64,000 nucleotides of DNA. Source: Nitrosomonas aestuarii. Lineage in GTDB: Bacteria; Pseudomonadota; Gammaproteobacteria; Burkholderiales; Nitrosomonadaceae. How positions within the stretch are numbered: position 1 is the stretch's first letter; the number at the start of each line of letters is the position of its first letter. Location: NCBI RefSeq assembly GCF_003046585.1, contig NZ_QAAE01000005.1, positions 62,001-126,000 of the forward strand. The letters are read 5' to 3'. The notes beneath the pieces are model-generated. The model did not search any database and was not told where the DNA came from. It saw only the letters and a list, made by a program, of their open reading frames with translations. This document shows positions 1 through 64,000 of the stretch, one piece after another. The translations under genes were made by a program, and so were the position numbers.

Positions 1-980
1 GGATGAAAGTCAACCAAAACCATGTTGGCGCCTGCAATAATCCCTTGCGCAGTTACATGCATAATATCCAGAATTCCATCCGGTGATCCAGCACGTGTTC
101 CCACAGAATGCGATGGGTCAATGCAGACCGGCATCCGCGTCAAACGTTTGACAACCGGCACATGTGCAAAATCAACAAAATTACGATGTGGATCGCCCAT
201 ATTCGTTTTCATACCACGCAAACCGAATATTACCTTACGGTTACCCTCTGAGGCCAAATACTCCGCCGCATTCAAGGATTCATCCAACGTAATGCCAAAC
301 CCGCGTTTAATCAATACCGGATAGTCCTGTTGTCTCCCTACTATTTTCAGTAATTCAAAATTCTGAGTATTGCGCGTGCCAATCTGTAACATGACGCCAG
401 TGGCATTACCGGTTTGGTGTAGTGCTGTACGAATTTCATTCAGATGCGTTTCATGCGTTATTTCCATCGCTATCACTTTAATACCATATTTTCCCGCCAG
501 TTCAAACACATAAGGAAGACAACTCTTTCCATGCCCCTGAAACGCGTAGGGACTGGTCCTTGGTTTGTACGCACCCATTCGCGTGCAAACCTGGCCTTGC
601 GCCTGCAACGCTCTCATCATGATTTCTACATGCTCAAGCGTATCAACGGCGCACAAACCAGCAAATACGTTTAAAGTATTCTGACCAAATAAAACGCCGT
701 TATAGCTGAAGCTGGTTGGACGATCATCATTCTGATGCCGTCCGAGTACGCGATATTCCTCAGAAACACGCACAACGCGCTCAACACATGGCAGATTTTT
801 AATCTCATCAATTGATAACGCCTTTGTATTGCCTATCAGGTACAGCTCTGTCAACGTCTGTTCAACGCCAACTTCGGTGTGCACACGCGTAGTAATGCCA
901 GGAAGGTTAGCCAAATGTGCCAACAGTTGCTTATATTCCGAGCTCTCAGGCCGGGTATTGGGAACCAAAACTAGAATCAT
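1..980 (-). CDS. DAHP synthase-like enzyme (type I beta), 3' end cut by window
   Basis: The reading frame begins at the ATG at 980 and runs off the left edge, giving about 326 residues without a stop. An N-terminal ferredoxin-like region of about 90 residues is followed by a DAHP-synthase/KDO8P-synthase barrel. Recognisable motifs are GLCAVD (metal-ligand Cys near residue 110), KPRTSPYAFQGHG, QIGTRNTQNF, LIKRG and DPSHSVGTR. These match the type I beta 3-deoxy-7-phosphoheptulonate synthases, which condense PEP and erythrose 4-phosphate in the first step of the shikimate pathway. It is a divergent member: the usual CERG segment reads GLRG here and GPC reads GLC, so the exact substrate is less certain than the fold. 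No partner gene is visible on this side of the window. Confidence 0.75.
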   Translation of the reverse strand, partial: MILVLVPNTRPESSEYKQLLAHLANLPGITTRVHTEVGVEQTLTELYLIGNTKALSIDEIKNLPCVERVVRVSEEYRVLGRHQNDDRPTSFSYNGVLFGQNTLNVFAGLCAVDTLEHVEIMMRALQAQGQVCTRMGAYKPRTSPYAFQGHGKSCLPYVFELAGKYGIKVIAMEITHETHLNEIRTALHQTGNATGVMLQIGTRNTQNFELLKIVGRQQDYPVLIKRGFGITLDESLNAAEYLASEGNRKVIFGLRGMKTNMGDPHRNFVDFAHVPVVKRLTRMPVCIDPSHSVGTRAGSPDGILDIMHVTAQGIIAGANMVLVDFH

Positions 981-1074
981 AAAATAATATCAAAAAATTT
1001 ATGCCGGGATTTCCGACACAAAGTAAATAGGTTATGAATTCTAACCGAAAACCCGATTTGTTGCCATGATGCAA

Positions 1075-2805
1075 TTAACGTTCTTCCATTCGAAATCGCT
1101 CAAATGCCTGCAAGCATGCATCTACCAGATCACTCACATAAACTACTCCAACCAATTGCCGGGTCTGGCTATCCGTCACCGGAATACTTTCGCCTTTAAA
1201 ACATTTTGATTGCAAATATGCTTCATAGACATTGGTTGTTGTTGTAAAAACAATTGACGATCTCAAAAGAACGTTCTCAATTCGTTCTTCCAGCATTTTT
1301 TCATCATACATGCTGCACAATACCGCAGCGTTGATCTGACCAATTAATTTACCATTTTTATCAGTTACATAAACCACACTTACCGCAGACTCAGACTCAA
1401 CAATCGCAGAACGCGCCGCTGTCAATGTCATATCTGCAACAAAAACAACAGTCGGCTTTGATATAAATGCACTAACTGACATTTCACTCAAGATCTGCTG
1501 TATTTGAGACGTTTCAGGCTCCACGCCGCGCACACGCAACTGGTGATAAAAATAGGAACGATTAAAAAACTCTCTGGTAACAGCACCTGCCACAACAACT
1601 GCCACCATGACAGCAGTCATCAACGAATAACTTCCTGTCAACTCAAACACTATCAAAATAGTCGTAATGGGCGCGCCGATTACCCTGCTGATAACGGCGC
1701 CCATACCAACCACACCGTAAACGGCGGGCGATAATGTAATCCCAACCAATTCCTGAGCACCCATCCCAAATACAGTACCCATCATTGCACCAAGAAAAAT
1801 TGCGGGACCAAATATGCCACCGGAGAAACCTGCGGCAAAACTCACGGATGTCGCCACTAATTTGGCCAGTACCAGCATCAATAAGACATTAGCTGTTATT
1901 TCAGATTGAAAGGCATCGCGTATAATCTGCTCACCCAACCCGAAAGTCTGTGGGAAAACAACCACAATTCCACCCAGCAACATGCCCCCCAATACAGCTT
2001 TTGCCATGGCAGAAACGGGCAATAACTGCGCCAACCTGCTGAAATGGTCCATCATGGACATATAAATCACTGCCAAAGCGCCACCTAAAACACCCACCAG
2101 TGCAAACAAAAAATACTCCCAGTCCGCAACCCTCGGCATGTCCGGCAGCAGAAAAAGTATGCTATCAAACGCATGCATTTTCACAACAGCGCTGGCCACC
2201 GCCGATGAAATCACAATAGGCATTACAGACCTGCCCCCGAAACGGCCCAGAACTGCCTCATGCGCAAACACTACCCCGGCCAGTGGCGCTGAAAATGACG
2301 CTGAAATAGCGCCGGCCACACCGCAAGCCAGTAAGGTTCTCTTATGTTCGGCTGTTAGTTTCAGTAATTGAGCGAGCCAGGACCCCAGAGAAGCACCCAG
2401 ATGCACAGCCGGCCCATACCTTCCAACTGATGCACCGCTTCCGATTGACACAATACTGGCAACAGCACTGCCAATACCTGCTTTAATAGACATATCCCCG
2501 GCACCCAGCCGTACCGCTTCAATTGCATCAGCCGGTCCATGATTTCGGCCTTCTGGCATTCCATATTGAATAATCAATCGCACAATAACGGCACCGACAA
2601 CAGGCAGAATAAATAAATACCAAACAGAAATATTGTCCAGATACGCGTAAAGCTGGCTGCCTTTTACCCCCAAAAATAATAGGTGCAGCTTATCGATAGC
2701 CCATAAGAAGCCCATCGAGGCATAACTGGCCACAACACCTACAATTGTTGCCAGGGACGCCATAAAAAAGGTTTCATGCCAGTTTCTGTTGGAAACTTCC
2801 ATCAT
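1075..2805 (-). CDS. ClC-family chloride channel/transporter with CBS domains
   Basis: A 576-residue integral membrane protein with about ten hydrophobic helices up to residue 430 and a C-terminal tail (about 440-576) that reads as a CBS domain pair. ClC landmarks are GSGASVGRYGP (121-131), GVVFAHE (178-183) and GFSGGIFGP. In the E. coli ClC exchanger the GREGP glutamate (E148) is the external proton and chloride gate. Here that position is tyrosine (Y130), while the internal-side glutamate (E183) is kept. The protein may therefore act as a passive channel or an uncoupled transporter rather than an H+/Cl- exchanger; that is inference. Two adjacent Met codons (2805, 2802) could start it. It diverges from regB across a 243-base spacer. 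Confidence 0.88.
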   Translation of the reverse strand: MMEVSNRNWHETFFMASLATIVGVVASYASMGFLWAIDKLHLLFLGVKGSQLYAYLDNISVWYLFILPVVGAVIVRLIIQYGMPEGRNHGPADAIEAVRLGAGDMSIKAGIGSAVASIVSIGSGASVGRYGPAVHLGASLGSWLAQLLKLTAEHKRTLLACGVAGAISASFSAPLAGVVFAHEAVLGRFGGRSVMPIVISSAVASAVVKMHAFDSILFLLPDMPRVADWEYFLFALVGVLGGALAVIYMSMMDHFSRLAQLLPVSAMAKAVLGGMLLGGIVVVFPQTFGLGEQIIRDAFQSEITANVLLMLVLAKLVATSVSFAAGFSGGIFGPAIFLGAMMGTVFGMGAQELVGITLSPAVYGVVGMGAVISRVIGAPITTILIVFELTGSYSLMTAVMVAVVVAGAVTREFFNRSYFYHQLRVRGVEPETSQIQQILSEMSVSAFISKPTVVFVADMTLTAARSAIVESESAVSVVYVTDKNGKLIGQINAAVLCSMYDEKMLEERIENVLLRSSIVFTTTTNVYEAYLQSKCFKGESIPVTDSQTRQLVGVVYVSDLVDACLQAFERFRMEER

Positions 2806-2865
2806 TCAGTCAGTTTGTTATTCATAGGAAATCGTATTTTTGCTACTGCCGCACATAATCTTTCA

Positions 2866-2882
2866 TGCGACAATATGTCACA
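2866..2882. promoter_or_regulatory. Imperfect inverted repeat, candidate RegA-type operator
   Basis: TGCGACA-ATA-TGTCACA has 7-base arms with one mismatch and lies between the divergent ClC and regB genes. It contains the GCGAC/GTCRC core reminiscent of sites bound by RegA/PrrA/ActR regulators. Autoregulation of regBA would fit, but the site was recognised by eye only. Confidence 0.3.
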
Positions 2883-3048
2883 TAGTCATTTATATCAATT
2901 TAGGTTAATGTAGTTTATTTTTTTAAGCTAAGAAAATTGTTTCCATTGTTCTACTTAAGCAAACGGACTTGAAAATATAATAAAACAGCATTTTAGAGCA
3001 AGCTGCTTTTTTCTCTGACCGCCTTCCAACAACCCAAGCCATAGCAAC

Positions 3049-4308
3049 ATGTTCAGCGACCTTAGCAAATCACCACTCAGTAAAAACCTGCAACGCCTTT
3101 TCTGGCTCAGAAATATTGCCATCCTCGCACAATGTCTGACTTTCAGCCTTGTTTATACCATTATCGATCTTGACATTCCGTGGACTGAGATGATCATAGT
3201 TGTTATATTGCTGTCAGCATTGAATTTGCTTACCTGGATACGTCTGTATCAGAATTGGCCGGTATCCAATATTGAGTTTTTTGCGCAATTATTGATCGAT
3301 GTGTTTGCGCTCAGTGCATTGTTATATTTCAGTGGCGGCTCAACCAATCCATTTATCTCATTGTATCTTTTACCACTGACTATTGCCGCCGCTGCCCTTC
3401 CCTGGCGCTACACCTGGGTCATGGCCATTATTACTATCGGCTGCTATACGCTGCTTTTGTTTAACTATGTACCGCTTCCTCATGACCACAGCAAACATCT
3501 GATTGAATTCAATCTGCATGTCTCCGGTATGTGGCTGGCTTTCGTACTCAGCACTGTGATTATTGCCTGGTTTGTTGTAAAAATGAGCATCTCCATTCGG
3601 GAGCGCGACCATGATCTTGCCTTGGCGCGTGAACACGCGCTTCGCAATGAGCAGATTATTGCCCTGGGCACGCTTGCTGCAGGTGCGGCACATGAATTGG
3701 GCACGCCATTATCTACCATGGCCGTAATCACGGGCGAGCTGCAAAAAGACCATATCAACGATAGTGAATTTCAAAATAACATTCGCATTTTGCGCGACCA
3801 GATCGCACATTGCAAACAAACACTCACTCAACTTCTTGCCAAAGCCGGGCAGACCAGAGTTGAAGGCGGCACCCAGTTGCCCGTTGATGAATTTATATTT
3901 TCATTACTCGAGAAATGGAAACTGATACGACCCACCGTTCAATTTACCTATAAGAGCGATGGTCCGCTTCCCAGTCCTAAAATCATGGATAATCAACTAG
4001 TCAGCCAGTCAATTCTGAATCTGCTCAATAACGCCGCCGATGCTTCTTCAAAATGTATCGAAATCAAAAGCAGATGGGATCACAAAAACCTGCACCTGGA
4101 AATCATTGATGATGGCGAAGGTCTCTCGGATGCCGTCACCCAGCGTGCCGGTGAAGCTTTTTTTACCACCAAAGCACCTGGACAAGGCTTTGGCATTGGT
4201 TTGTTTTTAGCCAATGCCAATATAGAGCGGCTGGGCGGCAGCGTACATTTATTTAATCTTGAAGACGGCGGTGCTTGCACACAAGTCACACTGCCAATAA
4301 TTGGATAA
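3049..4308 (+). CDS. regB: Redox-responsive sensor histidine kinase RegB/PrrB/ActS family
   Basis: A 419-residue membrane kinase with about six N-terminal membrane helices. The quinone-site heptapeptide GGSTNPF characteristic of RegB is at 96-102. The H-box HELGTPLSTMA carries the phosphorylated His at 215, and the redox-active Cys of the family is present at 255 (IAHCKQTL). N-box (NLLNNAADAS), G1 (DDGEGL) and G2 (GFGIGLFLANA) ATP-binding motifs follow. RegB senses quinone and redox state and phosphorylates RegA. The response regulator starts 5 bases downstream, so the two form an operon. Every signature residue of the family is intact. Confidence 0.95.
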   Translation: MFSDLSKSPLSKNLQRLFWLRNIAILAQCLTFSLVYTIIDLDIPWTEMIIVVILLSALNLLTWIRLYQNWPVSNIEFFAQLLIDVFALSALLYFSGGSTNPFISLYLLPLTIAAAALPWRYTWVMAIITIGCYTLLLFNYVPLPHDHSKHLIEFNLHVSGMWLAFVLSTVIIAWFVVKMSISIRERDHDLALAREHALRNEQIIALGTLAAGAAHELGTPLSTMAVITGELQKDHINDSEFQNNIRILRDQIAHCKQTLTQLLAKAGQTRVEGGTQLPVDEFIFSLLEKWKLIRPTVQFTYKSDGPLPSPKIMDNQLVSQSILNLLNNAADASSKCIEIKSRWDHKNLHLEIIDDGEGLSDAVTQRAGEAFFTTKAPGQGFGIGLFLANANIERLGGSVHLFNLEDGGACTQVTLPIIG

Positions 4309-4313
4309 GAATT

Positions 4314-4892
4314 ATGACAACATCAAAGTCTCTCGAAATAAATGAAACAGACGAAGCCAGCGAGCAGCCCGATCTGCTCATTGTCGATGATGACGAGATA
4401 TTTTCTGATGTACTGGCGAGAGCCATGACTAAGCGGGGCTTCAATGTATATACTACACATACCATTGATGATGCACTTGCACAGGCTGAAACCGTCTCGC
4501 CGGAATACGCCATTGTTGATCTCAAATTAGCCAGCGAATCCGGATTGGTTATGGTTGAAAAATTAAAAGTACTGGACCCTGGCACACGCATTGTCATGCT
4601 GACCGGTTATGCCAGTATTGCAACAGCTGTGGAAGCAATAAAACTGGGCGCGACACATTATCTGGCCAAACCCGTTGATGCCGATGAAATCATGGCTGCA
4701 TTTGAACGTACCAACGGCGACGCCGAAACACCAATCAGTGCCAATCCTCTATCCGTAAACAGACTTGAATGGGAATATATTCAACGCATTCTGGCTGAAA
4801 ATGATCACAATATTTCAGTCACCGCCAGAATCCTAAACATGCATCGCCGGACACTGCAGCGCAAACTGGCCAAAAAACCGCATCGGGAATAA
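4314..4892 (+). CDS. regA: Response regulator RegA/PrrA/ActR family
   Basis: A 192-residue protein when started at the ATG at 4314, which is preceded by a purine-rich GGATAAGA. An upstream in-frame start at 4275 would overlap regB and looks wrong. The receiver domain has the acidic pocket VDDDE and phospho-acceptor Asp69 (VDLKLA). The conserved Thr lies in MLTGYAS and the Lys in LAKPVD. A Fis-type helix-turn-helix closes the protein (NISVTARILNMHRRTLQRKL), nearly identical to the family signature. It is the partner of RegB and is expected to control genes by oxygen and redox state. Confidence 0.95.
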   Translation: MTTSKSLEINETDEASEQPDLLIVDDDEIFSDVLARAMTKRGFNVYTTHTIDDALAQAETVSPEYAIVDLKLASESGLVMVEKLKVLDPGTRIVMLTGYASIATAVEAIKLGATHYLAKPVDADEIMAAFERTNGDAETPISANPLSVNRLEWEYIQRILAENDHNISVTARILNMHRRTLQRKLAKKPHRE

Positions 4893-4994
4893 TTCACAGC
4901 CCTAAAACCAGCCATTTTCATAATAGAAAAATTTGCAGCGGAATTTTTCAGCCGCTTCATGTACCCTATTACTCCTTTTCTATAAACCACGAGC

Positions 4995-7895
4995 ATGAAA
5001 GACTTCAAACCAGGTCAGCGCTGGATATGCGATGTTGACTTACAATTGGGCCTAGGGACAGTGCAATCAGTTGAAGAACGTATGGTCCGTATTATATTCA
5101 TGACAACTGGAGAAACGCGCACCTATGCCCGACAATCCGCACCATTAACGCGTGTTATTTTCAATGTAGGCGACACAATCATGAACCGTGATGGCATTGT
5201 TGTCCAAATTCTGTCTATCCAGGAAGAAGACGGCCTGTTCATATACTCCGGACAAAACGAGCACGGCAACCATTTTACAATCTCAGAACAGCAACTCGCA
5301 CATCATTTACAATTCAACCGGCCTATCGAACGATTACTCAATCAGCATATTGACGCCGACAAGTGGTTCCGGGTCCGCTACCAAACCTGGCTGCAAAAAA
5401 GCAGGCTTGCAAGTGCGCCGTTATACGGTCTGCTCGGTACGCGCACCAGTCTGATTCCTCATCAACTTTATATCGCCTACGAGGTAGGCCGCCGTTACGC
5501 GCCACGCGTATTACTCGCTGATGAGGTCGGACTGGGAAAAACAATTGAAGCTGGCATGATTTTGCATCAGCAGCTCCTGACCGAGCGCGCCAAACGTATC
5601 CTGATTGTCGTTCCTGAGACGCTAATCCACCAATGGCTGGTGGAAATGTTGCGCCGCTTCAATCTTCACTTCAGTATATTTGATGAGGAACGGTATACCG
5701 CCATTGAAGAAAGCTGCACCGGAGAAAATCCGTTTCACAGCGAGCAGTTAATTCTGTGCAGCCTGAGATTTCTTTGTCATAGTCCGCAACATTTTCAAGC
5801 GGCTTTAAATGGTGATTGGGATTTACTGGTTGTCGACGAAGCACACCACCTGGAATGGTCTGAACAATCATCCAGCCCTGCATATCAAGTCATCGAACAA
5901 CTGGCCGCACAAACAAGCGGCGTACTGCTACTCACCGCCACCCCTGAGCAACTGGGCAAAGCGGGGCACTTTGCCCGTCTGCGACTGCTGGACCCGAATC
6001 GTTTTGCCGATTTTCAACATTTTGTCGCAGAAGAACAGGCCTATGAACCGATCGCTAATGCGGTCGAGGCACTACTCGGCGAACAACAACCGGATGAAAC
6101 AACCAGAAAAACAATTTTGGCGATTGAAAACAGTACCCAGACCAACTCGCTGCTATCCAGTCTGGAAAAAACAGCTACCGATACTGAACAAAACAAGCAG
6201 GCACGGCAAATACTTGCTGCTTTGTTGCTGGACCGTCACGGCACGGGACGCCTATTGTTTCGTAATACGCGCGCAGCAGTCAAAGGTTTTCCTGAAAGAA
6301 AGCTTTTCGTGGCTCCGCTGCCGCTACCAGACTATTATGACGAATGTCTGACTGTCTTTGAGTCAGGTACACTCTCGGAACCGCAATTACTACTTTATCC
6401 GGAGCTGCTCTATCAGGCCAGCGCTGTCACTGAATATCCGGCATGGACAGAAATAGATCCCCGCATCAGCTGGCTGTACAATACAATGCGTCAACTCAAA
6501 CCGGAAAAGATTCTGGTGATTACTGCCAGCGCACAAACCGCGCGCGATATTGCACAAGTACTCAAGACATTGACAAGTCAACATTTTCCAGTCTTTCATG
6601 AACACATGAGTTTGCTGGAACGCGATCGGGCCGCCGCGTTCTTTGCCGACAGGGAAACGGGATGCCAAGTATTGATTTGCTCAGAAATTGGTAGTGAAGG
6701 TCGTAATTTCCAATTTGCCCACCATCTTGTTTTGTTTGATCTACCGTTTAATCCTGATATGCTGGAGCAACGTATCGGCAGGTTGGATCGTATTGGTCAA
6801 ACAGAAACAATCAATATCCACGTACCCTATCTGCTAAACAGCGCGCAGGCGATCATGCTGAACTGGTATCACCAGGGCCTTAACGCACTCGCAAAGATCT
6901 GTCCGGCGGGCCAGACTGTTTTTCAACAATTTGAAAAACAATTGATAACGGCACTTCATTTGCGCGACCCTGATTCAAATGACTTCTCTGAATTGATTAC
7001 ACATACCCAGAAAACCAGCCAGATACTGGGTGAAGCACTTGATCGCGGGCGAGACCGACTGCTTGAATACAATTCATTTCGTCCGCAGATTGCTAAACAG
7101 CTGTACCAGACTGCACTTTCTCAGGATAAAAATAACAGTTTGCAACGCTACATGGATATCGCTTTCGATTGCTTTGGCGTGCATGTTGAAGAGCACCGTA
7201 GTAAAAGCTATCGCATCGAACCCAGTGAACATATGACATCGGCATTTCCAGGACTGCACGACGAGGGAATAGTCATTACTTATAAAAGAAGCGAGGCGCT
7301 TGCCAACGAGGACTGGCAGTTTCTTACCTGGGAGCATCCCATGGTCATCCACGCCATGGATCGCATCACTGGCAACGAAACCGGTAATGCTACGGTCTCA
7401 AGCTTTTCACATCGCGATGCCCAGCCAGGCATATTGTTTCTTGAGTGCCTGTTTGTACTCGAAATATCCACAACTCACACTGCAACCGGAAGCCATATTC
7501 TACCATCAATCATGATACGGACAATTATCGATGAACAAGGCTGTTCTGATTATCCCGCACTGGACCATGCAACAGTCAATCAATGCCTGGAAACGATTTC
7601 ACAGGATATCGCCAAACAAGTAATCGAACTGAAAAAAGACGTTATTCAAGAAATGGTAGCGGCCAGCGAACAACTTGCTTCCGCACAAATTCCCACTTTA
7701 TCCAGACAAACCAGAGACCAGACGCATGCAGTCTTTACTACAGAAATTGAAAGACTGAAAGCGCTGCAGAAAATCAACCCCAACGTCCGCCCAGAGGAAA
7801 TCCATTTTTTTGAACAGCAGCTGGCTAATTTAATACAGGTGCTAGATACTGCACGTATCCGACTCGATGCCATTCGGGTTATCGTTGCCACCTGA
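4995..7895 (+). CDS. rapA: RNA polymerase-associated SNF2-type ATPase RapA (HepA)
   Basis: A 966-residue Swi2/Snf2 ATPase, the usual length for RapA. The N-terminal 110 residues form the Tudor-like region (FKPGQRWICDVDLQLGLGTV). The helicase core has Walker A DEVGLGKT (from residue 176), the DEAHH box (281-285), the LLLTATP motif and the C-terminal motifs ICSEIGSEGRNFQFAHHLV and EQRIGRLDRIGQT. RapA binds RNA polymerase and helps recycle it after transcription. It stands alone with about 100 bases before and 95 bases after it. Confidence 0.92.
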   Translation: MKDFKPGQRWICDVDLQLGLGTVQSVEERMVRIIFMTTGETRTYARQSAPLTRVIFNVGDTIMNRDGIVVQILSIQEEDGLFIYSGQNEHGNHFTISEQQLAHHLQFNRPIERLLNQHIDADKWFRVRYQTWLQKSRLASAPLYGLLGTRTSLIPHQLYIAYEVGRRYAPRVLLADEVGLGKTIEAGMILHQQLLTERAKRILIVVPETLIHQWLVEMLRRFNLHFSIFDEERYTAIEESCTGENPFHSEQLILCSLRFLCHSPQHFQAALNGDWDLLVVDEAHHLEWSEQSSSPAYQVIEQLAAQTSGVLLLTATPEQLGKAGHFARLRLLDPNRFADFQHFVAEEQAYEPIANAVEALLGEQQPDETTRKTILAIENSTQTNSLLSSLEKTATDTEQNKQARQILAALLLDRHGTGRLLFRNTRAAVKGFPERKLFVAPLPLPDYYDECLTVFESGTLSEPQLLLYPELLYQASAVTEYPAWTEIDPRISWLYNTMRQLKPEKILVITASAQTARDIAQVLKTLTSQHFPVFHEHMSLLERDRAAAFFADRETGCQVLICSEIGSEGRNFQFAHHLVLFDLPFNPDMLEQRIGRLDRIGQTETINIHVPYLLNSAQAIMLNWYHQGLNALAKICPAGQTVFQQFEKQLITALHLRDPDSNDFSELITHTQKTSQILGEALDRGRDRLLEYNSFRPQIAKQLYQTALSQDKNNSLQRYMDIAFDCFGVHVEEHRSKSYRIEPSEHMTSAFPGLHDEGIVITYKRSEALANEDWQFLTWEHPMVIHAMDRITGNETGNATVSSFSHRDAQPGILFLECLFVLEISTTHTATGSHILPSIMIRTIIDEQGCSDYPALDHATVNQCLETISQDIAKQVIELKKDVIQEMVAASEQLASAQIPTLSRQTRDQTHAVFTTEIERLKALQKINPNVRPEEIHFFEQQLANLIQVLDTARIRLDAIRVIVAT

Positions 7896-7990
7896 ATAAA
7901 TTCAGGTTTCATGGAAGCATCTTTTTTCTCTTATTTTCCATATGCTTGCCATTGTTTTATACTAACGTATTTTATTGAGCAGTCTTGATT

Positions 7991-8680
7991 ATGAATGAAC
8001 CGCGCATTATTGTTGCGCTGGATTTTAGCAGTGCCGAAAAAGCACTGAATCTGGCAACCCAGCTTAATCCAGAATTATGTCGCTTAAAAGTGGGCAAAGA
8101 GCTTTTTACCGTGGCCGGTCCCAACCTCGTCAAACAATTGACCCGGGAAGGCTTCGATATTTTTCTCGATTTGAAATTTCATGATATTCCCAACACCGTT
8201 GCCAAGGCGTGCAAAGCTGCTGCTGATCTGGGTGTCTGGATGATGAATGTACATGCGCTGGGCGGCAAGAAAATGCTGGTGGCAGCACGTGAAGCGGTGC
8301 CACCGGGCACTGCCAGGCTCATTGCAGTCACACTGCTGACCAGCATGAATCAGGATGATCTAAATGATGTTGGTTTGCAGGGCGAACCCGAACAGATTGT
8401 GCTGCGTCTTGCCAGACTTACACAAAATTGCGGACTCGATGGCGTCGTTTGCTCCGCACTGGAGGTCAGCAATTTAAGACAACACCTTAACACGGGCTTT
8501 AATCTGGTCACGCCGGGTATACGGCTGGAAGCAGACAGTCTGGATGACCAAAAACGGGTAGCCACCCCTTCCACTGCTATCAAAAACGGGGCTGATTATC
8601 TGGTCATTGGCAGACCGATTACTCAGGCAAAAGATCCGCTGCTGGTATTACAGAAATTGAATCAGTCGATTACGATGTAA
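7991..8680 (+). CDS. pyrF: Orotidine 5'-phosphate decarboxylase
   Basis: A 229-residue TIM-barrel enzyme of the short bacterial type that converts OMP to UMP, the last step of de novo pyrimidine synthesis. The catalytic Asp-Lys-Asp segment [11 protein letters not shown] lies at 60-70, and the phosphate-binding end VTPGIR and YLVIGRPIT are intact. ATG at 7991 gives the standard N-terminus [15 protein letters not shown] at 7985 is in frame and sits closer to a GAG, so the start could be two codons earlier. Confidence 0.95.
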
Positions 8681-8999
8681 TCATCGTTTTCTACAACAGA
8701 CTCCGTTTACTGGCAGCCTTGAAGCATAAAGCCGAGACTGTGTGAGCCCTGCTACTGGGCATTTTTTTATCAGGTAAGTACGCACTTTTGATTTCTTTGA
8801 CTATCTGTTAAAGAATATCGCTATTTTGTCGCTATCTGAACAACCGTATTACTTTTAATCACGTCACATTACAAGGCAGTAACGATCGCAGCTGCATCAC
8901 AATTTATCGGAACCATCTTATTCATGTGTTATTGATTCAGGCTTTACGACCGAAAACCTACCGAAAAACTGTTTACAGAAACATAGAGAGACATACCTC
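8681..8999. other. Spacer between pyrF and the HDOD gene
   Basis: 319 bases without a convincing gene. It holds the terminator-like hairpin listed next and the leader of the HDOD gene, including the purine run AGAGAGA shortly before its GTG start. I see nothing else. Confidence 0.5.
8746..8768 (+). terminator. Short Rho-independent terminator after pyrF
   Basis: A GCCC/GGGC stem (8746-8749 with 8757-8760) with a 7-base loop is followed by a T run (8762-8768), 66 bases beyond the pyrF stop. The stem is short, so efficiency is doubtful. Confidence 0.4.
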
Positions 9000-9884
9000 G
9001 TGGAAAACAGACATAACGAAGCAGCGAAAACTAATCTGCAACAAATGCTTCTGCACCCAGAAAAACTCCCCCCATTGCCAGAAACGGCACAGGCACTCAT
9101 CCTGTTGCGCAACAACCCTAACGCAAATTTGGATGAGCTCGTCACCATCATCGAAAAAGACCCCGGGTTGGCCAGTTTCATAATGAAATACGCGCGCATG
9201 GCAATCTTTGGTTATGGGGAGCGGATCACTTCGGTATGGCACGCCATATCATTAGCACTCGGTTTCAATAGTGCGTTGAATATGGCCACTGGCGTCGCCT
9301 CAGCCGGGTGTCTCAAAATTACCAATCGTGGGCCGCTGGGACGCATTCGTATCTGGCATCACGCCCTCAAGTGCGCAGCGCTATGCCGTGAGTTAGCCAA
9401 AACGATGGAAAAAAAGCAATCCGTAGATTCCGGCCTTGCATATTTATGCGGTTTGTTCCATAACTTTGGATATTTACTCTTTGGCCACCTGCTCCCGCAA
9501 CAATATACTTTTTTGAACGATCTGTGCCTGTACTATCCGGCTAAAGAAACAAGACACCTGGAACTCCAGGTTTTTGGTATTACCCACGATTTTGCCGGGG
9601 CCTATTTAATCGAAGCGTGGCAATTACCTGGTGAAATTGTAACGGCTGTTGCCGAACATCACTTTCCGGATTATGAAGGACAACATGCTCACTATGTCAA
9701 GCTGGTTGCAGTTGCCAATCGCTTATTACAAAATGAGGGCATTTCCGATGCATGCGATCATATAGAAACGGCAGCATTGCTGGAATGTCTGCAGATACCT
9801 GCCCCGGATGCTGAGGCCGCGCTGCAAATGATCGATAGCTGTCTGGATGATTTTGACACACTCGCTACTGATCTGGCGGCTTAA
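9000..9884 (+). CDS. HDOD domain signalling protein
   Basis: A 294-residue protein starting with GTG at 9000. Residues about 20-225 form an HDOD domain: LPPLPETAQALILL at the front, IIEKDPGLASFIMKYA, the HALKCAALCRELA helix, and the degenerate HD segment YLCGLFHNFGYLLFG. HDOD proteins are non-catalytic relatives of HD phosphohydrolases, found alone or fused to signalling modules, and often act in second-messenger or stress control. No output domain is attached here and the neighbours give no clue to its partner. Confidence 0.85.
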   Translation: MENRHNEAAKTNLQQMLLHPEKLPPLPETAQALILLRNNPNANLDELVTIIEKDPGLASFIMKYARMAIFGYGERITSVWHAISLALGFNSALNMATGVASAGCLKITNRGPLGRIRIWHHALKCAALCRELAKTMEKKQSVDSGLAYLCGLFHNFGYLLFGHLLPQQYTFLNDLCLYYPAKETRHLELQVFGITHDFAGAYLIEAWQLPGEIVTAVAEHHFPDYEGQHAHYVKLVAVANRLLQNEGISDACDHIETAALLECLQIPAPDAEAALQMIDSCLDDFDTLATDLAA

Positions 9885-10136
9885 GGTACACTCAGTCACC
9901 GCGGCCACTGTAGTTGCTGCCTGATGCCGACACGACTGCTTTTTGCATGCAGGTCAGAGTGTACGATCACCGACGACTACAGAATATTCAATCGCGCAAA
10001 CACAAATTGCAGCTTGACTAGGAAAGCTACAATTAACATATGGAAGTTGCTCGCATTGACTTTGTGCGACTATAACCTAATATTTATCCAGTTAATGGAA
10101 TACTGGTCTTATAACTCAATAACCTTTAACCTGGAC

Positions 10137-12596
10137 TCAATTTAACGGGAAATGATGTTTGGCTAATTCACATATTTCATCATGCGTTATTTCTGATTTG
10201 CTGGCAACTGCCCATAAGTCATAATGCGGATGGCCTCGATTAATTGCGGCAATTGTCATGAAACCAACACCACGTAAAGTTCCAACTAATATTTTCTTAG
10301 TAAACCCACATTTATGTGCCATGTTGAGATTCCCTTGTTCAATAAAAGGACGATATCCATAAAGAATATCTATTGGTGAAATGGGGCCGGCTGGTGAGGT
10401 ATAGACTGGATCAGTCAGTTTATCTTCTGCCACTAAGGCACATACTGATTGCAGATCAGGGCATGTTATCACTAAAAAACCATCCGGCTTCAACACTCTC
10501 AGAAACTCCCTGATGGCCACCGGCACTTCATGCGCATACAAATGTTCAATATTGTGGGCAGAAAATATGGCGTCAACAGATGCTACATTTACGTCAGACA
10601 TATCTGTCATGGTTCCAACTATATCGGGATTAACAGTTTCATCAATATCCAACCTGATCTCCCGCCAAAGATTATTATTAAATCCGGAAGTTGTGTACGC
10701 TTTATTTTTTGATCCACAGCCCACATGCAAAAAAACTTTTTCCATTGAATTTTCGGTCATTCGTATTTTCTCAATTTGCGCATATTTTGTTTTATACATG
10801 CCCTGAAAGGCTGCACCCAGATTTCTTGCAAATCGCTTCGCATCCATGAGATGAGAATTTCGTACATGCTCTCTTTGACCGGACCGTAATTTAGCCAATT
10901 CCGACAAATCAGAACTGAGTTCAATTGCTTTTTTCACATATTCATCAGTATCTTCCACAACCCACGCTGATAGACCTGCTGCTATTAGAATACTTGCACC
11001 TTGGCGTGCAAGGAGCGTTTTCCCAGCAAGCGTTAATGTCGGCACACCCATCCACAATGCCTCACAGGTCGTTGTCCCACCCGGATATGGAAAGGTATCC
11101 AGAACCGCATCCACCTTCGCATAGCTGGCAAGGTATTCCTTTCGTGATTGCGGCCCGCACAAGCGCAATCTGTCCTCATGTATTCCAAACTGTGCGAGTC
11201 GTTTTATAAATTGTGTTCTGGTTTCCGAACAGCCCAATTGTTTGTTCTGAATCCGTAAATGTACTTGTGGCAACAATTTAAATAATTCAGCCCATACCTT
11301 CAAAACATCATCATTCAATTTTGACAATGTTTGGTAGCAACCAAAAGTAAAATAACCATTCCGGCTGGCAGGTAACGTCGCCACATTTAAAGAAACAGCC
11401 TCTTCAGGTGGTGTAAAACACATCCGGGTTTCCGGCAAATACCAAATTCTTTCTGTGAAATGCGTATGATGAGATTCTGGCACCGATATTGGATCTGCAA
11501 GAAGATAATCGATGCTGTCCAGCCCTGTAGAAGCAAAGTATCCAAGCCAGCTCACCTGTATAGGAGCAGGCCTATAGGCAAACAATGAAAGGCGATTAAG
11601 TGCCGTATGACCAGCCAGATCCACCAGTATATCTATGTTATCTTGATGCACTTTGCTGGCAGCCTCTTTATCATGCATACCAGCTATAATGTGCCATTGA
11701 CTAAAACAGGTTTTTATTCTTTTTGTTAGATTATCTTCCTGATTTCTTGTTGAATAAGCAAAAAGTTCAAATTTATCCTGTTCCAGATTTCGAAATGTAC
11801 TCTCCAGAAAATAGCCAACTGGATGTGATTTTAAGTCACCTGATACAAAACCTATCCGTATCCGCCGCGATGCATTTTTTCCAGGTATCCCCGAATGATT
11901 TATAAAAGGTTTAATAACATTCGCTTTTAGGCTATATTTTCTTGCTTCCGCCAAATACGCTTCGGGATAGCAGTTTTTATCCGCGCTGAGTGCATAGAGC
12001 AGATTACTATGAATCGCCAGGTCATTCGCTTTAAGTGACAGCGCTTTCCTGTAATACTGAACCGCCTCACTCAATAATCCTTGATGTTTAAACACATTGC
12101 CCAGGTTGTTAAGTGTCTGAGCGTCATTGTTGTCAAGCGCAAGGGCCAATTTCAGATGCTGTTCAGCTGCAACCAGCTGCCCCTTCGTTTGCAGAATATT
12201 ACCCAGATTATTATGCGCATTTTTATATTTTGGATTTAAATAGATTGCTTGCCGGTATGCTTTTTCGGCTTCTGTCAGTTTTCCTTGTAACTGCAACGCA
12301 TTGCCGAGGTTATAATGTGCCACCGATAACTCAGGTTTATACTGAACCGCCAATTTGAATGTTTCGATCGCAGACTCTTGATCTCCCAGAGCTGTTAACG
12401 TAATCCCCAAATTACAATAAACTTCCGCACAATCCTGCTTTCCAGCAATAAATCTTTGATATATTTCCTTGGCCTGAATTAATGCCCCTTTTTGTTGCAA
12501 TATTGCGCCAAGGGCAAGACAAACCTCCACATTATCCGGCTCGAGTTCAAGTGCCTGTTGATAGTTTCTAATATTTTCATTTACATTATCTGTCAT
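10137..12596 (-). CDS. TPR / O-GlcNAc transferase-like (SPINDLY) / methyltransferase fusion
   Basis: An 819-residue three-part protein. Residues about 1-215 hold at least five TPR repeats (for example AHYNLGNALQLQGKLTEAEKA). Residues about 243-600 are a GT41/OGT-type catalytic region: FVSGDLKSHPVGYFLE with the conserved His, a GHTALNRLSLFAYRPAPIQ segment, and the UDP-binding loop GGTTTCEALWMGVPTLT. Residues about 618-790 are a class I SAM methyltransferase (VFLHVGCGSKNK, SAHNIEHLYAHEV, LKPDGFLVITCPD). GT41 enzymes transfer sugars to Ser/Thr of proteins. The downstream end faces the HDOD gene, and the gene lies on the same strand as the S-layer-like gene about 800 bases upstream. I infer possible glycosylation of that Thr/Ser-rich protein. 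Confidence 0.88.
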   Translation of the reverse strand: MTDNVNENIRNYQQALELEPDNVEVCLALGAILQQKGALIQAKEIYQRFIAGKQDCAEVYCNLGITLTALGDQESAIETFKLAVQYKPELSVAHYNLGNALQLQGKLTEAEKAYRQAIYLNPKYKNAHNNLGNILQTKGQLVAAEQHLKLALALDNNDAQTLNNLGNVFKHQGLLSEAVQYYRKALSLKANDLAIHSNLLYALSADKNCYPEAYLAEARKYSLKANVIKPFINHSGIPGKNASRRIRIGFVSGDLKSHPVGYFLESTFRNLEQDKFELFAYSTRNQEDNLTKRIKTCFSQWHIIAGMHDKEAASKVHQDNIDILVDLAGHTALNRLSLFAYRPAPIQVSWLGYFASTGLDSIDYLLADPISVPESHHTHFTERIWYLPETRMCFTPPEEAVSLNVATLPASRNGYFTFGCYQTLSKLNDDVLKVWAELFKLLPQVHLRIQNKQLGCSETRTQFIKRLAQFGIHEDRLRLCGPQSRKEYLASYAKVDAVLDTFPYPGGTTTCEALWMGVPTLTLAGKTLLARQGASILIAAGLSAWVVEDTDEYVKKAIELSSDLSELAKLRSGQREHVRNSHLMDAKRFARNLGAAFQGMYKTKYAQIEKIRMTENSMEKVFLHVGCGSKNKAYTTSGFNNNLWREIRLDIDETVNPDIVGTMTDMSDVNVASVDAIFSAHNIEHLYAHEVPVAIREFLRVLKPDGFLVITCPDLQSVCALVAEDKLTDPVYTSPAGPISPIDILYGYRPFIEQGNLNMAHKCGFTKKILVGTLRGVGFMTIAAINRGHPHYDLWAVASKSEITHDEICELAKHHFPLN

Positions 12597-12622
12597 AGGC
12601 TTATCAGATTCTTTCTAAGAAT

Positions 12623-13200
12623 TTACGGGTTGGCTACTTGCCTCAGAATCCTTAATATACCAAGCGAGAGAGGATTTGTGGTGAAGGTCGCGTGTATCAC
12701 TCGCGGTAGCACGGCAGTCAATTCAAAACAAAGATTGAAGCGAAACAAAAACTCAGCGAGATAACGATGCCCATACAGGGCGTGATTGAATAAAGTTACG
12801 TCCGCTGAACGCAGTCTTGAGATTGCCCATGCAATGGTCGACCCAAAGTAGTCTGCGAAGTATTCGGAGTACCGTACGGCGAACATGCCATTCCCAACGA
12901 TGTGACCTTCATGCTGTTCAGCAAACAGTCTATATCAGCTTCGAAACAGCATGTATCAACGGTTTCCTCAGGTGCAGTAAATGCAGGCTTTCACCAAACA
13001 TTGTTTAAGTGTTCATCTGTTCAATCAGCCACAGGTACTCATGGCATGCACTGTGAGCTGCGACTTCGTTCCCTGTCTGATCGCTGACCTAGACGGCGTT
13101 GCTCTTCTCTCAACAACATGGTTTGTAACAAAACACCTGCTTGACCGATCTTGCCGTTTTGTAACTTATCCCCTGCTGGGTTTACACGCCAGGAAATTTA
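12623..13200 (-). pseudogene. Decayed IS1595-family transposase
   Basis: Fragments of an ISXO2/IS1595-like transposase can be read in shifting frames on the minus strand. A segment reading GISYKTA lies near 13160-13180, then LLREEQRRL near 13100 in another frame, and the C-terminal end YLAEFLFRFN...LTAVLPRV lies in the open frame 12623-12886. In intact members the SYKTA and LEREESRRL elements precede the DDE core and the protein ends with a YLAEFxYRFNRR stretch. The DDE centre is gone and several stops intervene. No terminal inverted repeats were identified. Family assignment is from remembered motifs only. Confidence 0.5.
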
Positions 13201-13290
13201 ACTATCTCTCAAATCCGGCTCTGGACACTTCGCATTTGAGCCGGGCCAATTACGTCAAATAATCCACTGATACTCAGGCTAAAAACAAAA

Positions 13291-13321
13291 AACCCCTGGC
13301 TTTTGTTCAAAGCCAGGGGTT
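13291..13321 (-). terminator. Strong Rho-independent terminator of the S-layer-like gene
   Basis: A perfect 13-base-pair stem (13291-13303 with 13309-13321) has a 5-base loop. On the minus strand it is followed by a T-rich run, about 65 bases beyond the stop of the S-layer-like gene. The strength of this hairpin fits a very highly expressed structural protein. Confidence 0.85.
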
Positions 13322-13385
13322 TGTTTGCTGATTAAGTGAACTCCTAATTCTAAGTACTGGGGTTCACTTGATAATACACCTGATA

Positions 13386-16304
13386 TTAGGTGGTAATGAG
13401 CATCAAATCACCACCAACAACAGTGAAGTCACCAGCCACTAATGTATCTGTTGCTATGCCGGTTAAAGCCACCGCAAATTCACCTGCTTCGATAATTCTA
13501 TCACCATCAGTATCCTGGTAAATGTACGCTACTGTGGCGCTGTCAATATTGACAAAGAAGTCACCGGCATTGGTAACCATTGTGGTACCCAGTACTACAT
13601 CGGTGGTACCTACTGTCACGGCCGTTGCCTGTACTTCAGTATCAAACTCTGCAGATATACCAGCAGCTGCTCCTAATGTAGCGCCATCCAGGCCTGTGAT
13701 CGTATCCGTTAATGTGGCACTGATACCTGTTGTCGATGCATCACTGACAGAATCTCCTGCTGCATAGACAAATTTCAGAGCGTCATCTGCACCGTTACCA
13801 ATCACGTTGTTGGTAACCGTATCGGCACCTTTACCACCGTTAATCGTTGTGCCAGATGTGCCACCTGCTTTAGCGGTCAGCGTAATAAGGTCATTACCAT
13901 CACCTGTGCTGATGGTGCTGCCGCCAACAGCGTTATCGGTGACGGTATCAACATTCGAACCACCGGTGAATGCAAACGCGTTCGTTGTTGCTAGAGATGC
14001 ATCATACGTTGATGTACCTGTTAGGCCTGAGAAGTCGATATTACCATTCACACCAAGCGCCTGCGCACCCGTTGTAATGCTTACATCACCAGGGCCCGAT
14101 ACTGTCAGATCTATCATGCCTGTGATATTGGCCATTGTTGCAAAGGTAGCATCGTCGATGGCATTAATGGTAATAGTCTCAACACCTGCCAGTGTCAGGT
14201 CACCACCTACCACCAGTGCTTCCGATGTCGTTGTATCACCGTCCGATATGGTCAATCCCAGTGTATTCAGCGTACCTGCCATTGTTGCATCTTTAATGCT
14301 CAATGTTGTCGCACCCAGCGCGCCAATTACCGTTACATTCGCAGCCTGTGTAGCGTTCATGTCAGTCACATTGGAGCCTGCAGCACCCAGCCAGATACCT
14401 GTAATCGTTGAACCTGTAATCAGGTCCATATCAATCGCTGCAGCAGCTGATGACAGAATTTCAAAGCCCTGATAGATAGCGCCTTCTGCTGTGGTATCAA
14501 TATGTGTGGCATCTGCCAGTGTCAGAACATCGTTATCACCACCAGCTGCGTTAACGACACCTGTCTGCCCACTTGTAGACGTTGTAATCATATCTTTACC
14601 TGCACCACCGGTAAATGTAGCTGCAACTGTTGCTGACAACGTTGCCGATACACCACCTGCTGTCAGTCCGGATGCATTAATTGAAGTAAAGTCGGTATCA
14701 AGGGCGCCCAGTACAACCGCAGATGTTTCAGCCGCAGTTGCTGTTGCTGCAACGCTGGTTGCCGCACCGCTTACTACCAGTGACTGAGCAGCCGCATTGG
14801 TGCCGATTGCCAAACCGCCTGTGGCCAATGATGTGGCCGCATTGATTGTAGTCGTTGTGACCGTACCGTTTGCGGTAATTGTACCAACTGTATTCGCTGC
14901 GCCGGTTGAGTTAATTGTCAGCGAAGTTGGATCAGCAGCAGCTGCGCCATTTACAACAATCGCGCCTGCACCCAGTGTTCCACCTTTGATATTCAGAACC
15001 TGAGCTGTCGCACCAGCCGCATAGGTAGCAGTGGTTGCCGCATTTGTTACTGAATTATTACCGATGACACCAACACTTCCACCTGATGGGACATTTGTAA
15101 CGGTTACAGCACCCAGACTCAGGAAGCTATTAAGGTCAGTCGCACCCGGCGTGGCGGACGCATCGAATGCAAATGTATCTGCAGCTGAAGAGCCGCGCAG
15201 ATTGAAGATCTCAATGCCATTCACCAGTGCGCCATTGGTATTGGTAACACCCGCACCTGATGAATTCGTAATATTGAAGATGTCTATGCCAGCACCACCT
15301 GCGACAGTATCCGCACCTGTCAGTGTTGAAGTAGTACCTGCTCCGACGAATCCACTGAATGTATCCGCCCCGGATGTACCAGGGAAATTATCAGCGCTCG
15401 TTGTCAGTGATGTGATCAAAGAGCCTGCAGAATCTACCAAATCGGCAGCCACCGTTAATGTCTCACCATTAACAACAGCCTCGACGCTGAAAGATTCAGC
15501 CAGTTCAGTCAGACCGTCCTCTTTACCGGTCACGGTAAATGTCGCTGTTGTACTTCCTGCAGGAATCGTAACAGTGACAGAAGTGAATGTACCTGAAACG
15601 AAATCGTTCAGGTTTGTTGTGCCAGTTCCCTGATCTGCGGCTGCGTTATCGCCAGCCACTACCGTAAACACAACGTCTGTGTCTTCAGCAACCGCTTCAC
15701 TGGCAGTTACTGTAAATGTCACTACGCCGCCTTCTTCCACCGAAGCAGCTTCAGCAGCCAGTTCAAATACAGGAGGAAGCGCCACACCTCCGGCAATCAG
15801 CAAGGCTCTTGCTTCAGTTGCAGTCAGTACAGAATCGGTAGGGATGCCAGCAACATTCAGTGGAGCGGACAGCTCTTCGAGCGTGGTTGAAGGGAAATTG
15901 GCGGAATAAATTGATGCCAACTGCGCTTTATTCGCCAGCAAGTTAGCCCAGGGCACAAATGCAGGAAAATCAGTTGCCAGAGATTCAGAAGACAGGAAAT
16001 TAACAACGTTTAAAGCGATCTGTCCAGCATCCGCACCTGCTTCAAGGCGGCCTGAAATATAAGCTTCGGCCAGTGAACCGGGGCTTTCCGCATCATCATC
16101 AGCAACAAAGCCGAAGTTGCTCATCAAAGCATCTGTTCTTTCTTCTGTGGTGGCTTCAGGCAAGAATGTGGCCAGTGTTATTGCAAAGGCTTGCGTACCA
16201 TTAGCCTCTACAAAGTCGTTCATTACTGCGAGCAGATCACTGCCAGACGCTGCACCAAACAATCCTGCAACAATTTTGTGAATTTGAGTTTCCTGGTTAT
16301 CCAT
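13386..16304 (-). CDS. S-layer/RTX-like type I secreted protein with Calx-beta domain
   Basis: A 972-residue, acidic protein rich in Thr, Ala, Gly and Ser in which I see no cysteine and very little Lys or Arg. There is no Sec signal peptide. Residues about 1-170 are a helical head. About 185-295 is a Calx-beta domain (VEEGGVVTFTVTASEAV, SFSVEAVVNGETL). From about 305 on, sparse RTX-type motifs recur (GTSGADTFSG, GGAGIDIFN, GGAGKDMITTS, GDGNDLITL, GGKGADTV) within beta-rich repeats, as in S-layer proteins such as RsaA. Near the C-terminus DTDGDRIIEAGE fits an EF-hand-like loop, followed by a hydrophobic, uncharged end typical of type I signals. AAGGGAG precedes the ATG. The likely exporter is the ABC/HlyD/TolC set about 15 kb away. 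Confidence 0.85.
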   Translation of the reverse strand: MDNQETQIHKIVAGLFGAASGSDLLAVMNDFVEANGTQAFAITLATFLPEATTEERTDALMSNFGFVADDDAESPGSLAEAYISGRLEAGADAGQIALNVVNFLSSESLATDFPAFVPWANLLANKAQLASIYSANFPSTTLEELSAPLNVAGIPTDSVLTATEARALLIAGGVALPPVFELAAEAASVEEGGVVTFTVTASEAVAEDTDVVFTVVAGDNAAADQGTGTTNLNDFVSGTFTSVTVTIPAGSTTATFTVTGKEDGLTELAESFSVEAVVNGETLTVAADLVDSAGSLITSLTTSADNFPGTSGADTFSGFVGAGTTSTLTGADTVAGGAGIDIFNITNSSGAGVTNTNGALVNGIEIFNLRGSSAADTFAFDASATPGATDLNSFLSLGAVTVTNVPSGGSVGVIGNNSVTNAATTATYAAGATAQVLNIKGGTLGAGAIVVNGAAAADPTSLTINSTGAANTVGTITANGTVTTTTINAATSLATGGLAIGTNAAAQSLVVSGAATSVAATATAAETSAVVLGALDTDFTSINASGLTAGGVSATLSATVAATFTGGAGKDMITTSTSGQTGVVNAAGGDNDVLTLADATHIDTTAEGAIYQGFEILSSAAAAIDMDLITGSTITGIWLGAAGSNVTDMNATQAANVTVIGALGATTLSIKDATMAGTLNTLGLTISDGDTTTSEALVVGGDLTLAGVETITINAIDDATFATMANITGMIDLTVSGPGDVSITTGAQALGVNGNIDFSGLTGTSTYDASLATTNAFAFTGGSNVDTVTDNAVGGSTISTGDGNDLITLTAKAGGTSGTTINGGKGADTVTNNVIGNGADDALKFVYAAGDSVSDASTTGISATLTDTITGLDGATLGAAAGISAEFDTEVQATAVTVGTTDVVLGTTMVTNAGDFFVNIDSATVAYIYQDTDGDRIIEAGEFAVALTGIATDTLVAGDFTVVGGDLMLITT

Positions 16305-16788
16305 GGGTGCTCCCTTGTTAAATTAAAATCAAAATTTGCAAGCTTTTGTTCTGACTCTTTATGCTTGAATAATAAAAATTACTGTCACATGCTCACACAA
16401 AAAGCTAGTTAGAACGCATTTTGCACAAAAGCAACAGGGTTTGCAAGTAGCACGATCAAGTTTTTCCATTGCTTACGCAAGTATTGTCGCATTTTTACAA
16501 CGCCATGCCAAACTAAAGCAAATATTCTTCAGGTGAACTCTTCAAATAAAAATATAACAATTTGAAAAATTTTATTTTTTTATTGTTGCGTCATTACCGC
16601 GCATAACCGGCAGGCTCGATTCTGGCTGAAGCCAATCTTTATATTCATTTGGTGAGGCAACAAACTGTCAGACAAACACTTTGAAAGCTGTCCAGAAATG
16701 GAACAACTTCATGATCGGATCAAGTTCATATTCTATACTTCGGCAATATCTGTAATAATGCCGTTTTTTAGTTCATTATTGATTTTCC
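16305..16788. other. Divergent regulatory spacer between S-layer-like gene and ABC operon
   Basis: 484 AT-rich bases that must hold the promoters of the S-layer-like gene (minus) and of the wzm-wzt operon (plus). The AAGGGAG ribosome site of the S-layer-like gene lies just inside it near 16310. I could not pick convincing -35/-10 pairs and see no gene here. Confidence 0.4.
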
Positions 16789-17616
16789 TTGCGCCCGTCC
16801 AATACGACTCATTTCAATATTTTTCACAGTCTGCTGCAAAACCATGCACTCGCCATACAAATGGTTAAACGTGAGGTGCTGGGCCGCTACAAAGGCTCTT
16901 TTCTCGGTCTGCTCTGGTCTTTAGTCAATCCCATATTAATGCTTGCGATATATACTTTTGTATTTAGCATCGTGTTTAAGGTGCGCCTGGATCAGAACAA
17001 TACACTTTATGATGACAAGGTTACTTTTGCGCTGTTATTGTTTGCCGGGCTGATTGTTTACAATCTGTTCAACGAATGCATCTCGCGCGCACCCGGTCTC
17101 ATTCTTGTCAACACCAATTATGTAAAAAAAATTATTTTTCCACTGGAAATTTTACCCTGGGTCACCATGGGCGCTGCGCTTTTTCATGCCTGCATCAGTT
17201 ATCTGGTATTACTGACTTTTGTTTTGATAATCGGCCATCCGTTACATTGGACACTGCTATTTCTGCCGATCGTGCTGCTGCCGCTGCTGTTGCTCATCAT
17301 GGGACTATCCTGGCTGTTAGCGTCCATCGGGGTTTTTGTTCGCGATATTGGACAGTTTATCGGCCTGATATTGACGATGATGTTATTCATGAGCCCTATT
17401 TTCTATCCTGCATCCGCCCTGCCGGAATCTGTGCGCGATTATTTGTTTCTTAATCCACTTACCTTCATCATTGAGCAGACACGCGGGGTCATACTGGCCG
17501 GTAACCCGCCTGACTGGGCTGGGCTGGCTGTTTATTACCTGATTTCCACATGCATTGCATGGGCCGGGTTATTCTGGTTCGAAAAAACGCGCAAAGGGTT
17601 TGCCGATGTCCTTTGA
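16789..17616 (+). CDS. wzm: O-antigen/polysaccharide ABC transporter permease (Wzm-type)
   Basis: A 275-residue inner-membrane protein of the ABC-2 family with about six membrane helices and the signature VKREVLGRYKGSFLGLLWS near its start. Together with the next gene it forms an ABC exporter that carries lipid-linked polysaccharide across the inner membrane. The frame opens at a TTG (16789) just after an in-frame stop. The only other early start is ATG at 16861, which would remove the amphipathic N-terminal helix normally present, so TTG is preferred. Its 3' end overlaps the ATPase gene. Confidence 0.88.
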   Translation: MRPSNTTHFNIFHSLLQNHALAIQMVKREVLGRYKGSFLGLLWSLVNPILMLAIYTFVFSIVFKVRLDQNNTLYDDKVTFALLLFAGLIVYNLFNECISRAPGLILVNTNYVKKIIFPLEILPWVTMGAALFHACISYLVLLTFVLIIGHPLHWTLLFLPIVLLPLLLLIMGLSWLLASIGVFVRDIGQFIGLILTMMLFMSPIFYPASALPESVRDYLFLNPLTFIIEQTRGVILAGNPPDWAGLAVYYLISTCIAWAGLFWFEKTRKGFADVL

Positions 17617-18841
17617 GTCAATTGGCGCAAACCCCGTCATCCAGGCCAGCAAATTATCCAAATGTTATCAGCTATATAACCAACCCAAAGATCGCCTTAA
17701 GCAGTTTCTATGGCGCGGCAAGCGCAGATATTATCGTGAACTATGGGCATTACGGGATATTGATTTCACAGTCGCACAAGGTGAAGTGGTCGGTATTGTC
17801 GGCAATAACGGCTCAGGAAAATCAACCTTATTACAATTAGTAAGCGGCACGCTGACGCCGACAGGCGGCGAGCTCTCGGTTAACGGCAGAATTGCAGCCC
17901 TGCTGGAACTGGGCGCCGGATTCAACCCTGAATTTACCGGACGAGAAAATGTACTGATGAGCGCGGCTATTATGGGATTGACACAAGCCGAAATAGCTGA
18001 CCGCTTTGAAGCGATTGTTGATTTCTCTGGAATACGCGACTTTATCGACCAACCGGTCAAAACGTATTCCAGCGGCATGTATGTTCGTCTGGCATTTTCT
18101 GTCGCTATTAACGTCGACCCCGATATATTAGTCATTGATGAAGCCTTATCCGTGGGTGACGGCGCTTTTGCCCGAAAATCCTTTGACCGGATCATGCAGT
18201 TTAGAAAAGCCGGAAAAACAATTTTATTTTGCTCACACTCAATCTATCAGGTTGCTGCGCTCTGTGATCGCGCAATCTGGCTGGATCGAGGCAGAATTGC
18301 CATGATCGGCTCAAGTGGCGATGTGACCAATCAATATGGTCAAACGCTGATTGATACAGACAGTCACATGACCAGGTTTGCATCATCCCAATCCGCGCCG
18401 TCGCGACAGGCTTCCGATACTAATAATGGCGCGGCACGTATTACCGGCGTGCAGGCAGCCGTAGACGGCATGAGCGGTACAATTTTACAAGCCATCAGTC
18501 AACAAAGCACCTTAACTATTGCTGTTCAATTCGATTTCGACCCGGCATTACCCACACCGAGCCTTGTCGTTACTTTTTCCACCACTGACGGCCTTGGTAT
18601 CAGCAGCGCCTCATCCTATCATGACGCAATCGATTTAACGCAGTATCACATGCAAAACAAAAAGATTGAGGTTGTCTTCCCATCAATACCGCTGCTTAAA
18701 GGCGATTATTCATTAAGTGTATATCTAGGCTGCGAGAATGCGCTGCATTGTTATGACGCCGCTCTGAATATCATTCAATTGAAAATTGAACAGGAAGGCA
18801 CGGAACAGGGATTTGTTATGTTGCCGCATCACTGGAAATAA
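17606..18841 (+). CDS. wzt: O-antigen ABC transporter ATP-binding protein (Wzt-type) with C-terminal glycan-binding domain
   Basis: A 411-residue ATPase started at the ATG at 17606, which has AAAGGG seven bases upstream and overlaps the permease stop. An in-frame start at 17555 would overlap more and lacks support. Walker A GNNGSGKST, signature YSSGMYVRLAFS and Walker B ILVIDEALSVGD are intact. Residues about 245-411 form the extra domain typical of Wzt proteins that recognise the capped non-reducing end of the O-chain. That implies export of a chain with a terminal modification; methyl- and acyltransferase genes stand just downstream. Confidence 0.92.
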   Translation: MSFESIGANPVIQASKLSKCYQLYNQPKDRLKQFLWRGKRRYYRELWALRDIDFTVAQGEVVGIVGNNGSGKSTLLQLVSGTLTPTGGELSVNGRIAALLELGAGFNPEFTGRENVLMSAAIMGLTQAEIADRFEAIVDFSGIRDFIDQPVKTYSSGMYVRLAFSVAINVDPDILVIDEALSVGDGAFARKSFDRIMQFRKAGKTILFCSHSIYQVAALCDRAIWLDRGRIAMIGSSGDVTNQYGQTLIDTDSHMTRFASSQSAPSRQASDTNNGAARITGVQAAVDGMSGTILQAISQQSTLTIAVQFDFDPALPTPSLVVTFSTTDGLGISSASSYHDAIDLTQYHMQNKKIEVVFPSIPLLKGDYSLSVYLGCENALHCYDAALNIIQLKIEQEGTEQGFVMLPHHWK

Positions 18842-19887
18842 TGAATATCTGTTTTCTACTCGAATCGACCGAATTATCTGGCGGCGTGCGCGTCGTTTTT
18901 GACCAGGCATATCTGCTTATGCAAAGAGGCCACAAAGTCACGATTCGCGCCAGATTGGGAAATCATCACTGGTATCACCATACAATCAATATCAACTATT
19001 TTGATAATCTGGCGCAACCCTTTTCAACAGATACCGTCCCGGATGTTGTAATCGCAACGTTCTGGACCACAGCACAGGCCGCCCTGCAACTGCATTGCCC
19101 GCAGGTATTTCATTTTTGTCAGGGCTATGAAGGCGACTTTCCCGAATATGCCAGCCTGCGTGAGCAAATCGAGCAGGCTTATCGCCTCCCCATTCCCAAA
19201 CTCACCGTCGGAGACTGGCTTACAACGCGTCTGCAACAAATTTACGGCAATTCCAGTTTTACCGTGCAGACAATTGGACAGCTTGTCGACACAGCGCTGT
19301 TTACGCCACATTCATTTGCATATAAACAACTATTGAGAAAGTTATTTCGCCGCCCGGCAAAAATTTTACTGATCGGCTTATTTGAAAGCAGCGTCAAAGG
19401 CATACCCGATGCTTTAAACGCAATCAGCCTACTGAGGCGGAAAGATGTCAGGCTCTATGTTACCCGCATCTCCAACCGGGCTTTGTCAGATAAAGAAAAA
19501 GAAATAACGCCCATTGATTGTTATTTATCGAAATTATCACCGCAAGCAATGGCGCGCTTATATCGTGCGCATGATTTTTTGATAGCACCATCGCACGCAG
19601 CTGAAGGATTCGGGTTACCCTTTGCTGAAGCATTGGCAAGCGGCGTGGCCTGTGTTGCCACCGCCATCCCTTCTCACTTGAGTTTTGATGAAACACATGA
19701 TTATGCAGCATTTGTGCCGCCATCCGATCCCACGGCCATTGCCCATGCCATGCGCACACTATTAAACAGTCCTGATCAGCAAATGTATCTTCGCAAACGC
19801 GGACCGCAGCTCATGCAAAAACTATTCGCTGCTAATGCTGCTGCAGAACGTTTGGAGCAAATATGCTTAAAATCATTCGATCAATAA
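18841..19887 (+). CDS. Glycosyltransferase, GT4 (GT-B) family
   Basis: A 348-residue cytoplasmic glycosyltransferase translationally coupled to wzt (TAATG overlap). The C-terminal GT-B half carries the donor-site motif HAAEGFGLPFAEALASGV with the paired glutamates of GT4 enzymes. The N-terminus MNICFLLESTELSGGVRVV is typical of these enzymes. It presumably adds a sugar to the glycan exported by Wzm/Wzt; the donor and linkage cannot be read from sequence. Confidence 0.85.
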   Translation: MNICFLLESTELSGGVRVVFDQAYLLMQRGHKVTIRARLGNHHWYHHTININYFDNLAQPFSTDTVPDVVIATFWTTAQAALQLHCPQVFHFCQGYEGDFPEYASLREQIEQAYRLPIPKLTVGDWLTTRLQQIYGNSSFTVQTIGQLVDTALFTPHSFAYKQLLRKLFRRPAKILLIGLFESSVKGIPDALNAISLLRRKDVRLYVTRISNRALSDKEKEITPIDCYLSKLSPQAMARLYRAHDFLIAPSHAAEGFGLPFAEALASGVACVATAIPSHLSFDETHDYAAFVPPSDPTAIAHAMRTLLNSPDQQMYLRKRGPQLMQKLFAANAAAERLEQICLKSFDQ

Positions 19888-20789
19888 AACACTCGTATCC
19901 AATGTGGCGTTATTTTTTTTTGGATTTGCCGTTTTGGGCAATCGGCTGGCGCACCCAGGAGCGCTGGCTGCGCATGCAATCAACGTTAAAAAACGACGCA
20001 TTCGCGTTTAAAAAAAGTCTGCAGGCATTTTACGCCAACACAAACGATGTCATTGATATTGATCATGCCGTTGATAAAGCGCTGCGGATCAGGGCGATAC
20101 GAAATAGTGATGCTTACGCGTGCCTGAGCATGAATAAAAAAAATTTAGATAAAAACTTTTCAATCTCGGGTTTTGAACATTTGCACAATGCGCTCGGGCT
20201 GAACCGCCCAATAATTTTACTGACAGCGCATACGGGCAGTTTTTATACGATTGCCATTGCGCTGGGGCAACTGGGGATTCATATCGACCCTGTTGCACGT
20301 ACAGTCGACAATTCACAATATAACCCGCTACCGCAACAGTATTTTGAGCATAGCAATTATTTTCTAACCCAAACCAAAATGCAGGGACGTTATGTTTTTA
20401 CCAACAATGCAAATAAGATAGACAGGCATATTATTAGCGCCTGTAAAAATAACGGAATTCTGCTGGTCTTACCCGATATTCCACGTAAATTCATACCCAC
20501 CAGCCGTTTCCCAGTGCAACTGCTAGGCAAAAAAGCTTCATTACCTACGCGCATTATCGATTTGGGTATTAAATACAACGCACTCTTTCTGACAGTATGG
20601 AGCACGATCGAACTCAGGCCTGATTATTCCTTTAAACGCCACCTGCGCATTGACCCAGGTATTTCTACTGCCGACAAAAAAACTATTTTACAAAATTATG
20701 CCGACCGGTTATCCAGTATCGTCCGCCGGGAGCCATGGCAATGGATGGGTACTGCCATTATCAATCAATACGATGAGGAAACCGCATGA
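19863..20789 (+). CDS. LpxL/HtrB-like lysophospholipid acyltransferase family protein
   Basis: A 308-residue protein overlapping the previous gene by 25 bases. It has the layout of lipid A late acyltransferases (LPLAT/LABLAT): the catalytic block IILLTAHTGSFY at 117-128, then GILLVLPDIPR, and the end REPWQWMGTAI. Family enzymes use an HX4(D/E) dyad (HFGNWE in LpxL). Here His123 is kept but the acidic position is Tyr128. Either the dyad has moved or the enzyme is altered or inactive. In this position it may acylate a lipid carrier or sugar; that is inference. Confidence 0.7.
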   Translation: MLKIIRSIKHSYPMWRYFFLDLPFWAIGWRTQERWLRMQSTLKNDAFAFKKSLQAFYANTNDVIDIDHAVDKALRIRAIRNSDAYACLSMNKKNLDKNFSISGFEHLHNALGLNRPIILLTAHTGSFYTIAIALGQLGIHIDPVARTVDNSQYNPLPQQYFEHSNYFLTQTKMQGRYVFTNNANKIDRHIISACKNNGILLVLPDIPRKFIPTSRFPVQLLGKKASLPTRIIDLGIKYNALFLTVWSTIELRPDYSFKRHLRIDPGISTADKKTILQNYADRLSSIVRREPWQWMGTAIINQYDEETA

Positions 20790-21949
20790 ATGAATCACTG
20801 ACGATATTTACATCGATCACAGCATCCTATACCTACTCATCCGAGCTTCGACTGTCGCTGGAAATGCTGCAGCAAACATTTCCCCATGCCAGCTGGATAA
20901 TGCATACTCCTGATTCAACGCTGTCATTAAAGGAACTCGTCAGCCTGAACCTGCCGCCGGCTGGCTACATTTTATTTATTAAAGAGCCTGCAATGCTGGC
21001 CAGTAAAGAAATGTATCCTTTATTAAAAAAACATCTCGAACAAAACCCCGAAACTCAGATAGCGCTGCCGAATGATCCTGCTAACGCGCGTATTATTTTA
21101 ACGCCAAACTACCATACCTTACGCGGCTTTGAGCAATTCAGTCAGCAATTAACGCAACATGATAATGCCCCCATTGGTTATGACGGAAGGGAGTGCTGGC
21201 TGTTTCTGATCTCAGCGCAGTCTCTGTCAAATCTCGATCTGCCTGACGATCTTTTTGAACTGCCGCACCAATTGCCGGCTGAACAGATCATGATCATACC
21301 GCAGGCATATACCCATCCTTTTTATAATTATTATCGTGAAACCCGTCCCGACATCCTGCCTTTTGTGCCGGAAAAAATTCAGTCTCTGCTGGATATCGGT
21401 TGTTCCCGGGGCGGATTTGCCGCCACAGTCAAAAAAACAATCGGCTGCAGGGTTGCCGGCATTGAAATAAACCGCCATGAAGCGGAAGTTGCACAAGCCA
21501 CACTCGATGCATTATGGGTTGGCGATGTTTTATCACTGGATATTCACGATCGATTTGACTGTATCAGCTGCCTGGATGTACTGGAGCATATGCCTGAACC
21601 GGAGAAACTGTTGAGCAAGATAAAACAATGGCTCACGCCTGATGGCAATATCCTGTTAAACGTACCCAATGTCGGCTTCTGGGCTGTAGTTGACGATCTG
21701 CTTGCAGGCCGCTGGGATTATGTTCCAGCGGGCATACTATGCAATACGCATCTGCGTTTTTATACGGAGCATTCTTTGCGGCAGTTACTCGACAGCTGTG
21801 GGCTGACGGTCACTCTGATTGAAAAGCACTGCATTCCAATACCCGAGCAAATATTGACCGGTTTTAACAGTTACCAGAAATCAGGATTGGATGTCGATTA
21901 TGAGAATTTAGCAACAAATGCCTTTACTGTTTTAGCAAAATGCAAGTAA
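20786..21949 (+). CDS. SAM-dependent methyltransferase with N-terminal extension
   Basis: A 387-residue protein starting inside the end of the acyltransferase gene (ATGA overlap). Residues about 1-190 are an unassigned region with no clear motif. The C-terminal half is a class I methyltransferase with motif I LLDIGCSRGGFAA, an acidic SAM-ribose position in VAGIEINRHEA, FDCISCLDVLEHMPEPEKLL and ILLNVPNVGF. Such enzymes in glycan clusters often methylate a terminal sugar, which would match the extra domain of Wzt. The target is not known. Confidence 0.82.
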   Translation: MNESLTIFTSITASYTYSSELRLSLEMLQQTFPHASWIMHTPDSTLSLKELVSLNLPPAGYILFIKEPAMLASKEMYPLLKKHLEQNPETQIALPNDPANARIILTPNYHTLRGFEQFSQQLTQHDNAPIGYDGRECWLFLISAQSLSNLDLPDDLFELPHQLPAEQIMIIPQAYTHPFYNYYRETRPDILPFVPEKIQSLLDIGCSRGGFAATVKKTIGCRVAGIEINRHEAEVAQATLDALWVGDVLSLDIHDRFDCISCLDVLEHMPEPEKLLSKIKQWLTPDGNILLNVPNVGFWAVVDDLLAGRWDYVPAGILCNTHLRFYTEHSLRQLLDSCGLTVTLIEKHCIPIPEQILTGFNSYQKSGLDVDYENLATNAFTVLAKCK

Positions 21950-22106
21950 TTATTTCAGGCTCCTTGGCAATATTTTATTACATGCCGGCGCTTCATCTTG
22001 TTTCTTAACCAAGACTTTGATCTTTATTGACTCCAGCTATCATCTCTGATAGCTTCCAAGGTCTTTTATTAACCGAACAATCTCTCACCAAGGCTATTAT
22101 TACAGG

Positions 22107-23060
22107 ATGAAATGGCAGTGCCGCTGGGCAACAAAACAAGATCGTGATGTATTGCTGTCTCTTTTTCTATCCGCCTTTGGTCATCCCATGAACGCCAGTT
22201 TATGGGCATGGAAATATGACTGGCAAGACGAGTTCGGCGTTCTGGCCTACACCGATAACGGTATTATTGCTTATTATGGCGGTTTGCCACGATTATTCTG
22301 GTTACAAAAAAAAAAAATTAATGCCGTTCAAATTTGTGACGTCATGGTCGCACCGCAAACACGGGGATTATTGACAAAAAATGGTGCATTTGTTCAAACC
22401 GCGAAAACTTTCCTGACTGCAAAAACAGGTAAGGACAAGACTTATCGCTTTGCTTTTGGATTTCCGTCGGACAGAGCATCACGTCTTGGTCAGAAAACAG
22501 GATTATATGCCCGCATCGACACTATACTGGAAGCCTCCTGGCGAGCCTCAACACCTCAAAAAAAACTTTTCTGGCTCAAATCCAGATCATTATCAGAAAA
22601 TGACAATACAACCATTAATCAACTTTGGCATACTGTACAAAAATCGCTGCAAAGTTTTTTAGTGCCTCAAAAGGACGCACAATTCTTCGACTGGCGCTAC
22701 CTTAAACATCCCACGCATACTTATATTGCAAAACTTGTATCCTGGAAATGGAGCAACAAAATTGTCGGCATTGTCATTTTACGCGACCATGGGCCAGAAC
22801 AAGGCGTGGAATTAATTGATTTGCTGGGACTTCCTGATAATCTGGGTCAATTATTGAGAGTGGCTCAAAGATATGCCGGCCAAATTAATCGTTCACGCAT
22901 CTTTGGCTGGTTAACGCCCAATATCCTCTCCTGTTTACCCAAACCGGTCACACAATCTGAAGTTGCCGGTGTACACATTGCCACACCCGATCTTGTAAAA
23001 ACAGCGAATCAGTTACAATCACGCTGCTGGCTCATGAGCGGCGACACTGACTTCAGATAA
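22107..23060 (+). CDS. GNAT-like acyltransferase of the surface-glycan cluster
   Basis: A 317-residue protein after a 157-base spacer. The first 150 residues resemble the GNAT fold (RWATKQDRDVLLSLFLSAFG, then ICDVMVAPQTRGLLTKNGAF as the core strand and pyrophosphate-binding region). The rest, including FFDWRYLKHPTHTY, is typical of the larger GNAT proteins found in polysaccharide clusters that N-acylate amino sugars. No catalytic residue can be confirmed by eye. Confidence 0.6.
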   Translation: MKWQCRWATKQDRDVLLSLFLSAFGHPMNASLWAWKYDWQDEFGVLAYTDNGIIAYYGGLPRLFWLQKKKINAVQICDVMVAPQTRGLLTKNGAFVQTAKTFLTAKTGKDKTYRFAFGFPSDRASRLGQKTGLYARIDTILEASWRASTPQKKLFWLKSRSLSENDNTTINQLWHTVQKSLQSFLVPQKDAQFFDWRYLKHPTHTYIAKLVSWKWSNKIVGIVILRDHGPEQGVELIDLLGLPDNLGQLLRVAQRYAGQINRSRIFGWLTPNILSCLPKPVTQSEVAGVHIATPDLVKTANQLQSRCWLMSGDTDFR

Positions 23061-23098
23061 TTCAATATTAACCTTATCAAATTTCATCTGCAGCTTCC

Positions 23099-24196
23099 AT
23101 GATTTCGATTATTCTGGTTAATTACAAAACGAATGATCAGCTACTTGATGCGGTTGCATCGGTACTGACCCAAATAACAGCTGATCCACTTGAAGTTATC
23201 GTAGTCGACAACAGCCCGGCTGACACCGCACATACTTCACTGGCTGCGCAATTACCGCATAACGTCACGTATATCCAGAATAATAAAAATATCGGTTTTG
23301 CCAAAGCCTGCAACCAGGCTTTTGATTATTCCAATGGTGAATTCATACTACTGCTTAATCCCGATGCGCGTTTGCTGCCGTCAGCCTTATCGAAGCTCAC
23401 AGAAAGTTTAAAACAACACCCGGATGCAGGCGCGGTTGGGCCACGCGTATACTGGGACGACGACTGTCGATTTTTAATGCCGCCCAGTACCTATCCATCC
23501 ATTGCAAGTTTTTATAAAGAAGCTATTTCGCGGTTGCATCCGCTAATGTCTCAATACTCGTCAATTGATTTTCGCAAAAAAGTGCTGCAAGCATGGACCT
23601 GTAATACACTCGTGCCCGTAGAGGCTTTATCAGGCGGGCATATACTGATACGCCGCGAAGCAATTCTAAAATGCGGCGGCCTGTTTGACCCACGTTTTTT
23701 TATGTACTGGGAAGACACCGATCTCATGCATCGTTTAAAGAAAGCCGGCTATCGTTTATATCTGGAACCTGAAGCGAAGTGCCTGCATTACTACACGCAT
23801 GCGCATACCAAAGATCATCTCATTGCACAAGGCTGGTCGATCTTTCAACTGAAACATTTCCGACACAATAAGCGCTTTCAGTTTGTGAACTGGATAAATA
23901 AACGATTACCGCCTGCTGCAACGCCCGACATAATGCCGATCACAGTAAAACATGAGAAACTGATATTCCCCGTCCCCTCTGAATTACAACATGCCTGGCT
24001 ACTGGAATTAGGCACATCACCGCAGTTGATACCGGCAATCGGTCATTTTGGCAGCGGTCCCACAGCTGAAGTTGACACTGCTTTATTCCAGCGCTTACAA
24101 GACAAAATTTATTTCGCACGCTTATCCGAACCTGTATCCAGGCCAGATTTGATATACTACTGGCAATGGCAGGGCTATCCATCAAAGACTTATTAA
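23099..24196 (+). CDS. Glycosyltransferase family 2, rhamnosyltransferase-like
   Basis: A 365-residue GT-A enzyme. MISIILVNYKTNDQL opens the nucleotide-binding fold, NIGFAKACNQAF and LLLNPDARLLP contain the metal-site region, and SGGHILIRREAI and FFMYWEDTDLMHRLKKAGY give the acceptor loop and catalytic acid (ED). This pattern is common in WbbL-like rhamnosyltransferases. About 90 C-terminal residues after the catalytic part are unassigned. Confidence 0.85.
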   Translation: MISIILVNYKTNDQLLDAVASVLTQITADPLEVIVVDNSPADTAHTSLAAQLPHNVTYIQNNKNIGFAKACNQAFDYSNGEFILLLNPDARLLPSALSKLTESLKQHPDAGAVGPRVYWDDDCRFLMPPSTYPSIASFYKEAISRLHPLMSQYSSIDFRKKVLQAWTCNTLVPVEALSGGHILIRREAILKCGGLFDPRFFMYWEDTDLMHRLKKAGYRLYLEPEAKCLHYYTHAHTKDHLIAQGWSIFQLKHFRHNKRFQFVNWINKRLPPAATPDIMPITVKHEKLIFPVPSELQHAWLLELGTSPQLIPAIGHFGSGPTAEVDTALFQRLQDKIYFARLSEPVSRPDLIYYWQWQGYPSKTY

Positions 24197-24223
24197 CAAC
24201 AAGACTTTAATTCAATAGAATCA

Positions 24224-27200
24224 TTGGAAAACTTACTTATTCCCTTCCAGGCCGTTAGAAAAATCACCGCCAAGCGCGTGCTGGTATTAGCCCCACATCC
24301 TGATGACGAAGTATTCGGCTGTGGCGGCGCGATTATGCGGCATGTTGAGCGCCATGTGCCGGTTCAAGTCATTATCGTCACCAACGGCGCATATGGCGTC
24401 AGTCAAGAGGCGATACCCGACTATATACGTCAGCGCCAGCAGGAAAGCCTCGCCGCCGCCGTCATACTCGGCTACGGCACCCCGGATTTCTGGCAATATC
24501 ATGACCGAGACCTATTCTACGGCGAAAAACTGATAACGGAAATTTTAACGGCTATCCATGAGACCGGAGCCGATCTGGTTTACGCCCCTTCCGTCTATGA
24601 AATTCACCCTGATCACCGCGCTCTGGGTATGGCAACAGTTGAAGCTGTTCGCCGGACAGATAAAGACAGCCCGGTTCAACTCGCATTATACGAAGTCGGA
24701 CTGCCCATGCGCCCCAATCTATTCCTGGACATCAGTGATCTGGCTGCGCGAAAAATGAAAGCGATGGGTTGTTTTACCTCCCAAAATGCTAACCAGCGCT
24801 ACGACCTCGATATAGCCGCACTGAACCGCTATCGAACCTACACCCTGCCTGCGGAAGTTACTGCGGCAGAAGCTTATATTCTGACAAACAAAACAGAATT
24901 GTCAGGCGATCCATTCAGGCTTTACCAATCCGAGCATGCGCGCCAACAAAAAAAAGGACTGGCACTGGATACAAAAGACATTCCTTTGGTCAGCGTCATC
25001 ATCCGCAGCACAGATCGCCCCACATTGACTGATGCGCTTGACTCCATAGCACTCCAGACATACGCCAATATAGAAGTTATCGTTGTCAACGCCAAAGGCC
25101 CTGAACACAGCGAACTGGAGCCGTGGTGCGGACGTTTTCCGCTGCGCATGGTAACGCCTGCGCAGTCGCTGCAACGAAGCAGTGCAGCAAATACGGGTTT
25201 ACAGGCTGCCGCTGGTGCTTATTTGATTTTCCTTGACGATGATGATCTTTTTTTACCGGAACATATCGCCCATCTTGTCAGCGCCCTGCAGCAACACACA
25301 GGTTTTCGTTGCGCCTATGCGGGTGTGCGCGTCGATTATTATGTGAACGAAAAGCTTGAAACATCAGGCGCATTCAATGAACCGTTTGACCAGCGCAGAC
25401 TTTGGGGAAGAAATTTCATCCCGATACACGCTATCCTGTTTGAGCGTACCCTCTTGGCCGAGGGCTGCTGTTTTGATGAACAGCTTGACTTGTTTGAAGA
25501 CTGGGATTTCTGGGTTCAAATTTCACAGCATACTTCAATGTTGCACGTTGACAAAATCGGCGCGGTTTATAGAAATTTCGGCCATTCTGGATTGGGGCTC
25601 AAGCAAGACAAAAATACCATGAGAGCGTTGAGAGGTAAATTCTATAACAAATGGAAAACGCTGCTGAGCGGTGAACAGTTGGATGATTTGATAGAATACA
25701 GGGAAGAAATGATCACCGGCCTGCAGCATAATTTAGCAGCCATGCGTGGCCAATTGGCCAGCAGTGAAAACCAGATCGAGACACTGTTGAATCAACAGAA
25801 CCGCTTGATGCAAGAATCACTTGCAGCAAGCGCAAGAGAAGCTTCTTTACAAAAAACGATTAACGATTTAACCCAGTCGACATCCTGGAAAATAACTGCG
25901 CCGCTACGGTTCTTTTCAAGGATTTTACGTGGTCAAAATCACGCGGCAATGGACGGCCTGCGCCGCCGTTTTATGCCCATTCTGCGCACAGTTTACTGGT
26001 GGCTGCCTGCCGCATGGCGCGACAAGATATTAACCATGGCATACCGGATTGCTGGTCCTTTTTTTTCCGGCATGAATCATTACGAACTCTGGCGTTCCAA
26101 CTCAAGACGTGCTTTTTATCGCCTGCCCACAACCGCTACGGGTTTTCTGGCAAACATGATTGATCTATCAGGATTTTCTCCATCCACCAATGAAATACCC
26201 GGAAGCATAGCCATTCACGCACATATTTTTTATCCCGACCTGGCTGCCGAGTTTGCGAAATTTCTACGTAATATGCCGTTTGCATATGATCTGTTTGTCT
26301 CCACACCGGATGAAGCTGCCAACGTAATATGCAAGCAGCACTTTACCAAGTTACCACGATTGAAACGACTGACAGTCACTACTGTACCAAACCGGGGACG
26401 CGACATAGCACCGATGTTCTGTGCATTCGGTGATACTCTGAAAAATTATGATTACATCGCGCATATCCACAGTAAAAAATCACTCTACAATAATGGCGCC
26501 ACTGACGGCTGGCGAGAATATTTATTAACCAATCTATTTGGCAGCGACCAGCAGATACGCAGAATTTTTACACTGCTTACTGATGAAAATAAAGCCGGTC
26601 TCGTTTATCCACAGAACTTTGCCAGGTTGCCCTACTCCGCGTATACCTGGCTATCCAATCAAGCACTTGGCCGCACCTGGTGCAATAAACTCGGCATTCA
26701 TCCATTTCCCGCCGGATACTTTGATTTCCCCGCCGGCTCGATGTTCTGGGCCCGGACAAAAGCACTGCATCCATTGTTTGAAGCACAGATCACAATTGAA
26801 GACTTCCCTGAAGAAGCGGGCCAAACAGATGCGACTCTGGCCCATTGTCTGGAACGATTATTGGTGCTGGTAACCAAAAAATCAGGATTTAACGCCGCGA
26901 TTCTCAGGGATATACCGTCAAACAGCTGGTCCCGTTGGCGCTTTGAACAATATCTTGTGCGCAAACCGGAAAATATTCAAGCCAGATTGTCGGATTCTTC
27001 CGTGCAGGTTGTTGTTTTTGATATTTTCGATACACTGCTGACACGACCACTGCTCTATCCGGAGCGGATCAAATCGATTATTGCGCAACGCGCCGGGGAT
27101 GAAGTAGGAAAAATTTATCTGGATTTACGGGCAACAGCAGAGTCTCAGGCACGACAAAAAGCCGGAAGAGACATTAGTCTTGATGCGATTTTTAAAGAGT

Positions 27201-28804
27201 TGGCCGCTTTATCCGGTCTTTCACCGGAAAACATCGAAAAACTGCGCCACCTGGAAGAGATCACCGAAATGAGAGCCGTCGCACCAAGGACGGAAGTGAT
27301 TGCTCTACTGTACACGGCTATCGCCTTGGGCAAACATGTGGTGCTGGCCAGCGATATGTACCTGCCGAAGTCAACTATCGAAGCCATGCTTAAAGAAAAC
27401 GGCATAACCGGGTGGCATCGGTTATATGTATCTTCCGATCTTGGCCTGCGTAAAGATACAGGGGACCTGTACCGTCATTTACTGTCTGAGGAACAGGTTA
27501 CACCCAATACTGTCATGGTTATTGGAGATAATGAGCACTCCGATATCCAAATACCCGGCAACATGGATATGAAATTATGCCATATTCTGCGCCCGGTCGA
27601 ATTGGCACGCACTATGCCGCGTCTGGGACCATTAATTGAAAAATCGGTTTATCATGAAGACTTGAATGTGCAACTCACACTTGGAACCCTTGTGCAGGAA
27701 ACCTTTCAACCCGTATCGTTTCCAGGTTTTGATCCTTCCGATCTTGTTCCTGCCACACCCTGGTCGATTGGATTTGCCGTTGCCGGCCCCTTGATTCTTG
27801 CTTTTGTTCAATGGCTGACAGCGAAAGCAGCTGCAGATGGCATTCAGCATTTACTTTTTTTGTCCCGAGAAGGCCAAATCCTAAAAACAGTGTACGATCG
27901 CTGGACATCCAATGATACGCAGGCCGTTGCCTCCGATTATCTTGTTATTTCCCGCCGCACAGTAACGGTTCCAATGATTTCAAACCTTGATGATATTTTT
28001 GAAATTGCCCGTATACAGTTTTCACCCAATACACTGACCACTTTTATAGAAGAACGCTTTGGATTTACATTATCTTCTGCAGAATGTGACCATTTTGCGC
28101 ATAACAAACTATGGCCAAAAAATAAACGGGTCTCTGTTGAGGATCAAAATATAGATCATTTGATACCCCTCCTTCGCACACTGGAGGAAAAAATACTCGC
28201 TCAGGCCGAAGATGAGCGCACTGGATTATTTGCATATCTGGATGGAATGAAATTCAACTCAACCGAGTCTACCGCCGTAGTTGATATCGGATATGCCGCG
28301 ACGATTCAGGGTCGACTGAACCGCTTATTACATAAACCCGTGCATGGTTATTATCTGGTCACTGAAGAGCGTGCACAAAAGATTTGCGTTGAGCATAACG
28401 TCATTGCACAGGGCTGTTTTGGCCACTATGTCAATGCTTTCAACAATCCACCACTGGTTTTCAAAGAAAGTTTTTCTATGGAAAAGCTACTCAGTTCTAA
28501 CGATCCACAAATTGTTCGTTACCACCTTAGCAGCACAGGCGATATTGTGCCCGAGTTTCGCAAGCTAACCGAGACGGAACGCCAGACGATGACAACTCGT
28601 GCTGAAATACAACGCGGCATCATGGATTTTGTGGACCGCAGTATTGCCATCCGGGCGGAACTAGTCAGTGACTTTATCGTTCCTTCAGAACTTGCAAAAG
28701 ATTTGTTTGAAACATTTGTCGAGCAGCCTTCCAGATCAGAATTGGATATTCTGAGAAAATTGACTCTGGATGACTATTATTGTGGCCGCGGCCTGGTAAG
28801 TTAG
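24224..28804 (+). CDS. Giant fusion: PIG-L deacetylase, GT2, coiled coil, RgpF-like, HAD-like
   Basis: One uninterrupted 1526-codon frame starting at TTG (24224). Residues about 17-230 are a PIG-L/LmbE zinc deacetylase (APHPDDEVFGCGG, EIHPDH). About 253-450 is a GT2 domain (PLVSVIIRSTDRPTL, IFLDDDDLFLPEHI). About 500-552 is a coiled-coil linker. About 655-910 is an RgpF-like rhamnan-synthesis domain (HAHIFYPDLAAEF, VPNRGRDIAPMFCAF, HIHSKKS). About 925-1100 is a HAD-type phosphatase region (FDIFDTLLTR, VLASDMYLPK, VIGDNEHSD). The last 400 residues are a conserved tail with FLSREGQILK. It probably deacetylates a sugar and extends a rhamnose-containing chain on the cytoplasmic side; the product is unknown. 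Confidence 0.85.
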   Translation: MENLLIPFQAVRKITAKRVLVLAPHPDDEVFGCGGAIMRHVERHVPVQVIIVTNGAYGVSQEAIPDYIRQRQQESLAAAVILGYGTPDFWQYHDRDLFYGEKLITEILTAIHETGADLVYAPSVYEIHPDHRALGMATVEAVRRTDKDSPVQLALYEVGLPMRPNLFLDISDLAARKMKAMGCFTSQNANQRYDLDIAALNRYRTYTLPAEVTAAEAYILTNKTELSGDPFRLYQSEHARQQKKGLALDTKDIPLVSVIIRSTDRPTLTDALDSIALQTYANIEVIVVNAKGPEHSELEPWCGRFPLRMVTPAQSLQRSSAANTGLQAAAGAYLIFLDDDDLFLPEHIAHLVSALQQHTGFRCAYAGVRVDYYVNEKLETSGAFNEPFDQRRLWGRNFIPIHAILFERTLLAEGCCFDEQLDLFEDWDFWVQISQHTSMLHVDKIGAVYRNFGHSGLGLKQDKNTMRALRGKFYNKWKTLLSGEQLDDLIEYREEMITGLQHNLAAMRGQLASSENQIETLLNQQNRLMQESLAASAREASLQKTINDLTQSTSWKITAPLRFFSRILRGQNHAAMDGLRRRFMPILRTVYWWLPAAWRDKILTMAYRIAGPFFSGMNHYELWRSNSRRAFYRLPTTATGFLANMIDLSGFSPSTNEIPGSIAIHAHIFYPDLAAEFAKFLRNMPFAYDLFVSTPDEAANVICKQHFTKLPRLKRLTVTTVPNRGRDIAPMFCAFGDTLKNYDYIAHIHSKKSLYNNGATDGWREYLLTNLFGSDQQIRRIFTLLTDENKAGLVYPQNFARLPYSAYTWLSNQALGRTWCNKLGIHPFPAGYFDFPAGSMFWARTKALHPLFEAQITIEDFPEEAGQTDATLAHCLERLLVLVTKKSGFNAAILRDIPSNSWSRWRFEQYLVRKPENIQARLSDSSVQVVVFDIFDTLLTRPLLYPERIKSIIAQRAGDEVGKIYLDLRATAESQARQKAGRDISLDAIFKELAALSGLSPENIEKLRHLEEITEMRAVAPRTEVIALLYTAIALGKHVVLASDMYLPKSTIEAMLKENGITGWHRLYVSSDLGLRKDTGDLYRHLLSEEQVTPNTVMVIGDNEHSDIQIPGNMDMKLCHILRPVELARTMPRLGPLIEKSVYHEDLNVQLTLGTLVQETFQPVSFPGFDPSDLVPATPWSIGFAVAGPLILAFVQWLTAKAAADGIQHLLFLSREGQILKTVYDRWTSNDTQAVASDYLVISRRTVTVPMISNLDDIFEIARIQFSPNTLTTFIEERFGFTLSSAECDHFAHNKLWPKNKRVSVEDQNIDHLIPLLRTLEEKILAQAEDERTGLFAYLDGMKFNSTESTAVVDIGYAATIQGRLNRLLHKPVHGYYLVTEERAQKICVEHNVIAQGCFGHYVNAFNNPPLVFKESFSMEKLLSSNDPQIVRYHLSSTGDIVPEFRKLTETERQTMTTRAEIQRGIMDFVDRSIAIRAELVSDFIVPSELAKDLFETFVEQPSRSELDILRKLTLDDYYCGRGLVS

Positions 28805-28845
28805 GTTACCATTGCAAGCGCCCTATCACTCCATAAAGCCCACCA

Positions 28846-29817
28846 ATGGAAAATCCTTTTATTTCTATTATCATAGTTAATTATAATTCCGGTGACATGC
28901 TGTCCAGAGTAATGTCTGCACTAGCCGTGCAAACTTACTCGAATTATGAAGTTGTTGTAATAGATAATCACAGCGTGGACAATTCCTGGCAAGCGGCCGA
29001 ACACACCAGCTTTCCGTGCCAACTTGTTCGTTTGGAAGAAAATATCGGTTTTGCAGCAGCAAATAATCTTGCCATAGCGGATTATATTCAAGGAGACTGG
29101 ATTTTTTTACTGAATCCCGATGCTTACCCCGAGCCGGATTGCCTGATGGCTGTCACAAGAAATATCACCCAGATGCCTGAAATAGACTGTTTTGCGTGTA
29201 CATTGATTAATGCAAATCTACCGATGCAGCTGGATGGTATAGGCGACACTTATCATGTATCCGGACTGCACTGGCGTCATGGTCACGGCTCACATCACGC
29301 AATCGTTCCTGCTCAGCCTGTAGAAGTATTTTCTGCATGCGCAGCAGCGGCTTTTTATCGCGCATCAACATTTCGCCAGCTAGAAGGCTTTGATGAATCT
29401 TATTTTGCCTACTCAGAAGATATCGATCTGGGTTTCCGATTGCGCCTTGCCGGTGGTACCTGCATATTGCTGCCCGATGCCAGAGTACACCATGTCGGCT
29501 CGGCAATCACAGGTCGTTCAAGTGACTTCTCGATCTATCACGGACACCGCAATCTTACCTGGACGTTCATCAAAAACATGCCGATGCCTTTGCTGTTTTT
29601 TCTGTTGCCGATTCATTTAGCCATGACAATTTATGTGGGATTGATGTTTGCCCTGAGTGGCCGCTTCAGACCTTACGCGCGCGCCAAAAAGGATGCAATC
29701 CGGCAATTAGGCCCGGAACTGGCCAAACGAAGAAAAATCCAGCCCCAACGTACCTGCTCTTGTTTCAATTTGCTCCGCATGATGTGCTGGCTTCCCCGCA
29801 ATCGTTTTCAAAAATGA
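28846..29817 (+). CDS. Glycosyltransferase family 2 with C-terminal membrane segment
   Basis: A 323-residue GT2 enzyme. FISIIIVNYNSGDML, NIGFAAANNLAI, FLLNPDAYPEPDCL and YFAYSEDIDLGFRLRLAGG follow the WbbL-like pattern, with ED as likely catalytic acid. A hydrophobic stretch near residues 243-270 (PLLFFLLPIHLAMTIYVGL) suggests membrane association. It lies 41 bases after the fusion gene and overlaps the next glycosyltransferase by an ATGA. Confidence 0.86.
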   Translation: MENPFISIIIVNYNSGDMLSRVMSALAVQTYSNYEVVVIDNHSVDNSWQAAEHTSFPCQLVRLEENIGFAAANNLAIADYIQGDWIFLLNPDAYPEPDCLMAVTRNITQMPEIDCFACTLINANLPMQLDGIGDTYHVSGLHWRHGHGSHHAIVPAQPVEVFSACAAAAFYRASTFRQLEGFDESYFAYSEDIDLGFRLRLAGGTCILLPDARVHHVGSAITGRSSDFSIYHGHRNLTWTFIKNMPMPLLFFLLPIHLAMTIYVGLMFALSGRFRPYARAKKDAIRQLGPELAKRRKIQPQRTCSCFNLLRMMCWLPRNRFQK

Positions 29818-30755
29818 CTGCCAAACAATTTGGCCCGAATAGTCACGTTAACACTGAAAGACTGCCCGTATCAGTTGTAATTGTCAACCACAATGCGGGC
29901 GCGATATTGGCAGACTGCGTTGCGCGTGTATATGATACAGTTAAAGAAGTTATTATTGCTGACAATGCATCAACAGATTCCAGTCTTTCGGGATTAACCA
30001 CCCGGTTTCCTGTAGAATCCCGTATGAAACTGATAGCAACCGGTTCGAATCTGGGATTTGCCGCAGGTTGCAATATCGGCCTTGCCGCATCAACAGCACC
30101 CTATATTCTGTTTCTCAATCCGGATTGTCTACCCGAAAAGCAATCACTGCGCCGCATGGTTCAGGTACTTGAGCGGGATCCGCAGATTGGCATGACGGGC
30201 GGATATTTAATCAATCCGGACGGTACCGAACAAGGCGGCGGACGACGCGCCATTCCGACGCCGTGGCGCGCATTTGTCCGCGCTTCCGGACTTTATCGTT
30301 TAAATAAATACTGGCCACAATTTTTTTTCGACTTTCATCTGCATCGACAGCCATTACCACGGACACCTGTTGAGGTAGAAGCCATTTCCGGCGCGCTGAT
30401 GCTAATTCGACGCACCGCAATTGACAATGTCGGAAGCTGGGATGAGGGTTATTTTCTGCACTGTGAAGATCTTGATCTGTGCATGCGATTCCGACAACAG
30501 GGCTGGAAAATTTTTTTTGTCCCGGACGCGCCGGTTATTCATCATCAAGGAACCTGCAGCCGTGCACGACCCTTTTTTGTAGCCTGGCACAAGCATAAAG
30601 GCATGCTGCGCTTCTATCGAAAATTTTTTCGAAACAACTACCCGGTTTTGTTATCAGGCGTGATTGCATGCGGCATATGGTTACGACTAAGCCTCACTTT
30701 ATTATTTTACTCGACGCGACATCTCTATAAATTGTTAAAATTCAAGAATGGATAA
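29814..30755 (+). CDS. Glycosyltransferase family 2, rhamnosyltransferase-like
   Basis: A 313-residue GT2 enzyme. I start it at the ATG at 29814, which gives an ATGA overlap with the preceding stop. The frame is open from 29760, but that start would overlap the neighbour by 58 bases. Motifs are VSVVIVNHNAGAIL, NLGFAAGCNIGL, LFLNPDCLPE, SGALMLIRRTAI and YFLHCEDLDLCMRFRQQGW. A C-terminal hydrophobic helix (VLLSGVIACGIWLRLSLTLL) anchors it. It resembles the preceding glycosyltransferase and may be an old duplicate of it. Confidence 0.86.
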   Translation: MTAKQFGPNSHVNTERLPVSVVIVNHNAGAILADCVARVYDTVKEVIIADNASTDSSLSGLTTRFPVESRMKLIATGSNLGFAAGCNIGLAASTAPYILFLNPDCLPEKQSLRRMVQVLERDPQIGMTGGYLINPDGTEQGGGRRAIPTPWRAFVRASGLYRLNKYWPQFFFDFHLHRQPLPRTPVEVEAISGALMLIRRTAIDNVGSWDEGYFLHCEDLDLCMRFRQQGWKIFFVPDAPVIHHQGTCSRARPFFVAWHKHKGMLRFYRKFFRNNYPVLLSGVIACGIWLRLSLTLLFYSTRHLYKLLKFKNG

Positions 30756-31620
30756 ACAACACGTCGGACTCCTGGGCGCAACCAGTCTGGTTGGAGGGTG
30801 CATACAACAGCAATTGCTGAACAAAAACTGGCGAATCACTGCGTTTTCCCGTAAGAAGATCAGAAACAGTCACACCCACATTACCTGGCTACAGCTTGGA
30901 ACAAAATTTCAGCCCATACCGCACACCAACAATAAGATTGTTATCTGGATATGTGCTGCGCCAATATGGGTTTTACCCGAATACTTTGATCTTCTGTTAA
31001 CTTATGGGATACAGCGGATCGTTATTCTGTCTTCAACCAGCCGCTTTACCAAAAATGTTTCGTCCGACCAAAATGAACAACATACCGCACAGTTGTTAAT
31101 AAAAAGTGAAGACCAGGTGCAAACATGGGCAAGAATCAATAATGTTGAGTGGATTATTTTAAGGCCCACCCTGATCTATGGTATGGGACGCGACAAAAAT
31201 ATTACTGAGATAGCACGCTTTATTCTTCGTTTTGGTTTTTTTCCGTTATTGGGTGCTGCTAAGGGCCTCAGACAACCCATTCACGCAACTGATGTCTCAA
31301 CAGCATGTATTCTTGCCCTGGAAGCTTTAAATTTGAAAAACTGTACCTATAATCTTACGGGTGGAGAGACACTCACTTACCGGGATATGGTCAAACGCAT
31401 TTTTTCAGCACTCAATAAAAAGCCACGTTTAATCCGGATTCCGCTCTGGCTGTTGCGGTTAATTATACCGATAATGAGGCGAATACCGCGCTATCGGCTC
31501 TGGACTGCAGCAATGGCTGAACGCATGAATCAGGATCTGGTATTTAATAGTTTAAACACTCAACAGGATCTTCATTTTTCGCCCGGATCGTTTGTTTTGT
31601 CTGCTAAAGATTTACCATGA
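30748..31620 (+). CDS. NAD-dependent epimerase/dehydratase family protein
   Basis: A 290-residue extended-SDR-like protein overlapping the previous gene by 8 bases. The Rossmann start GLLGATSLVGGCIQQ is followed by a shortened middle region (IVILSSTSRFTK, then WIILRPTLIYG) and the dehydratase tail LTGGETLTYRDMV. No clear YxxxK catalytic pair is visible in the segment where epimerases have it, so it may be an atypical reductase or a regulatory binder. It closes the run of glycan genes before the secretion operon. Confidence 0.75.
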   Translation: MDKQHVGLLGATSLVGGCIQQQLLNKNWRITAFSRKKIRNSHTHITWLQLGTKFQPIPHTNNKIVIWICAAPIWVLPEYFDLLLTYGIQRIVILSSTSRFTKNVSSDQNEQHTAQLLIKSEDQVQTWARINNVEWIILRPTLIYGMGRDKNITEIARFILRFGFFPLLGAAKGLRQPIHATDVSTACILALEALNLKNCTYNLTGGETLTYRDMVKRIFSALNKKPRLIRIPLWLLRLIIPIMRRIPRYRLWTAAMAERMNQDLVFNSLNTQQDLHFSPGSFVLSAKDLP

Positions 31621-31707
31621 AAACAAATTGTTTTTAAATCCTCGCGCTTACATTGCCAAACCCATTTTCATAGAACGATCTTTATTTTTGCATATAATCT
31701 TTAATGA

Positions 31708-33501
31708 ATGAAACCAATATTTAAAGCCCCAAAGAATGAAATCACGGAAGTTTTAGTCAGTTTCAAAAAGGCTTTCAACACCATCGGTGTTTTCAGCGCT
31801 GTAATTAATGCTTTGATGCTCATGCCTGCCATTTACATGTTGCAACTTTATGACAGCGTTTTAACGAGCCGCAATGAAATGACGCTGCTGATGCTGACAT
31901 TAATCGTCATAGGTGCCTATATTTTTCTGGGTGCACTAGAATATATCCGCAGTTTTGTCTTGATCCGTGTCGGCGCAAAGCTCGACATGAAATTAAACAA
32001 ACGCGTTTATACCGCTGCTTTTGAGCAAAGCCTGAAGCAGAATGAAGGTAATGCCGGTCAGGCATTGAAAGACCTGACCAGTATCCGCCAATTCATGACC
32101 GGCAATGCTTTATTCGCATTCTTCGACGCACCCTGGTTTCCAATCTATATATTTGTTATTTTCATGTTCCATCCCTGGCTGGGGATATTCGCTTTATGCG
32201 GCACCACGGTTCTCATTATTTTGGCGTATATCAATGAGAAAGTATCCCGCAAACCACTGGATGAAGCCAATTCCATGGCAGTGGTTTCAACCAATATGGC
32301 ATCCAATAATTTGCGCAATGCTGAGGTTATTGAAGCCATGGGAATGCTGCCCAATCTGCAAGCACGCTGGGACAAACCCCATAGCCGTTTCCTCAATTTA
32401 CAAGCGGAAGCCAGTGAAAAATCCAGCGTGGTTACAGCCATATCCAAATCAAGCACCGTGGCACTGCAATCATTGATGCTGGGCTTGGGCGCATTACTGG
32501 TATTGGAAAACCTGATTTCTCCGGGCATGATGATTGCCGCATCGATTTTAATGGGCAGGGCCATTGCGCCGGTTCAGTTATTAATCAGCGTATGGAAACA
32601 ATTTGGCAGCACCCGCAGCGCATACGAACGACTCACGAAATTGCTGGAACAAAATCCCGCCCGCAAACCTGGGATGGCGCTACCGAAGCCTACTGGCATT
32701 ATCACAGTTGAAAATGTTACAGCCGCACCGCCCGGTTCGCGCGTGCCTGTAATCAAAGGGCTGAACTTCTCTGTTTCAGCCGGTGAAGTATTAGGCATTA
32801 TCGGCCCTAGCGGTTCCGGGAAATCCACATTAGCGCGCCTTCTGGTTGGTGTATGGCCTGCTGCATCCGGGAAGGTACGTCTGGACGGCGCCGATGTTTA
32901 TCTGTGGAACAAGGATGAACTGGGACCTCATATCGGCTATCTACCTCAGGATATCGAACTGTTCAGCGGTTCCGTTTCTGAAAACATTGCGCGCTTTGGT
33001 GAAATTGAATCCGAGAAAGTCATTCTTGCCGCCCAACGCGCAGGTGTTCACCAGATGATTCTGAATATGCCAGCGGGTTATGACACTAAACTGGGTGATG
33101 GTGGCGCAGGACTTTCAGGCGGTCAAAAACAACGCCTTGGCCTTGCGCGCGCCATGTATGATGATCCAGCTTTAATTGTTCTGGATGAACCCAATTCCAA
33201 TCTTGATGAAATTGGCGAACAGGCGTTGTTGACTGCGTTGATTGACTTGCGCAAACGCGGTAAAACAATTGTCCTGATTACCCACCGTAGCAGTATTATC
33301 AGCGTCACCAATAAATTATTGCTACTGCATGAGGGTATGGCAAAACTGTTCGGTCCAACCGAGAAAGTGCTGACTGAATTGCAAAAACAACAGCAAAAGC
33401 AGCAACAGGGACAATCTGTTAAACAAACGCAGGAAGCACCCGTTCCCCAAGCACAACAAAAGCCAATACAGACTGTCAATGTCTTTGACCCAGAAACTTG
33501 A
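31708..33501 (+). CDS. Type I secretion ABC transporter (PrtD/LapB-type, no peptidase domain)
   Basis: A 597-residue fused permease/ATPase. About six membrane helices (residues 20-300) precede an ATPase with Walker A GPSGSGKST, signature LSGGQKQRLGLAR and Walker B LIVLDEPNSNLD. There is no N-terminal C39 peptidase, so it belongs to the PrtD/RsaD group that exports RTX and S-layer proteins with C-terminal signals. The last 45 residues are unusually rich in Gln and Pro. A TATAAT at 31693-31698 lies 10 bases before the ATG, too close for a typical leader. It forms an operon with the two next genes. Confidence 0.93.
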   Translation: MKPIFKAPKNEITEVLVSFKKAFNTIGVFSAVINALMLMPAIYMLQLYDSVLTSRNEMTLLMLTLIVIGAYIFLGALEYIRSFVLIRVGAKLDMKLNKRVYTAAFEQSLKQNEGNAGQALKDLTSIRQFMTGNALFAFFDAPWFPIYIFVIFMFHPWLGIFALCGTTVLIILAYINEKVSRKPLDEANSMAVVSTNMASNNLRNAEVIEAMGMLPNLQARWDKPHSRFLNLQAEASEKSSVVTAISKSSTVALQSLMLGLGALLVLENLISPGMMIAASILMGRAIAPVQLLISVWKQFGSTRSAYERLTKLLEQNPARKPGMALPKPTGIITVENVTAAPPGSRVPVIKGLNFSVSAGEVLGIIGPSGSGKSTLARLLVGVWPAASGKVRLDGADVYLWNKDELGPHIGYLPQDIELFSGSVSENIARFGEIESEKVILAAQRAGVHQMILNMPAGYDTKLGDGGAGLSGGQKQRLGLARAMYDDPALIVLDEPNSNLDEIGEQALLTALIDLRKRGKTIVLITHRSSIISVTNKLLLLHEGMAKLFGPTEKVLTELQKQQQKQQQGQSVKQTQEAPVPQAQQKPIQTVNVFDPET

Positions 33502-33563
33502 GCTACTATACAACACACTTCAAATTCGCATCAAAATGACACAAGCACTCAACAGGAACAATT

Positions 33564-34916
33564 ATGAAGTTGCAAGCAGAAAATAACGCAATCAAGTCCA
33601 AGCTTGCACCAACCGATCAATCATCTGAGGTTAAGACTGATGAAACAGTACATGCCAGGCTTGGCTGGTGGATTGTACTGGTCGGTGTAGGAGGGTTTGT
33701 TTTATGGGCGTTCTTTGCACCATTGGATAAGGGTGTGCCATTATCTGGTACAGTCACAGTGGACACCAACCGCAAAGCTGTGCAACATCGCACTGGCGGA
33801 ATTATCGATGAGATTTATGTCAAGGAAGGCGATCACGTAGAAGCCGGCCAGGTGCTGGCGCGTATGAATGATGTTCAAGTCATGGCGCAAGCGGAAATAA
33901 CACGCGCACAACTCATTACTGCACGCACCATGCAAGCGCGTCTGATCGCAGAACGCGATGAAAAAAACGTCATCCAATACCCGGATAATTTACTTGCTGC
34001 TCAGGATGATCCTCGCATCAGCAATAACATCTTGACGCAAAATCAATTGTTTAATTCACGTCAACTTGCCATGCAGCATGAAATGGCCGCGCTGGATGAA
34101 AATGTCGCGGGTTTGACAGTCCAACTCCGTGGCCTCGAAGCTTCCAGAAGCAGCAAAAAACAACAACTTGTATTTCTACAAGAACAACTGACCAGTTTGC
34201 GGGAACTAGCCAAAGACGGTTTTGTACCGCGTAACCGAGTGCTTGATCTGGAACGCACCCATGTGCAGTTAAATGGTGAAATCTCTGCTGAAACGGGTGA
34301 AATCGGGCGTATTCAACGCCAGATAGCCGAATTAAAACAGCGACGGATACAGCGTTTCCAGGAGCATCAAAAAGAAGTGCGTCAGCAGCTATCCGATATT
34401 CAACGCGAAGTAGATTCACTCAGCAGCCAGCTCATCGGGCAGGAATTTGAACTGGCCAATGTGCTGGTAAAAGCACCTGTTGAAGGTATTGTTGTCGGCA
34501 TGAACGTTTTCACGCAAGGCGGTGTTATTTCACCAGGATTTCGTTTAATGGATATCGTACCCAGTGATGATCCTTTGATGATTACTGGACGTGTACCAGT
34601 GCATTTGATCGACAAGGTACACCCCGGCCTTCATGTCGATCTGATTTTCTCAGCTTTTAATCAGAACATAACACCCAATATACCGGGTGAGGTTCTGCAG
34701 GTCTCTGCAGACAGACTTACCGATGAACGTACAGAAGAGCCTTATTATCAGTTAAGAGTCAGAGTGACTCCAGAAGGAATGCAACTACTTACCCACCATC
34801 AAGTGCGGGCGGGGATGCCTGTTGAGATTTTTGTTAAAACAGGCGAACGTTCTCTGATGAATTATCTGTTCAAGCCAATTCTTGACCGCCTCCACGCATC
34901 TATGAGTGAAGAATAA
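33564..34916 (+). CDS. Type I secretion periplasmic adaptor, HlyD family
   Basis: A 450-residue membrane-fusion protein. One N-terminal membrane helix (LGWWIVLVGVGGFVLWAFF) is followed by a biotinyl-lipoyl half (AVQHRTGGIIDEIYVKEGD), a long coiled-coil hairpin (about 100-280), and a closing lipoyl half (VKAPVEGIVVGM). It bridges the ABC protein in the inner membrane and TolC in the outer membrane. It lies 62 bases after the ABC gene and abuts the tolC-like gene. Confidence 0.94.
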   Translation: MKLQAENNAIKSKLAPTDQSSEVKTDETVHARLGWWIVLVGVGGFVLWAFFAPLDKGVPLSGTVTVDTNRKAVQHRTGGIIDEIYVKEGDHVEAGQVLARMNDVQVMAQAEITRAQLITARTMQARLIAERDEKNVIQYPDNLLAAQDDPRISNNILTQNQLFNSRQLAMQHEMAALDENVAGLTVQLRGLEASRSSKKQQLVFLQEQLTSLRELAKDGFVPRNRVLDLERTHVQLNGEISAETGEIGRIQRQIAELKQRRIQRFQEHQKEVRQQLSDIQREVDSLSSQLIGQEFELANVLVKAPVEGIVVGMNVFTQGGVISPGFRLMDIVPSDDPLMITGRVPVHLIDKVHPGLHVDLIFSAFNQNITPNIPGEVLQVSADRLTDERTEEPYYQLRVRVTPEGMQLLTHHQVRAGMPVEIFVKTGERSLMNYLFKPILDRLHASMSEE

Positions 34917-36263
34917 ATGGCATTTACACGCATTTGTCACAAAACAGCATCCGTATTGTTATTCTCCGTCCTGATCAATTCTGCGCAGGCATTGAGTCTT
35001 CTGGATGCTTACGAGTCCGCACTGGAACATGACCCGGTCTATCGATCGGCCATACATGAAAATGAGGCCGGACAACAAACTGAAGCAATCAACTTTGCCG
35101 GTTTGCTGCCTAATTTATCCATCACTCATACACAAAGCGAAAATACGGGTACACGCACATTTTCGGGCCAACCATCAGCTCCTTTAAATTTTAGCAGTCA
35201 GGTAAGTTCGCTGTCTTTACGCCAACCACTACTGAATATGGAAGCCGTGGCAAGCTATCGTCAGGGCCAAGCCGATGCGAATTCCAGTCGTGCCAGGTTT
35301 TCCGGACAAAGCCAACAGCTTGTCGTCCGATTGGTTGAAGCTTATTTCGAAACATTGTTGGCACAAGACCATCTGAAGTTTGCGCAAACGCAACTGGATT
35401 CGCTTGAAGAACTCAAAAATGTCAATGAGCAGATGTTGCTAAGAGGCGAAGGCACCACAACCGACGTACTGGAAACACAATCCAAACATGCACTGGCGCA
35501 AGCACGTATCATCGAAGCGCAAGACGAGCTCGATGTTGCACAACTGAAGCTTGAATCCATCACTGGCAGACAATTCACACAATTACATCGATTGTCAGAC
35601 TATTTTCAGGTAAATACAATCCATTTGCCTGATTTTGAAGACTGGCGGGCCCTCGCCCTTGATCGCAATGCCGAACTGGTGACACAAAGGCACATTCTCC
35701 GATCCAGCAAGGAAGAAATACGTAAAAGCCACGCAGGCCATGCGCCACGCGTGGATCTTGTGGCCAGCATCAGTAGAAACAAGTCTGCATCATTTGTTAC
35801 TGCCAATCAAGATGTTGAACTGGCTTCAATTGGCGTAGAAGTCAATTTGCCTCTGTACGCTGGTGGTCGCGTGAATGCCATCACCAGCCAGGCAAAAGCC
35901 AATTACGCGCGCGCTGAAGCCGATCTGGACGCAATGACAGACCAGGCACTGGTCGAGCTACGCAAACAATACCAGCTTGTAATCAGTAGTGTTCGACGCA
36001 TAGAATCTTTAGAGCTAGCTGTAAAATCAGCGAAATTGCTGGTACATGCTACCAAGAAAAGTATACAAGGCGGAATTCGTATCAATCTGGACCTGCTGGA
36101 TGCGCAGCAGCAATTGTTTCAGTCTCAACTACACCTGGCAGAAGCAAAGTATAATTTCCTGCTTGCATACCTGCGATTAAACTTGACCGCAGGTACGCTG
36201 GTACTCGAAGACTTGAGAAAAATCGCCTCTTATTTCATACCCGGCAATTCTTTAACTGAATAA
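34917..36263 (+). CDS. TolC-family outer-membrane channel of the type I system
   Basis: A 448-residue outer-membrane efflux protein with a signal peptide ending near SAQA. Two internally repeated halves of the OEP family are visible (LLDAYESALEHDPVYRSA at the front; LVELRKQYQLVISSVRRIE and INLDLLDAQQQLFQSQ in the second half). Its ATG follows directly on the hlyD stop (TAAATG), so the three exporter genes are co-transcribed. Its end meets the end of the small minus-strand gene with no gap. Confidence 0.93.
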   Translation: MAFTRICHKTASVLLFSVLINSAQALSLLDAYESALEHDPVYRSAIHENEAGQQTEAINFAGLLPNLSITHTQSENTGTRTFSGQPSAPLNFSSQVSSLSLRQPLLNMEAVASYRQGQADANSSRARFSGQSQQLVVRLVEAYFETLLAQDHLKFAQTQLDSLEELKNVNEQMLLRGEGTTTDVLETQSKHALAQARIIEAQDELDVAQLKLESITGRQFTQLHRLSDYFQVNTIHLPDFEDWRALALDRNAELVTQRHILRSSKEEIRKSHAGHAPRVDLVASISRNKSASFVTANQDVELASIGVEVNLPLYAGGRVNAITSQAKANYARAEADLDAMTDQALVELRKQYQLVISSVRRIESLELAVKSAKLLVHATKKSIQGGIRINLDLLDAQQQLFQSQLHLAEAKYNFLLAYLRLNLTAGTLVLEDLRKIASYFIPGNSLTE

Positions 36264-36470
36264 TCAGTGTGTATCAACAGGCAATGCGTTTTTTAATGCA
36301 TTCTGGTAGGCCATTTTTGCAGTGCTTGCTATTGCCAGCCTCGCTTTCAATTGTGCGATCTCATTTTCTACAACACGCAAATTGGTGATTTGCGCCTTTG
36401 CTTCATCGCTGAGAGAAGACAGCAAATATTCGTGGCCATCAATCATTATCTTTTGTTCTGTATCAGTCAT
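36264..36470 (-). CDS. Small DUF6447-like protein beside the type I secretion genes
   Basis: A 68-residue soluble protein: IMIDGHEYLLSSLSDEAKAQI at the front, then a helical half with regularly spaced hydrophobic residues, suggesting a short coiled coil. It matches my memory of DUF6447, a family of small acidic proteins often encoded beside S-layer or type I secretion genes in proteobacteria. Function is not known. The gene is convergent with tolC and their stops abut exactly, which argues that both ends are real. Confidence 0.7.
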   Translation of the reverse strand: MTDTEQKIMIDGHEYLLSSLSDEAKAQITNLRVVENEIAQLKARLAIASTAKMAYQNALKNALPVDTH

Positions 36471-36528
36471 TTTTATCCTTAAGATTAATTTGTCGAAATA
36501 TTACAATTTATCATAATCAATCATAATG

Positions 36529-36996
36529 TTACACACCGGAGACAAGCTCAAGCAGATACAGCTCATAGCCAATTAAGAAACCGTAGCCTGATAGCAGCAT
36601 ATATTTCAGATGCCTGACCCTCATTTTGTAGAAAACCTTCACATTATGGTGAATTACCAACATGATCAGCGCCAAAGAGGTCAGTGCCATTTTAACTGCA
36701 ATAAATTTCTCTACGCTATCATCAATCAAAATTGCCATGAACCAGTTAAGTTCATCACCGCCTTGTGCAAGTATTTTTAATGTAAAAACCGCATCGCAAA
36801 TGCTCAAAACAAGAATACCCACAACACACAACATCAAACGATCGGTATAAAGGTCTACATAAGCAGCATTCCATCTTCCTTCACTGCTACGCCGTTCATC
36901 CATTCTTCTACCCTGCTTAATACCTAAATGATAGGCACAGAAAAACGGAACTTCTCGACGCCGATCCTGAACCCGCAAATCGTAAGTTATAGCCAT
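36529..36996 (-). CDS. Small integral membrane protein, DUF5658-like
   Basis: A 155-residue protein when started at ATG 36996, which has AGAGAGG nine bases upstream. An earlier start at 37026 lacks this. A charged N-terminus of about 50 residues (DRRREVPFF, RRMDERRSS) is followed by three membrane helices with the short motif DAVFTLKILAQGGDELNW that resembles DUF5658. No function is known to me. Confidence 0.65.
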   Translation of the reverse strand: MAITYDLRVQDRRREVPFFCAYHLGIKQGRRMDERRSSEGRWNAAYVDLYTDRLMLCVVGILVLSICDAVFTLKILAQGGDELNWFMAILIDDSVEKFIAVKMALTSLALIMLVIHHNVKVFYKMRVRHLKYMLLSGYGFLIGYELYLLELVSGV

Positions 36997-37359
36997 TTTT
37001 GATAACCTCTCTTCTATAAACTGCAAGTTTTAGCAAAATAGATGTATTAGAAATAGAATTGCGTTTTGCATCTATTATAACCTGTCACCTGCTGATTGAA
37101 TCTTCAATTTTCATTGACGATCTGGCCTGGATGCAACACCCGGTACGAAAAGATTGCCCTGCGGCGCGTCCTGAACGCGGGTTTTCACTTTATAAATTTC
37201 AATCTTTGAAAAATTTCGTCAAATCGACCTGACAGCCTACATCTGTTCATCCTATAAAGGTTTTGCGGCTTAGCAAATTGAACAACAGTACAATTGATTT
37301 TTATTTGCTGTAGAATTAAACGGGCCTATTTGAAGCTTATATCGCTTATTCCAAATCAC
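36997..37359. other. Spacer before lptE
   Basis: 363 bases that carry the leader of the DUF5658-like gene on one side and the promoter region of lptE-holA on the other. In many betaproteobacteria leuS stands directly upstream of lptE; it is absent here. I see no gene remnant. Confidence 0.4.
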
Positions 37360-37905
37360 ATGAATTCCAAACATTCCGTATTACCCCAGTTTTTTTATCT
37401 GACCATGCTGTTCATGCTGTTCTTGTTAACAGCCTGTGGATTCAAACTGCGCGGACAGATTTCAACCTTGCCGTTTGAAACGTTATACATTGCCGCGCCA
37501 CCTGGCCATACCATCGGATCGGACTTGAGACGCGCCGTTGACGCTACAACCACGACACAAATTGTTGACTCGATTGAAGAAGCTGAGGCTGTTTTACAGG
37601 TACTCAATGCAAGCAACGAAAGAAGAATTCTGTCGCTTTCTGGCGGCGGTCGTGTGCGTGAGTTTGAATTGATTTTCAAAATAACCACACGACTGGTTGA
37701 CAATAAAGGTATTGAGATAATGCCGCAAAATCAAATTACTCTGATGCGGATCCTGCCGTTTCTAGATGCACAAATCCTGGCGAAAGAAGCCGAAGAGCAG
37801 ATGCTGTATCAGGATATGCAGGCGGATGCCGTGCAGCAGATTATCTGGCGTTTATCAACTATTCGAGAGTCACAGGCAGAGTCGAATACTAATCCGGTCA
37901 ATTGA
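37360..37905 (+). CDS. lptE: LPS-assembly lipoprotein LptE
   Basis: A 181-residue lipoprotein when started at ATG 37360; the open frame extends to 37294 but that adds an unnatural N-terminus. The signal peptide ends in the lipobox LTAC with acylated Cys26, followed by GFKLRGQ, the hallmark start of LptE. It plugs the LptD barrel and inserts LPS into the outer membrane. holA follows 9 bases later, the common lptE-holA pairing. Confidence 0.9.
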   Translation: MNSKHSVLPQFFYLTMLFMLFLLTACGFKLRGQISTLPFETLYIAAPPGHTIGSDLRRAVDATTTTQIVDSIEEAEAVLQVLNASNERRILSLSGGGRVREFELIFKITTRLVDNKGIEIMPQNQITLMRILPFLDAQILAKEAEEQMLYQDMQADAVQQIIWRLSTIRESQAESNTNPVN

Positions 37906-37914
37906 TCATGAAAC

Positions 37915-38955
37915 ATGCGGATAAAAGCGGAACAACTTCATCAACAGCTGCATAGTCAACTCGCGCCGCTTTATACGATTTTTGGTCATGAGCCACTGCT
38001 CGTGATTGAAGCTGCCGATTTAATCCGTAAGTGCGCCCGCCAACAGGGCTTCAGCGAGCATGAAATTTTCACTGTCGATCATCACTTCCGCTGGTCTGAT
38101 ATCTTATATGCAGGCGGTAATCTTTCGCTGTTTGGCGATCGAAAAATACTCGATATTCGCATCCCATCTGGAAAACCCGGCAGAGAAGGCAGCAAAACAA
38201 TTGAATCTTATTGTCTGACGTTACCTCAGAATACCGTAACGCTGATTACATTGCCCAAAATGGACAAACAAAGCCAGTCAACCAAATGGTTCAAGGTAAT
38301 CGAACATACTGGGGTTATGGTGCCGATTTATCCGGTAACCCGCGCACAGTTGCCAGCATGGATCAAACAGCGCCTCGGATTACAACAACAAACTGCTGAT
38401 TCAAACAGCCTGCAATTTATAGCAGACAACGTTGAAGGCAACCTCCTGGCTGCCCACCATGAAGTCCAAAAGCTTGCACTGCTTTATCCGCAAGGTTCGC
38501 TGACTTTTGAGCAGGTTAAAAACGCGATTCTGGACGTGGCCCGCTACGATGTCTACCAATTATCCGAAGCCATGGCAGCCTTCGATCCAAATCGTTATAC
38601 CCGCATACTGACAGGTTTACAGGGTGAAGGTACTGCACCACCATTGATCCTTGCAGCATTGGCCGAACAAATTCGCCAGTTGATCTTTCTACGAAAGGGG
38701 CTGGATAGAGGTATACCGCCCGCGCAACTACTGAAATCAGCGCGCATATGGGGAGACCGACAAAAAACTGCTATCTCGGCAGCCAGGCGCATTTCGGTCG
38801 GGCGATTATTGCAAGGCCTCATTCATGCCGCAAAAATAGACCGGATCAATAAAGGCGCGCTAAAAGGAAATACGGCGGACATCTGGCATGAATTGCTGCA
38901 GCTGGGACTGAACATTATCTCAAGACAATCCATCGTTTCTAACAATCAACGTTAG
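37915..38955 (+). CDS. holA: DNA polymerase III delta subunit
   Basis: A 346-residue protein of the usual HolA length. The AAA+-like fold is recognisable from LYTIFGHEPLLVIEAADLIR, LSLFGDRKILDIRIPSGKPG and IKQRLGLQ...FIADNVEGNLLAAHHEVQKLALLYP. It opens the beta clamp within the clamp loader. The start at ATG 37915 is 9 bases after lptE, consistent with translational coupling. Confidence 0.93.
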   Translation: MRIKAEQLHQQLHSQLAPLYTIFGHEPLLVIEAADLIRKCARQQGFSEHEIFTVDHHFRWSDILYAGGNLSLFGDRKILDIRIPSGKPGREGSKTIESYCLTLPQNTVTLITLPKMDKQSQSTKWFKVIEHTGVMVPIYPVTRAQLPAWIKQRLGLQQQTADSNSLQFIADNVEGNLLAAHHEVQKLALLYPQGSLTFEQVKNAILDVARYDVYQLSEAMAAFDPNRYTRILTGLQGEGTAPPLILAALAEQIRQLIFLRKGLDRGIPPAQLLKSARIWGDRQKTAISAARRISVGRLLQGLIHAAKIDRINKGALKGNTADIWHELLQLGLNIISRQSIVSNNQR

Positions 38956-39793
38956 CATATAGGCATGCGCTTAATGTAACGAATATTCGACCAGATACAG
39001 TCAACAGTAAAAGCTCAGGGCCTGCCGTAGCTGGACTGTGATCGAAGATACTCTCTGATTCAAATGATAAAAATTCATGTCACCCGCCTGGCGCAATACT
39101 GAATTATAATCAACGTGAACCGCGTGCGTAATTACCCACCACCCATTGATGGCTTTTATGTCAGATGCACACGAGATAGCCCATAATGTTGAAGCCCTGG
39201 TAACAAACCCACAATAACAATAATATATGGCGTCTCAGGATTATAGCCTCGATAAACTGACTAATGGGTACTGGATAATGATATTGCGATTTATGGTTTT
39301 GACCACCAGACACCGGGTTGGAGTAAGTCAAGACAGGTTGTAGGTATTCAACAAAAATCAGGCGGGCGTTCCGATATCCAACAAAAACTATGCTCTTTCT
39401 TTGAACGCAGACTCAAGTAATAACTTCAATTTCGCAACAAACAAATCTACTTGCAGCGGCAACTTGAGGGAAAACTGGACGCCAAAGCAAGAACAGGAAT
39501 ACCGGCCTCTATGGACACACCTGCCATATTGTAAATAAAGCGAAAAATAAGTTTTGTCGAATATTCCACATGGTGGCTACAGACAGTGTCTATAGCATAT
39601 TAAAATTCGGTATATACATGTAAATAAAAGTATTTATTCGTCAAGTACGCTAAAGTGCGAAGGGATAAACGGGCACTGATACAAACAGCTCAAAAACACA
39701 TGCTGAGCACACGTGGTTTATAGACATCTACATCTTATAGAGGCGGCAACAATCTGTACCCTGTTACCACCTCTGTTGATAGTAGTGTGCTAT
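38956..39793. other. 838-base spacer with possible decayed transposase
   Basis: No intact gene. A 44-codon plus-strand stretch near 39276-39420 reads YGFDHQTPGWSKSRQVVG, loosely like the YQT...WSRxRRVVGK segment of IS1380-type transposases, but flanking frames are broken and no ends are visible. The rest is AT-rich and shows no structure I can name. It separates convergent holA and lon and includes the lon 3' region. Confidence 0.25.
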
Positions 39794-42211
39794 CTAATGC
39801 TTAATGACACGTCCCGTCATTTTATCTTCAGCGCCAGATTGTATCGAAGCTGCTGAAGCTGATAATGCGGATGGGACGGATTGTGGTTTATGCTCCAGTG
39901 CAATGTTCAACACTTGATCAATCCATTTCACCGGTTTGATAATCAACTGACTTTTGATGTTGTCAGGAATATCCACCAGATCTTTGACATTTTTATCTGG
40001 AATAATCACTTTTTTAATACCACCACGGTGTGCCGCCAGCAGTTTTTCTTTCAGCCCGCCAATGGGTAACACCTCGCCACGCAACGTAATTTCACCGGTC
40101 ATTGCCACATCCGACCTGACAGCAATATCAGTAAGGACCGATACCATAGCTACACAAATACCAATGCCCGCGCTTGGGCCGTCTTTAGGCGTAGCGCCTT
40201 CCGGTAAGTGTATATGGATGTCTTTTTTCTGATAAAAATCGTCCGGTATACCCAGAAGATGTGCTCGACTGCGCACAACCGAAAAAGCTGCCTGTATAGA
40301 TTCCTGCATAACCTCACCCAGCTTTCCGGTAGTTATCGTTTTTCCTTTGCCAGGCAAAATAACCGACTCTATAGTCAATAGTTCTCCACCGACTTCGGTC
40401 CACGCCAATCCGGTAACTTGGCCAACCTGATTCTCTTTCTCGGCTACGCCGTAAGAGAAACGACGCACACCCAGATATTTATCAAGATTACGCGATGTGA
40501 CAGAAACTTTTCCTTTCTCTTTTTCAACCAACAGTGTCTTGACTGCTTTTCTGCAGACTTTGGAAATTTCCCGTTCCAAGGAACGGACACCCGATTCTCT
40601 TGAGTAGTAGCGGATAATATCTTTCAGCGCAGCATCAGAGAGCACTAATTCGCTTTTCTTCAGGCCATGATTTTTCAATTGTTTTGGTAATAAATATTTT
40701 GCTGCAATATTTAGTTTTTCATCTTCAGTATAACCAGACAATTGAATCACTTCCAACCGGTCAAGCAGTGCAGGTGGTATGTTCAGCGAATTGGCTGTTG
40801 CGACAAACATCACTTCCGACAAATCATATTCAACCTCGACATAATGATCGACAAAGGTATGATTTTGCTCAGGATCAAGCACCTCTAATAATGCCGAAGA
40901 GGGATCTCCGCGAAAATCCATTCCCATTTTATCGACCTCGTCCAGCAGAAATAATGGGTTTTTTACGCCCACTTTGGTCATATTGTGCAGAATTTTACCT
41001 GGCATCGAACCTATATAGGTTTTACGGTGTCCGCGTATTTCAGCTTCATCTCTGACACCCCCTAATGCCATACGCACAAATTTCCTGTTTACCGCCCGCG
41101 CAACGGATTGCCCCAGAGATGTTTTGCCTACACCTGGCGGCCCTACCAGACAAAGTATCGGGGCTTTCATTTTGTCAACACGTTGCTGGACAGCCAGATA
41201 TTCAATAATCCTTTCTTTTACTTTCTCCAAACCGTAATGATCTTCATTCAAAACAGCTTCTGCACTTTCAAGATCTTTGCTGATTTTACTTTTTTTCTTC
41301 CATGGCAAACCTACCAGCGTATCAATGTAATTACGTACAACAGTTGCTTCAGCAGACATCGGCGACATCAGGCGCAATTTTCTAAGTTCAGATTCTGCTC
41401 TCTCACGCGCTTCTTTAGGCATCTGGGCAGCCTTAATTTTTCGTTCGATTTCCTCCAGATCCGCACCGTCTTCACCTTCGCCCAATTCTTTCTGAATGGC
41501 TTTGACTTGTTCATTTAGATAGTAGTCACGTTGACTTTTCTCCATTTGACGCTTTACCCTGCCGCGAATACGCTTTTCAACCTGAAGTATGTCCAATTCG
41601 GTTTCAAGTAAGCCCAGCAAATGTTCCAGTCGTTTTGTCACATCAAATATTTCCAGAACTTCCTGTTTTTGCTCAAGCTTCAAGGGAAGATAAGCAGCAA
41701 TTGTATCGGCCAGGCGGCCTGCTTCATCTATTCCACCTAAAGAAGTAATGATTTCAGGTGGAATTTTTTTGTTGAGCTTTACATATTGATCAAACTGAGT
41801 CATTAATGCACGCCGCATGGCTTCTGATTCCGGATTGTCATCCAATTCCTGTTGAATTTGTACAGCTTTTCCATCAAAATGACTATCAGAATCTATGAAC
41901 TCCAGAATGCGCGCGCGATGATTTCCTTCAACCAGTACTTTCACTGTCCCATCCGGCAATTTCAACATTTGCAGAATATTGGCAACGCTGCACACTTCGT
42001 ACATGTCTTCGGGCTCAGGCTCATCCTTGGACGCTATTTTCTGCGCTACCAGCAGAATATTTTTGTTTGACTCCATTGCAAGCTCAAGTGCTTTAATAGA
42101 TTTTTGTCGTCCAACGAATAACGGAATCACCATGTGCGGAAAAACGACCACGTCCCGAAGCGGGAGAAGTGGCAGTAACATTTGTTCGGAATCATCAATT
42201 AAGGTAGTCAT
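39794..42211 (-). CDS. lon: ATP-dependent protease Lon
   Basis: An 805-residue LonA protease. The N-terminal substrate-binding domain begins LLPLLPLRDVVVFPHMVIPL. Walker A is GPPGVGKTS and Walker B FLLDEVDKM. The proteolytic dyad is Ser680 (KDGPSAG) and Lys723 (GGLKEKLLAAH), one position off E. coli numbering. Lon degrades misfolded and regulatory proteins. It follows tig-clpP-clpX on the same strand but across a 331-base spacer with its own heat-shock-like promoter. Confidence 0.97.
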   Translation of the reverse strand: MTTLIDDSEQMLLPLLPLRDVVVFPHMVIPLFVGRQKSIKALELAMESNKNILLVAQKIASKDEPEPEDMYEVCSVANILQMLKLPDGTVKVLVEGNHRARILEFIDSDSHFDGKAVQIQQELDDNPESEAMRRALMTQFDQYVKLNKKIPPEIITSLGGIDEAGRLADTIAAYLPLKLEQKQEVLEIFDVTKRLEHLLGLLETELDILQVEKRIRGRVKRQMEKSQRDYYLNEQVKAIQKELGEGEDGADLEEIERKIKAAQMPKEARERAESELRKLRLMSPMSAEATVVRNYIDTLVGLPWKKKSKISKDLESAEAVLNEDHYGLEKVKERIIEYLAVQQRVDKMKAPILCLVGPPGVGKTSLGQSVARAVNRKFVRMALGGVRDEAEIRGHRKTYIGSMPGKILHNMTKVGVKNPLFLLDEVDKMGMDFRGDPSSALLEVLDPEQNHTFVDHYVEVEYDLSEVMFVATANSLNIPPALLDRLEVIQLSGYTEDEKLNIAAKYLLPKQLKNHGLKKSELVLSDAALKDIIRYYSRESGVRSLEREISKVCRKAVKTLLVEKEKGKVSVTSRNLDKYLGVRRFSYGVAEKENQVGQVTGLAWTEVGGELLTIESVILPGKGKTITTGKLGEVMQESIQAAFSVVRSRAHLLGIPDDFYQKKDIHIHLPEGATPKDGPSAGIGICVAMVSVLTDIAVRSDVAMTGEITLRGEVLPIGGLKEKLLAAHRGGIKKVIIPDKNVKDLVDIPDNIKSQLIIKPVKWIDQVLNIALEHKPQSVPSALSASAASIQSGAEDKMTGRVIKH

Positions 42212-42255
42212 ATCGGCTCAATTTTTAAAGTTAAGTTGTTGCTCGTATAGATGAG

Positions 42256-42282
42256 TATATGGTCGCTCATCGAAATCTCAAG
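42256..42282 (-). promoter_or_regulatory. Sigma-32-like heat-shock promoter of lon
   Basis: Reading the minus strand, CTTGAGA (42282-42276) and CCATATA (42262-42256) are spaced by 13 bases. This is close to the sigma-32 consensus CTTGAAA-N11-16-CCCCATNTA. It would start transcription about 40 bases before the lon ATG at 42211. The match is by eye. Confidence 0.45.
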
Positions 42283-42426
42283 TCTAATATACAGTAACAG
42301 ATATCCACTTGGTAAATAACAAGAACAAGAGTGTTTTTTCTATTTGATTCAAATCTTTAAAAGATTACTGAAGGTTTTTTTGCACTTGATTAATAAGGTT
42401 CGTTTTAATCTGGTGCAGTGGATGCC

Positions 42427-42455
42427 ATCCCTTTATTGTTCAATAACAAAGGGAT
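42427..42455. other. Hairpin downstream of clpX
   Basis: ATCCCTTT pairs with AAAGGGAT (8 bp) around an inner ATTG/CAAT stem, about 90 bases after clpX. There is no T run on either strand, so it may be a weak terminator or an RNA-stabilising structure. Confidence 0.35.
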
Positions 42456-42542
42456 TAGAAAGGAAGAAATAAAGAAAAATGACGCATCAATTCATAATGC
42501 CGCATAAAGAAGTGATGCGTAATCCATGTAAATCAATGGCTA

Positions 42543-43820
42543 CTAACTGGAAGTTTTGGCAACTTTCTGTTCATCTGAATAAATCAGAATAGGTTTGATG
42601 TCCTCATTCACTGAGTTATAGTCAATCACGACTTTTGTAACATTTTCCAATGATGGGAGATCATACATAATATCCAGTAGAATATCTTCCATGATAGAAC
42701 GCAAACCACGCGCACCAGTCTTGCGTGACAAAGCTTTTCCGGCTATCGCTCTGAGTGCTGCTTCACGGAACTCCAAATCTACGCCACCTTCCATGTTAAA
42801 CATTTTCCAATATTGCTTAACCAGTGCATTTTTCGGTTCGGTTAAAATTTGAACCAAGGCATCTTCATTCAATTCTTCAAGTGTTGCTACAACTGGCAAA
42901 CGTCCTACAAATTCCGGGATTAAACCGAATTTAACCAGATCCTCGGGTTCCACACCCTGCAGTACCTTATTGATATCTTTACGATTACGACTTTTTACAT
43001 CGGCACCAAATCCAATGCCACCTTTCTCAGAACGTGCACGTATAACTTTATCGAGACCATCAAATGCACCGCCACAAATAAATAGTATATTCGTGGTGTC
43101 AACTTGTACAAACTCCTGGTTTGGATGTTTACGCCCACCTTGAGGAGGAACCATCGCAGTTGTGCCTTCAATCAACTTCAGCAATGCTTGTTGCACACCT
43201 TCTCCAGAAACATCGCGCGTAATTGAAGGATTATCTGACTTACGTGATATCTTATCAATTTCATCAATATATACGATACCACGTTGCGCTTTCTCTGCGT
43301 CATAATTACACTTTTGAAGCAACTTCTGAATAATATTTTCAACGTCTTCGCCAACATAACCAGCCTCGGTCAGCGCTGTAGCATCAGCCATGATAAAAGG
43401 CACATCCAGCAACCGCGCCAGTGTTTGAGCCAATAATGTTTTACCTGAACCTGTCGGGCCAATCAGCAGGATATTACTTTTGGAAAGTTCTATATCATCG
43501 TCATCGTTCACTTTCGCCAGGCTCTTCAGACGTTTGTAGTGATTATAGACAGCAACCGACAGTATTTTTTTTGCAGATTCCTGGCCGATGACATATTGAT
43601 TCAGCGTCTGACTGATCTCATGAGGCACGGGCAAGTTGGATTTAACCAGTTTGGTCGCTTCATCACCCTGCATTTCTTCACGAATGATGTCATTACAGAG
43701 TTCTATACACTCATCACATATAAAAACTGAAGGACCAGCTATCAGTTTTCTGACTTCATGCTGACTTTTACCGCAAAAAGAACAGTAAAGCAGTTTCTCA
43801 CTATTAGTTTTGTCTGGCAT
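42543..43820 (-). CDS. clpX: ClpXP protease ATPase subunit ClpX
   Basis: A 425-residue AAA+ unfoldase of standard length. The N-terminal zinc-binding domain is present (YCSFCGKSQ...[10 protein letters not shown]). Walker A is GPTGSGKT, Walker [11 protein letters not shown], and the IGF-type loop that docks ClpP reads KGGIGFGAD. It feeds substrates to ClpP. It is the last gene of the tig-clpP-clpX operon. Confidence 0.97.
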
Positions 43821-43898
43821 ATATATTTATCCTGGCATCATTTATGTTTATGGCATTTGTTAAAAAATAAAATTTAGTTTATACATTGATCATACAAC

Positions 43899-44540
43899 TT
43901 AATCAGCAGTTTCATCTCGGTGCGTTAACACAGCATCAACCAATCCATATTTGACTGACTCTTCAGCACTCAGAAAGTTATCCCGATCAGTATCTTTTTC
44001 TATCTCCGATACAGGTTGGCCAGTATGCTTCGCCATAAGTTCATTTAATCGCGATCTTAGATACAATATTTCTTTGGCATGAATTTCTATATCCGACGCC
44101 TGGCCCTGGAAACCGCCGAGAGGCTGATGAATCATGACACGAGAATTAGGCAGGCAATAACGTTTTCCTTTGGCCCCGGCCGTCAACAACATGGCACCCA
44201 TACTCGCAGCTTGCCCAATGCACAACGTACTGATATCTGATTTAATGTATTGCATTGTATCGTAAATAGCAAGTCCAGCAGACACCACTCCGCCGGGAGA
44301 ATTGATATACAAATGAATATCTTTTTCTGCATTTTCAGATTCCAGGAACAGCAATTGCGCAACTACAAGATTGGCAGATGTTTCATTAACAGGGCCAATC
44401 AGAAAAATAACCCTTTCCTTTAATAAGCGTGAATAAATATCATACGCACGCTCTCCTCGCCCGCTTGTTTCTATTACCATTGGGATCAGACCCAGGTTAC
44501 TTGGTTCCATATCACGCTGCCATTCGAGTTCAACTGTCAT
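43899..44540 (-). CDS. clpP: ClpXP protease proteolytic subunit ClpP
   Basis: A 213-residue serine peptidase. Catalytic Ser113 lies in [10 protein letters not shown] and His138 in [11 protein letters not shown]; the Asp region ([10 protein letters not shown]) follows. It forms the 14-mer chamber served by ClpX. The start codon lies one base after the tig stop. Confidence 0.97.
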
Positions 44541-44541
44541 A

Positions 44542-45846
44542 TCAGGCTACTCCCATCAATTCGTCAAAAGTCACAGATTTCTCAACCACACTTACCTGTT
44601 GCAGAACCCATTGCACAACATTTTCCTCCAGTGCCAGTGACTCCGCATCCTGCAAACGTTCTTTAGAAGCGTAATGCCATTTAACAACTTCTTCCGGATT
44701 GTCGTAGCTTTGCGCTGTATCCTCTATGACCTTACGTATCTGCTCGGGTGTTGCTTTTAAGTTATGTACTTTCAACAATTCTGCCAAAATGAGCCCCAGT
44801 TTTATTCGGTGCTCAGCTTTACTTTTAAATATCTCTGGTTTCAACTGCATATCTTTTGCATTCATACCGCGCGAAGCAAAATCTTTATGCATATTTTCTA
44901 TTAATCGTTCTATTTCCTTATTGACCAGAGCATTAGGCGCATCGATGGACGTGGTGTCCATTAAACAGCGCATGGCCTGTTCTTTCAGTCTGGAGTTAAT
45001 CCGTTTTAAAACTTCACGTTCCAGGTCATGGCGTATGCCGTCACGCATTTTATCCAGATCGCCATCTTGAATGCCCAACAGCTTGGCAAATTCCTCATTA
45101 ACTTCAGGCAAAACTGGTGATTCAACAAGTTTCAGTTTCACTTCAAAAACAACCGATTTTCCAGCAACTTCCTTACCGTGATAGTCTTCCGGAAACACAA
45201 CATCAAAAGATTTTTCTTCGCCAGCGTTCAGGCCCACGAGCGCCGCCTCAAAATCTTTCATAAATTTCCCCTCACCCACAATCAGAACCACATCTTCAGC
45301 CTTACCACCCTCGAAATCATTGCCGTCCAGTTTGCCATGATAATCTAATTTGACGCGATCCCCATCCATAACCGCGTGCTCTGATTCTTGAAATTGAGCC
45401 TGTTGCTTACGAATCATTTCGATTGTTTTATCGACATCATCCGTACTGACCTGAGTCTTTGGTTTTTCTACTGTTTGTTGACTCAGATCGCCTAACACAA
45501 TTTCGGGATATATCTCAAACTGAGCACTGAATGCAATTTGCTCCGGATCTTCATTATCCTGTTTCGCTTCATACCGCGGATAGCCGACAACTTGCAGATC
45601 ATGCTCTTTGACAGCTTCACTGAATTCTCTCTGTAACGCATCTCCGAGTACTTCTTGTTCGATCTCTGCACCATATCGTTGTGATACCAGTTTTAACGGA
45701 ACCTTGCCAGGGCGAAAACCGTGCATCTTGGTCTTCTTTGCCAGTTGTTTCAGGCGTTTATTTACTTCATCCTGTATTTGATCCTGTGAAATTGATATAT
45801 CTATACGACGCTCCAATGCACCGAGACTTTCTACATTTGATCGCAT
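44542..45846 (-). CDS. tig: Trigger factor (ribosome-bound chaperone, peptidyl-prolyl isomerase)
   Basis: A 434-residue chaperone. The ribosome-docking signature GFRPGKVP lies near residue 45. The FKBP-like domain (about 150-245, [11 protein letters not shown]) and the helical C-terminal chaperone arms follow. It binds nascent chains at the ribosome exit. It heads the tig-clpP-clpX operon; a palindrome in its leader is listed separately. Confidence 0.96.
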
Positions 45847-45907
45847 TAAAATTCCTGATTAAATGACAATATAATAAATTGAATTGTTAAAAACTTTACT
45901 AAACTCT

Positions 45908-45927
45908 AATCATATGCGCATATGATT
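45908..45927. promoter_or_regulatory. Perfect 20-base palindrome upstream of tig
   Basis: AATCATATGC directly abuts its own complement GCATATGATT, about 62 bases before the tig start. A gapless 20-base palindrome of this kind suggests a dimeric repressor or activator site or a cruciform. On the minus strand a TTGAAA occurs 16-17 bases upstream of it, so it may overlap a promoter. Confidence 0.4.
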
Positions 45928-45990
45928 TTTTACTGCTCTATTTTCAAAAAATTTTCGACAGAATCTGATGCCGAATCCATGCAGTATTGA

Positions 45991-46076
<86 letters not shown>

Positions 46077-46137
46077 TCGTTCTACTTTATCATCGACTCA
46101 ACTCAATGATTATACCCGTTTATTCCATGATGAGCAC

Positions 46138-46896
46138 TCATTGCTGCGCCTGGCACAAAATAACGTCTCCGCTTATTTTTCCGCTATCCGGCCCCATCAA
46201 GAATAAGTAAACAGGCATTAAATCATCTGGTTGCAGCAATGCCTGCTTGACTTCACCGGGATGTGTTTTGGCTCGCTGTGGCGTATTTACCACGCCCGGA
46301 ATTAACGCATTGATCCGCAAATTGGGCAGCGCTTCCCATTCATCCGCCTGCATTTTAACCCACGCTTCAACTCCCGCCTTAGCAACCGCGAATCCGCCCC
46401 AGTAAGCTGTTGGTTTATGGCCCTGCATACTTGTCGTCATGATGACACTGGCATCCGGCGCAGCTTTCAATAACCCCAGACATGCTTTTGTTAATACAAA
46501 TGGCGCCATCAGATTAACTCTTAACAGCGTTTGCCATTGTTCAAGCGTCTGATTTTCTATAGGACTCGGCCCATAAAGAAAAGCAGCATTATGCAAAATC
46601 CCATCCAGACGCCCCAATTGTTCAGCAATCGCATGCGCAAAAGTCAAAAAATCATTTTCTGTGGCTTTCTCAAAATCCAGCGGATAGATAACGGGTTGCG
46701 TTTTACCAAGTGCGTCAATTTCATCATATACACGTTCAAGTTTTTTTACATTTCGACCATGAAGAATGACAATCGCGCCATGTTTTGCATATGCTATTGC
46801 CGCCGCACGCCCTAATCCTTGCCCGGCGCCGGTCACAAGAATCACACGATTCTGCAGCAAATTTTCAGGTGGTGAATAATCTTTATATTTATTCAT
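46138..46896 (-). CDS. Short-chain dehydrogenase/reductase, YciK-like
   Basis: A 252-residue SDR when started at ATG 46896; a TTG at 46920 is also in frame. The cofactor site VTGAGQGLGR, the LHNAAFL motif (NNAG-like) and the NLMAPF segment are typical. The opening DYSPPENLLQNRVILVTGA resembles E. coli YciK. The catalytic triad is altered: Ser156 and Lys173 are kept but the Tyr of YxxxK is Phe169. The substrate is unknown, and the change questions its reductase activity. Confidence 0.85.
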   Translation of the reverse strand: MNKYKDYSPPENLLQNRVILVTGAGQGLGRAAAIAYAKHGAIVILHGRNVKKLERVYDEIDALGKTQPVIYPLDFEKATENDFLTFAHAIAEQLGRLDGILHNAAFLYGPSPIENQTLEQWQTLLRVNLMAPFVLTKACLGLLKAAPDASVIMTTSMQGHKPTAYWGGFAVAKAGVEAWVKMQADEWEALPNLRINALIPGVVNTPQRAKTHPGEVKQALLQPDDLMPVYLFLMGPDSGKISGDVILCQAQQ

Positions 46897-46995
46897 AGAA
46901 AGGAATGTAACATGTATCAATCATAACAAAAAACGAATAAGGAACAGGATTCGCATGATATTCACACAATCAATTCAAATTTCAAGCTTAAAAAA

Positions 46996-47029
46996 AAGCA
47001 ACAACCCTCTAAAAAGAGAGCTGTTGCTT
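46996..47029 (-). terminator. Rho-independent terminator of groES-groEL
   Basis: A 15-base stem with two imperfect pairs (46996-47010 with 47015-47029) around a 4-base loop is followed on the minus strand by a run of T. It lies about 50 bases beyond the groEL stop. Confidence 0.85.
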
Positions 47030-47080
47030 ATCTGAACCAGAAAGCTTGGCGCTATGCGCGCCATTGCATTTGGGCTTTTA

Positions 47081-48757
<1,677 letters not shown>

Positions 48758-48804
48758 TTAAAATATTGTTTTGCAAGTCAATTGATTCGGTTCATTCAGA
48801 CTGA

Positions 48805-49095
48805 CTAACCTTCAATCACGCCCATAATGTCTTCTTCTCGCATCACTAAAAGTTCTTCACCCTCAACTTTGACTGTTTGCCCGGAATACTTGCCGAACAA
48901 TACTTTGTCGCCCACTTTGACTTCCAATGCACGCACCTTTCCATCGTCACCCGCCTTACCTTTACCAACGGCCAGGATTTCGCCTTGATCTGGCTTTTCA
49001 GTAGCGCTATCTGGAATCACGATACCAGATGCTGTCTTACGCTCTTCTTCCAGCCGTTTGACGATCACGCGGTCATGTAATGGACGAATTTTCAT
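48805..49095 (-). CDS. groS: Co-chaperonin GroES (Hsp10)
   Basis: A 96-residue protein of standard length: [18 protein letters not shown], the mobile-loop region [16 protein letters not shown] with the GroEL-binding IVI, and [16 protein letters not shown]. It caps the GroEL cavity. It is the first gene of the operon. Confidence 0.98.
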
Positions 49096-49208
49096 GCTTT
49101 TGTCTCCTATTAAATAAAAAATTTAAAGCTATAACTATATGGAATAATTTGTTTATCAATTGATAAGCAATCCTGACAAACTCAAGATTCTGAGAATACC
49201 GAACGGTG

Positions 49209-49235
49209 TTAGCACTCGCCATCAATGAGTGCTAA
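49209..49235. promoter_or_regulatory. CIRCE operator (HrcA site) of groES-groEL
   Basis: TTAGCACTC-N9-GAGTGCTAA is a perfect match to the CIRCE consensus on both arms. It lies about 115 bases before groES and directly follows the promoter -10 box, so HrcA bound here would block initiation or early elongation. It implies an hrcA gene elsewhere in the genome. Confidence 0.95.
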
Positions 49236-49237
49236 CA

Positions 49238-49266
49238 ATAATAAGGGCTATGATTGAGAATTTCAA
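49238..49266 (-). promoter_or_regulatory. groES-groEL promoter
   Basis: On the minus strand TTGAAA (49266-49261) and TATTAT (49243-49238) are separated by exactly 17 bases, a good sigma-70 promoter. The same -35 reads CTTGAAA with a CCCTTAT downstream, so sigma-32 may also use it. The CIRCE element begins two bases after the -10. Confidence 0.7.
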
Positions 49267-49529
49267 GACCATGCGCAATAAAAATTTTTAAGACTCTTTT
49301 TAATGCCCATAAAACTGTAGAAAACGAGAAACTCAATAAAGCGAGTGCAAGGCGGTCTGTTGGCGTCTGTTTACCACCGTCAACCGACTATTTATTTGGT
49401 TCTTTTAAATTCCTTTCAGCCTATCGAGTGCTAGCAAGGCAGATGGCATGACTTGCTATTCGATAATTCCATAATGCGCATTATTATTTTTTAAAATGAG
49501 TGTGCAATGACACTCATAGTTCACTCGAT

Positions 49530-49952
49530 TTCCGCGTAGCAGCACGTTCTTTGTTTGTTTGTCTGGCTGTCTGAATATTCAAGCCAGAAAAGCACCAGCA
49601 TATGATCGCTGGCCTGATCGTTGCCACACCAATGGCGCAACAGATTAAAACTGTTATACAAACGTTTCAGCTGGCGCGGATTATGTGCGGTAGTTTAGAT
49701 GTTGTCACTAAACAAACGATATTCCAATCCCGACATGCAAGCAGCACACAGACTCTGCACATGTTCGCGTTGATTTTTTTTGCATGGATCAAAAATACTC
49801 TATCACGTTGTAAGTGGCAGCACCTGCAGCTCACAACCCGCGGCAAACTCCGCTACTGCTTCACGGTCTCGCTCAGCCAATTTGCACAGTCGGCTGATTA
49901 GTTCGCTGCGGTCGATATTGGATTTATCAGATTCAATATTTTTTGCGGACAT
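49530..49952 (-). pseudogene. Decayed gene, possible KAP-like NTPase remnant
   Basis: The 1072-base spacer between groES and bioA has no intact gene. On the minus strand a 49-codon ORF (49803-49952) encodes MSAKNIESDKSNIDRSELIS and is followed, in a different frame with stops between, by NPRQLKRLYNSFNLLRHW (around 49670-49620) and LFWLEYSDSQ. The NPRQLKRxxNSxxLLR pattern resembles the C-terminal part of KAP P-loop NTPases. The reading is by eye and the identity is weak. Confidence 0.3.
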
Positions 49953-50167
49953 GATTCATTTGCATTGTGGTTAACAATACTGGACAGAACAGTATGCATT
50001 ATGTCAGTGTAATTGATGAATGCTCAAACCCGCTTATCCACTTGACTGGAAAGCTGCCTGAAATCGGTTTACCATCCCTGACATATCTTTAGTCTATTTA
50101 AGCTGTTCGTCTGATCATTAACGTTCAACATTTATACATCATTTTATTTTCAACTCGATACACAATT

Positions 50168-51502
50168 ATGACCACTACCACATCTAAAATTTCTACAATA
50201 TCTCCATTTCAGCAACGCAGCCTGGATGCTGTCTGGCATCCCTGCACGCAAATGAAACAACATGAAACTTTTCCACTGGTACCGATTGTGCGCGGCAAGG
50301 GTGTCTGGCTATATGATGCGGATGATAACGGCTATCTCGATGCAATCGGCTCGTGGTGGGTGAATTTGTTCGGGCATACCCACCCGGTGATTAATGCGGC
50401 AATCAAGGATCAACTCGATAAAATTGAACATGTCATGTTGGCCGGTTTTACGCATGAGCCAGTGATCGCCTTGTCCGAGCGCCTGAAAGCCATCACCCCC
50501 GGCAATCTTGGGCATTGTTTTTACGCCAGCGACGGCGCATCAGCGACCGAAATCGCCCTGAAAATGAGCTTTCATTACTGGCAGCTTGCCGGCAAATCCG
50601 ATAAAACGCATTTCGTCAGCCTGCAAAACGATTATCATGGTGAAACACTGGGTGCATTATCCGTAACCGATGTGGCCATTTTTAAAAAAACCTATGCGCC
50701 ACTGCTACGACCCTGCACGCATGTCATGACGCCGGACTGGCGCTATGCCAATGAAGGCCAATCTGCCGAGAGCCATGCATTACGGGCCGCCGCTGCGCTT
50801 GAAGAGCACCTGGCTGAACATCATGCAAAAACAGCGGCACTCATTATTGAACCGCTTATTCAGGGCGCGATGGGCATGGGCATGTATCATCCGGTTTATC
50901 TGAAACGCGCACGAGAAATATGCGATCGATACCAAGTGCATTTGATCGCCGATGAAATAGCCGTTGGCTTCGGTCGCACCGGTACCATGTTTGCCTGTGA
51001 ACAGGCCAAAATAACGCCTGATTTTTTATGTCTGGCCAAAGGTTTGAGCGGTGGTTACCTACCGCTCTCAGTTGTATTGACAACCGATACCGTATATCAG
51101 GGCTTTTATCATGATCAATCGGCACATGCTTTCCTGCACTCGCATACGCATACCGGCAACGCACTAGCCTGCCGTGCCGCACTGGCGGTGCTGGACATTT
51201 TTGAGCAGGACAACATACTTGAAACCAATCAAGTCAAGGCAAAGTATCTTAACGATGCCGCCACTGGCCTTTTGTCTCACCCTAAGGTTGTGAATTTCCG
51301 CAACTGCGGCATGATCTGGGCATTTGAGGTTGAAACGAAAGATCTTCAATTTTCACACAAATTTTTCCAGGCTGGGCTGAAACAACGATTATTGCTTCGT
51401 CCACTTGGAAATACAGTTTATTTTATGCCGCCTTATATCATCACTGAAGAAGAAATTGATTTACTCGTCAACGGTACGTTGCATATACTCAACACACTTT
51501 AA
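50168..51502 (+). CDS. bioA: Adenosylmethionine-8-amino-7-oxononanoate aminotransferase
   Basis: A 444-residue class III PLP aminotransferase. WHPCTQMKQHE and IGSWWVNLFGHTHP are BioA-specific; the PLP Lys is 291 in CLAKGLSGGYLPL, and the Asp that holds the ring nitrogen lies in LIADEIAVGFGRTG. It makes 7,8-diaminopelargonate in biotin synthesis, using SAM as amino donor. No other bio gene is nearby. Confidence 0.95.
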   Translation: MTTTTSKISTISPFQQRSLDAVWHPCTQMKQHETFPLVPIVRGKGVWLYDADDNGYLDAIGSWWVNLFGHTHPVINAAIKDQLDKIEHVMLAGFTHEPVIALSERLKAITPGNLGHCFYASDGASATEIALKMSFHYWQLAGKSDKTHFVSLQNDYHGETLGALSVTDVAIFKKTYAPLLRPCTHVMTPDWRYANEGQSAESHALRAAAALEEHLAEHHAKTAALIIEPLIQGAMGMGMYHPVYLKRAREICDRYQVHLIADEIAVGFGRTGTMFACEQAKITPDFLCLAKGLSGGYLPLSVVLTTDTVYQGFYHDQSAHAFLHSHTHTGNALACRAALAVLDIFEQDNILETNQVKAKYLNDAATGLLSHPKVVNFRNCGMIWAFEVETKDLQFSHKFFQAGLKQRLLLRPLGNTVYFMPPYIITEEEIDLLVNGTLHILNTL

Positions 51503-51533
51503 TAACTCCAATAATCTGACTACACTTTTTATT

Positions 51534-52943
51534 ATGCAACTGACTTTTTTAGGTGCCGCGGGCGAGGTGACAGGATCATGCTATCTGCTTGAAACAGCGG
51601 ATACGCGTATTTTAATTGATTGCGGGATGTTTCAGGGCGGACGCGAAGCAGACGGAAAAAACCGTACGGCATTCAATTTTGATCCGGAAACAATCGACTT
51701 CGTTTTGCTCACACATGCGCATATCGATCACTCCGGTCTATTGCCCAGATTAAGCGTCTGGGGTTTCAGAGGACCGGTCTATGCAACATCGGCAACAAAT
51801 GATTTACTGCATGTGATGCTCAAGGACAGCGCCCATATTCAGGAAAAGGAAACCGAATGGCGCAACAAAAAACGGGGAGCACAGCGCAAGCACAGTTCAC
51901 TGCAGGAATATGCACCACTGTACACTGTCGCCCAAGCGGAAAATTTTCTCAGGCAACTGAAAAATGTAGAATACGACACTGAAATTTCGCCACATGCTTC
52001 AGTCCGTTGCGTTTTCCGGGATGCCGGCCACATTCTGGGTTCGGCTATCATTGAACTCTGGATCAGCAGCGGCACAAAAACCAGGAAAATCGTCTTCTCC
52101 GGAGACCTCGGACAACCGGGCCATCCAATCGTACGTGATCCGGCGCCAATCCATCATGCAGATATACTGCTGGTCGAGTCGACCTATGGCAACCGACTGC
52201 ATCGCAACATGTCCGACACTCTAGACGAGCTGGTTTATGCGATTAACAACACGCTCATCGATAAGGGCGGCAACATCATTATTCCGGCTTTTACTGTAGG
52301 CCGCACGCAGGACATGCTGTTTTTGCTGATCGACCTGCATCGCGCTGGCAGGTTGGGCGAAATGGATATTTACGTAGATTCACCGATGGCGCTGGCAGCT
52401 ACGGACATTACCACGAAACATATCGCGCTACTCGATAAGGAGACCCGGGAGGCAATGCAATGGATGGATACGAATGACAAAAAACCGCGTATTCATTTTG
52501 TTCAAGACGTAGAAGAATCGATGCGCCTCAATACAATCAAGCATGGCGCGATCATTATTTCCGCCAGCGGCATGTGCGATGCGGGACGCATCAAACACCA
52601 CCTCAAATACAATCTCAGTCGCCCGGAATGCAGTATCATTATCACCGGTTTCCAAGCGGCAAGAACTATGGGAAGGCGTTTGGTCGACGGCGCAAAAATC
52701 GTCAAGATATTTGGACAGGATACTCCTGTCAGGGCGGATATTTATACGATTGGCGGGTTATCTGCACATGCCGATCAGAAAGCGCTGCTAAACTGGCTCA
52801 GTCATTTCAAGTCCGCACCAGAGAAAACTTTTGTGGTGCATGGAGAATTAAGCAATGCAAATTCCATGGCAACAGCAATTCAAGAAAAGCTGCACTGGCA
52901 GAATGTTGCCGTGCCCGAGCAAAAAACAGTTGTTGTCCTGTAA
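51534..52943 (+). CDS. Beta-CASP metallo-beta-lactamase RNA nuclease
   Basis: A 469-residue protein starting at ATG 51534; the open frame reaches back into bioA but that part is not coding. Residues 1-200 form a metallo-beta-lactamase fold with HAHIDHSG (61-68). The beta-CASP domain follows (VESTYGNRLH, IIIPAFTVGRTQDML, and SASGMCDAGRIKHHL). The RMMBL end reads IGGLSAHADQKALLNWL. Relatives act as RNA endo/exonucleases (YsdA/CPSF73-like). It starts 31 bases after bioA, possibly co-transcribed. Confidence 0.9.
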   Translation: MQLTFLGAAGEVTGSCYLLETADTRILIDCGMFQGGREADGKNRTAFNFDPETIDFVLLTHAHIDHSGLLPRLSVWGFRGPVYATSATNDLLHVMLKDSAHIQEKETEWRNKKRGAQRKHSSLQEYAPLYTVAQAENFLRQLKNVEYDTEISPHASVRCVFRDAGHILGSAIIELWISSGTKTRKIVFSGDLGQPGHPIVRDPAPIHHADILLVESTYGNRLHRNMSDTLDELVYAINNTLIDKGGNIIIPAFTVGRTQDMLFLLIDLHRAGRLGEMDIYVDSPMALAATDITTKHIALLDKETREAMQWMDTNDKKPRIHFVQDVEESMRLNTIKHGAIIISASGMCDAGRIKHHLKYNLSRPECSIIITGFQAARTMGRRLVDGAKIVKIFGQDTPVRADIYTIGGLSAHADQKALLNWLSHFKSAPEKTFVVHGELSNANSMATAIQEKLHWQNVAVPEQKTVVVL

Positions 52944-53028
52944 AAAACAGCGTCCATAGACAAGGCAAAATGCTGTCTGACAACCATTGCCGTCAAACCA
53001 ATGATCGCCAGAGTCACGTCGATGCGAT

Positions 53029-54075
53029 TTATAATTCGTTTAATGCGCTGTCTAATGCGCTCTTGCATTCGTCTTTCTTGCCACCCAGATCAAGCATACC
53101 CGTAGAACGCATACATTCACTATATTCGAATAGAATGTCGTTCTTTTTCTGTGCGCTTTCAACTTTGGATGAAAGCTCGGAAATCTGTCTGATCACTGCC
53201 TGAAGATCGATATTACTAATTGCTGCGCCAATCCCGTCTATGCTGACTTTGGTGTCATCCAGTCTTTGCAGGGATTCTTTATTAATTTTGTTGACGTGCT
53301 GCGCAATTGATCTGCTCGCTTTGCTGGAATAGTCCCTCAACTCATCCACATTCTGCTGGGTTATTGCAGCCAGTTTTTCTTCATAGGTACCTAGCTCGAC
53401 CTGTATAAATGTATTAATATCTTTTTCAAAATTATCCAGGGTATTGTCAATTTCCTGCTTGAAGGCATTCATTTTATCCTCCAACAAATGATTCACATCC
53501 GCTTCAAGCCGTTTGACCACATCACCGGAAATTTTTTCAACGGGCGCTCTGGAATCAATAATTTCATTTTTAGCCGTGCTCACGCTCGTTTTGATATCAT
53601 CCGCCAATAATCTTTGCTTGTTATCAATTTGTCTGAGCGCCTGCTTTTCATTTTCCGCCATGATCCACGAAATCACGATTAATTCTTTTTTTTCCTGCGC
53701 ATCAAGTCCATCAATCACTTCATCCAACATACTGGCGGCCACTTCGCTAGAATTTAAGCTGCTGACATATCCCAGTTTGGCAGCGTCAAGAAATTCCTGC
53801 AGGCCGTCGTGTATTTCATCGATATTGGCTTGCGCTCTGGACATTTCAGTTGACTGCCGCATCAGTTCATAAGGCATGTAGACGACAAGAAGAACAAAAC
53901 AAGTCACATATATCGTCCATTGCCACAGTTTTGTTTTCAGGAAACCAATGTAACCGAACAACAGAAAAATCAACAAAACCGATGGTGACAAAACAAGTGC
54001 AATCTCCTGCCAGCTTCTTTTAACCAGTTCATCAAAAGCGAACAGGTTCGAAAACTCTGCTATGTATTCATTCAT
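53029..54075 (-). CDS. Unknown membrane-anchored coiled-coil protein
   Basis: A 348-residue protein I do not recognise. Two membrane helices sit near the N-terminus (about 24-45, LVLSPSVLLIFLLFGYIGFL, and 52-70, WTIYVTCFVLLVVYM). The remaining 270 residues are predicted mostly helical and heptad-like (VVKRLEADVNHLLEDKM, DNTLDNFEKDINTF), with a C-terminal segment holding two Cys (SECMRS and DECKSA) that could pair. A scaffold or a receptor-like envelope protein is possible; nothing in the neighbourhood suggests a role. Confidence 0.8.
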   Translation of the reverse strand: MNEYIAEFSNLFAFDELVKRSWQEIALVLSPSVLLIFLLFGYIGFLKTKLWQWTIYVTCFVLLVVYMPYELMRQSTEMSRAQANIDEIHDGLQEFLDAAKLGYVSSLNSSEVAASMLDEVIDGLDAQEKKELIVISWIMAENEKQALRQIDNKQRLLADDIKTSVSTAKNEIIDSRAPVEKISGDVVKRLEADVNHLLEDKMNAFKQEIDNTLDNFEKDINTFIQVELGTYEEKLAAITQQNVDELRDYSSKASRSIAQHVNKINKESLQRLDDTKVSIDGIGAAISNIDLQAVIRQISELSSKVESAQKKNDILFEYSECMRSTGMLDLGGKKDECKSALDSALNEL

Positions 54076-54217
54076 TTATGACTCTCCCGATATAATCATC
54101 AAAATACTTTATCGTTTATCCTTAACCGGTTACTGGTTACTTTACTATCTCATGCGCGCTACAAGCTCCAAACAAAAACTGGCGATAAAACTAAACTGCT
54201 AAAAAAGATTATGAACG

Positions 54218-54237
54218 GCTGAAAGCCGACTTTCAGC
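54218..54237. other. Hairpin between ilvA and the coiled-coil gene
   Basis: GCTGAAAG and CTTTCAGC form a perfect 8-bp stem with loop CCGA, about 120 bases after the ilvA stop. No T run adjoins it. It may mark the 3' end of ilvA transcripts. Confidence 0.35.
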
Positions 54238-54359
54238 GGGCACATAATGTGCCGCAAAAAAAGTAGCGTTTACAAAAAGCAAATGCACATTTCAACAGCC
54301 TGATAAGTTAGTCAATGTGTCACCCCGAAATTACAAACGTAATTGAATCTCAATGTTCG

Positions 54360-55871
54360 TTAACCCAGGAACAACTTATACGCCGGATTTTTACTCTCAT
54401 CCCAGTAACGATAGCCGAGCTGATCCAGAAAAGCTTTAAAATCCGATTTTTCGTCCGGCGGCACCTGTATGCCGATCAAAACACGTCCGTAATCCGCTCC
54501 ATGGTTACGGTAGTGAAAAAGACTGATATTCCAGTTATGACTCATCGCGTTCAGAAAATCCATCAACGCACCGGGTCGATCCGGAAATTCAAAACGATAA
54601 AGTATCTCGTTTTGAATTTCCGGCGCATGTCCGCCTACCAGATGACGTATGTGCAGCTTGGCCATTTCATTATTACTCATATCCTGTGTATTCAAACCGC
54701 TTTTTTGCAAGTCGGCGATCAGCTTTTCGGTTTCCTCGCGATTGCGTACAGAGATCCCGACAAAAACATGCGCTTCCATGGAGTCTGAATAGCGGTAATT
54801 AAATTCCGTGATACTTTTTGTACCGAGTAAATTACAAAATTTCTTGAAACTGCCCGGTTTTTCCGGAATCGTGACCGCCATAACCGCTTCGCGATGTTCA
54901 CCGATTTCTGCACGCTCGGAAATATGCCGCAAGCGGTCGAAATTCATATTCGCACCGGATGCAACCCCGATCAACGTCTGATGGAGAATATTTTCCCTCT
55001 CCACATACGCCTTCATGCCTGCGATTGAAAGCGCGCCGGAAGGCTCCAGAATACTGCGGGTATCCTCAAACACATCCTTGATTGCAGCGCAAATTGCATC
55101 GGTATCCACCAGAATGACTTCATCAACCAGTTCGCGACATAAGCGAAACGTTTCCTTACCAACCTGCTTTACAGCCACACCATCGGCAAACAAACCGGCC
55201 TGCGTCAGCTTGACGCGGCGCCCGCTTTGCAATGAACGATACAGTGCATTGGCATCCACCGGCTCCACGCCGATGATTTTAATTTCAGGATAGAGTCGTT
55301 TGACATACGCAGCGATTCCGGCAATCAATCCACCGCCGCCGACCGGTACAAAAATGGCATGAATATTGCCGGTATGCTGGCGCAGGATTTCCATCCCGAT
55401 GGTACCCTGTCCGGCGATTACATCCGGGTCGTCGTACGGATGAATGAAAGTTGCCTGCTGCGCCTCGGTCAGCTTTATTGCATGGTCGTAGGCGTCATTA
55501 TATGAATCGCCATGCAGCACCACAGTCGCGCCGCGCGCGATCACCGCCTGTACTTTGATCTGTGGCGTAGTAACCGGCATAACGATGGTCGCGCTGCAAT
55601 CCAGTTTTTTCGCTGCCAATGCAACACCTTGCGCGTGATTTCCGGCCGACGCCGCTACCACACCGCGATTGCGTACCTCGGGCGATAATTTAAGCATTTT
55701 ATTGTAAGCGCCGCGCAACTTGAATGAAAAAACCTGCTGCAAATCTTCACGTTTCAGTAATACCTGATTATGAATGCGCGCTGACAGGTTTGACACATTG
55801 TCCAGCGGACTTTCTATCGCAACATCATAAACTTGTGCTGTCAGAATTCGTTCAAGGTAATTTTTTTTCAT
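54360..55871 (-). CDS. ilvA: Threonine ammonia-lyase, biosynthetic
   Basis: A 503-residue PLP enzyme of the long, regulated type. Residues 1-320 are the catalytic half with PLP Lys51 (FSFKLRGAYNKM) and the glycine-rich phosphate loop PVGGGGLIAG. Two ACT-like domains follow (about 335-410 and 430-503, both with the KPGSFKKF/RPGALMDFLN pattern), which bind isoleucine for feedback inhibition. It makes 2-oxobutanoate, the first step to isoleucine. Confidence 0.95.
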   Translation of the reverse strand: MKKNYLERILTAQVYDVAIESPLDNVSNLSARIHNQVLLKREDLQQVFSFKLRGAYNKMLKLSPEVRNRGVVAASAGNHAQGVALAAKKLDCSATIVMPVTTPQIKVQAVIARGATVVLHGDSYNDAYDHAIKLTEAQQATFIHPYDDPDVIAGQGTIGMEILRQHTGNIHAIFVPVGGGGLIAGIAAYVKRLYPEIKIIGVEPVDANALYRSLQSGRRVKLTQAGLFADGVAVKQVGKETFRLCRELVDEVILVDTDAICAAIKDVFEDTRSILEPSGALSIAGMKAYVERENILHQTLIGVASGANMNFDRLRHISERAEIGEHREAVMAVTIPEKPGSFKKFCNLLGTKSITEFNYRYSDSMEAHVFVGISVRNREETEKLIADLQKSGLNTQDMSNNEMAKLHIRHLVGGHAPEIQNEILYRFEFPDRPGALMDFLNAMSHNWNISLFHYRNHGADYGRVLIGIQVPPDEKSDFKAFLDQLGYRYWDESKNPAYKLFLG

Positions 55872-55958
55872 AAACGCCTAAAAACATATCAAAAAGATAT
55901 TATGGGTTATTTTATTGTTAAATTATGAATATACGAATTCTATCATGGCATCTCATGA

Positions 55959-57428
55959 TCAGAAATTCATGAGATCATTTCCCCAGCACGCCAGCGCATC
56001 AAGTATACCCAGTGCTTTGGCATTATCCACTTGTTCACTTCGCAGTATCGCAATCTGATCGAAATAACGCTCAGCATTCAAACTGTCACCACCCGTACCG
56101 TGGGTCAATCGTTCGCGGCGCAATTGATCCCATCGCAGCGCTTCATCGGGTAACAATGCCTGTGGCCAGTTGCGGGCACGGTAACGAAAAAACAATTCCG
56201 GCAATCGTTTATCGTGAAAATCAAATCGGGCTTTTGCAAGTGCCTGAGGCGTGGCGCGACGTATCTGTGTAAACAACAGCCTGTCGGCATTATCTATAAA
56301 GCCGTCATAGAGCGCGTGATCAACATCCACAGCAGGTGCATATTCTCTGCCGGTGTAAGCGCGCACGACCCGCTGTGCAAAATCGGTTTGTGTACAGCGT
56401 ACTGAAAGTTTCTGCCAGTGCCGCTGACAAGCAGCCAAATCAATTTCAATATGTTCTGCAGCTCGCACAGTGAGTGTATTGCGTGGCGCAAGTGCAGGGC
56501 ATTTGTTGATTTTCACCGATTTAACAGGCAAGCGTTGTTCACCATCCGACAAATCTTCGGCACGAGTAAACATAGCTCGGCCCAGTTCAGATTGATTCAT
56601 ATCCAGAAACCTTTCCGGGTCATGACGCAAATCATAAACCAGCACGCTGTTTGGATTATCCGATTCGGCGGCCAACGGCATCACTAATGTCGTGCAACCC
56701 GTTTTGGCAGGATACATACGTGATGTGTGCACCACTGGCGTATATTGAATGAAATCTAGCAATTCAGCCGCCCGCCGTTTATTACGCAGCTGGAAAAGCC
56801 AATTGTACAAACGCGGCTGCCGATCATACAGCAAGCGCGCCAATCCAATCGTGGCGCGCACATCGGAGAGCGCATCATGCGCAGCGCCATGACTGATGCC
56901 GTTGGCCGCAGTCAAATCTTCCAATCGAAAGCTCGGCTGTCCGCTTCCTTCGTTCTCACCACTCTGTTCTGATTCGCGCAACGGCCATTCAATTCCTTCA
57001 GGGCGCAGCGCATAGGTCATGCGCACCAGATCAATTAAATCCCAGCGCGAATTGCCATTCTGCCATTCACGTGCATACGGATCGAAAAAATTGCGATAAA
57101 GCGCATAACGTGTCACCTCATCGTCAAAACGCAAGGTATTGTAACCAACGCCACAAGTGTCCGGCTGCTCCAGTTCGGCGTGGATTCGGGCAACAAACTC
57201 GGGCTCCGGCAAACCTTTCTCATCTGCCAGTTGCGGTGTAATACCGGTGATCAAGCAGGCAACAGGTTGCGGCAAGGCATCACGTGGCGGTTTGCAGTAA
57301 ATTACCAGAGGCTTGCCTATTTCATTGAACGCTTCATCCGTACGTACACCGGCAAACTGCGCAGGCCGGTCCCTTCTGGGGTCTGTGCCGAATGTCTCAT
57401 AATCATGCCAGTACAAAGTTGTTGCCAT
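55959..57428 (-). CDS. sbcB: Exodeoxyribonuclease I
   Basis: A 489-residue enzyme when started at ATG 57428, which is preceded by a GGA at proper distance; an ATG at 57449 is in frame but has no ribosome site. The DEDD exonuclease domain begins TLYWHDYETFGTDPRRDRP with the catalytic D9 and E11, and continues with GYNTLRFDDEVTRY and GAAHDALSDVRATIGLARL. The SH3-like and C-terminal helical domains are complete. It degrades single-stranded DNA 3' to 5' in recombination and repair. Confidence 0.94.
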   Translation of the reverse strand: MATTLYWHDYETFGTDPRRDRPAQFAGVRTDEAFNEIGKPLVIYCKPPRDALPQPVACLITGITPQLADEKGLPEPEFVARIHAELEQPDTCGVGYNTLRFDDEVTRYALYRNFFDPYAREWQNGNSRWDLIDLVRMTYALRPEGIEWPLRESEQSGENEGSGQPSFRLEDLTAANGISHGAAHDALSDVRATIGLARLLYDRQPRLYNWLFQLRNKRRAAELLDFIQYTPVVHTSRMYPAKTGCTTLVMPLAAESDNPNSVLVYDLRHDPERFLDMNQSELGRAMFTRAEDLSDGEQRLPVKSVKINKCPALAPRNTLTVRAAEHIEIDLAACQRHWQKLSVRCTQTDFAQRVVRAYTGREYAPAVDVDHALYDGFIDNADRLLFTQIRRATPQALAKARFDFHDKRLPELFFRYRARNWPQALLPDEALRWDQLRRERLTHGTGGDSLNAERYFDQIAILRSEQVDNAKALGILDALACWGNDLMNF

Positions 57429-57529
57429 TGAGGATCCGTTTCTCGCCATAAAATCAAAACTGTTTTGAAATCACATGCTAACCTATTTATAGTGATATTT
57501 TTTCAAAAACTTTATGAGGAGTACATTTT

Positions 57530-57913
57530 ATGGCACGACAGCGCATCAGTTCCGGTTCTACATTCGAGCAGGAAATCGGCTATTCCCGTGCAGTCCGCGC
57601 AGGTGACTGGATCATGGTATCTGGCACCACCGGATTTGATTACAGCAAAATGACCATATCTGACGATCTGCTGGAACAGGCCGAACAATGCTTCCAGAAT
57701 ATTGATGCCGCGTTGCGGGAGGCCGGCAGCAGCCTGAAAGATGTGGTTCGTGTAACTTATGTGTTACCGAATGTGGACGACTTTCCGAAATGTTTTCCGG
57801 TGACGCGCAAATATTTTGGTGACGTTAGGCCCGCGGCTATGATGCTGAGTGCGGGATTATCCGATCCCAGGATGAAAATTGAAATTCAGGTGACCGCTTA
57901 CTGCGGAGAATAA
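57530..57913 (+). CDS. RidA-family protein (enamine/imine deaminase-like)
   Basis: A 127-residue YjgF/YER057c/UK114 protein with a strong ribosome site (ATGAGGAG) before the ATG. The key residues of active RidA are kept: Arg100 (RPAAMML) and Glu118 (KIEIQ), corresponding to R105 and E120 of E. coli. RidA removes reactive 2-aminoacrylate made by threonine/serine dehydratases. It diverges from sbcB, and ilvA, a source of such intermediates, is the next gene beyond. The rest of the family is diverse, so substrate is not assured. Confidence 0.85.
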   Translation: MARQRISSGSTFEQEIGYSRAVRAGDWIMVSGTTGFDYSKMTISDDLLEQAEQCFQNIDAALREAGSSLKDVVRVTYVLPNVDDFPKCFPVTRKYFGDVRPAAMMLSAGLSDPRMKIEIQVTAYCGE

Positions 57914-58530
57914 GCTTGTATAGTATGTGAGAATTATTGAAAATGGGGCTAGTTCGCATTTGCTTTCTTTACCAGCCAGACTTTTAGTTTCGCTATTGTT
58001 TGATGGATTATTAGAAAGTTTTTTAATTAATTGACCTAATGAGTCAAAGTGCAAGATGGACGAAACGCAAGAAACGAGACCTAATATCGACAGATACGTT
58101 TATGCGTTCCGTCCAATGTAACAATTTGCTTGCACAGGCGATTAATCATTGCATCCCTAGAAATACTGTATCATCAGGTAAATATAACTCGGTATAAAAA
58201 TGCACAATGCGATAATGACGAGTTTTTTCATGGCTCTCAAGTCCCTCAATATTAGCAATCAAATAATAGTTATTATAGAAATTCCAAGTAAAACCCATCC
58301 TGTACTTTTTCGTCAAGTACTATCTGCAGGGTTTAATGCTTTGCGATGAATTGTCAGAGGTTTGTAACGTTCTCAGCAAGCCTGTGTTCTTTCTACCTTT
58401 TCGAAAGTGTTCATTTATGCAACATCCGATAATTCGATTCTTAACTGTCGCGCCATTATTGATTCCTCACTGTACACAAGTTGAGAAGCAGCCTGTTATG
58501 TGCATCAACGCAAGAGCCTTCTCTCGAATT
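57914..58530. other. 617-base spacer downstream of nnrS
   Basis: AT-rich, without a convincing gene. One very short minus-strand ORF (58157-58231, 24 codons) encodes a single hydrophobic helix starting MKKLVIIALC with TTGAGAGCC before its ATG; it is discussed as a finding. I see nothing else. Confidence 0.35.
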
Positions 58531-59724
58531 TTATCGAAGTGCGTTATGTTTACTTGTCTTCATCGACAGGAGAGACGTATCCACAGCGGTTTTGCGTATG
58601 GGCTCACGAACCAGGCAGCTGAATAAAATGACAAGTACAACAAAGAAACTGATACTCCAAACTATTGCTGAGGCGGCGAGCAATATTTCACGGTATACGC
58701 TGAAATCCGCACTTATGCGCAACATGGCGGCTACTGTCATGCAAACGGTTATCACCAGAATATGCGCGATGTGTGAAGGATATTGTCTAGTGTGTAACAA
58801 TGATACGCGGACCAAAACATTGCATGCAAGTGTGCCCAGCGCGCCTACTGTAATGGCATGAATTGCCGTGCCCAGATGGATATGCTCATCCAGTTTCGCC
58901 GATCCCAGCATTATCAGCCCCATTGCCAGCCAAGCGTAACCGATACTGAGGCAAATCAGGTCAGGCCGCGCCAGACAATGCCATAATTGCCAGCGAAAAA
59001 GGCGAATAGCTGCAAGCATACCGCTGGTAATGAGCAAAATGCCGGATACCGATGTGGAGACCGGCGCAAGAATGACTGCGGCAATGATTGTCACGATTAA
59101 TCCGGCCTCAACTCGTGGCTGCACTCTTGCCTGAAGCTCCATGCCCTGACGGTAAAATTCACCGGCTATCGCAGGCGCCAACATACGACCTCCCATGAAT
59201 AGCATAAGCAAAGCAAACAGCTGTACACTTTCACCTAACAGATAACGCGTTAATTCGTGATGGCCGGACTGGCTAATCAAGCTAACTGCAATGCTCAGTA
59301 TACAAATCAGGCCGAGTAATGGCGCAAGTATGCGGTTACGCCATTTTTTTGCAACCCACAGACGTGGGAGCAACTGTTGCGCCAGTAACACGGCAAAAAC
59401 AGCATTGCTGGCAAGCACAAGCCACGTCGCCATATTGGTCAACCCGGTCAGGCGCGCCAGTAACCAGAAAAACAGAAATAAAGCCAATTGCCGTCTGGGC
59501 ATTGGGCCCAGTAAGTAACCGGCGATCAATGCCAACGCAAAACCGAACAACATTTCAAAAGCATGGTTCGCTGGTACTGCCAGTATTGCCGGACCATAGC
59601 CATGTCTCGCCAGCATAGTCAGTGGCATGATCAAAATGGCATAGCCGCAGGCAGCAAGAAAGAACCATTGATGCGCATAGGCTTTGGTTTCTAAGTTAAT
59701 CAGGGACAGCCATTTATTTTTCAA
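58531..59724 (-). CDS. nnrS: NnrS family haem-copper membrane protein
   Basis: A 397-residue integral membrane protein with about eleven hydrophobic helices. HQWFFLAACGYAILIMP, HAFEMLFGFALALIAGYLLG and the HAITVGALGTL segment with its conserved His are hallmarks of NnrS. The family is linked to nitric-oxide stress and is often controlled by NO regulators. The start is TTG at 59724; no ATG stands before the first helix. It diverges from cytochrome P460, consistent with a shared nitrogen-oxide role. Confidence 0.88.
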   Translation of the reverse strand: MKNKWLSLINLETKAYAHQWFFLAACGYAILIMPLTMLARHGYGPAILAVPANHAFEMLFGFALALIAGYLLGPMPRRQLALFLFFWLLARLTGLTNMATWLVLASNAVFAVLLAQQLLPRLWVAKKWRNRILAPLLGLICILSIAVSLISQSGHHELTRYLLGESVQLFALLMLFMGGRMLAPAIAGEFYRQGMELQARVQPRVEAGLIVTIIAAVILAPVSTSVSGILLITSGMLAAIRLFRWQLWHCLARPDLICLSIGYAWLAMGLIMLGSAKLDEHIHLGTAIHAITVGALGTLACNVLVRVSLLHTRQYPSHIAHILVITVCMTVAAMLRISADFSVYREILLAASAIVWSISFFVVLVILFSCLVREPIRKTAVDTSLLSMKTSKHNALR

Positions 59725-60277
59725 ATGAAAGATGTTTTTTTAGTTTGTCGATCATGTTATCAATCGATACGTTAGTGCATAGCACTCTTATTCTTACGAG
59801 CGAATGAGTTTGATGATAGCGTATAGGAAGTCAGGGTTGAAATCGATGTTTGAAAATTCGTGTTTTTTGAATCTTTGATTATTCTTTCATCAATGTCGCC
59901 CAAAAACAAATGGAATTTTCATCTCTTACTCATAGAATTTATCAATTCAGTACTGATTATCCTTCGTATCGCGCACTTGACGTTATCCAGCAATCTTCCC
60001 ATTAGAATACCTTGACGAAAAATTTCAGGTAAATACTCAACCATGAAGTAAGCACCTGCGAAAACTCAAGACGCGATATACAGCAACTCGAAAGATCACA
60101 GCATGAAGATGTCAGAAAGATATCATCTATAACCGACAACACAAGCAGGACGTCGTTGACACAAAAATAACATCATCGGTACACTCCCCTGCGGCATGTA
60201 TCCCGTCCGATATAACAATTTACGATTAAGTTGTTATATCAAATAAATTATCTTAACAAGTATAAAAAGGAATTCAT
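59725..60277. other. Divergent spacer nnrS / cytochrome P460
   Basis: 553 bases without a gene. Near its right end it holds a perfect inverted repeat (listed next) and the AAGGAATT ribosome site of the cytochrome gene. I found no FNR-type TTGAT-N4-ATCAA site by eye. Confidence 0.45.
60209..60240. promoter_or_regulatory. Perfect inverted repeat upstream of cytochrome P460
   Basis: GATATAACAA and TTGTTATATC are exact complements separated by 12 bases, ending 37 bases before the ATG. The geometry suggests a dimeric regulator site overlapping the promoter. It does not match the FNR/NnrR or NsrR consensus as I know them. Confidence 0.5.
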
Positions 60278-60886
60278 ATGAAGTTTAAACATTTACTCAA
60301 GTACACTACTCTGACGCTTGCAGCATTACTGACATTGGGACTTGCTTTAAATACCGTATTCGCCGCCGGACCTGCAAAATATAATGAAGCGGGCGAGCTG
60401 TTACTGCCACAGAACTACCGTGAATGGGTCATGGTAGGTACACAGGTCACTCCCAATGAAATGAATGAAGGCAATGCTCCTTTTGCTGAAATCCGAACTG
60501 TTTATCTTGATCCTGGCAGCTATGCACACTGGAAGAAAACCGGTGAATTTCGTGATGGCGCCATGACCGTCAAAGAATTAATCAGTGTTGGTGAGCGCAA
60601 AGGTCCGGGCAGCGGCAACGGTTACTTCATGGGGGACTATATTGGTCTGGAAGCTTCTGTTAAAGATTCCAAACGTTTCGCTAACGAACCTGGAAACTGG
60701 GCATTTTATATTTTTTATGTACCGGATATGCAGATGGTTACTGCGGCTAAAAACCTGCCTACTGAAGAATGTGCGGCCTGTCATAAAAGCAACGCTAAAG
60801 ATGATCTTGTTTTCACCCAGTTTTATCCAGTGCTGCGGGCGGCCAAAGCTACTGGAATATCAGGTATACAACCACCAAAGAAGTAG
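60278..60886 (+). CDS. cytL: Cytochrome P460 (periplasmic hydroxylamine-oxidising c-type cytochrome)
   Basis: A 202-residue secreted protein with a signal peptide cleaved after about residue 29 (NTVFA/AGPAK). The haem site CAACH is at 165-169. With that cleavage, Arg73 (EIRTVY) and Lys99 (MTVKEL) fall at mature positions 44 and 70, the Arg and the haem-cross-linking Lys described for Nitrosomonas P460. The enzyme oxidises hydroxylamine and NO to N2O. The gene stands alone, with a strong ribosome site and an inverted-repeat operator candidate upstream. Confidence 0.93.
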   Translation: MKFKHLLKYTTLTLAALLTLGLALNTVFAAGPAKYNEAGELLLPQNYREWVMVGTQVTPNEMNEGNAPFAEIRTVYLDPGSYAHWKKTGEFRDGAMTVKELISVGERKGPGSGNGYFMGDYIGLEASVKDSKRFANEPGNWAFYIFYVPDMQMVTAAKNLPTEECAACHKSNAKDDLVFTQFYPVLRAAKATGISGIQPPKK

Positions 60887-60897
60887 CATAAATCTAT

Positions 60898-60919
60898 CGC
60901 GGGCTTATGAATGCCCGCG
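60898..60919 (+). terminator. GC-rich hairpin after cytochrome P460
   Basis: CGCGGGC pairs with GCCCGCG (7 bp, 8-base loop) 12 bases after the stop. No clean T run follows, so termination may be partial. Confidence 0.55.
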
Positions 60920-61176
60920 CTGTAGCAAATCTATTTGACGGGATATAACGGGACGGCTTTTGCATCAAAGCATACCTATGGCAAACCGTCCTGCCTGCAA
61001 TAGATTAAGGATGGAGGATTGCAACATGGAAACAACTGTGTGTAGCATGAATATGCGCAAACAATTCATCAAAAACACATGTTGCTGGTTTTTATGCACG
61101 CTCACTTATTCAGACTTCGATAGTTTATGGTTTCAGAGCTACCGAGTTCACTATACAAAAGTTCTGCCCCTGCCAC

Positions 61177-61522
61177 ATGAAACCGGCCATAGTCCTGTTG
61201 ATAAAATCTGTAAATACGTTCTTGCCGGAAGGATATGTAAGTATTGGTGTTTTATTAACTTTACTGGTATGGGGCGCGTTTGGATATACACAGATGCGCC
61301 TTGACACAGAAAATACCTCGTCCGCAAAGTTATTCGGGCAAACTCGAACCTTTATCCGGATCAATTGCGACAGACCGTCCCACATTCAGTCTGAGAACTG
61401 CAACCATACCTAATGGACGCATGCAATTCGAAACAGGCTATACCTTTACTTTTGACCATAATAATCCCGACAAGGCGACACATACATTCCCTGAAACGCT
61501 CGTCCGTATCGGATTAAATTAG
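61177..61522 (+). pseudogene. Frameshifted, truncated porin-like (MetA-pathway transporter) gene
   Basis: An ATG at 61177 opens a signal-peptide-like stretch (VSIGVLLTLLVWGAFGYTQ) that runs on in one frame. The homologous continuation lies in a second frame after about 61300: SGKLEPLSGSIATDRPTFSL, NGRMQFETGYTFTFD and HTFPETLVRIGLN, ending at 61522. The ATDRPTF...ETGYTYTFD pattern is the start of the mature protein in Phenol_MetA_deg-type outer-membrane proteins. About 60-70 residues of a normally much longer barrel remain, so it is broken both by frameshift and by truncation. Confidence 0.6.
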
Positions 61523-61695
61523 AAACAGTAAAAAAGTCAGCTCCCGATGATCATCCGTCAAAAACCGAAAACCTGCCGTCCAGTTGTGCTAATGGTTACC
61601 CTTAGATAAGAATAATAGTCTCCCCAATATACTTCAGATATTGACTTGTTTAGACTGAGAACTAAGTTAATATTCGATTGAAAGAGGTGACTATT

Positions 61696-62103
61696 ATGAG
61701 AACAGCAACCATTAATTATTTCACGATTATATCCATATTTGCTCTTATGATGATCGGGCTGCCTGCAGTCGCCTACGCAACCGAACAAAATACGCAAGTC
61801 AATTCAACCGCAATAAAAACTGCAGGCAATACCGATCACCAAAAGCTGGCACATTACTATGAAGATCAGGCCAAAGAAATGCAGGCTAAAATACAAGAAC
61901 AGGTAGAAGCGTTCAATCATAAACCAAGCACCAGCTTTCTGGGTAGAAACGGGCAACGAATCAAAAAACATGTAGTTTTTAAAATTCACGAATTCGAAAA
62001 AGCTGCAGCAGAAAATCTGCAAAAAGCGGCTTACCATAACAAAATGGCCGAAGATCAGAAAAATCGCCAGCAATTCGCCGAATCAGGCAGGATTAAAGGC
62101 TAG
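61696..62103 (+). CDS. Small secreted helical protein
   Basis: A 135-residue protein with ATG at 61696 behind AAAGAGGTGA. The signal peptide ends at AYA (residue about 28). The mature part is highly charged and helical (HYYEDQAKEMQAKIQEQ, AAAENLQKAAYHNKMAEDQ). I recognise it only as resembling hypothetical periplasmic proteins of nitrifiers; no function is known. Confidence 0.75.
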   Translation: MRTATINYFTIISIFALMMIGLPAVAYATEQNTQVNSTAIKTAGNTDHQKLAHYYEDQAKEMQAKIQEQVEAFNHKPSTSFLGRNGQRIKKHVVFKIHEFEKAAAENLQKAAYHNKMAEDQKNRQQFAESGRIKG

Positions 62104-62182
62104 CCTTGGTACTACCCATATAGTTCTAAAAAAGCAGTCAATAGCTATCCTGTAGTTCCCCTTGTTTTAAATGGTAATTTTT

Positions 62183-62207
62183 AAAACCCACTTCGGTGGG
62201 TTTTTTT
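62183..62207 (+). terminator. Strong Rho-independent terminator
   Basis: AAAACCCAC pairs with GTGGGTTTT around a TTCG tetraloop, followed by T residues. It ends the transcript of the small secreted protein gene about 80 bases upstream. Confidence 0.88.
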
Positions 62208-62330
62208 ATGGATCAAGAAAAATGAAAATTTTCTCATGAGTGCTGCGGGAGCCGCAATGATGGATGCCCCCGAACGATCTGCCAAGACAGACAATCTCTC
62301 TCAATGAGGTTCCCGCTTTCGATATCATAA

Positions 62331-62358
62331 AAAAGGCTGAAACATGTTTCAGCCTTTT
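62331..62358 (-). terminator. Palindromic terminator for the gene at 62384
   Basis: AAAAGGCTGAAACA and its complement form a 28-base perfect palindrome 26 bases beyond the stop of the minus-strand gene, with six T residues following on that strand. Confidence 0.8.
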
Positions 62359-62383
62359 CCCGAAGTAAATTCGTTTTCTAAAT

Positions 62384-62887
62384 TTATCTAAATTGTTGTT
62401 GCTGGACATCCAACTCTTCCAGCGCTTTATCGAAGCCTTCCAGATCAAATTTCTCTTGTAAAATATGCAATTCTTTCAGATATTCATTGACCCGGTATTT
62501 CTGAGTTAATTCATGCACCTGCTTGGCCAGGAAAGGATCGAAAACTTCAAGAATACTGATATCCCACGGTGGGCAACTCAGACACACCGGTGGAATTGGC
62601 CAGCGAATTTTCCATTCTGGATGCATTAACTCCGGTAGTCTGAAATATAGTGGCGTGCAGCTCGTCGCATTGAGAATCGTAAAACCTGCGGCGATATAAT
62701 TATTGATCACATCACTTTTTTGTATCTCACAGGCATGATATGAAGGTGCGGCAACGTGAGTCTGGTTCACAATACCCCCTTTTTCGGCAGTAACACTTGC
62801 TGAATAGGTCGAAATACCCGCTACAGCACTTTGAATATATAGCAGCGCCAACAACACTAATAAAGATTTAATAGCAGTGTGTTTCAT
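62384..62887 (-). CDS. Small secreted protein of unknown function with a CLSC motif
   Basis: A 167-residue protein when started at ATG 62887, which has GAGGAG at the right distance; an upstream in-frame start (62956) lacks one. The signal peptide ends near AVAG (residue about 23). A central PPVCLSCPPWD gives a CxxC pair, with two other Cys (HACEI, TSCTP). The C-terminal third is helical and charged. I do not recognise the family. Confidence 0.75.
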   Translation of the reverse strand: MKHTAIKSLLVLLALLYIQSAVAGISTYSASVTAEKGGIVNQTHVAAPSYHACEIQKSDVINNYIAAGFTILNATSCTPLYFRLPELMHPEWKIRWPIPPVCLSCPPWDISILEVFDPFLAKQVHELTQKYRVNEYLKELHILQEKFDLEGFDKALEELDVQQQQFR

Positions 62888-63037
62888 AACAAACTCCTCT
62901 ACAATTAAATGAAAAAATATGCCATCTGCCAATTCTGCTTGAATTCGAAAAACCAAAAAAATTGCCAGAGTGAAGATAAATGTAATATGAATATTTCAAG
63001 CGATCAGTGACAAATCCCACATGCACAAAGAAAAAAT

Positions 63038-63244
63038 GTGAATCCCGTAACCCCCTATCCAGCCGTGTTTCATGAATTCACTCACGCTTTAGGGTTTTCT
63101 AGCAATATACTCAGGCAGGTAACATCGCGGATGGTTTTGGCAACAATGGATTGCGGGGACATGGACGAAATTAAAGCGGTTAATTGTCAATCAACAATTA
63201 AAATTTACCGCCTATCAATATCCAAAAGCTATCAGGAAAAATAA
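63038..63244 (+). pseudogene. Fragment with metalloprotease zinc motif HEFTHALGF
   Basis: A 68-codon stretch reads FHEFTHALGFSSNILRQ near its start, the HExxHxxGF zinc site of leishmanolysin-like or metzincin peptidases. The rest of such an enzyme is missing: no signal peptide, no third zinc ligand region and no preceding domain. It is probably a decayed scrap. The 290 bases that follow hold a minus-strand ORF (63198-63482) without recognisable content. Confidence 0.4.
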
Positions 63245-63536
63245 CTAACGAATTGTATTTTATACTTTTTTGTTGATATTGATCTTTTCCTGGTAACTCT
63301 TGCATATTGATTAATAATTTACGCATGATGCGTGAATCACATGACCAATCTTCCACTGCTATTAACACATTATTTTTATCTGGTCTGCGACAATTTGTCG
63401 CATTGATCCTCAGTTCATATTCAAATACCATTCTTGGATTTGCATTGAGAAAGTAGAATTTTTTCGGTCTACTACAACGCATTCATTGATTCATTTTGAT
63501 GAATTTTCTTTAGAAAAATCTCCGGAGCATCAAAAC

Positions 63537-64000
63537 TTGTATAAGTTTATTTCACTTTTCATAGGTTTCTTATTGTTTTTATTAAGTATAACGACAATGG
63601 CTCACGAGGGTGAGCCAAATATGGCGTTTGCATGGCGTGATGGCAATATTGAAGTAGATATCGCTCAGCAAGGAAGAGTATTGGGGGGCTACAAGGCATT
63701 TGTCATATCTTTCGCCGACTCTTTCACGCCTTATCGCATGGGCGACTCCGGGTTTACCGGATCAGGTTTCGATCAAGGCGGCATAATCAGTTATCAAACA
63801 GAAAGTACCTTGTTGAAATGGTCAGAAGAACAGTCAGCATGGTTGCAAGCAGGTTTCGCAGAACAATTGGTCATCAGCCGCTTATCAGATGAAAAAAAAG
63901 TGACGGACAATGAAGGAAATGGCTTGCAGGGGTTTATTACAAATTTGACAACCAGCAGCAGTTTCGAAGCACATCCTGTTTTTCGAATACAAAAAACAGA
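63537..64000 (+). CDS. Secreted protein of unknown function, 3' end cut by window
   Basis: An open frame from TTG 63537 (GGAG 9 bases upstream) to the edge, about 154 residues. A hydrophobic signal segment (FISLFIGFLLFLLSITTMA) precedes HEGEPNMAFAWRDGNIEVDI. The visible mature part is beta-rich and neutral, with motifs DSFTPYRMGDSGFTGSGF and QAGFAEQLVISRL. It may be a periplasmic or surface protein; I cannot name the family. Confidence 0.65.
   Translation, partial: MYKFISLFIGFLLFLLSITTMAHEGEPNMAFAWRDGNIEVDIAQQGRVLGGYKAFVISFADSFTPYRMGDSGFTGSGFDQGGIISYQTESTLLKWSEEQSAWLQAGFAEQLVISRLSDEKKVTDNEGNGLQGFITNLTTSSSFEAHPVFRIQKT

Follow-up and report, generated by a model that had tools for sequence, protein, structure and literature searches.

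The gene at positions 24224 to 28804 (+) of the window, by which we mean the whole 64,000-nucleotide stretch of the Nitrosomonas aestuarii genome analyzed here, encodes what is on balance probably a single-chain synthase that unites a polymerase, a coiled-coil ruler, and a PIG-L–GT2 terminator for a polysaccharide exported by Wzm/Wzt (probably an O-antigen). Homology, key residues, and predicted fold support the assignment of a HAD-gPRT module and of a GT-A fold for the adjoining RgpF domain, and the coiled coil, the exporter context, the swapping of modules in both directions, and the retention of one intact PIG-L are likewise supported; donors, linkages, chain termination, and end recognition are parts of the model that we infer.

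The open frame comprises 1526 codons plus stop and begins with TTG, a start supported by an end-to-end alignment of 13 proteins (including that of the window) in which N3 is invariant and E2 nearly so. Complete fusions were found in 13 of 37 sampled genomes of the genus Nitrosomonas and in one genome of another family. The 1526-residue multi-domain fusion described by a first-pass annotation of this DNA is borne out by its exact frame coordinates, four Pfam domains, and the end-to-end alignment of the 13 proteins, and its image of an assembly line is apt for several enzymes genuinely fused into one chain and encoded among surface-glycan genes. From N- to C-terminus, the protein is organized as follows:

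24257..24928 (+), PIG-L (GlcNAc de-N-acetylase-type) domain, residues 12–235 (Pfam PF02585, PDB relatives, residues)
24977..25693 (+), GT2 glycosyltransferase domain, residues 252–490 (Pfam PF00535)
25670..25876 (+), coiled coil and candidate molecular ruler, residues 483–551 (heptad score, lengths in relatives)
25877..25909 (+), STSWKITAPLR motif at the end of the coil, residues 552–562 (invariant residues)
26189..26923 (+), RgpF C-terminal-half domain, a predicted GT-A glycosyltransferase, residues 656–900 (PF05045, AlphaFold2, VIA-align)
26975..27628 (+), HAD phosphatase of the PRP/CrpP type, residues 918–1135 (D933 in FDIFDTL, K1077, D1102, D1107)
27629..28801 (+), gPRT/CriT-type PRPP-dependent ribofuranosyltransferase domain, residues 1136–1526 (phmmer, AlphaFold2, VIA-align)

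The predicted polymerase half

The C-terminal half (RgpF-HAD-gPRT) would be the polymerase, probably building a chain of rhamnose plus ribofuranose. Its RgpF-type GT-A domain would add a hexose, probably L-rhamnose from dTDP-rhamnose, and the gPRT domain would move 5-phosphoribofuranose from PRPP onto the chain, where the HAD phosphatase would strip the 5-phosphate and thereby allow the next sugar to be attached. The linkage made by characterized bipartite ribofuranosyltransferases is beta.

The HAD part and the 400-residue tail, previously singled out as least understood, turn out to match known two-domain PRPP-dependent ribofuranosyltransferases. Pfam recognizes the phosphatase at residues 928–1109 (2.6e-6) and gives no match for the tail, which corresponds to the transferase half of these enzymes: in phmmer searches, residues 918–1513 match 7shg_A over both domains, and Bcs3 is matched as well. 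The nucleophilic D933 is invariant in the 13 fusions and in 20 rows of a further alignment, and so are, in the 13 fusions, the acidic residues of the PRPP site, E1216 (in SREG) and D1354 (in VVDIGY). At the positions of D386, D680, and E818 of Bcs3, the phmmer alignment has D, E, and D in the window protein, with D680 and E818 falling on E1216 and D1354 if a presumed one-residue numbering offset is allowed for; the phosphatase nucleophile and the acidic PRPP-site residues of Bcs3 were mutated in published work. An AlphaFold2 model of the gPRT domain reaches pLDDT 92, and VIA-align places the predicted fold closest to 7shg_A (Z 27.5; 538 aligned, rmsd 12.9) and 8a0c_A (Z 24.4; 549 aligned, 5.9 A), with the next unrelated row at Z 16.0. 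Matches, key residues, and fold thus lead us to reject an unknown identity for the HAD part and tail. Ribofuranose is the sugar most firmly predicted for the glycan, and it had been missed by the first-pass annotation, whose proposal of a rhamnose-containing product remains plausible in view of the RgpF domain and the rml genes of one distant genome (G466).

Pfam searches succeed for both the RgpF and the HAD part, the test by which the earlier domain calls were to be judged, and for RgpF the result holds for part of the family profile. The match to PF05045 (residues 660–888; 1.5e-49; 169.5 bits against a gathering score of 25) covers only profile positions 270–502 of 503, so that the protein shares the C-terminal profile half with RgpF and lacks the N-terminal one. 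The NRGRD and HSKKS motifs of this part are invariant in the 13 fusions. No solved relative was found by sequence up to E 5; the AlphaFold2 model (pLDDT 88) aligns to GT-A enzymes with Z up to 12.8 (177 aligned, 3.2 A), a comparison that gives the general GT-A fold only, with many tied rows. The domain is probably a rhamnosyltransferase. The family owes its name to rhamnan synthesis, and rmlBDAC-type genes lie directly upstream of the RgpF-HAD-gPRT module in G466, both of which speak against a rather unlikely alternative in which RgpF moves a sugar other than rhamnose and the polymer consists of ribofuranose and another hexose. What keeps this alternative, which is otherwise compatible with our main model, in play is that mannosyl-, glucosyl-, fucosyl-, and rhamnosyltransferases match the fold at nearly tied Z, that half of the profile only is matched, and that RmlC is common among relatives whether or not they carry the gene. 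RmlC is uninformative as a marker of this module: it is present in 55 of 61 relatives, and dTDP-rhamnose supply therefore does not discriminate.

The PIG-L–GT2 cassette, its coil, and module swapping

The PIG-L domain (PF02585 at residues 20–142, 2e-24) carries APHPDDE at 23–29, of the AHPDDE type, and HPDH at 128–131 (HxDH), and thereby H25, D27, D28, H128, and H131, which we take to have the metal-binding or catalytic role known from the PIG-L family. Its PDB relatives over residues 15–190 are diacetylchitobiose deacetylases (3we7, 3wl4, 8bgn; best 1e-18) that are free enzymes, not known to be fused to a glycosyltransferase, unlike the window protein. Active-site residues of the fused PIG-L (AHPDDE-type and HxDH motifs) are changed in G007, G029, and G032, and all 3 genomes have an intact separate PIG-L, as do all 3 genomes whose fusion is without PIG-L (6 of 6 together). 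The following GT2 domain (PF00535 at residues 258–372, 2.8e-15) has D338–D341 and E425–D426 invariant in the 13 fusions.

The coiled coil between GT2 and RgpF was absent from the first-pass domain list. Its heptad score stands out against 2000 shuffles (z 4.1), and the tile at residue 484 tops all 69-residue tiles of the protein (z 4.0; next 2.1). Coil lengths of all 17 RgpF-HAD-gPRT family members fall in two classes modulo 7 (another coil-length set, also of 17 proteins, includes 2 duplicates, from partial loci of G000 and G006, which leave its count of distinct lengths unaffected, and lacks 2 proteins missed by the motif pattern). Counting against the model, the distances outside this family belong to classes 0, 2, and 5 modulo 7, and only 2 of 9 share a class with the family. 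Arrays of 21/42-nt repeats lie at the coil in 14 of 18 genes, but a search of the window's own coil found no DNA tandem repeat. In the STSWKITAPLR motif, S552, S554, W555, T558, and R562 are invariant in 12 aligned cassette proteins, and proteins of other architectures have similar motifs where their coils end.

In the model that we favor, this coil, ending in SxSW[KR]xTxPLR (possibly the start of a membrane-associated helix), would separate the polymerase from PIG-L and GT2 and serve as a molecular ruler, with the N-terminal cassette as chain terminator by analogy to WbdD, WbbB, and ORF6 of O7. In WbbB of Klebsiella O12, the terminator is a Kdo transferase. Once the chain has grown to a length at which it reaches the cassette, GT2 would add one N-acetylamino sugar and PIG-L would de-N-acetylate it. 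The deacetylated glycan proposed earlier is not supported in that form, as a single terminal residue is a likelier target of deacetylation than the entire glycan.

Relatives exchange either half of the protein, with other polymerases behind PIG-L–GT2 and a sulfotransferase before the same polymerase. The PIG-L–GT2–coil cassette ends after the coil motif in four genomes (G002, G008, G016, and G024) and elsewhere runs into a further GT2 (G020, and by custom profile G005 and G031), GT2-GT4 (G011), or GT4 (G009). A sulfotransferase and the SxSW motif precede RgpF-HAD-gPRT in G382 and G466, and in each an APS kinase gene lies just downstream; no Wzm/Wzt relative was recognized in their retrieved flanks. 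The search for the same fusion thus returned the complete form as counted above along with splits: 3 genomes of the genus encode PIG-L separately, HAD-gPRT is a gene of its own in G020, and gPRT is separate from RgpF-HAD in the distant genomes G345 and G561. A search of genome contigs gave 8 loci. Two of them (L016, L017) coincide with the contigs of G004 and G019, one (L018, in a MAG labelled Desulfobacteraceae) holds a PIG-L–GT2 fragment truncated where the contig stops, and in the remaining 5 the match is confined to GT2.

This pattern bears on a different reading, which we regard as improbable, in which PIG-L and GT2 are repeat-unit machinery that places a deacetylated N-acetylamino sugar in every repeat of a polycationic or re-acylated polymer, the coil being a spacer or dimerizer. 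The presence of all modules in one polypeptide would suit it, as would nearby GNAT and methyltransferase genes that could modify each residue. Yet the cassette stays together where the modules that follow it differ or are missing, a sulfotransferase replaces it before the same polymerase in G382 and G466, and terminators occupy its position in characterized coil proteins, all of which argues against this reading.

The Wzm/Wzt locus and the chain end

Upstream and downstream of the fusion gene, the window contains:

16789..17616 (+), Wzm, membrane subunit of an ABC-2 type exporter (Pfam PF01061, 1.7e-25)
17555..18841 (+), Wzt, exporter ATPase with C-terminal Wzt_C domain (Pfam PF00005, 2.2e-22; PF14524, 3.5e-12)
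20786..21949 (+), methyltransferase, possible further chain-end modifier (Pfam PF13489, 1e-23)
22107..23060 (+), GNAT-type acetyltransferase, possible further chain-end modifier (Pfam PF13527, 3e-6)
23099..24196 (+), GT2 glycosyltransferase directly upstream of the fusion gene (Pfam)
28846–29817 and 29760–30755 (+), two further GT2 genes (Pfam)

Under the terminator model, the terminal sugar might then be acylated or methylated by the neighboring GNAT and methyltransferase, and the C-terminal domain of Wzt would recognize the marked end for export of the chain. Among the 29 genomes of the genus that have the cassette, 27 show a full-length Wzt match including the C domain and one more has a match truncated by the end of its contig, whereas none of the 8 genus genomes lacking the cassette shows one; against the model, G052, which belongs to a different family of the order, matches Wzt over its full length (43%, 28–427) but has no PIG-L. 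GNAT relatives lie near Wzt and the cassette in the genus as well as in G196 and G549, and other relatives have a methyltransferase-GNAT fusion at the methyltransferase position (Pfam on two).

A point against the model is that the PIG-L–GT2 cassette is conserved although the Wzt C domains diverge in the window and in its nearest relative, G006: they are only 29–38% identical (measured for the window) to their counterparts in the remaining cassette genomes. The window and G006 differ from these genomes in their methyltransferase/GNAT/GT4/acyltransferase gene set as well, and such genes may therefore set the recognized end. That the C-domain divergence tracks this set and not the cassette is the argument for a still less probable reading, in which the neighboring methyltransferase/GNAT genes make the chain end and PIG-L–GT2 makes a reducing-end adaptor or side residue, but PIG-L–GT2 sits N-terminal of the coil like the terminators of characterized enzymes, and one terminal residue may be the substrate of both gene sets. 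The Wzt C domain does not track polymerase type (mean identity 0.563 for 120 pairs sharing RgpF-HAD-gPRT vs 0.566 for 128 differing pairs, among the 24 of 27 full-length Wzt whose genomes had an assigned polymerase type, which leaves out G010, G015, and G025).

Relation to known systems

Chain length and export of many O-antigens depend on capping enzymes on coiled-coil rulers, and few cap chemistries are characterized. The family of the window protein supplies a candidate de-N-acetylase cap and would join ribofuranosyltransferase, terminator, and ruler in one chain, and the natural variation of its coil lengths could serve to test ruler models in a genus of environmental ammonia oxidizers. 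Literature searches (titles and abstract starts) returned no earlier mention of such a fusion, of PIG-L terminators, or of ruler tandem repeats, the absence of PIG-L terminators being a point against the model. We think it possible, if short of probable, that this is a new kind of terminator: a coil-mounted glycosyltransferase and de-N-acetylase creating a free or re-acylated amino-sugar end read by Wzt, within one self-contained protein that unites polymerase, ruler, and terminator. Its ruler would evolve as 21-nt heptad units are duplicated, and lineages would exchange its two halves, with a sulfotransferase and a methyltransferase as further candidate caps.

For the ribofuranosyltransferase, the closest likeness is Thermobacillus composti 7shg, a PRPP-dependent enzyme with a HAD phosphatase followed by a gPRT domain. 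PMC11231755 describes Klebsiella O4 ORF5 and O7 ORF7 as enzymes of this PRP-gPRT kind, encoded in O-antigen loci with Wzm/Wzt; they are separate polypeptides, whereas in the window protein a coil and an RgpF-type glycosyltransferase precede the module in the same chain, and the likeness is one of description. The Haemophilus influenzae type b capsule polymerase Bcs3 also joins a CrpP phosphatase and a CriT ribofuranosyltransferase in a multi-enzyme chain, but its partners are a TagF-like ribitol-phosphate transferase and an SH3b domain, and no chain-terminating residue is described for it (PMC11231755). Campylobacter jejuni Cj1432 shares the glycosyltransferase-phosphatase-ribosyltransferase order in one chain; its N-terminal partner is a glucuronosyltransferase, and neither coil nor PIG-L domain is mentioned in the description consulted.

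Of the features of the coil-terminator class, the window has the coil, the domain order, and a locus with Wzm and a Wzt_C-bearing Wzt, and PIG-L–GT2 is a candidate for the end-modifying enzyme. By analogy, the layout resembles the terminator-ruler-polymerase arrangement already known from Klebsiella O-antigens: WbbB (Klebsiella O12), ORF6 (Klebsiella O7), and WbdD (E. coli O9a) combine an end-modifier, a coil, and a polymerase (or a recruited one) in ABC-transporter loci, according to PMC11231755. The O9a and O7 terminators described there are methyltransferase-kinases (PMC11231755), whereas the window protein would differ in its PIG-L–GT2 cap and its built-in ribofuranosyltransferase.

The fusion frame and its distribution

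The first-pass annotation had read one frame as a fusion of deacetylase, glycosyltransferase, RgpF and HAD domains; its coordinates are exact, and Pfam finds PIG-L, GT2, RgpF and HAD in that order.

24224-28804 (+): fusion protein of 1526 residues with a TTG start

Below, the PIG-L-GT2-coiled coil part, which ends at an SxSW motif, is called the cassette. Of the 37 genomes sampled from the genus, 13 carry the whole fusion uninterrupted by stops (G000, G006, G007, G013, G018, G019, G022, G023, G027, G029, G030, G032 and G034), and this conservation excludes a chance open frame. PIG-L is a gene of its own just upstream of the rest in three genomes (G026, G028 and G033), and contig ends cut the fusion in two others, leaving part of it visible (G004 and G025). 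Eleven genomes have PIG-L-GT2 with another or no polymerase, or a fragment (G002, G005, G008, G009, G010, G011, G015, G016, G020, G024 and G031), and eight have neither the fusion nor this part (G001, G003, G012, G014, G017, G021, G035 and G036), G003 having a separate HAD-gPRT only. The 24 sampled genomes from other families of the order gave GT2-domain matches at most at the threshold used, and outside the family the whole fusion was found in one genome of 274 drawn from the class (G196; 1635 residues). One piece from further away reflects either transfer or misbinning:

L018:9992-11419 (+): PIG-L-GT2 piece, 51% identical, at the contig end of a MAG labelled Desulfobacteraceae

The HAD-gPRT half

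The HAD part and its tail had been considered the least understood portion, a view that no longer holds, as they match known ribofuranosyltransferases in sequence, residues and predicted fold. Residues 918-1513 match the polysaccharide ribofuranosyltransferase of Thermobacillus composti (7shg; 1.6e-22) and residues 916-1411 match Bcs3 of H. influenzae type b (7.5e-19). Alignment with both marks D933 as the HAD nucleophile, while E1216 and D1354 occupy the gPRT positions of Bcs3 D680 and E818 (assuming a one-residue offset in numbering), with the same residues in 7shg. All three are invariant across 13 fusions, and exchange of D680 or E818 leaves Bcs3 partly or fully inactive, according to PMC10299916. 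An AlphaFold2 model (20 sequences, pLDDT 92) aligns with 7shg_A over 538 residues (Z 27.5), where the rmsd of 12.9 may be read as a domain shift, and with 8a0c_A over 549 (Z 24.4, 5.9 A); the first unrelated row follows at Z 16.0. In such enzymes, as excerpts of another study describe, the gPRT moves Ribf-5-P from PRPP and the HAD phosphatase strips the phosphate to give beta-ribofuranose (PMC11127046). The HAD-gPRT half is thus well supported as, almost certainly, a PRPP ribofuranosyltransferase.

A separate 664-residue HAD-gPRT protein, 36% identical, is present in G032, G007 and G029, the three genomes in which the fused PIG-L also lost active-site residues (see below):

L040:12246-14237, L041:11820-13811 and L039:296-2287: separate HAD-gPRT protein

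The second HAD motif is changed in the fusions of these genomes (rows L005 and L008 of A3, an alignment of relatives; also L006), and the free-standing genes have possibly taken over fused functions there. A protein from a distant genome is another way to build a ribofuranosyltransferase into a large synthase:

L099:5843-11818 (-): 1992-residue protein with HAD-gPRT mid-chain, then GT2 and GT4 domains

Exchange of modules and the RgpF donor

Modularity runs two ways, either half of the fusion being combined with other modules. Behind the cassette, some proteins have RgpF-HAD-gPRT and others have further GT2 domains (G020, where a separate HAD-gPRT gene adjoins, and, by a profile of ours, G005 and G031), GT2-GT4 (G011), GT4 (G009) or nothing (G002, G008, G016 and G024). 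In G382 and G466, RgpF-HAD-gPRT itself is preceded by a sulfotransferase domain, the SxSW motif lying between; G307 has methyltransferase-coil-SxSW-RgpF-WbsX adjoining Wzm/Wzt, and G237 a 292-residue PIG-L with SxSW and without GT2. Across 398 genomes of the phylum, the RgpF-HAD-gPRT profile matches near end to end in five (G000, G006, G382, G466 and G660) and over RgpF-HAD only in five more (G345, G561, G604, G663 and G697), with an adjacent separate gPRT gene in both of the latter examined (G345 and G561). The cassette profile matches over most of its length in five (G000, G006, G073, G549 and G577).

L137:8697-12668 and L136:10871-14908: sulfotransferase-SxSW-RgpF-HAD-gPRT proteins adjoining an APS kinase gene, a candidate system for a sulfated chain end

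The PF05045 (RgpF) match of the window protein spans profile positions 270-502 only. PF05045 matches of any extent occur in 25 of 249 phylum genomes, with the C-terminal half in 18, both halves in one protein in one genome (G073) and the N-terminal part only in the rest. The domain model (33 sequences, pLDDT 88) has a GT-A fold (top row Z 12.8, 177 aligned, 3.2 A), which leaves the donor unfixed because many rows are tied, the dTDP-rhamnose enzyme RmlT (Z 11.8) among them. Gene neighborhoods help with this question: in G466, RmlB- (a name we apply to a PF16363 match), RmlD-, RmlA- and RmlC-type genes lie directly upstream of the sulfotransferase-RgpF-HAD-gPRT gene and the APS kinase gene directly downstream, and G382 has an RmlA-type gene and APS kinase at the same places (some of the frames between scanned).

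Candidate ruler and terminator, and the exporter

Heptad periodicity marks the coiled coil at residues 483-551 (z 4.1); of the protein's 69-residue tiles, the one at 484 ranks first with 4.0, ahead of the runner-up with 2.1. Between the end of GT2 and the following conserved block, the spacer measures 70, 74, 77, 81, 84, 88, 91, 95 or 109 residues, which is 0 or 4 modulo 7 in 17 of 17 distinct RgpF-HAD-gPRT family proteins of the genus. Measured to the SxSW motif, seven distinct lengths fall into two classes modulo 7, with a chance of about 0.003 that is indicative only, the sequences being related. Two of the nine cassette proteins from outside this family share a class with it, the nine falling into classes 0, 2 and 5 and the family into 1 and 5. 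At the DNA level, the coil of 14 of 18 genes, a set that includes the gene of G196, holds arrays with a period of 21 or 42 nt (69-93% matches); the exceptions are G000, G004, G013 and G034. The cassette gene of G278 and 4 of the 9 remaining cassette genes of the genus have such arrays as well, and G237, G307, G382 and G466 show none. The simplest reading is that coil length changes by whole heptads. The G073 cassette protein has a different period:

L096:10000-14079 (+): cassette protein with a 33-nt array (11 residues, hendecad) before the SxSW motif

The closest solved relatives of the PIG-L domain are diacetylchitobiose deacetylases, which act on the non-reducing residue. In the fused PIG-L of G007, G029 and G032, H25 is changed to E, Q and Q, respectively, and H128 to Q, with D27 also lost in G007, which probably inactivates the domain. 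These genomes have a second, separate PIG-L, as do G026, G028 and G033, whose fusion is without the domain. H25, D27, D28, H128 and H131 are kept in all six separate copies and in eight other cassette proteins checked. Scanning 61 genomes with PF02585 gave one PIG-L over the cut-off in each of the ten other complete-fusion genomes (G019 has an additional match below the cut-off) and, in G024 with its shorter cassette, a second match of 30 bits; the scan gave none in the eight cassette-free genomes of the genus or in G004 and G031, where contig ends cut the cassette. Given this distribution, every system seen complete retains one deacetylase that appears functional, and the changed fused domain with its intact separate copy would be a natural complementation.

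The cluster begins with the ABC exporter genes Wzm and Wzt. Of the 29 cassette genomes in the genus, 27 have a Wzt match that extends to the C-domain end (E 1e-40); in G004 the match covers the C-terminal part and is cut by a contig end, and G031 has none at this threshold. In the eight cassette-free genomes no match is full-length, all of them stopping no later than residue 348 (Fisher 2e-7 if G004 is scored as positive, the genomes not being independent). Against the model counts G052 of another family, with a full-length match (43%) and without any PIG-L, evidence that we consider too small to shift our confidence in the model. C-domain identity is 0.563 for same-polymerase versus 0.566 for different-polymerase pairs, and 0.13-0.19 to three Wzt proteins of cassette-free genomes. 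G196 and G549 likewise have relatives of Wzm/Wzt and GNAT close to the cassette.

The window's Wzt C domain shares 78% identity with its G006 counterpart and 29-38% with those of other cassette genomes, which speaks against a simple reading. Methyltransferase, GNAT, GT4 and acyltransferase are each encoded separately in the window and G006, where a methyltransferase-GNAT fusion stands in other loci; we therefore think that these genes also shape the end group. Further genes in the window are:

10137-12596 (-): fusion of TPR, OGT-like (GT41) and methyltransferase
13386-16304 (-): 972-residue frame without Pfam match; within the genus, several genomes have relatives of its first ~150-180 residues upstream of wzm
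19863-20789 (+): lipid A acyltransferase-like gene within the glycan cluster, with a relative in G006 only among the loci compared
31708-36263 (+): ABC transporter, HlyD and TolC-like genes that immediately follow the glycan cluster; in relatives whose stretch extends that far, copies (66-86% identical) stand behind the cluster too

We infer that the coil acts as a ruler and PIG-L-GT2 as a chain terminator, and we moderately favor the whole model of polymerase, ruler and terminator in one protein. Our searches of open-licence literature found no earlier mention of this combination, of the candidate deacetylase cap or of a heptad-stepped ruler series. By analogy, the protein would fit the terminator-ruler-polymerase plan described for Klebsiella O antigens (PMC11231755), the pair of domains at its terminator position being new. 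Terminator-ruler-polymerase proteins are a known kind in ABC-exported glycans, and PRPP ribofuranosyltransferases are likewise known within multi-enzyme chains such as Bcs3 and Cj1432.
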